From Pseudomonadota bacterium (GTDB lineage: Bacteria > Pseudomonadota > Gammaproteobacteria > UBA5335), in contig PKCW01000270.1 in NCBI GenBank assembly GCA_002862965.1, positions 1-18,980 on the forward strand: 18,980 nucleotides of DNA, read 5' to 3'. Position 1 is the stretch's first letter. Each line of letters opens with the position of its first letter. Shown here piece by piece: positions 1 through 18,980 of this stretch. Both the position numbers and the translations under genes were made by a program. The notes below the pieces were generated by a model that saw only the letters and a program-made list of their open reading frames with translations, did no database searches and was not told the origin of the DNA.

Positions 1-7
1 CAGGCCG

Positions 8-391
8 ATGAGCGTCGACTTGCCACATGCCGCCATCGGAATCGCGGTGGCTGGATTCGAGTTGTTCGGTGTCGGCGTCATCACGCTGGGAAGCCTGTTG
101 GCGTGTGGGCGGTTCGCCTTCCTTCACACGAAGGTCGGGATGACGGCGCGCTATCACGCCCTGCGGCAGGAGCTCGGCGGCACGATCGTCTTGGGCCTGG
201 AGTTCCTCGTGGCCGCGGACATCATCCGCACCGTCACCATCGATCCCTCGCTCCAGGGCGTGGCGATCCTTGCGCTGATCGTGCTGATCCGCACCTTCCT
301 GAGCGTTGCACTGCAAATCGAGATCGAACGAGGATGGTCGTGGCGGCGCCGTCGACCGGCGGCGCCCGACCACCCGGATGATCCCGGCTGA
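8..391 (+). CDS. DUF1622 family small membrane protein
   Basis: The 127-residue product resembles the DUF1622 family of small inner-membrane proteins of unknown role. It has three hydrophobic stretches, at about residues 7-33, 57-71 and 80-102, that could each span the membrane. A charged, arginine-rich tail (WRRRRP) follows and is probably cytoplasmic. The ATG at position 8 gives the usual DUF1622 length of about 120 residues, but only seven bases lie upstream, so the ribosome site and any earlier gene cannot be judged. It points in the same direction as the copper ATPase but is separated from it by the oppositely oriented copZ, so co-regulation is not evident. The family match is from memory of its hydrophobic pattern; no function is assigned. 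Confidence 0.75.
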   Translation: MSVDLPHAAIGIAVAGFELFGVGVITLGSLLACGRFAFLHTKVGMTARYHALRQELGGTIVLGLEFLVAADIIRTVTIDPSLQGVAILALIVLIRTFLSVALQIEIERGWSWRRRRPAAPDHPDDPG

Positions 392-504
392 GCGAACCGG
401 CCCACACGCTCAAGGCACAGCGTCGTGCGACGACCGCGCTGGCGAGAGCCCCTTCGCTGCTTGCAGCCGATCAATGGGACTTGAACGCTCCGCCGGGCGG
501 CGCG

Positions 505-708
505 TCAGGGATCGACGCCAATCGCCTGGTAGCCCGCCTTGGTCAGGGCGGCTTTCACGATCTCGCTAGGCTGCTCGGACACGACCTGCACCCGTCGGGT
601 ATGAACGTCAGCCTGAACCCGGGCATCCGGGTCGACGGACTGGATGGCGCGCGTCACACCTCGGACGCAGCCGCCGCAAGTCATGTTCTGGATGTGAAAT
701 GCGTGCAT
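505..708 (-). CDS. copZ: CopZ-like heavy-metal-associated (HMA) metallochaperone
   Basis: The 67-residue protein is a single HMA ferredoxin-like domain. Its metal site is the MTCGGC motif at residues 9-14, with Cys11 and Cys14 in a CxxC arrangement that binds Cu(I). Such proteins buffer cytosolic Cu(I) and pass it to the N-terminal HMA domain of the CopA ATPase, which here is encoded divergently just across the promoter region. The start at 708 is supported by a near-perfect AGGAGGT ribosome site, five bases upstream on the minus strand. A CueR-type promoter (739-769) precedes it. Length and motif are normal for the family. It could in principle be a mercury-binding MerP-like protein, but it has no signal peptide and the neighbours are copper genes. 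Confidence 0.9.
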   Translation of the reverse strand: MHAFHIQNMTCGGCVRGVTRAIQSVDPDARVQADVHTRRVQVVSEQPSEIVKAALTKAGYQAIGVDP

Positions 709-738
709 GGGGCACCTCCTGCTGATTTGTGTACGGTT

Positions 739-769
739 AGGATGGGCCTTGCCATCGTTGGAAGGTCAA
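739..769 (-). promoter_or_regulatory. CueR-type promoter for copZ (19-bp spacer)
   Basis: Read on the minus strand, a -35 element TTGACC (769-764) is followed by a 19-base spacer and a -10-like CATCCT (744-739). The spacer contains the imperfect dyad CCTTCC...GGCAAGG. Over-long 19-base spacers with a TTGACCTTCC start are the signature of MerR-family activated copper promoters, as in Escherichia coli copA. It lies 31-61 bases upstream of the copZ start. Confidence 0.7.
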
Positions 770-793
770 GGGTTTTCGCGGGCCATGCAGGGG

Positions 794-824
794 TTGACCT
801 TCCCACCGTAGGAACCCGCAGACT
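794..824 (+). promoter_or_regulatory. CueR-type promoter for the copA ATPase (19-bp spacer)
   Basis: TTGACC (794-799), a 19-base spacer beginning TTCCC and containing an imperfect dyad (TTCCCaccgtaGGAACC), and CAGACT (819-824) as -10. This mirrors the CueR-activated E. coli copA promoter in order and spacing. Transcription would begin near 831, so the ATPase must start at 851 or later and not at an upstream TTG. Confidence 0.75.
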
Positions 825-850
825 TGTTTACTGACCATTGCACCGGCGAG

Positions 851-3232
<2,382 letters not shown>

Positions 3233-3233
3233 C

Positions 3234-3707
3234 GTGAACATCGGTGACGCGGCGAAGGCCTCGGGTGTATCGGCCAAGATGATCCGCTACTACGAGCAGA
3301 TCGGGTTGATTCCACCGGCTGGCCGCACGCACGCAGGCTACCGGGATTACACCGAAAAGGACGTCCACGTGCTGCGCTTCGTCCGGCGCGCGAGGGATCT
3401 GGGATTCTCCGTCGCCGAGATCGATGGCCTGTTGCAGCTCTGGCGCAACCGCCGCCGGCGCAGCGCCGACGTCAAGCGTATCGCCCTGGACCACATCGAG
3501 GATCTGCAACGGCGGATCGCCGACATGCAAGAGATGGCAGCGACACTCCAGCAGCTGGCGACATGCTGCTCGGGGGACGACCGTCCCGATTGCCCGATCC
3601 TGGCCGATCTCGAACAGCCGTCTGCGGCGGCGGCGAAAGAACCCAAGCGCCGACGCGGCGCGGTCGACGACCGTGGTGTCGGCAAGCGCAAGGCCCAGCG
3701 GGGGTAA
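3234..3707 (+). CDS. cueR: MerR-family copper-responsive activator CueR
   Basis: A 157-residue Cu(I) sensor and transcription activator. An N-terminal winged helix (residues 2-70, beginning NIGDAAKASGVSAKMIRYYE) precedes a dimerisation helix and the metal loop Cys112-GDDRPD region-Cys120, part of the CCSGDDRPDCPIL signature. Ser77 is present, the residue that marks monovalent-metal sensors; divalent sensors have Cys there. Cys112, Cys120 and Ser77 fall at the same numbers as in E. coli CueR. It begins with GTG, five bases after a strong AAAGGAG site and one base after the copA stop, so the two are co-transcribed. A basic tail of about 25 residues makes it longer than the 135-residue E. coli protein. 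It probably controls both divergent promoters and thus its own operon. Confidence 0.95.
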   Translation: MNIGDAAKASGVSAKMIRYYEQIGLIPPAGRTHAGYRDYTEKDVHVLRFVRRARDLGFSVAEIDGLLQLWRNRRRRSADVKRIALDHIEDLQRRIADMQEMAATLQQLATCCSGDDRPDCPILADLEQPSAAAAKEPKRRRGAVDDRGVGKRKAQRG

Positions 3708-4045
3708 GGCGCAACCGCCCAAGCATCGAGGCCTCTGGCAGGGCGAATGACCATGAAATGACGGGAATGTAATGGATGGGTCATCCCGCCGAAAGTGACC
3801 CCCTCCTAGGCTGGTCACCATGACGCGAGCACCACGCCCTTGCGTTCAACCCCGACCGTTGCCTGGATCCTGTGCGGCCCATCTGGCAAGCATTCCGGCC
3901 ACCGTCACGTGGCTTGTCATGCGCACGCTGACCCGCGTTCCTCACCACGCTGGCGCTTTCTCCGGCGCGCGTGGCCGGCACCCAGATCGTGGCGATGGGC
4001 CGGGCGGGCTCGATGTCAGCCGATACCGATCATAGGAGGTCATGC
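3708..4045 (+). other. Non-coding stretch upstream of the oxidase fragment, possible gene remnant
   Basis: No convincing intact gene lies in these 338 bases. Around 3762-3788 an inverted CGGGA...TCCCG pair flanks TGTAATG, which resembles a half-site of copper two-component (CopR/PcoR) boxes; this is a weak suggestion. Around 3935-4040 the frame of the oxidase reads through hydrophobic residues (FLTTLALSPARVAG) after a stop codon. It might be the decayed end of a small secreted protein like those found upstream of copA oxidases in other bacteria. Position 4034-4040 is the AGGAGGT ribosome site of the next gene. Confidence 0.35.
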
Positions 4046-4252
4046 ATGCGATCCAGACTTTCAGGCACGAACGCCGCCGAGCAGCTGCTGCTGTCTCGAA
4101 GGCAGTTCGTTCAAGGATTGGCAGCGGGTGGCGCAGTGCTGGGCCTGGGACTTTGGCCGAAGCAGAGCTGGGCGCTCCGCTCCCCTGGCCAGCTCGAAGT
4201 CCTGTCGGGCACGCAGTTCGACCTGACCATAGGCGAGACCCTGGTCAACTAG
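4046..4252 (+). pseudogene. copA: Truncated CopA/PcoA-type multicopper oxidase (N-terminus only)
   Basis: The 68-residue reading frame matches the N-terminus of periplasmic copper-resistance oxidases that turn Cu(I) into less toxic Cu(II). A twin-arginine signal (SRRQFVQG) and hydrophobic stretch (LAAGGAVLGLGLW) precede the mature start, with the family-typical LSGTQFDLTIGETLVN. Normal members run to about 600 residues with copper-binding His/Cys motifs; none remain here. The ATG at 4046 has a perfect AGGAGGT ribosome site. The frame ends at TAG 4250-4252, whose G is the first base of the GGGG terminal repeat of the adjoining transposon, so the stop codon was made at the junction. The rest of the gene is not elsewhere in the window. 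It shares a name with the ATPase but is unrelated. Confidence 0.88.
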
Positions 4253-4289
4253 GGGTACAGCCGACATACGTGTAAAAACCATGCACAAG
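4252..4289 (+). repeat. Tn3-type terminal inverted repeat (single end seen)
   Basis: The sequence starting GGGGTACAGCCGACATACG begins exactly where the oxidase homology ends and lies just beyond the 3' end of a Tn3-family transposase gene, which is the expected place for one end. Starting with GGGG is characteristic of this family; 38 bp is the family's usual repeat length and is assumed here. No reverse-complement partner was found in the window. Confidence 0.75.
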
Positions 4290-4356
4290 ATCGCGAAAGT
4301 TGTTTTTGATCAATGTGTTGCGTGACTTTCGACGCATGCCGACCAACCCCGGCAGC

Positions 4357-7320
4357 TCAGTCGTCCAGATCCAGATCCGGCTCCACCGGCGGTGGGACCA
4401 ACTTGATATCGATCGTGTAGTCCCCGAAACGCTTGATGTGGCTCGTCAGATAGGGGCTCAGGTAGGCCACTTGGGTGGAGGTGATCTTCCAGCCACTCTT
4501 GCGGAGGAGCCGAATCAGGCGGCTCTGCTGGACCGCATTCCAGCACATGACGGCGTTAGCGACGACATTGTTGTACTTGATCGCCTTTTCCTGTTCGACC
4601 GGGTCATTGCGAGCAATGACGCCCTCGCCGCCGAAGAACAGGTGCTTGGAAAACCCATTGAAGGCTTCGACCTTGTTCGTGGCTGCAGTGATCTGCTCGC
4701 GAAGTTGGAGGTCCGAGATATAGCGCAGCAGGAACAAGGTGCGCACGGTCGCCCCCAATTCCTTGAAGGCATGGTACAGCCGGTTCTTCCTGCTGGCGGA
4801 TCCAAGCTTGCGCAGCAGGGTGGACGCGGCCATGCGACCGTTGCGGATCGAAATCACTACCTGCATCAGGTCCTTCCAGTGCCGTTCAATCAGCGCCCAG
4901 TCGATGCGTTCCTTGAATATCGCATCGATATGGTCATAGCGCACCTTCGCGTCGGGCCGATAGAACCGGTAGTCCTTCCAGTTGCGAATGCGTGGCATCA
5001 GTTCAATTCCCAGAAGGTGTGCCAAACCGAACACGGTGTATGACTGCCCCTGGGTGTCCGCATGGATTTTTGTGGGCTGAAGGTCCGAAGTGTTCTTCAG
5101 CAGTCCGTCCAGGAGGTAGACGCCTTCCCATACGCCACAGGTAATGAACTGGCTGAAGAACGCAATATAGGTGTCGGAAACATGGTGATACGCGATGCCG
5201 CCGTAACCACCGTACCGAATGTGGCGCGACGCAATGAGGTTCTGTTCGTATAGTTCGTGCTGGGTTCCGTCAGCGGCAGCCGCCGAACCATCTCCCCAGA
5301 ACCGGGGCAGCGAAAGCCCCGCATAGAGATTAACGATGTCTCGGCTCGCAGCCTCAAGTTTGGGGCCGTCAATATGCCGTTGATTGACGAAGCCAAGTTC
5401 GTGGGCCGTAACTACCCCGCCCAAATGGCGTGACGCTTGAGCCGGGCCTAGATTGCAGCCGTAGGCAAATCCCGTAAGGACGTAGCGCTCGCTTGCGTTT
5501 TTCAGCTTCGGCTCTGAACCCGAGGCAGGTTGAAAATGCCGGGTCCAGTTCGACCAATGCTGCAAGTCGCAAAGAATCTGGATGACACTGACCTCGGACA
5601 TGCGCTCCACAATGGCGTTTGCCAGTTCCGGGACGCCGGCCGGAATGGGGCGGGCCTTATGTCGCTTGAGGATGGGAATACCATTGTCATCGATCGCCAG
5701 GGTCTGGTCGTCCATGTAGGCCCGATCGGTGAGCTCTGCAACGTGAGCCAGCCGGGTGCGCAACTCGTCTGCGAATTCAGCGGCCGTCGCCGGCAGGTTC
5801 AGTCGAGCGCAGTAATCGGGTATCTCCGGCTCGCACTCGGCCCAAGGCACAAGTTGTGCGCGATAGTCTCCGAAGGCCTCGGCGCCAACGGCGGCAATGT
5901 CCCCTGATTTGAGGTCATTGGCGAGCGCGCTGAAAACGCAGATCTCATAGAGCCGGCGCTCCATGAAGGGATCGCCCTGTGCCGGCTGCTGGACCAGCAG
6001 ATCGCGCCAGGCTTCCGTGGTAAACGACAGGTCTGATGACACGGGCAGCAATTGCGGCGTCCGATCGGGCATTGCCAAGAGGCCCTGCAGCGCCGTAATG
6101 AGCGCCATGTCTTCACTCGTGCTGTGCAATTCGATGGTACGCGCCATGCGAAAGAACAGGTTCCGATACGATTTGAACGGCCCGGGTAGCAGGCTCAAGT
6201 AGTTGTCGCCGTCATAGGCCTGCAGTTTCGTGCACTCGGCTAGCAGATCCTGCGCCCCGCCTTGATTCGTGACCAATCGGCGGATTTCACGACCGGCATC
6301 GGCATCGACCGGGTTGGTCAGCAGCAGGCGAGCGACATCGGCCATGGTGGCCCGAATGATTTCGTCCTTTTCCCGGAACTGATTGCGCAACGCATCCAGC
6401 GCGGCCTTGGCTTGGTGATGAATCTTGGCCATGCGTTGCACGAACATTTCGAGCAGATCGTCGCGCGCCTGGATGCGTGCGTCATGGAGGAGGCAGAGCA
6501 AGACAACATGACGCTTCAGCGGTGCAAATCGGCGCAGTTCGGAGGCATCCAGCTTGGCCGCCTCGCCGGCAAAGTGCCGGCGCTTGACGTCCGGAAGCCC
6601 CTCAAGCACCCCAGGGACATCAACGAGTCCATCGAGCATGTCGATATGATCGAGCAGCACCTTGAAATGCGTCTTGGAGTCCCGGCGTTCGCCGGGCTTG
6701 AGGGCGTTGAAGACGCTCTTGCCCCCGGACGGCACCTCAAGCAGGTCGTCCAGCCTGCAGCGGTCGTCTTCCGTCAGGCGTTCCGTGATCTGTGTGAAAT
6801 AGCGGCGGTTGACGAGCGCACGCAGGCGCCGCGTGAGGCGGTCGAGTGTCGAGAATGCAGGCAGCTCAACACGCTCCTGGGCCAGGTGTTCAATGGCGAC
6901 GTTGATGAGATCGGATGGATAGTCGAGCACCGCAGCGCGTTCTGCGACCACTTCCATCACGCCGCGGCGTTCGGCGTGACCATAGACCTGGATGCCCTGG
7001 TGGTCGCGGATGTCCCGTTGGTAGCGCAGCCAGGTGGTGTTGGGGTCCACGATCGCCGGCTTGAGTTCGCGCCGCAGTTTTAGCGAAGCGCGGACGTGTG
7101 CAATAACTGGCGCCGGAATCTCGGGCCACGTAGGAAAGTAACCCAGGCGCTGAAAGACTTTGAACATCACCGCGAAAGTGAGGCGATGGGGCAGGCTTTT
7201 GGTGAATCGCCGATTGATCCAATCGGCTTCCTCGGGAGTAGGGGTGAACTCAACAATCAGTTCGCGGCGTGTCGGGTTCGCGGACAAACGGGGATAAATA
7301 GTGCGATCGATCGCTCTCAT
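4357..7320 (-). CDS. tnpA: Tn3-family transposase TnpA
   Basis: A full-length 987-residue replicative transposase that cuts and joins the GGGG-type terminal repeats. The N-terminal DUF4158-like DNA-binding region (about residues 1-170) is followed by the large central part and the RNase H-like catalytic domain. The three acidic residues are visible: Asp677 in FWGDGS, Asp755 in HADTQGQS and Glu885 in NKVEAFNGF, with spacings of 78 and 130 residues, close to those known for Tn3 TnpA. The motif LFFGGEGVI after the Glu is also typical. The ATG at 7320 is chosen because the family-like sequence MRAIDRTIYPRL starts there and GAGGT lies five bases upstream; an upstream ATG at 7431 would add 37 low-complexity residues. 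No frameshift is seen, so it may be active. It is visibly less GC-rich than its flanks. Confidence 0.95.
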   Translation of the reverse strand: MRAIDRTIYPRLSANPTRRELIVEFTPTPEEADWINRRFTKSLPHRLTFAVMFKVFQRLGYFPTWPEIPAPVIAHVRASLKLRRELKPAIVDPNTTWLRYQRDIRDHQGIQVYGHAERRGVMEVVAERAAVLDYPSDLINVAIEHLAQERVELPAFSTLDRLTRRLRALVNRRYFTQITERLTEDDRCRLDDLLEVPSGGKSVFNALKPGERRDSKTHFKVLLDHIDMLDGLVDVPGVLEGLPDVKRRHFAGEAAKLDASELRRFAPLKRHVVLLCLLHDARIQARDDLLEMFVQRMAKIHHQAKAALDALRNQFREKDEIIRATMADVARLLLTNPVDADAGREIRRLVTNQGGAQDLLAECTKLQAYDGDNYLSLLPGPFKSYRNLFFRMARTIELHSTSEDMALITALQGLLAMPDRTPQLLPVSSDLSFTTEAWRDLLVQQPAQGDPFMERRLYEICVFSALANDLKSGDIAAVGAEAFGDYRAQLVPWAECEPEIPDYCARLNLPATAAEFADELRTRLAHVAELTDRAYMDDQTLAIDDNGIPILKRHKARPIPAGVPELANAIVERMSEVSVIQILCDLQHWSNWTRHFQPASGSEPKLKNASERYVLTGFAYGCNLGPAQASRHLGGVVTAHELGFVNQRHIDGPKLEAASRDIVNLYAGLSLPRFWGDGSAAAADGTQHELYEQNLIASRHIRYGGYGGIAYHHVSDTYIAFFSQFITCGVWEGVYLLDGLLKNTSDLQPTKIHADTQGQSYTVFGLAHLLGIELMPRIRNWKDYRFYRPDAKVRYDHIDAIFKERIDWALIERHWKDLMQVVISIRNGRMAASTLLRKLGSASRKNRLYHAFKELGATVRTLFLLRYISDLQLREQITAATNKVEAFNGFSKHLFFGGEGVIARNDPVEQEKAIKYNNVVANAVMCWNAVQQSRLIRLLRKSGWKITSTQVAYLSPYLTSHIKRFGDYTIDIKLVPPPVEPDLDLDD

Positions 7321-7633
7321 GGGCGACCTCGCAGTGCTCGCGAACAGCATGGGGCGGTCGAGGAGGCCGACCTGTCGTCGCGACGACGACGTCGAATCGG
7401 AAAAAGGAGCATCAGCAGTTCCTTCAGGCAATAGATGCCCGTGCCAGGCGAGCGAATCGCTTGACGGGCGGAAGGAAATGCAGGACGCTTGAGGCTGGAG
7501 TTGGTTCTCAAGAGTCTTGTCAGGGGTCCGCGTTGGCGCGCGGGCCCCTGCGCATTTCCGGGCCGGGAAATCTCGTTGGGAGCGATCAGGACGTCAGGGA
7601 TGCACCTCCTGGAGGTCTGGCGAGTGTGTTCGG
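7321..7633. other. Intergenic region with strong hairpin between tnpA and a small gene
   Basis: No gene is supported in these 313 bases. They contain a long perfect hairpin (7521-7550) and a short inverted repeat ACCTCC-T-GGAGGT (7604-7616). The region must hold the tnpA promoter on the minus strand, but no clear -35/-10 pair was picked out by eye. Tn3 elements often keep their resolution site upstream of tnpA, but no resolvase gene is present to confirm it. Confidence 0.5.
7521..7550. repeat. 12-bp-stem hairpin, CAGGGG...CCCCTG
   Basis: CAGGGGTCCGCG (7521-7532) pairs with CGCGGGCCCCTG (7539-7550) along all 12 positions, one being a G-T pair, around the six-base loop TTGGCG. Neither flank has a T-run, so it is not a canonical rho-independent terminator. 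It could be a factor-dependent stop, a recombination or protein-binding site, or an RNA structure. Confidence 0.75.
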
Positions 7634-7933
7634 CTATTCGCCCGAATGGGTGGGCAGGGCGAGGCGGATCGCGTGCTCATCGCCCGGGGCTTCTGGGACG
7701 ACGTCGCAATTGGCGAGCCATTGGGCGACTTGGAATGTGCGGGCGAAGCGTCCGCGGCGACCGGGCAGGGCGAACGTTTCAATCGGCAAGTGGCCGCGCT
7801 GGGCCGCGACCTGAAAGGCCCGGGCGGTGCGGAACCCCATGCATCGGGCGAGGGGGAGACCGCCGATCAACTCCCCATGTGTGGAAAGCAGGCGTTTCGT
7901 CAGCGCCTGCGCGTCTGCTTCGCTTAACGGCAT
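7634..7933 (-). CDS. Small DNA-binding-like protein of mobile elements
   Basis: The 99-residue product has the look of small proteins often annotated as plasmid-related or DNA-binding in genomic islands: an N-terminal helical part (SEADAQALTKRLLSTHG), a helix-turn-helix-like core (MGFRTARAFQVAAQRGHLP), then the basic GRRGRFARTFQVAQWL segment. The likely role is DNA binding, by analogy with excisionase- or AlpA-like factors. This is from pattern memory, not a firm family match. The start at 7933 gives MPLSEAD; the frame continues further upstream but would there overlap the opposite-strand gene. No clear ribosome site precedes it. It is transcribed divergently from the 347-residue gene, with 57 bases between the starts. 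Overlapping plus-strand frames here have no family resemblance. Confidence 0.65.
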   Translation of the reverse strand: MPLSEADAQALTKRLLSTHGELIGGLPLARCMGFRTARAFQVAAQRGHLPIETFALPGRRGRFARTFQVAQWLANCDVVPEAPGDEHAIRLALPTHSGE

Positions 7934-7990
7934 GAATTGCGGGTCTGTGCGTGACAGCGCGCAGTGAGCCATGTTTTTATTGGCCCCGCC

Positions 7991-9034
7991 ATGCCCAAAA
8001 AGCCCAGCAAAAATGTCGCCGGTGCCGCAACCGGCACCAAGGCGAACCAAGGCGAACCAGAGCCCATACGCCGTCGTGGCCCAAAGGACCTGGTCCATCG
8101 GGCGCGCAGCCAGATCTGGCTGGCCATAGTGAAGTCCCACCGACGCACGCCTGGCGATCACCCGGCGATGGGGCGCTTCTTCCTGGGCGATGTCGAAGAG
8201 GCCGCGCGGGTGTTCGTTCGGATCGAGTACTACGCCTCGGACCCCGGTATTCCACGGCCCGGTAAGGACACCGTGGTTGAGCGTGTGGCCGCCAAGCCAG
8301 GCTTCGCGCATACGAAGCTGGTCTACGACAGCGCGTTGTGGCGCCTGCTTGGGCCGACCTTGCCCTCGCCGGACGAGCGCGAGGAAATGATCAATGAGGC
8401 AATCCGGCAACTCATCTTCGTCGAGCGCATGCAGGACCCCGCGCTCAGGCTGCTGGTGCGCGTGGCATCGATCTGCCGTCTGCCAACGCCCGCAAGCGCC
8501 TACCGGCGGGTGATTCGCCGTTTTGCACGCAAACGATCGATTACCTGTCTTCTGCTGCTGTGCCTGCTGTACCGTCGTGCGATCGAGGTGGGTGCGGTGG
8601 ACGAGGTGCGGATCCTGCGGGAGGGGGTGCTCGCTGCGGTCCGCCACTTCTGTAACCGCCCCGGCTTCAGTGGCGCCGCATTCACGTTGTTGCTGTTCCT
8701 GGTGCGCCGTCGCGTGCTTGCGGGCCAGAGTTCGCTGGAGCACACGTTGGAGATGCAACTCTGGGCGGAGGACGTCTTGGCCGACTGGAGCGTGCGTTGC
8801 ACGACACCGGAAGAGCACCAATGGCTGGAACGTCAGACCTGGCTGGTCGCGTGCGCGATCGAGAACCTCGAACAGACGCAGATCTTTGAGCGGACGTACG
8901 AATTTCCTGCTGAGATAGAGGCCCTGATCTGCGAGCGCGACGTGCGGCAGGCGGTGACACGCGATCCTACGAGTCGGCGGATCGAGCAGCAATGCGCGCT
9001 GCCCGAGGATGACGAGGCCGCCTTACCGACCTAG
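7991..9034 (+). CDS. Unrecognised 347-residue protein of the mobile region
   Basis: I do not recognise a family. From the ATG at 7991 the product has 347 residues; a GTG at 7964 would add nine. The first 35 residues are basic and low in complexity (PKKPSK..., RRRGPKD), then a predicted helical protein rich in Arg, Leu and Glu. Two hydrophobic stretches at about residues 180-190 and 225-235 (CLLLLCLLY, FTLLLFLV) are flanked by arginines and look more like buried or amphipathic helices than clear membrane spans. There is no signal peptide. No ribosome site is obvious. The stop codon TAG (9032-9034) overlaps the stop of the opposite-strand neighbour in one CTAG, so the two genes end tail to tail. 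It is probably cargo of the island. Confidence 0.72.
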   Translation: MPKKPSKNVAGAATGTKANQGEPEPIRRRGPKDLVHRARSQIWLAIVKSHRRTPGDHPAMGRFFLGDVEEAARVFVRIEYYASDPGIPRPGKDTVVERVAAKPGFAHTKLVYDSALWRLLGPTLPSPDEREEMINEAIRQLIFVERMQDPALRLLVRVASICRLPTPASAYRRVIRRFARKRSITCLLLLCLLYRRAIEVGAVDEVRILREGVLAAVRHFCNRPGFSGAAFTLLLFLVRRRVLAGQSSLEHTLEMQLWAEDVLADWSVRCTTPEEHQWLERQTWLVACAIENLEQTQIFERTYEFPAEIEALICERDVRQAVTRDPTSRRIEQQCALPEDDEAALPT

Positions 9035-9813
9035 GGCCCCCCGACCCTCTGGGAACGATCGAGCTGATGGCCCAGCAGAACCTCGACGCTGGGCCAGCCT
9101 GTCCAATAGAGCGCGCCCAGACGGGTCAACCGATGCACGAACCCCCGGCCCAGGGCGCTCTCCGGTTGTGGGTTATAGGGCGGGAACGAGCATCCTGTCC
9201 AGGCGCCGCTGGCCACCGTGGCGGCACGGCGGCGTAGCTCTTGATAGATGGTGTCGCGTAGACCGTCGGCTTGCGGTCCGTGCTGCAGAGCCATCGACGC
9301 GCCGCGTCGGACGGCAGCCCACGCGCAGTATCGCCACTGGGCCAGTGTCAGCACCGCCGTGCTTTCGCGATAGGCGAAGGCGACGTCCTGAGCCCAGTCC
9401 GCGCAGAAGCGGTGCTTGACCAATTGTTGCTCGAAGAAGCGTTCGGCTTCGCCGGAACCCAACTCCATCCAAAGCCGCAGCCGCTGGGCGGTAGCGAAGT
9501 CATCACGTTCAAGCGAGTCGAAATAGTCGTCCAACGCTTCGATCAGCCGCGCGGGTTCGTACACCGTCCATATCAGGCGCCATTGCAACCCCTCAATCGG
9601 TGTCGTCCTGGCGTCGGGCTTGACGTCCCATCGCGCTTCGGGCCAAGGCACTTCAATTACTCCACGTTCCAGCAGATACGCCATTACGACGAGCGTCATG
9701 CGTCGGGTCTGGGCGACCGGCAGACGGTGCTCCTGACCGGTCAGCAGCGCCCACAGGTACAGGCAGCCTTGCAAGCCGAGTTCATCGACGGTGGCCGGGG
9801 CAGAAGGCGCCAT
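9031..9813 (-). CDS. Unrecognised 260-residue protein, divergent from XRE regulator
   Basis: No family is recognised. The product is soluble-looking, with many Trp, Tyr and acidic residues, for example EALDDYFDSLERDDFATAQRLRLWMELGSGEAERFFEQQL around residues 90-130, suggesting a helical fold. There is no signal peptide and no catalytic motif that I can name. The ATG at 9813 is the first in frame; no ribosome site is apparent, so a leaderless transcript from the operator-containing region is possible. It is divergent from the XRE regulator across about 100 bases carrying a CTAAGA-ATA-TCTTAG site, which suggests repression by that regulator. Its 3' end overlaps the convergent gene by four bases. 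A defence, toxin or transfer-related role is possible but unsupported by the sequence. Confidence 0.72.
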   Translation of the reverse strand: MAPSAPATVDELGLQGCLYLWALLTGQEHRLPVAQTRRMTLVVMAYLLERGVIEVPWPEARWDVKPDARTTPIEGLQWRLIWTVYEPARLIEALDDYFDSLERDDFATAQRLRLWMELGSGEAERFFEQQLVKHRFCADWAQDVAFAYRESTAVLTLAQWRYCAWAAVRRGASMALQHGPQADGLRDTIYQELRRRAATVASGAWTGCSFPPYNPQPESALGRGFVHRLTRLGALYWTGWPSVEVLLGHQLDRSQRVGGP

Positions 9814-9833
9814 TGAGTTAAGGTCAAAAGCGG

Positions 9834-9862
9834 TTGTTGGATGTCTAAGAATATCTTAGTAT
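9834..9862 (+). promoter_or_regulatory. Predicted promoter with embedded operator for the XRE gene
   Basis: TTGTTG (9834-9839), a 17-base spacer and TAGTAT (9857-9862) form a sigma-70-like promoter. The perfect inverted repeat CTAAGA-ATA-TCTTAG (9845-9859) occupies the spacer and the start of the -10. On the minus strand, TTGGAT lies 17 bases from CATCCA across the same repeat, so one site could control both divergent genes. Confidence 0.6.
9845..9859. repeat. Operator-like inverted repeat CTAAGA-ATA-TCTTAG
   Basis: Perfect six-base arms separated by three bases, AT-rich in otherwise GC-rich DNA, between two divergent genes one of which encodes an XRE repressor. It is the obvious candidate binding site of that repressor. 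Confidence 0.65.
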
Positions 9863-9912
9863 CCAAGCCGCGGTCACTTCCGCCATCCTTAAGGCTTCCT
9901 TAGGGGGTGGCA

Positions 9913-10269
9913 GTGGCGAATCGGACGGCAAAGCACCCAGTTTTTGCGCAGCGACTGGCGCAGGCGCGGGAACGCGCCGGCCTGTCGCAGACGCAACTCG
10001 GCGTGCTCGCCGGCCTGGACCCTTCCGTGGCCTCTCCCACCATCAATCAGTACGAACGCGGCAAGCACGAGCCCCAGCTCAAGCGAGCCAAGCGGTTAGC
10101 CGAGGTACTGGGCATTCCTCCGGCGTTTCTTTACACCGAAGACGACCTGCTTGCGGAGTTGCTGCTGCAATGGAACGACCTGACCATTCGTCAGAAGAAG
10201 GATCTGCTCAAGCAGATCGAGGCGGCGAAGGCGCCGAAACCAAAGCACCCAGCACGCAATGTGAAGTAG
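9913..10269 (+). CDS. XRE-family helix-turn-helix regulator
   Basis: A 118-residue cytoplasmic DNA-binding protein. The Cro/CI-type helix-turn-helix covers about residues 10-68: FAQRLAQARERAGLSQTQLG, then SPTINQYERGKHEPQ and LAEVLGIPPAFLY, a canonical XRE pattern. The rest is a short Lys-rich tail (QKKDLLKQIEAAKAPKPK). GTG 9913 is preferred because GGGGG (9903-9907) is five bases upstream; GTG 9907 would add two residues. The promoter at 9834-9862 with an embedded inverted repeat suggests autorepression and control of the divergent 260-residue gene. Similar small regulators occur in prophages, islands and toxin-antitoxin loci; which applies here is unclear. It converges on the buf operon, ending 68 bases from the bufC stop. 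Confidence 0.88.
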   Translation: MANRTAKHPVFAQRLAQARERAGLSQTQLGVLAGLDPSVASPTINQYERGKHEPQLKRAKRLAEVLGIPPAFLYTEDDLLAELLLQWNDLTIRQKKDLLKQIEAAKAPKPKHPARNVK

Positions 10270-10337
10270 CGTCAGCTGCGAGCCGACGCCTTGTGCGTCC
10301 GCGCACGTGGCTTATCCCTCAAGCTCGAGGCCTTGAT

Positions 10338-11165
10338 CTACTTAAGAGGGGTTACTCCGTCCAGTCCACGATGCTTTGCGGCCGCCTTGGTCGATACCCA
10401 GTGTGCGATCCAGCCTTCCTGAGCCCATCGCTGCATCAACTGCAGCGCAACCGAGGGAACCGACTGCGCGGCATGATCGGCCATCAGCAACTCGCACAGG
10501 TCAGCAAAGGTTCCGCCGGAGAGGAAGTGGTCGAGGCCAGTGGCCTCTTCAACATCCAGGGAGCGGTAACGGGTAATGCGTGTGGCATCGCGCCAGAGCA
10601 CCCACTCATGGCTCGTCGCGGGCGCGGCAGCGGGGGGCGTCCGCTCGTCCTTCAATGCCTGCCAGATCTCGACGCTATTCCACGCGGCCGAGTATAGCTG
10701 CAGGCTGGGCTGGAATCGCAGGCGCAGCTCCGGCCAGGCTTCGCTTGGCAGCGACTGCAGGCCGCTCCAGTCCGCGTAGGGGGCATCGGCCGCATCGAAG
10801 CTGTCGAGCAACCGACGCTCGAAGGCGGACAGTTCGGCGATTTGCGGGTGATCCGAAAAGGGCTCGGTCGTGCGTAGGTACTCGGACAGGCGGTCGCCAA
10901 ACTGCCGCAGCGAACGGTAGCGGGACGGGTGCGCCGCGATGTAACCGGTGCACAGTTGGTCCCACAAATCGTCGCCGAGGTAACGGCCGAGCTGGCGGTG
11001 GTCGTTGTCGAGCGCCTCGCGCAGACGCGCGCCGTAGGCGTGGGCGTAGATGTCCAGCCCGGTCTCGCGCGGTACGCGGGGCGTGGCCAGCTGCGCCAGC
11101 AATGTCTTGTCGCCCGCGGTCAGGGCCGCGAGGAAATGGCGCTGCAGGGTTGCCAGCGTTTCCAT
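10338..11165 (-). CDS. bufC: DUF2063 bufferin-maturation partner BufC
   Basis: The 275-residue protein has the N-terminal DUF2063 domain (LATLQRHFLAALTAGDK, then IYAHAYGARLREALDNDHRQL and the GRYLGDDLW region, residues about 3-95) once annotated as putative DNA-binding. In characterised bufferin systems such as those of Caulobacter, this type of protein is the partner of the DUF692 enzyme and is thought to bring the precursor peptide to it. The ATG at 11165 begins one base after the bufB stop (TGACATG), showing translational coupling. The C-terminal half (VALQLMQRWAQEGWI) resembles a winged-helix-like domain of such partners. It is the last gene of the buf operon and faces the island regulator. 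Confidence 0.88.
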   Translation of the reverse strand: METLATLQRHFLAALTAGDKTLLAQLATPRVPRETGLDIYAHAYGARLREALDNDHRQLGRYLGDDLWDQLCTGYIAAHPSRYRSLRQFGDRLSEYLRTTEPFSDHPQIAELSAFERRLLDSFDAADAPYADWSGLQSLPSEAWPELRLRFQPSLQLYSAAWNSVEIWQALKDERTPPAAAPATSHEWVLWRDATRITRYRSLDVEEATGLDHFLSGGTFADLCELLMADHAAQSVPSVALQLMQRWAQEGWIAHWVSTKAAAKHRGLDGVTPLK

Positions 11166-11166
11166 G

Positions 11167-12057
11167 TCAGGCCACGGCCACGGCGGGTGCGAGCGCCCGG
11201 GCATAAACGGTGCGTGCCATGTCGAGCTCCGCCACCAACTCCGCCAGCGGCGGGATATGGTCATCGCGCTCGATCATCGTGCTGATCGGGCCGAAGCGGC
11301 GGATGGCTGCCTCATACAGCGACCAGACCTGCGCCGGGACGTCGTGGTCGTGGGTGTCGATCACGTAGTCGCCATAGTCGCTGTGGCCGGCGAGGTGGAT
11401 CTGCCAGACCCGGTCGCCGGGGATGCCCGCCAGATAGTCCATCGGCGAGAACCCATGGTTGCGGGCGCTGACAATGATGTTGTTGACGTCCAGCAACAGG
11501 CGGCAGCCGCTGCGACGCGCGATCTCGGCCACGAACTCCCATTCGGGCATGGTCGAGGCGGCGTACTCAACGTAGGAACTGAGGTTCTCCAGCAGGATCT
11601 CCCGGCCGAGGAAGTCCTGCACCTGCTGCACCCGCGCCACGACGTGGGCGATGGCCGTCTCGCAATAGGGCAGGGGCAGCAGGTCGTGGCTGTTGATGCC
11701 GTCCACGCCGGTCCAGCACAGGTGATCGGACACCCAGGCCGGCTCGATCTCCTGCATCAACCGTTTAAGCGCCCGCAGGTAGTCCCGGTCGAGCGGATCG
11801 GTGCTGCCGATCGACAGTGAAACGCCGTGCATGGCCAGCGGGTAGCGCTCGCGAACCGCTTCCAGGTAGTGGCGGGGCTTGCCGCCGGCGACCATGAAGT
11901 TCTCGGAAATGATCTCGAACCAATCGACGGCCGGGGCATCCGCCAGCACGGATTCGTAGTGCTCGGTCCGCAGTCCCAGGCCGAACCCCAGCCACGGCCG
12001 GGACTCCGGCGCGGGTGCGCCGGAGTGTTGGCCGGTCGTCAGCAGGCCGTATTGCAT
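11167..12057 (-). CDS. bufB: DUF692 multinuclear iron enzyme BufB (MNIO)
   Basis: The 296-residue enzyme belongs to the DUF692 / multinuclear non-heme iron oxidative family, a TIM-barrel that uses an iron cluster and oxygen to modify cysteines of RiPP precursors; for bufferins the product is reported to be thiooxazole. Family motifs are visible in order: GLGLRTEHYESVL, the SENFM strand, MHGVSLSIGS, VSDHLCW, ENLSSYV, LLLDVNNI and IHLAGH, then THDHDVP, whose His, Asp and Glu residues are the likely iron ligands. The ATG at 12057 starts two bases after the bufA stop. The frame could extend upstream, but only through bufA in another frame. The immediate neighbour is its predicted substrate, and bufC follows. 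Confidence 0.94.
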   Translation of the reverse strand: MQYGLLTTGQHSGAPAPESRPWLGFGLGLRTEHYESVLADAPAVDWFEIISENFMVAGGKPRHYLEAVRERYPLAMHGVSLSIGSTDPLDRDYLRALKRLMQEIEPAWVSDHLCWTGVDGINSHDLLPLPYCETAIAHVVARVQQVQDFLGREILLENLSSYVEYAASTMPEWEFVAEIARRSGCRLLLDVNNIIVSARNHGFSPMDYLAGIPGDRVWQIHLAGHSDYGDYVIDTHDHDVPAQVWSLYEAAIRRFGPISTMIERDDHIPPLAELVAELDMARTVYARALAPAVAVA

Positions 12058-12059
12058 GT

Positions 12060-12521
12060 TCAGCCCGCGGAGCCGCCGACGTTGCCGCAGGTGGCCGCCG
12101 GCAGGGCGACGAAGCCCTGGCCCTTGCAACTGCCCTGGCCCTTGCAGGCGTTGCTCGCCGTCTTGCAGTCGTTGTGGCCCTTGCAGCTGTTGACACCGTT
12201 GCAGTGGATCAGATCGCTGGCGGCGACGGTCATGGTCATGCCGAGATCGACCACCTTGCCGCCGATCGCCTCACAGGCTGCAGCCGGTGCGGCGACGAAA
12301 CCCTGGCCTTTGCAACTACCCTGACCCTTGCACATGTTGCTCGCGGTCTTGCAGTCGTTATGGCCCTTGCACTGGTTGACGCCTGAGCAGTGCACAAGCT
12401 CGACGCTGCGCGCCTTGAGTTGTGCCTTCTGCCCGGCCGACACCGGGCTGGACACGGCCAGGCTCGCTGCCATCAAGGCCAGCGCGACGCCCGAAACGCC
12501 AGGCATGAGATTTGCTTTCAT
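12060..12521 (-). CDS. bufA: Bufferin precursor with two tandem six-cysteine units (BufA2-like)
   Basis: A 153-residue exported RiPP precursor, predicted to chelate copper in the periplasm after its cysteines are modified by BufB/BufC. The signal peptide (about residues 1-29) ends at VSA. Two near-identical units follow, each with Cys spacing C-x5-C-x5-C-x6-C-x5-C-x12-C: Cys 45, 51, 57, 64, 70, 83 and Cys 107, 113, 119, 126, 132, 145, an exact 62-residue repeat. Both contain CKGHNDCKTASN and CKGQGSCKGQGFVA. Most relatives I know have one such unit. The ATG at 12521 has AGGAG seven bases upstream. A SigF-like promoter lies 106-131 bases upstream. It resembles the BufA2 group more than the DUF2282 (BufA1) type. 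Confidence 0.92.
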   Translation of the reverse strand: MKANLMPGVSGVALALMAASLAVSSPVSAGQKAQLKARSVELVHCSGVNQCKGHNDCKTASNMCKGQGSCKGQGFVAAPAAACEAIGGKVVDLGMTMTVAASDLIHCNGVNSCKGHNDCKTASNACKGQGSCKGQGFVALPAATCGNVGGSAG

Positions 12522-12695
12522 GGATGATCTCCTGAGTGGACTGGTGAACCGTCTCGTCGAGCGAGCGAAACCTGGCGGGCTCGGTTGACGGGGCATGCAG
12601 CGGAAGCAGCCTCCGCATTGACAGCATTCGTTCGAACGAGGGGATTGGTTACGCCCACGGGCGGACCGAACGTACTTCGCCTGAGCAACCGCAAT
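12522..12695 (-). promoter_or_regulatory. Intergenic leader upstream of bufA
   Basis: This 174-base gap is the only sizeable break in the minus-strand gene train. It holds an ECF-type promoter match (12627-12652), a perfect 12-bp palindrome TCGTTCGAACGA (12628-12639) overlapping that promoter, and a GCGGA...TCCGC inverted repeat (12600-12616) near the expected transcription start. The inferred 5' leader is about 100 nt. Confidence 0.6.
12627..12652 (-). promoter_or_regulatory. ECF SigF-type promoter, GTAACC-N16-CGAA
   Basis: On the minus strand GTAACC (12652-12647) is followed by exactly 16 bases and CGAA (12630-12627). This equals the consensus I recall for the Caulobacter heavy-metal-responsive ECF factor SigF and related EcfF factors, whose targets include bufferin operons. 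No sigma factor gene is in the window. Confidence 0.65.
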
Positions 12696-13112
12696 TCATC
12701 TCTTCCCGGACCCCAGCGTCAGCAGCCGGTCCTGGTCGCGCAGCAGGAACAGCGCCAGGCACGCGGCGAGCATCGGCCAGGCGGCGAAGAACAGCAGGTT
12801 GACGCCCTCGTACGGGGCCAGGTATTGCCGCCACGACGACAAGGTCGAGATGGCATGCAGGAGCAGCACCGCACCATAGGTCCAGGTGCGGGCGAGGCCC
12901 GCCAGGAACATCAGCACCAGCACCGTCTGGGCCAGGCCCAGGACCAGGAAGGCGGACTCGCCGAACCCGGACAAGTGGTAGAACCCCTCGAACACCCTCG
13001 CCGAATGCTCCGGCCGGATCAGCTTGTCCAGCGCCCACGGCAGCATGACGGCGGCCACGCCCAGTCGCAGCGCGAGCAGCGAAATTTCGAGTTTTTTTGA
13101 TGCGGGGATCAT
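12696..13112 (-). CDS. DoxX-family membrane protein (BufD-like)
   Basis: The 138-residue protein has four hydrophobic helices (about residues 9-27, 52-70, 78-92 and 105-123) and the DoxX-like pattern LALRLGVAAVMLPWALDKLIRPE near the N-terminus. DoxX proteins are inner-membrane proteins of uncertain redox-related function and frequently accompany DUF692 bufferin operons. Here it also adjoins the arsenosugar genes, so its role could belong to either. The ATG at 13112 overlaps the stop of the hydrolase upstream by ATGA, showing it is part of the upstream operon, while 174 bases separate it from bufA. The family is confident, the function is not. Confidence 0.85.
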   Translation of the reverse strand: MIPASKKLEISLLALRLGVAAVMLPWALDKLIRPEHSARVFEGFYHLSGFGESAFLVLGLAQTVLVLMFLAGLARTWTYGAVLLLHAISTLSSWRQYLAPYEGVNLLFFAAWPMLAACLALFLLRDQDRLLTLGSGKR

Positions 13113-13912
13113 GGCTTTTCTCCTTCAGGATGCCGGTGAGTCGCTGCGATTTCGTCCCATCGCAGCTTCTGGTAGTCGAAGCCCGACGCCAGGCTCGGCT
13201 TGACGATCTCGAAATACGGCGACACGTCGAAATCCCGCGGTGCGAACAGGCTGTAGTGGCGCACGCGCAGCAGTTCGTCCACGCATCCCGGGCAGGAGGG
13301 CGTGGAAGCGTCCTGCCTGTGCAGGGTCGGAAGTACCGGATAGCGGATGGACTGGAAGGCCTGCGCGATCAGGGTCGAGCAGATGGCCCGCGTCGGATCG
13401 CCGCTGCCGAAGGCCAGCGCCCGCCGGCGCAGCGATGCGGGCAACGGCGGGGTCGGGAACAGGAAACGTGCCAGGTCGAACACGTTGCGCAGGTCGTAGC
13501 GTGCGCCCAGACGCTGGATCGCATAGCCGGTGAGCTTGCGCGCCGCGGCCCCGTCCAGGCCGACCGGGCGGCAGATCCGGGTGTGGAGGCCCGCGAACTC
13601 CTCCAGGCCGACGCTGCGCACGCCGTCGACGGTATCGGCCTCGATGAAGCAGTGGCGCGGATCGCCGCCCGCCTGCGCCAGGTGATCGCCGACGTAGAGC
13701 GCGGCATGGGACCAGGTGGATTGGGTCAGGTACTTGATCGCCGAACTGATCCGGCTGTGCCCCTCCACCAGCAGGACGTCGCCCGGGCGCAGGGTCGCCC
13801 GCAACAATGCCAGCGGTGTCTCGGGGGCGACGCCGTGCACATGGGTGCGCTTGGAGAGGAACCGGGCCAGCCGCTGCCCCAGCCACGCCAACGGCTTGTT
13901 GATCAGGAGCAT
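13109..13912 (-). CDS. YiiX/YebB-like permuted NlpC/P60 cysteine hydrolase
   Basis: The 267-residue protein matches circularly permuted papain-like enzymes of the YiiX/YebB group. The catalytic His is His69 in STWSHAALYVGD and the nucleophile Cys178 in AICSTLIAQAF, in the His-before-Cys order of permuted NlpC/P60 proteins. The GDVLLVEGHSRISSAIKYLT stretch just before the His is family-typical. Such enzymes act on peptides or on lipid or acyl bonds; the substrate here is unknown. The first ATG at 13912 follows an AGGTGAGG ribosome site. It sits nine bases after the AhpD-like gene and overlaps the DoxX gene by ATGA, so it is an operon member. A lipid-acting hydrolase would fit an arsenolipid-related pathway, but that is conjecture. 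Confidence 0.82.
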   Translation of the reverse strand: MLLINKPLAWLGQRLARFLSKRTHVHGVAPETPLALLRATLRPGDVLLVEGHSRISSAIKYLTQSTWSHAALYVGDHLAQAGGDPRHCFIEADTVDGVRSVGLEEFAGLHTRICRPVGLDGAAARKLTGYAIQRLGARYDLRNVFDLARFLFPTPPLPASLRRRALAFGSGDPTRAICSTLIAQAFQSIRYPVLPTLHRQDASTPSCPGCVDELLRVRHYSLFAPRDFDVSPYFEIVKPSLASGFDYQKLRWDEIAATHRHPEGEKP

Positions 13913-13921
13913 GACCTCACC

Positions 13922-14479
13922 TCATGTGCGGTACCCGCTCACCTCGGCTTCGTCGAAGCTGACGCCCAGCCCGAGCGCGATGCGATTGACGAAGTTGAAA
14001 TAGGCGACGATCAGGTTGATCAGCAGGATGTCCGGATCGGCGTAGCCGTGGCGTCGCAAGGTTTCGATGTCGTCTGGCGATACCGTGGACGGTGCGCCGG
14101 TGAGCTTGCTGGCGTAGGCGGCCAGAGCCTGATCGGCAGGCGTCAGCGACGCCGGTACCTCGCCGAGGGCGATCGCCTCCAGCAACGCCGGATCCCGCAG
14201 ATAGCGGGAAAGCGCCTCGGCGTGATGGGCGACGCAGTAGTTGCATTGATTGACCCGCGAAACGACGACGGCGATCAGCTCACGCTGGGCGCGCGACAAC
14301 CCGCCGGAGGCGAACATCAGATCCATGTAGAGCGCCAGGTGTGCCTGCAGCGACGACGGCCGCAGGCTGTGGACCTTCAGAATGTTCGCGACCTTGCCGC
14401 GCTGCTGCTCCAACGCTCGGTATTGGTGCAGCAACTCACCTTCGGCTTCGTCCGGCCCGATTTCTTTGATCCAGCTCAT
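13922..14479 (-). CDS. AhpD-like peroxidase-related carboxymuconolactone decarboxylase-family protein
   Basis: The 185-residue protein carries the AhpD active-site pattern Glu-x11-Cys-x2-Cys-x3-His: Glu67, Cys79, Cys82, His86 (RELIAVVVSRVNQCNYCVAHH). This group uses the CxxC pair in thiol-based reduction of peroxides, or related redox steps. It is likely cytoplasmic, all-helical and oligomeric. The ATG at 14479 follows AGGAG with six bases of spacing; the gap to the DUF2798 gene is 38 bases. In this operon it may protect against peroxide stress or take part in thiol chemistry with arsenic, neither shown by the sequence. The length agrees with the peroxidase-related enzyme subfamily. Confidence 0.88.
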   Translation of the reverse strand: MSWIKEIGPDEAEGELLHQYRALEQQRGKVANILKVHSLRPSSLQAHLALYMDLMFASGGLSRAQRELIAVVVSRVNQCNYCVAHHAEALSRYLRDPALLEAIALGEVPASLTPADQALAAYASKLTGAPSTVSPDDIETLRRHGYADPDILLINLIVAYFNFVNRIALGLGVSFDEAEVSGYRT

Positions 14480-14517
14480 GCAAGACTCCTGATGGGGTGT
14501 GGCGCGGCCACTAACTT

Positions 14518-14781
14518 TCAGTGCACGCGTCGCGGAAGCCGGGCGATACACATCGACATGGCCTTGGCGACGCGCAAGGCCAGAGGGCGGGTCAGGTAGG
14601 CGGCGACCACCGCCACCGGCAGGGATACCGCCCATGCGCGCAGGAAAGCCACTGCGACGCCGGCCATCGAGGGCGAGTTGACCCAGGTCGCGGTGCAGGT
14701 CACGAAGGCGGACATGAAGAAGGCCATGCAACCCGGCAATAGCCGGTCGACATGCAGGCTGTTGGGTGCCGACGCGTTCAT
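14518..14781 (-). CDS. DUF2798 family two-helix membrane protein
   Basis: The 87-residue product has two hydrophobic helices (about residues 17-37 and 43-65) with the pattern LPGCMAFFMSAFVTCTATWVN followed by FLRAWAVSLPVAVVAAYL, which matches the DUF2798 family of unknown function. It overlaps the arsenate reductase gene by ATGA, so it is co-translated with it. It carries no evident catalytic residues. A role as a small transporter or membrane partner of the arsenic genes cannot be tested from the sequence. Confidence 0.8.
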   Translation of the reverse strand: MNASAPNSLHVDRLLPGCMAFFMSAFVTCTATWVNSPSMAGVAVAFLRAWAVSLPVAVVAAYLTRPLALRVAKAMSMCIARLPRRVH

Positions 14782-15308
14782 GCCTTCTCCGTCTCCGATA
14801 TTTCCCGTGCGATCGCATTCAACTCGCCCGCGATCGCGGCAGGGGACAGAGTGCCGAACGGAATCGAAAGCAGGCGCCGCAGCCTGCTTGTGATCAGATC
14901 CGCCGTGTGTCTGAAGGCCAGCGCGATGGTCCGATCGTCACCTGACGCTGCCGACGGGTCCCTGCAGGCCCAGTTCGCCGTGACCGGTGCACCCGGCCAG
15001 ACGGGACAGGCCTCGCGCGCAGCGCTGTCGCAGACGGCAATGACGATGTCCATCGGAATCGTCCCCGGCTGAACAAACTCTTCCCACGACTTGCTCCGTA
15101 ATGCGGCTACGTGACAACCGCGCTCCCGTAGCGTTTCCAAGGCATGGCGATTGACCGTTCCGGAAGGATGACTGCCCGCGCTGTGGCCGATAAGCCGACC
15201 TTCCCCGAGCTTCGTCGCCAAGCCTTCAGCCAAGATGCTGCGCGCAGAGTTGTGTGTACACAGGAACAGGACATTGACCGCACTACACGACCCGGGCTGG
15301 ACGCTCAT
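14778..15308 (-). CDS. arsC: ArsC, low-molecular-weight-phosphatase-type arsenate reductase
   Basis: The 176-residue enzyme reduces arsenate to arsenite, the substrate for methylation. It has the low-molecular-weight phosphatase P-loop CTHNSAR (Cys17 to Arg23, CX5R) near the N-terminus and the second cysteine pair in VCDSAAREACPVWPG (Cys93, Cys101), which fits the thioredoxin-coupled class in which electrons pass through three cysteines. SHPSGTVNRHALETL is the usual intermediate stretch. The ATG at 15308 overlaps the ArsS stop by ATGA. It is somewhat longer than the roughly 130-residue S. aureus enzyme, with a C-terminal extension after the P-loop domain. It would supply As(III) to the methyltransferase at the far end of the operon. 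Confidence 0.9.
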   Translation of the reverse strand: MSVQPGSCSAVNVLFLCTHNSARSILAEGLATKLGEGRLIGHSAGSHPSGTVNRHALETLRERGCHVAALRSKSWEEFVQPGTIPMDIVIAVCDSAAREACPVWPGAPVTANWACRDPSAASGDDRTIALAFRHTADLITSRLRRLLSIPFGTLSPAAIAGELNAIAREISETEKA

Positions 15309-16261
15309 GACAAAGCTCCTCCGCAACTGGAACCCTGGCCGGCGGTGCAGCCGTAGCAATGTCCCGCCACGCCGATCCCGCGAGGAACCTCGCCATCGAG
15401 AAGGTCCCGCAAGTGCGTGGGCTGCTCGCGGCCGGCCAGCGGCAGTTTCAGCATCTGGTTGAAGTCGCAGTCGTACAGAGTGCCGTCGTAGCCGACGCTG
15501 AGGGTCGACCGGCACATCACCGAATCCAGGTTCTCGTCGCGATGCGCGTGTCGTAGTGTCGCCATGTACGCCTGGAACTGGCCCTTGGAGACCAGCCAGG
15601 AGCCGAAACGCTGGATCGGCATGTTCGCCAGCGCGTACAGGCGGTTGAAGACGATGCCGAAGTTGTCGCCGAGCAGCCGGTGGTAGTCCTGCTCGAGTTT
15701 TTCCTGGTTCGGAGGCAGGAAGGCGCCGTTGGGGTTGTAGACCAGGTTGAGTTGCAGCGGGCTGCCGGGCTGTCCATAGCCGAGTTCGTTGAGCCGACGC
15801 AGGGCACGGATCGAGCTTTCGAAGACGCCGTCGCCACGCTGCTCATCGACGTTTTCCTGGCTGTAGCACGGCAGCGAGGCGACGATCTCTACCCGGTGCG
15901 CGGCGAGGAATTCCCCGACCCACTCGTAGCCGGGCTCTTCCATGATGGTGGGGTTGAGCCGGTCCATCACGTGCAGGCCGAGCGCGCGTGCTTGTTCGAC
16001 CAGCCAGCGGAACAGCGGGTTCATTTCCGGAGTGCCGCCGGTCAGGTCCAGAGTGGTCGCGTCGAGCCGTTGGGCCACCGCCAGCGCCAGGCGCATGGTG
16101 TCCTCGTCCATGCGCTCGGTCCGCCGCGGACCGGCGTTGACATGGCAGTGGATGCAGCTGAGGTTGCAGCGGTAGCCGAGGTTGAGCTGCAGCGTGGTGA
16201 CTGCGCCGCGCTCGATCCGCGGGAAATCACTGTCTTTCAGTAGGGGCCAGGTGTCGTGCAT
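15305..16261 (-). CDS. arsS: ArsS, arsenosugar biosynthesis radical SAM enzyme
   Basis: The 318-residue radical SAM enzyme transfers a 5'-deoxyadenosyl group to methylated arsenic, the committed step to arsenosugars. The [4Fe-4S] motif is Cys32-x3-Cys36-x2-Cys39 (RCNLSCIHCH), followed by the glycine-rich LDLTGGTPEMNP. The C-terminal cysteines (CYGCTAGQGSSCGG, residues 302-315) and the CRSTLSVGYDGTLYDCDFNQ segment belong to the DUF3641-type domain diagnostic for this family, which probably binds a further cluster. The ATG at 16261 follows the desaturase gene by five bases; extension upstream would run through that gene. It acts with the ArsM-like protein and glycosyltransferases encoded upstream in the same operon. 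Confidence 0.95.
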   Translation of the reverse strand: MHDTWPLLKDSDFPRIERGAVTTLQLNLGYRCNLSCIHCHVNAGPRRTERMDEDTMRLALAVAQRLDATTLDLTGGTPEMNPLFRWLVEQARALGLHVMDRLNPTIMEEPGYEWVGEFLAAHRVEIVASLPCYSQENVDEQRGDGVFESSIRALRRLNELGYGQPGSPLQLNLVYNPNGAFLPPNQEKLEQDYHRLLGDNFGIVFNRLYALANMPIQRFGSWLVSKGQFQAYMATLRHAHRDENLDSVMCRSTLSVGYDGTLYDCDFNQMLKLPLAGREQPTHLRDLLDGEVPRGIGVAGHCYGCTAGQGSSCGGALS

Positions 16262-16266
16262 GGGGT

Positions 16267-17091
16267 TCAATGTCCACTCGTGGAGGGGCGCACATCGCCG
16301 ACCAGCGACAGCCGCAACAGGGCCGGCAACGTCTGGTCTGCGGGGGCGCGGAACTGGGGCAGGCCGATGGTCATGCTGGGGTGGCCATCGCGTGGCTGCG
16401 CGATGCGGGACGCGAAGAGGCGATCCCAGAGCGTCAGCAGGTTGCCGTAGTTGCTGTCGGTCTCGTTCCGGTGCACGGAATGGTGCACGCGGTGCCAGTC
16501 CGGGGTGACCAGCACAAGGCGAAGGCGCTGATCCCACTGTCCGGGCAATGCGACATCGGCGTGGGTGATCAGGGCGAAGGTGGCCAGCAGCACTTCATAC
16601 AACGCCACTGCTGCAGTCGACGGCCCCAGGGCGATGATGACGGCGAACTTGTACAGCATCGACAGCAGGATTTCGGCCGGATGGAAGCGCAGTCCCAGCG
16701 TCACCTCGAACTGCGTGTCGCTGTGATGCACGCGATGGATGCGCCACAACCAGGGCAGTTGGTGGAACCAGCGGTGCTGCCAGTAGATGGCCAGATCCAT
16801 TACGGCAATCGCCAGCGCGGACTCGATGACGCCCGGCCAGGGCGTGAGCGCGAGCAATCCGAAACCGTGGTTCTGCACGATCGCGGCGAAGGACACCGCA
16901 CTCACCGGCAGGGCCAGATAGACGATGGCGGTGCCGATTGCAGCCAAGCCAAGATTGCGCCAGCGACGGCGCGGCGGCGAGGGGTCTCCACGCCGCGGCC
17001 AGAAATGTTGGCAGGCCAACAGCGCCACCAGCAGCATCAGAACGACTGCCAGCCGGATCAGTCCTGGCGTCAGGAGCGCATTGCCGTTCAT
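16267..17091 (-). CDS. Sterol desaturase / fatty acid hydroxylase superfamily membrane enzyme
   Basis: A 274-residue integral membrane di-iron enzyme. The histidine clusters of the superfamily are all present: HRWFH (His106-His110), HRVHH (119-123) and HRVHH (200-204), plus RFHPAE at 135-140. Hydrophobic helices are at about residues 11-27, 48-72, 90-104 and 145-178. Relatives hydroxylate or desaturate lipids, sterols or alkyl-glycerols using O2. It overlaps the DUF2064-like glycosyltransferase by ATGA and precedes ArsS by five bases, so it is part of the arsenosugar operon. The substrate is unknown; an arsenic-containing lipid or sugar is an inference from position. All metal ligands are kept, so it should be active. 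Confidence 0.9.
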   Translation of the reverse strand: MNGNALLTPGLIRLAVVLMLLVALLACQHFWPRRGDPSPPRRRWRNLGLAAIGTAIVYLALPVSAVSFAAIVQNHGFGLLALTPWPGVIESALAIAVMDLAIYWQHRWFHQLPWLWRIHRVHHSDTQFEVTLGLRFHPAEILLSMLYKFAVIIALGPSTAAVALYEVLLATFALITHADVALPGQWDQRLRLVLVTPDWHRVHHSVHRNETDSNYGNLLTLWDRLFASRIAQPRDGHPSMTIGLPQFRAPADQTLPALLRLSLVGDVRPSTSGH

Positions 17092-17768
17092 GCGCAAGGC
17101 TCCGGGGGCGTCGATGAAGTCAGCCACTGCAGCAGGCGAACCTGAGCGGCGGTCGGAGCGTCGATCGCAGCCAGTGACGCAACCGCGAAGGGAATGTCAT
17201 CGGCCGTGTCGATATCCCGCAGCGGCTCCAGCTCCAACCAGCGTCCACCGTCACGCATGGAGTGGGTGAACTCCATGGCCGTGTCCGGTGCGCTGTAACG
17301 CACGTTGGTCCAGGCCCGATCCGGAAGGGGACGGTTTGCACCAAACAGCCAGAATCCCCCATCGTCGGCACGACCCAGCACCATCCGGGAGTCCACACAA
17401 CTCAGCCATTCCGTCGCCTTGCGCAGCGATGCGGCGATGTTCTGGGGTGCGTCGGCGCCGACGAGAAGTGCCGCGTGGTGCCGTTTGCGTAGCTGGCGAT
17501 AGACATGGGCCATGCGTTCGCCCAGCGAGCCCTCGCCTTGGGACAGGTGTGGCAGGTCGAGCCAGGCATCGGAATGCAGCGCGGCGGTCTCCGCGACCGC
17601 CCAGTACGGCTGCACGCCGCCGGCCTGCTGCGCCACCGAGGCCACGGCTTCGGCCGAAAGCAGGTACAGCGCTTCGGCGCAGCGACGCCCGATGCCCGGC
17701 CACAGGCGGGTCTTCACCGGCGACAACGCCGGCGTCTTGACAAAGATGGCGATCCCGCAGTTCATCAT
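17088..17768 (-). CDS. TIGR04282-type arsenosugar glycosyltransferase (DUF2064)
   Basis: The 226-residue protein resembles the DUF2064 / TIGR04282 family, a GT-A-like glycosyl- or nucleotidyltransferase fold found with arsenosugar genes. Seen in the sequence are IAIFVKTPALSPVKTRLWPG at the N-terminus, the GADAPQ motif, and ADDGGFWLFGANRPLP, which are typical. It is soluble and cytoplasmic. The start at 17768 overlaps the stop of the TIGR04283 gene (ATGATGA), with a second Met directly after; the annotation uses the first. It probably acts in later steps of arsenosugar assembly; the exact sugar donor and acceptor are not known from the sequence. Confidence 0.88.
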   Translation of the reverse strand: MMNCGIAIFVKTPALSPVKTRLWPGIGRRCAEALYLLSAEAVASVAQQAGGVQPYWAVAETAALHSDAWLDLPHLSQGEGSLGERMAHVYRQLRKRHHAALLVGADAPQNIAASLRKATEWLSCVDSRMVLGRADDGGFWLFGANRPLPDRAWTNVRYSAPDTAMEFTHSMRDGGRWLELEPLRDIDTADDIPFAVASLAAIDAPTAAQVRLLQWLTSSTPPEPCA

Positions 17769-18433
17769 GGCGACACCTGCCGGGAGAACGTGCGCGCCTG
17801 CATGAGCGTCAGCCGCAGGTGCTCGCGCGTGATCGACCACCAGCCGTACCGCGCGTACTTGCGTGCGCTCGTGTGCAGGGGAGCACTGGTAGGGCGAAGT
17901 GGAACGTCCAGCGATCGCGCCATCCAGACCAGCGCGTGGTCCTCGCTGCCGGCGAGGTGTTCGTCGAATCCGCCGATGGCGTCGAAGATCCGACGTGACA
18001 TCAGGAAACCCTGGTCGCCGAACGGCAGTCCCAGCCAGCGGCTGCGAAGACGCGCCCCGAGCGTGTTGAGCCACATCAGCGAGGGACCATCGTCCAGGAA
18101 CCGCAGGTCGAAGTAGCCGATCGCATCAGCATTGGCGCGGACGAAGCGGTGCAGGCCAGCAATGGTGGTGGCGCCGATGTGCGAGTCCGCGTGCAGGAAC
18201 CACAGCCAGTCCGCGCAGGTGGCCGCGGCGCCGGCATTGAGCTGCCGTGCCCGTCCTGGCAGCGAGGGGACCAGCGTGATATTGGACGACAGGTTCTCCA
18301 CGTCGCCTGCGTCGGACTGCGTCAGGACGAGAGCGATCTCCTGGGCGCCGGCGGCATCCAGTTGCGGCAACAGCCCACGCCAGGCTTCATCGCCTGGACC
18401 GGCGGGCACGACGATGGCAAGGCTCGGCGACAT
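17765..18433 (-). CDS. TIGR04283-type arsenosugar glycosyltransferase (GT2)
   Basis: The 222-residue family 2 glycosyltransferase has an Ile/Val-rich N-terminal strand (LAIVVPAG), the donor-binding motif WLWFLHADSHIG in which the HADS stands where the DxD of GT2 enzymes lies, GLPFGDQGFLMSR and the catalytic-type GGFDEHLAGSEDHAL. These match the TIGR04283 group encoded next to arsS. It would add a sugar to an arsenic intermediate or related molecule. The ATG at 18433 is three bases after the ArsM-like stop and its end overlaps the next gene by ATGA. There is no signal peptide; it is cytoplasmic or membrane-associated. Confidence 0.92.
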   Translation of the reverse strand: MSPSLAIVVPAGPGDEAWRGLLPQLDAAGAQEIALVLTQSDAGDVENLSSNITLVPSLPGRARQLNAGAAATCADWLWFLHADSHIGATTIAGLHRFVRANADAIGYFDLRFLDDGPSLMWLNTLGARLRSRWLGLPFGDQGFLMSRRIFDAIGGFDEHLAGSEDHALVWMARSLDVPLRPTSAPLHTSARKYARYGWWSITREHLRLTLMQARTFSRQVSP

Positions 18434-18436
18434 GGC

Positions 18437-18980
18437 TCAGCAGCAACTGCCGGTGGCACAGGAAGACGGATCCACCGCAGGGGCGCAGTCGAACAGGCCG
18501 AAATGCGCGCCCTTGTCGCCCAGCAGGTCGAAGTGCCCGGCGAAGCGCGACGCGGCGAGCATGTCGAAGGTGTTGCCGCACACTCGCAGCGGCTTTCCGG
18601 TCTCGAAGCGATGGTGGTCGTCGAGCACGAAGGCGTGCGGGTGACCGGCGATGCTGCCGCGGTAGGTCGCGATCTGGCCGAAGTCCTCGCAGCGGTCCTC
18701 CAGCGACAGGCGGAAGGCGCGCATCGTCATCGAGCGGAAGTTGACCATGCCGATGTGGGCCTCGATCTGCGCATCCAGCAGCGGGATCGGCGACTGGCTG
18801 ACGCAGCGCACGTCCGCGCAACCCAAGCGGCCCATGATCCGGCGGAAATCCTCCACGTACAGTGCGCCCGACAGGCACTCGCCCAGCAGCACGGGATCGG
18901 TGCGCAATGCGTCGGGAATGCGCCGGTCGGCGAACACGTCGGAGAAGTACAGCTCGCCGCCAGGCTTGAGCACGCGCAAG
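18437..18980 (-). CDS. ArsM-like methyltransferase of arsenosugar operon (partial, N-terminus outside window)
   Basis: Only the last 180 or so residues are in the window; the frame is open to the edge. The part seen begins in the methyltransferase core (VLKPGGELYFSDVFADRR) and continues with DPVLLGECLSGALYVEDFRRIM, the usual C-terminal part of As(III) S-adenosylmethionine methyltransferases linked to arsS. The end carries CGNTFDML, FDLLGD and a Cys-rich tail (SSCATGSCC) with a CC pair that could bind arsenic. It would convert arsenite to methylated species for ArsS. Family confidence is good, but the N-terminal cysteines that define ArsM cannot be checked here. GTs and ArsS follow in the same operon. 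Confidence 0.85.
   Translation of the reverse strand, partial: LRVLKPGGELYFSDVFADRRIPDALRTDPVLLGECLSGALYVEDFRRIMGRLGCADVRCVSQSPIPLLDAQIEAHIGMVNFRSMTMRAFRLSLEDRCEDFGQIATYRGSIAGHPHAFVLDDHHRFETGKPLRVCGNTFDMLAASRFAGHFDLLGDKGAHFGLFDCAPAVDPSSCATGSCC

Follow-up and report, generated by a model that had tools for sequence, protein, structure and literature searches.

The window analysed here is the whole 18,980-nucleotide stretch of contig PKCW01000270.1, from a gammaproteobacterium of the GTDB lineage UBA5335. The bufferin genes bufA, bufB and bufC lie on its minus strand, preceded co-directionally by an arsenosugar-type gene set. On the other side of the bufferin genes lies a CopA-CueR pair, so the window holds two copper systems. 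The features are the following.

824-3704, plus strand: copper ATPase of the CopA type (TIGR01511, 594.8 bits, cut-off 397), directly followed by a CueR regulator frame (TIGR02044, 180.6 bits, cut-off 147.4)
4357-7431, minus strand: transposase of the Tn3 family, apparently full-length, lying between the two copper systems (NF033527, 710.5 bits, cut-off 500)
7964-9034 and 9031-9813: two long, convergent open reading frames with overlapping ends, without a Pfam or NCBIfam match at E 0.001
10338..11165, minus strand: bufC, DUF2063 (PME-type) partner protein (Pfam PF09836, 65.8 bits, cut-off 27.2)
11167..12057, minus strand: bufB, MNIO-family bufferin maturase of 296 residues with an E263-R-D265-D266 motif (NF050167 MNIO_BufB, 393.3 bits, cut-off 310)
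12060..12521, minus strand: bufA, two-core BufA2 (Buf2) bufferin precursor of 153 residues, from its reading frame and cysteine pattern
12273..12389, minus strand: first (N) six-cysteine core of BufA, residues 45-83 (genome search match 12252-12491, 88.7 bits)
12087..12203, minus strand: second (C) six-cysteine core of BufA, residues 107-145 (genome search match 12066-12224, 74.7 bits)
12696..13112, minus strand: DoxX/MauE-like small membrane protein (MauE match below threshold, 20.1 bits, cut-off 27)
13109-18979, minus strand: the arsenosugar-type gene set, made up of ArsS, the TIGR04283-like glycosyltransferase, DUF2064, the peroxidase-related enzyme and the ArsC-like and partial ArsM-like frames
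Upstream of bufA, minus strand: ArsS (TIGR04167, 438.8 bits, cut-off 300)
Upstream of bufA, minus strand: TIGR04283-like glycosyltransferase (156.9 bits, below the cut-off of 182)
Upstream of bufA, minus strand: partial ArsM-like frame (56.5 bits, below the cut-off of 400)
Upstream of bufA, minus strand: LMWPc/ArsC-like frame
Upstream of bufA, minus strand: C92-type amidase, peroxidase-related enzyme (TIGR01926) and DUF2798
Upstream of bufA, minus strand: fatty-acid-hydroxylase-like gene and DUF2064 frame

Between the last base of the bufA stop (12060) and the first base of bufB (12057) lie 2 bases, and between the end of the bufB stop (11167) and the start of bufC (11165) lies 1, as given in the preliminary description of the sequence. 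Gaps this short make translational coupling of bufABC likely. A 174-base gap separates bufA from the DoxX/MauE-like gene upstream, to whose product NCBIfam gave no match. This gene, called DoxX-like for its position and look, is a plausible candidate accessory of the bufferin operon. A scan of 10000-13200 revealed no sigma-70-like site (0.2 expected) and two terminator-like sites versus 2.0 expected, and the window has no Rfam match at gathering scores.

BufA, whose strand the preliminary description leaves unnamed, begins with a signal-peptide-like stretch, followed by core 1 (C45-C83), a linker of 23 residues, core 2 (C107-C145) and a brief tail. The cysteines are residues 45, 51, 57, 64, 70 and 83 in core 1 and residues 107, 113, 119, 126, 132 and 145 in core 2. 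Both cores fit the spacing C-x5-C-x5-C-x6-C-x5-C-x12-C that had been described, with starts 62 residues apart, and the claimed similarity of the residues between the cysteines is borne out by 38 identities among 49 aligned residues. At the DNA level, 111 of 147 bases are identical, and the codons that differ comprise 11 synonymous and 11 non-synonymous ones. When the mature part of 124 residues, whose cut after residue 29 was set by eye, was shuffled 20,000 times, two such units never appeared. The N-terminus, judged in the same way, displays a Lys near the start, a hydrophobic stretch and small residues before the likely cut. The signal region, about residues 1-29, has no lipobox cysteine by eye and is putatively of Sec type; a crude lipobox pattern was found in 25 of the 120 listed BufA homologues.

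The NCBIfam model NF050166 (Cu_RiPP_BufA2) matches BufA at 154 bits against a cut-off of 60, in two stretches. The 12 cysteines fall into two equal units, in line with the earlier claim of an internally duplicated core in a bufferin precursor and with the 6 or 12 conserved cysteines of BufA2 (Buf2). The adjoining MNIO (BufB) and DUF2063 (BufC) genes expected for this family are present. Pfam DUF2282 is also passed (28.9 bits, cut-off 22.4), but weakly beside NF050166, and the four-cysteine pattern of Buf1 does not occur in BufA, which has six cysteines per unit. Buf1 (DUF2282), which is MNIO-matured and bears thiooxazoles as predicted for the window BufA, has a related fold (PMC12452194). Judged by sequence, BufA fits the 12-cysteine subgroup of Buf2, with two six-cysteine domains per chain.

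This subgroup has been described by Antoine et al. (2025), according to whom 90% of Buf2 precursors have 6 cysteines and the others 12; the family was originally named Buf_6/12Cys (PMC12452194). In the same report, the 12-cysteine form is modelled as duplicated six-cysteine domains, and the two modelled Buf2 include WP_077285100 of Cognaticolwellia aestuarii (PMC12452194, Fig. 3h legend); a two-core locus of C. aestuarii (L043) is among the relatives that we fetched. We see no architectural difference between these 12-cysteine bufferins and the window BufA; the lineage and the neighbourhood differ. Single-core Buf2 precursors have the same core and maturation genes as the window, with one core only. 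In a weakly resolved tree, single cores (n=25) separate from two-core ones (3 label changes versus 22.1 after shuffling).

The preliminary description regarded one core as the usual BufA2 form. The published 90% agrees with this, and single cores dominate our class-wide sample. However, the novelty that it implied for the two-core form does not hold, as the 12-cysteine form is published as about 10% of Buf2 (PMC12452194) and is widespread in Gammaproteobacteria. The window gene is a genuine two-core bufferin and a further example of this minority form. In this sample of 370 genomes, which counts the window's among them, 70 have a BufA2 match over the cut-off. By hand, we counted 101 over-cut-off rows in 98 reading frames among those listed. 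Two of these frames are regular two-core frames (the window's and one in genome G122), two are irregularly expanded, and the remaining 94 have a single match, which is a rough count with most frames known by match only and with a list that ends among the weak matches. The irregular frames (L104, G299:C18:9800-11300; L103, G308:C3:159800-162300) encode BufA2-like precursors with 10 and 13 cysteines, respectively, in which extra short Cys-Lys-Gly-type repeats inside one core represent another route of bufferin expansion.

Of 7,999 candidates scored in a protein search with BufA, 5,942 were relatives, and 120 of these were listed. Two intact units are present in 118 of the 120; the other two (P0028 and P0080) keep one intact unit, the first core being damaged in both. 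At the genome level, 80 of 232 confirmed loci were examined, and 79 of them encode two cores in one frame, whereas L076 has two separate single-core genes. Both sets came from a two-core query and are uninformative on prevalence. The start-to-start spacing of the cores is 60-63 residues in all 190 distinct two-core proteins; these were picked by a strict pattern, which fixes their cysteine conservation by construction, and 118 of 120 is the fairer figure. Meanwhile, tandem separate single-core bufA genes are found at L076, L100, L101 and L102, and in each of the four pairs, by eye, one gene has a lipoprotein-like start and the other a plain Sec-type start. Bufferin gene clusters with tandem precursor genes are known (PMC12452194).

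A recent duplication in the window's lineage finds no support. At silent sites, the two window cores diverge from each other by 0.445, which is not less than the divergence from the nearest other N core (0.408, L022), both being rough values from 33 codons and from comparison loci that lack the DNA of the closest protein relatives. The next protein relative among the listed matches (P0002, 79% identity) also carries both cores. In 9 of 80 proteins (the window's and those of 79 loci), the two cores lie nearer to each other at silent sites than any other N core does, most clearly in L004 (0.142), which hints at occasional homogenisation between cores. Separate single ancestries for all N cores and all C cores gain no clear support. 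The core tree (95 rows and 36 columns, made of 25 single cores and of 35 two-core proteins selected from the 190 to cover their diversity) shows some clustering by position, far from two clades. The N labels take 21 changes versus 28.6 when shuffled (as low in 1 of 500), the C labels 20 versus 28.4 (0 of 500), and 67 of 92 branches are open. Mean core identity is 0.787 within proteins, 0.744 between N cores, 0.729 between C cores and 0.718 between N and C cores of different proteins. In 13 of the 190 proteins, no N core of another protein exceeds the own C core in similarity to the N core.

The two cores may alternatively descend from a fusion of two tandem bufA genes instead of an intragenic duplication, an origin that would leave the function the same. 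The tandem single-core genes give some ground for this idea, those at L076 lying in the same frame with about 33 bases from the stop to the next ATG. However, the linker between the cores does not look by eye like a remnant signal peptide, and the constant spacing in the two-core proteins suggests one old event. The 36-column trees do not tell duplication from fusion. We regard a fusion as unlikely, though worth keeping in mind.

The unusual feature of the window bufferin is its neighbourhood, with the arsenosugar set, the CopA-CueR pair and the Tn3 transposase. We searched the loci of the 80 relatives for the neighbour genes by tblastn at E <= 1e-5, with flanks of at most 8 kb as far as the contigs reached. 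ArsS, ArsM, ArsC-like, glycosyltransferase, C92, CMD, CopA and CueR were found in none of them, and the sole neighbour match was a weak one to the fatty-acid hydroxylase at L044. DoxX was not found by this search either, a result that may not count, as the protein is possibly too divergent for it. ArsS itself is common, 25 genomes out of 56 (with the window's among them) having it over the cut-off. From other genomes, 15 stretches that surround ArsS were searched, 10 being no longer than 3.9 kb and five longer (four of these at the same places), and no Buf gene was found. A conserved arsenosugar-bufferin linkage is not supported by these stretches or by the 80 relatives. A text search of the literature pairing DUF692 with arsenosugar, in that wording alone, found nothing. 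No Tn3 terminal repeats were recognised among 25 listed of the 29 weak inverted-repeat pairs in the window.

Such a neighbourhood would suit an operon directed at a different metal or metalloid from copper, such as arsenic. ArsS, the glycosyltransferase and the ArsM-like and ArsC-like frames stand co-directionally upstream, and roles for other metals are allowed in the literature (PMC12452194). Nevertheless, we consider this improbable, since the arsenic genes were found at none of the 80 relatives' loci within the flanks searched, the CopA-CueR pair lies in the same window, and copper is the metal acted on by the bufferins studied so far. Copper stays the preferred metal.

Among nine genomes of the order, the window's included and several under 90% complete, BufA2 is found only in the window's genome, and the named rows among the closest listed homologues belong to Arenimonas, Luteimonas, Lysobacter and Thermomonas. 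Together with the Tn3 transposase, this distribution makes a horizontal gain of the bufferin operon plausible, a reading qualified by the fragmented, 82.2%-complete assembly, in which the contig may be misbinned. Plasmid records matching BufA number 17, none over 80% or more of the protein. The best is a 1.24-Mb Pseudoalteromonas replicon that matches residues 33-152 in one piece, spanning both cores, in a stretch without annotation. The window's genome has three BufB matches over the cut-off and, besides the window bufA, three Buf1-type matches (contigs C29, C68 and C162). The Buf1-type precursors at C29 and C162 adjoin BufB genes; the one at C68 (L003, G000:C68:510-737) lies on a contig without a BufB match.

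Of the 80 loci fetched with the bufA query, 79 contain BufB and 78 contain BufC. Among solved MNIO-type proteins, the window BufB aligns best with 3bww (6.4e-48), next with 8hci and then with MbnB structures, and the Asp266 of its E-R-D-D motif stands at the Phe of 3bww (E-R-D-F). Cys-Lys maturases have an Asp at the position of FonB Phe250, modelled as contacting the substrate Lys (PMC13097082). Following the E-R-D motif, the Asp266 column would be the FonB Phe250 column. At this site, the two-core set of 80 loci, which includes the tandem genes of L076 as well as L105, a possible duplicate of L044, has Asp in 58, Ala in 13 and Gly in 7, with 2 unreadable; the single-core set of 21 loci has Asp in 5, with 16 unreadable. 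With Asp in only 58 of 78 readable two-core loci, an Asp-Lys contact is not obligatory. Co-variation of this residue with the number of Cys-Lys motifs is slight (mean 6.3 of 8 with Asp, 5.6 with Gly, 5.7 with Ala), is uncorrected for relatedness, and was set aside. In the EGKCG-repeat captophorins (oxazolin and fontiphorin), MNIO and DUF2063 proteins put 5-thiooxazoles on multiple repeats; they differ from the window system in having Lys-Cys instead of Cys-Lys, short repeats and a Phe at the maturase selectivity site (PMC13097082).

Selection acts alike on the two cores, dN/dS being 0.063 for the N core and just as low for the C core (0.063) over 90 locus pairs from 79 loci (both cores together 80-98.5% identical; the pairs share sequences and are not independent). 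Because the same strong purifying selection is seen on each, both cores are probably processed, and the two-core bufferin of the window is probably functional. Equal constraint and the fixed spacing together support the expectation that both cores work.

All four central cysteines of both window cores are followed by Lys. Over the 118 proteins, a Lys comes directly after the central cysteines, in their order, 97, 95, 79 and 108 times in the N core and 110, 108, 91 and 116 times in the C core. The Lys after the fourth cysteine is the least kept (31 of 79 loci in the N core, 23 of 79 in the C core), which may point to a different handling of that site. In the same proteins, the first cysteine is mostly followed by Ser, Tyr or Ala in the N core and by Met, Tyr or Phe in the C core, and the last cysteine mostly by Gly, Ala or Ser. 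In Buf1, the central cysteines are modified and the outer two are disulfide-bonded, and Buf2 modifications had not been identified at the time of that account (PMC12452194). By analogy with Buf1, thiooxazoles are most to be expected at the four central cysteines in either core, and the outer pair probably forms a disulfide, which predicts eight thiooxazoles and two disulfides in the window BufA.

On the other hand, only one core may be modified, probably the N-terminal one nearer to the recognition region, with the other acting as an unmodified thiol/disulfide domain. Preliminary results involve the signal peptide in Buf1 recognition (PMC12452194), and the second core lies about 60 residues further off. 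The equally strong purifying selection argues against this idea, as does the Cys-Lys motif, which is somewhat better kept in the second core of the 118 proteins; in the 79 loci, the second core keeps it better than the first at the second and third cysteines, equally well at the fifth and less well at the fourth. Furthermore, both homologues with a broken unit (2 of the 120 listed) have the first core broken, and seven sites are modified in another thiooxazole peptide, FonA (PMC12668002). We judge modification of a single core to be very unlikely and prefer the maturation of both.

We therefore propose the following working of the two-core Buf2 bufferin, which we hold to be highly probable as a whole. 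BufA would be synthesised in the cytoplasm, and its N-terminal part would be recognised by the BufB-BufC complex. This complex would turn cysteines of both cores into 5-thiooxazoles, most likely at C51, C57, C64, C70 and at C113, C119, C126, C132. The peptide would leave via Sec, the outer cysteines would form the disulfides C45-C83 and C107-C145, and the mature BufA would sequester copper in the periplasm at about twice the sites of the single-core form. Of this scheme, the gene anatomy, the sequence-based family membership and the conservation of and selection on the two cores are shown by the analysis, and the recognition, chemistry, choice of sites, disulfides, export, metal and stoichiometry are inferred. 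For the window BufA itself, cysteine modification and a doubled copper capacity are plausible.

It seems highly improbable that the two-core operon has been drawn into a co-directional metal(loid) island with the arsenosugar genes and acts on both arsenic and copper stress; if so, the bufferin of this island would be a double-headed peptide for two metals. The window member adds little further to a form that is already published. Two-core bufferins in general offer a natural test of how an MNIO maturase proceeds along an extended substrate, and of whether the capacity for metal grows in step with the number of cores.
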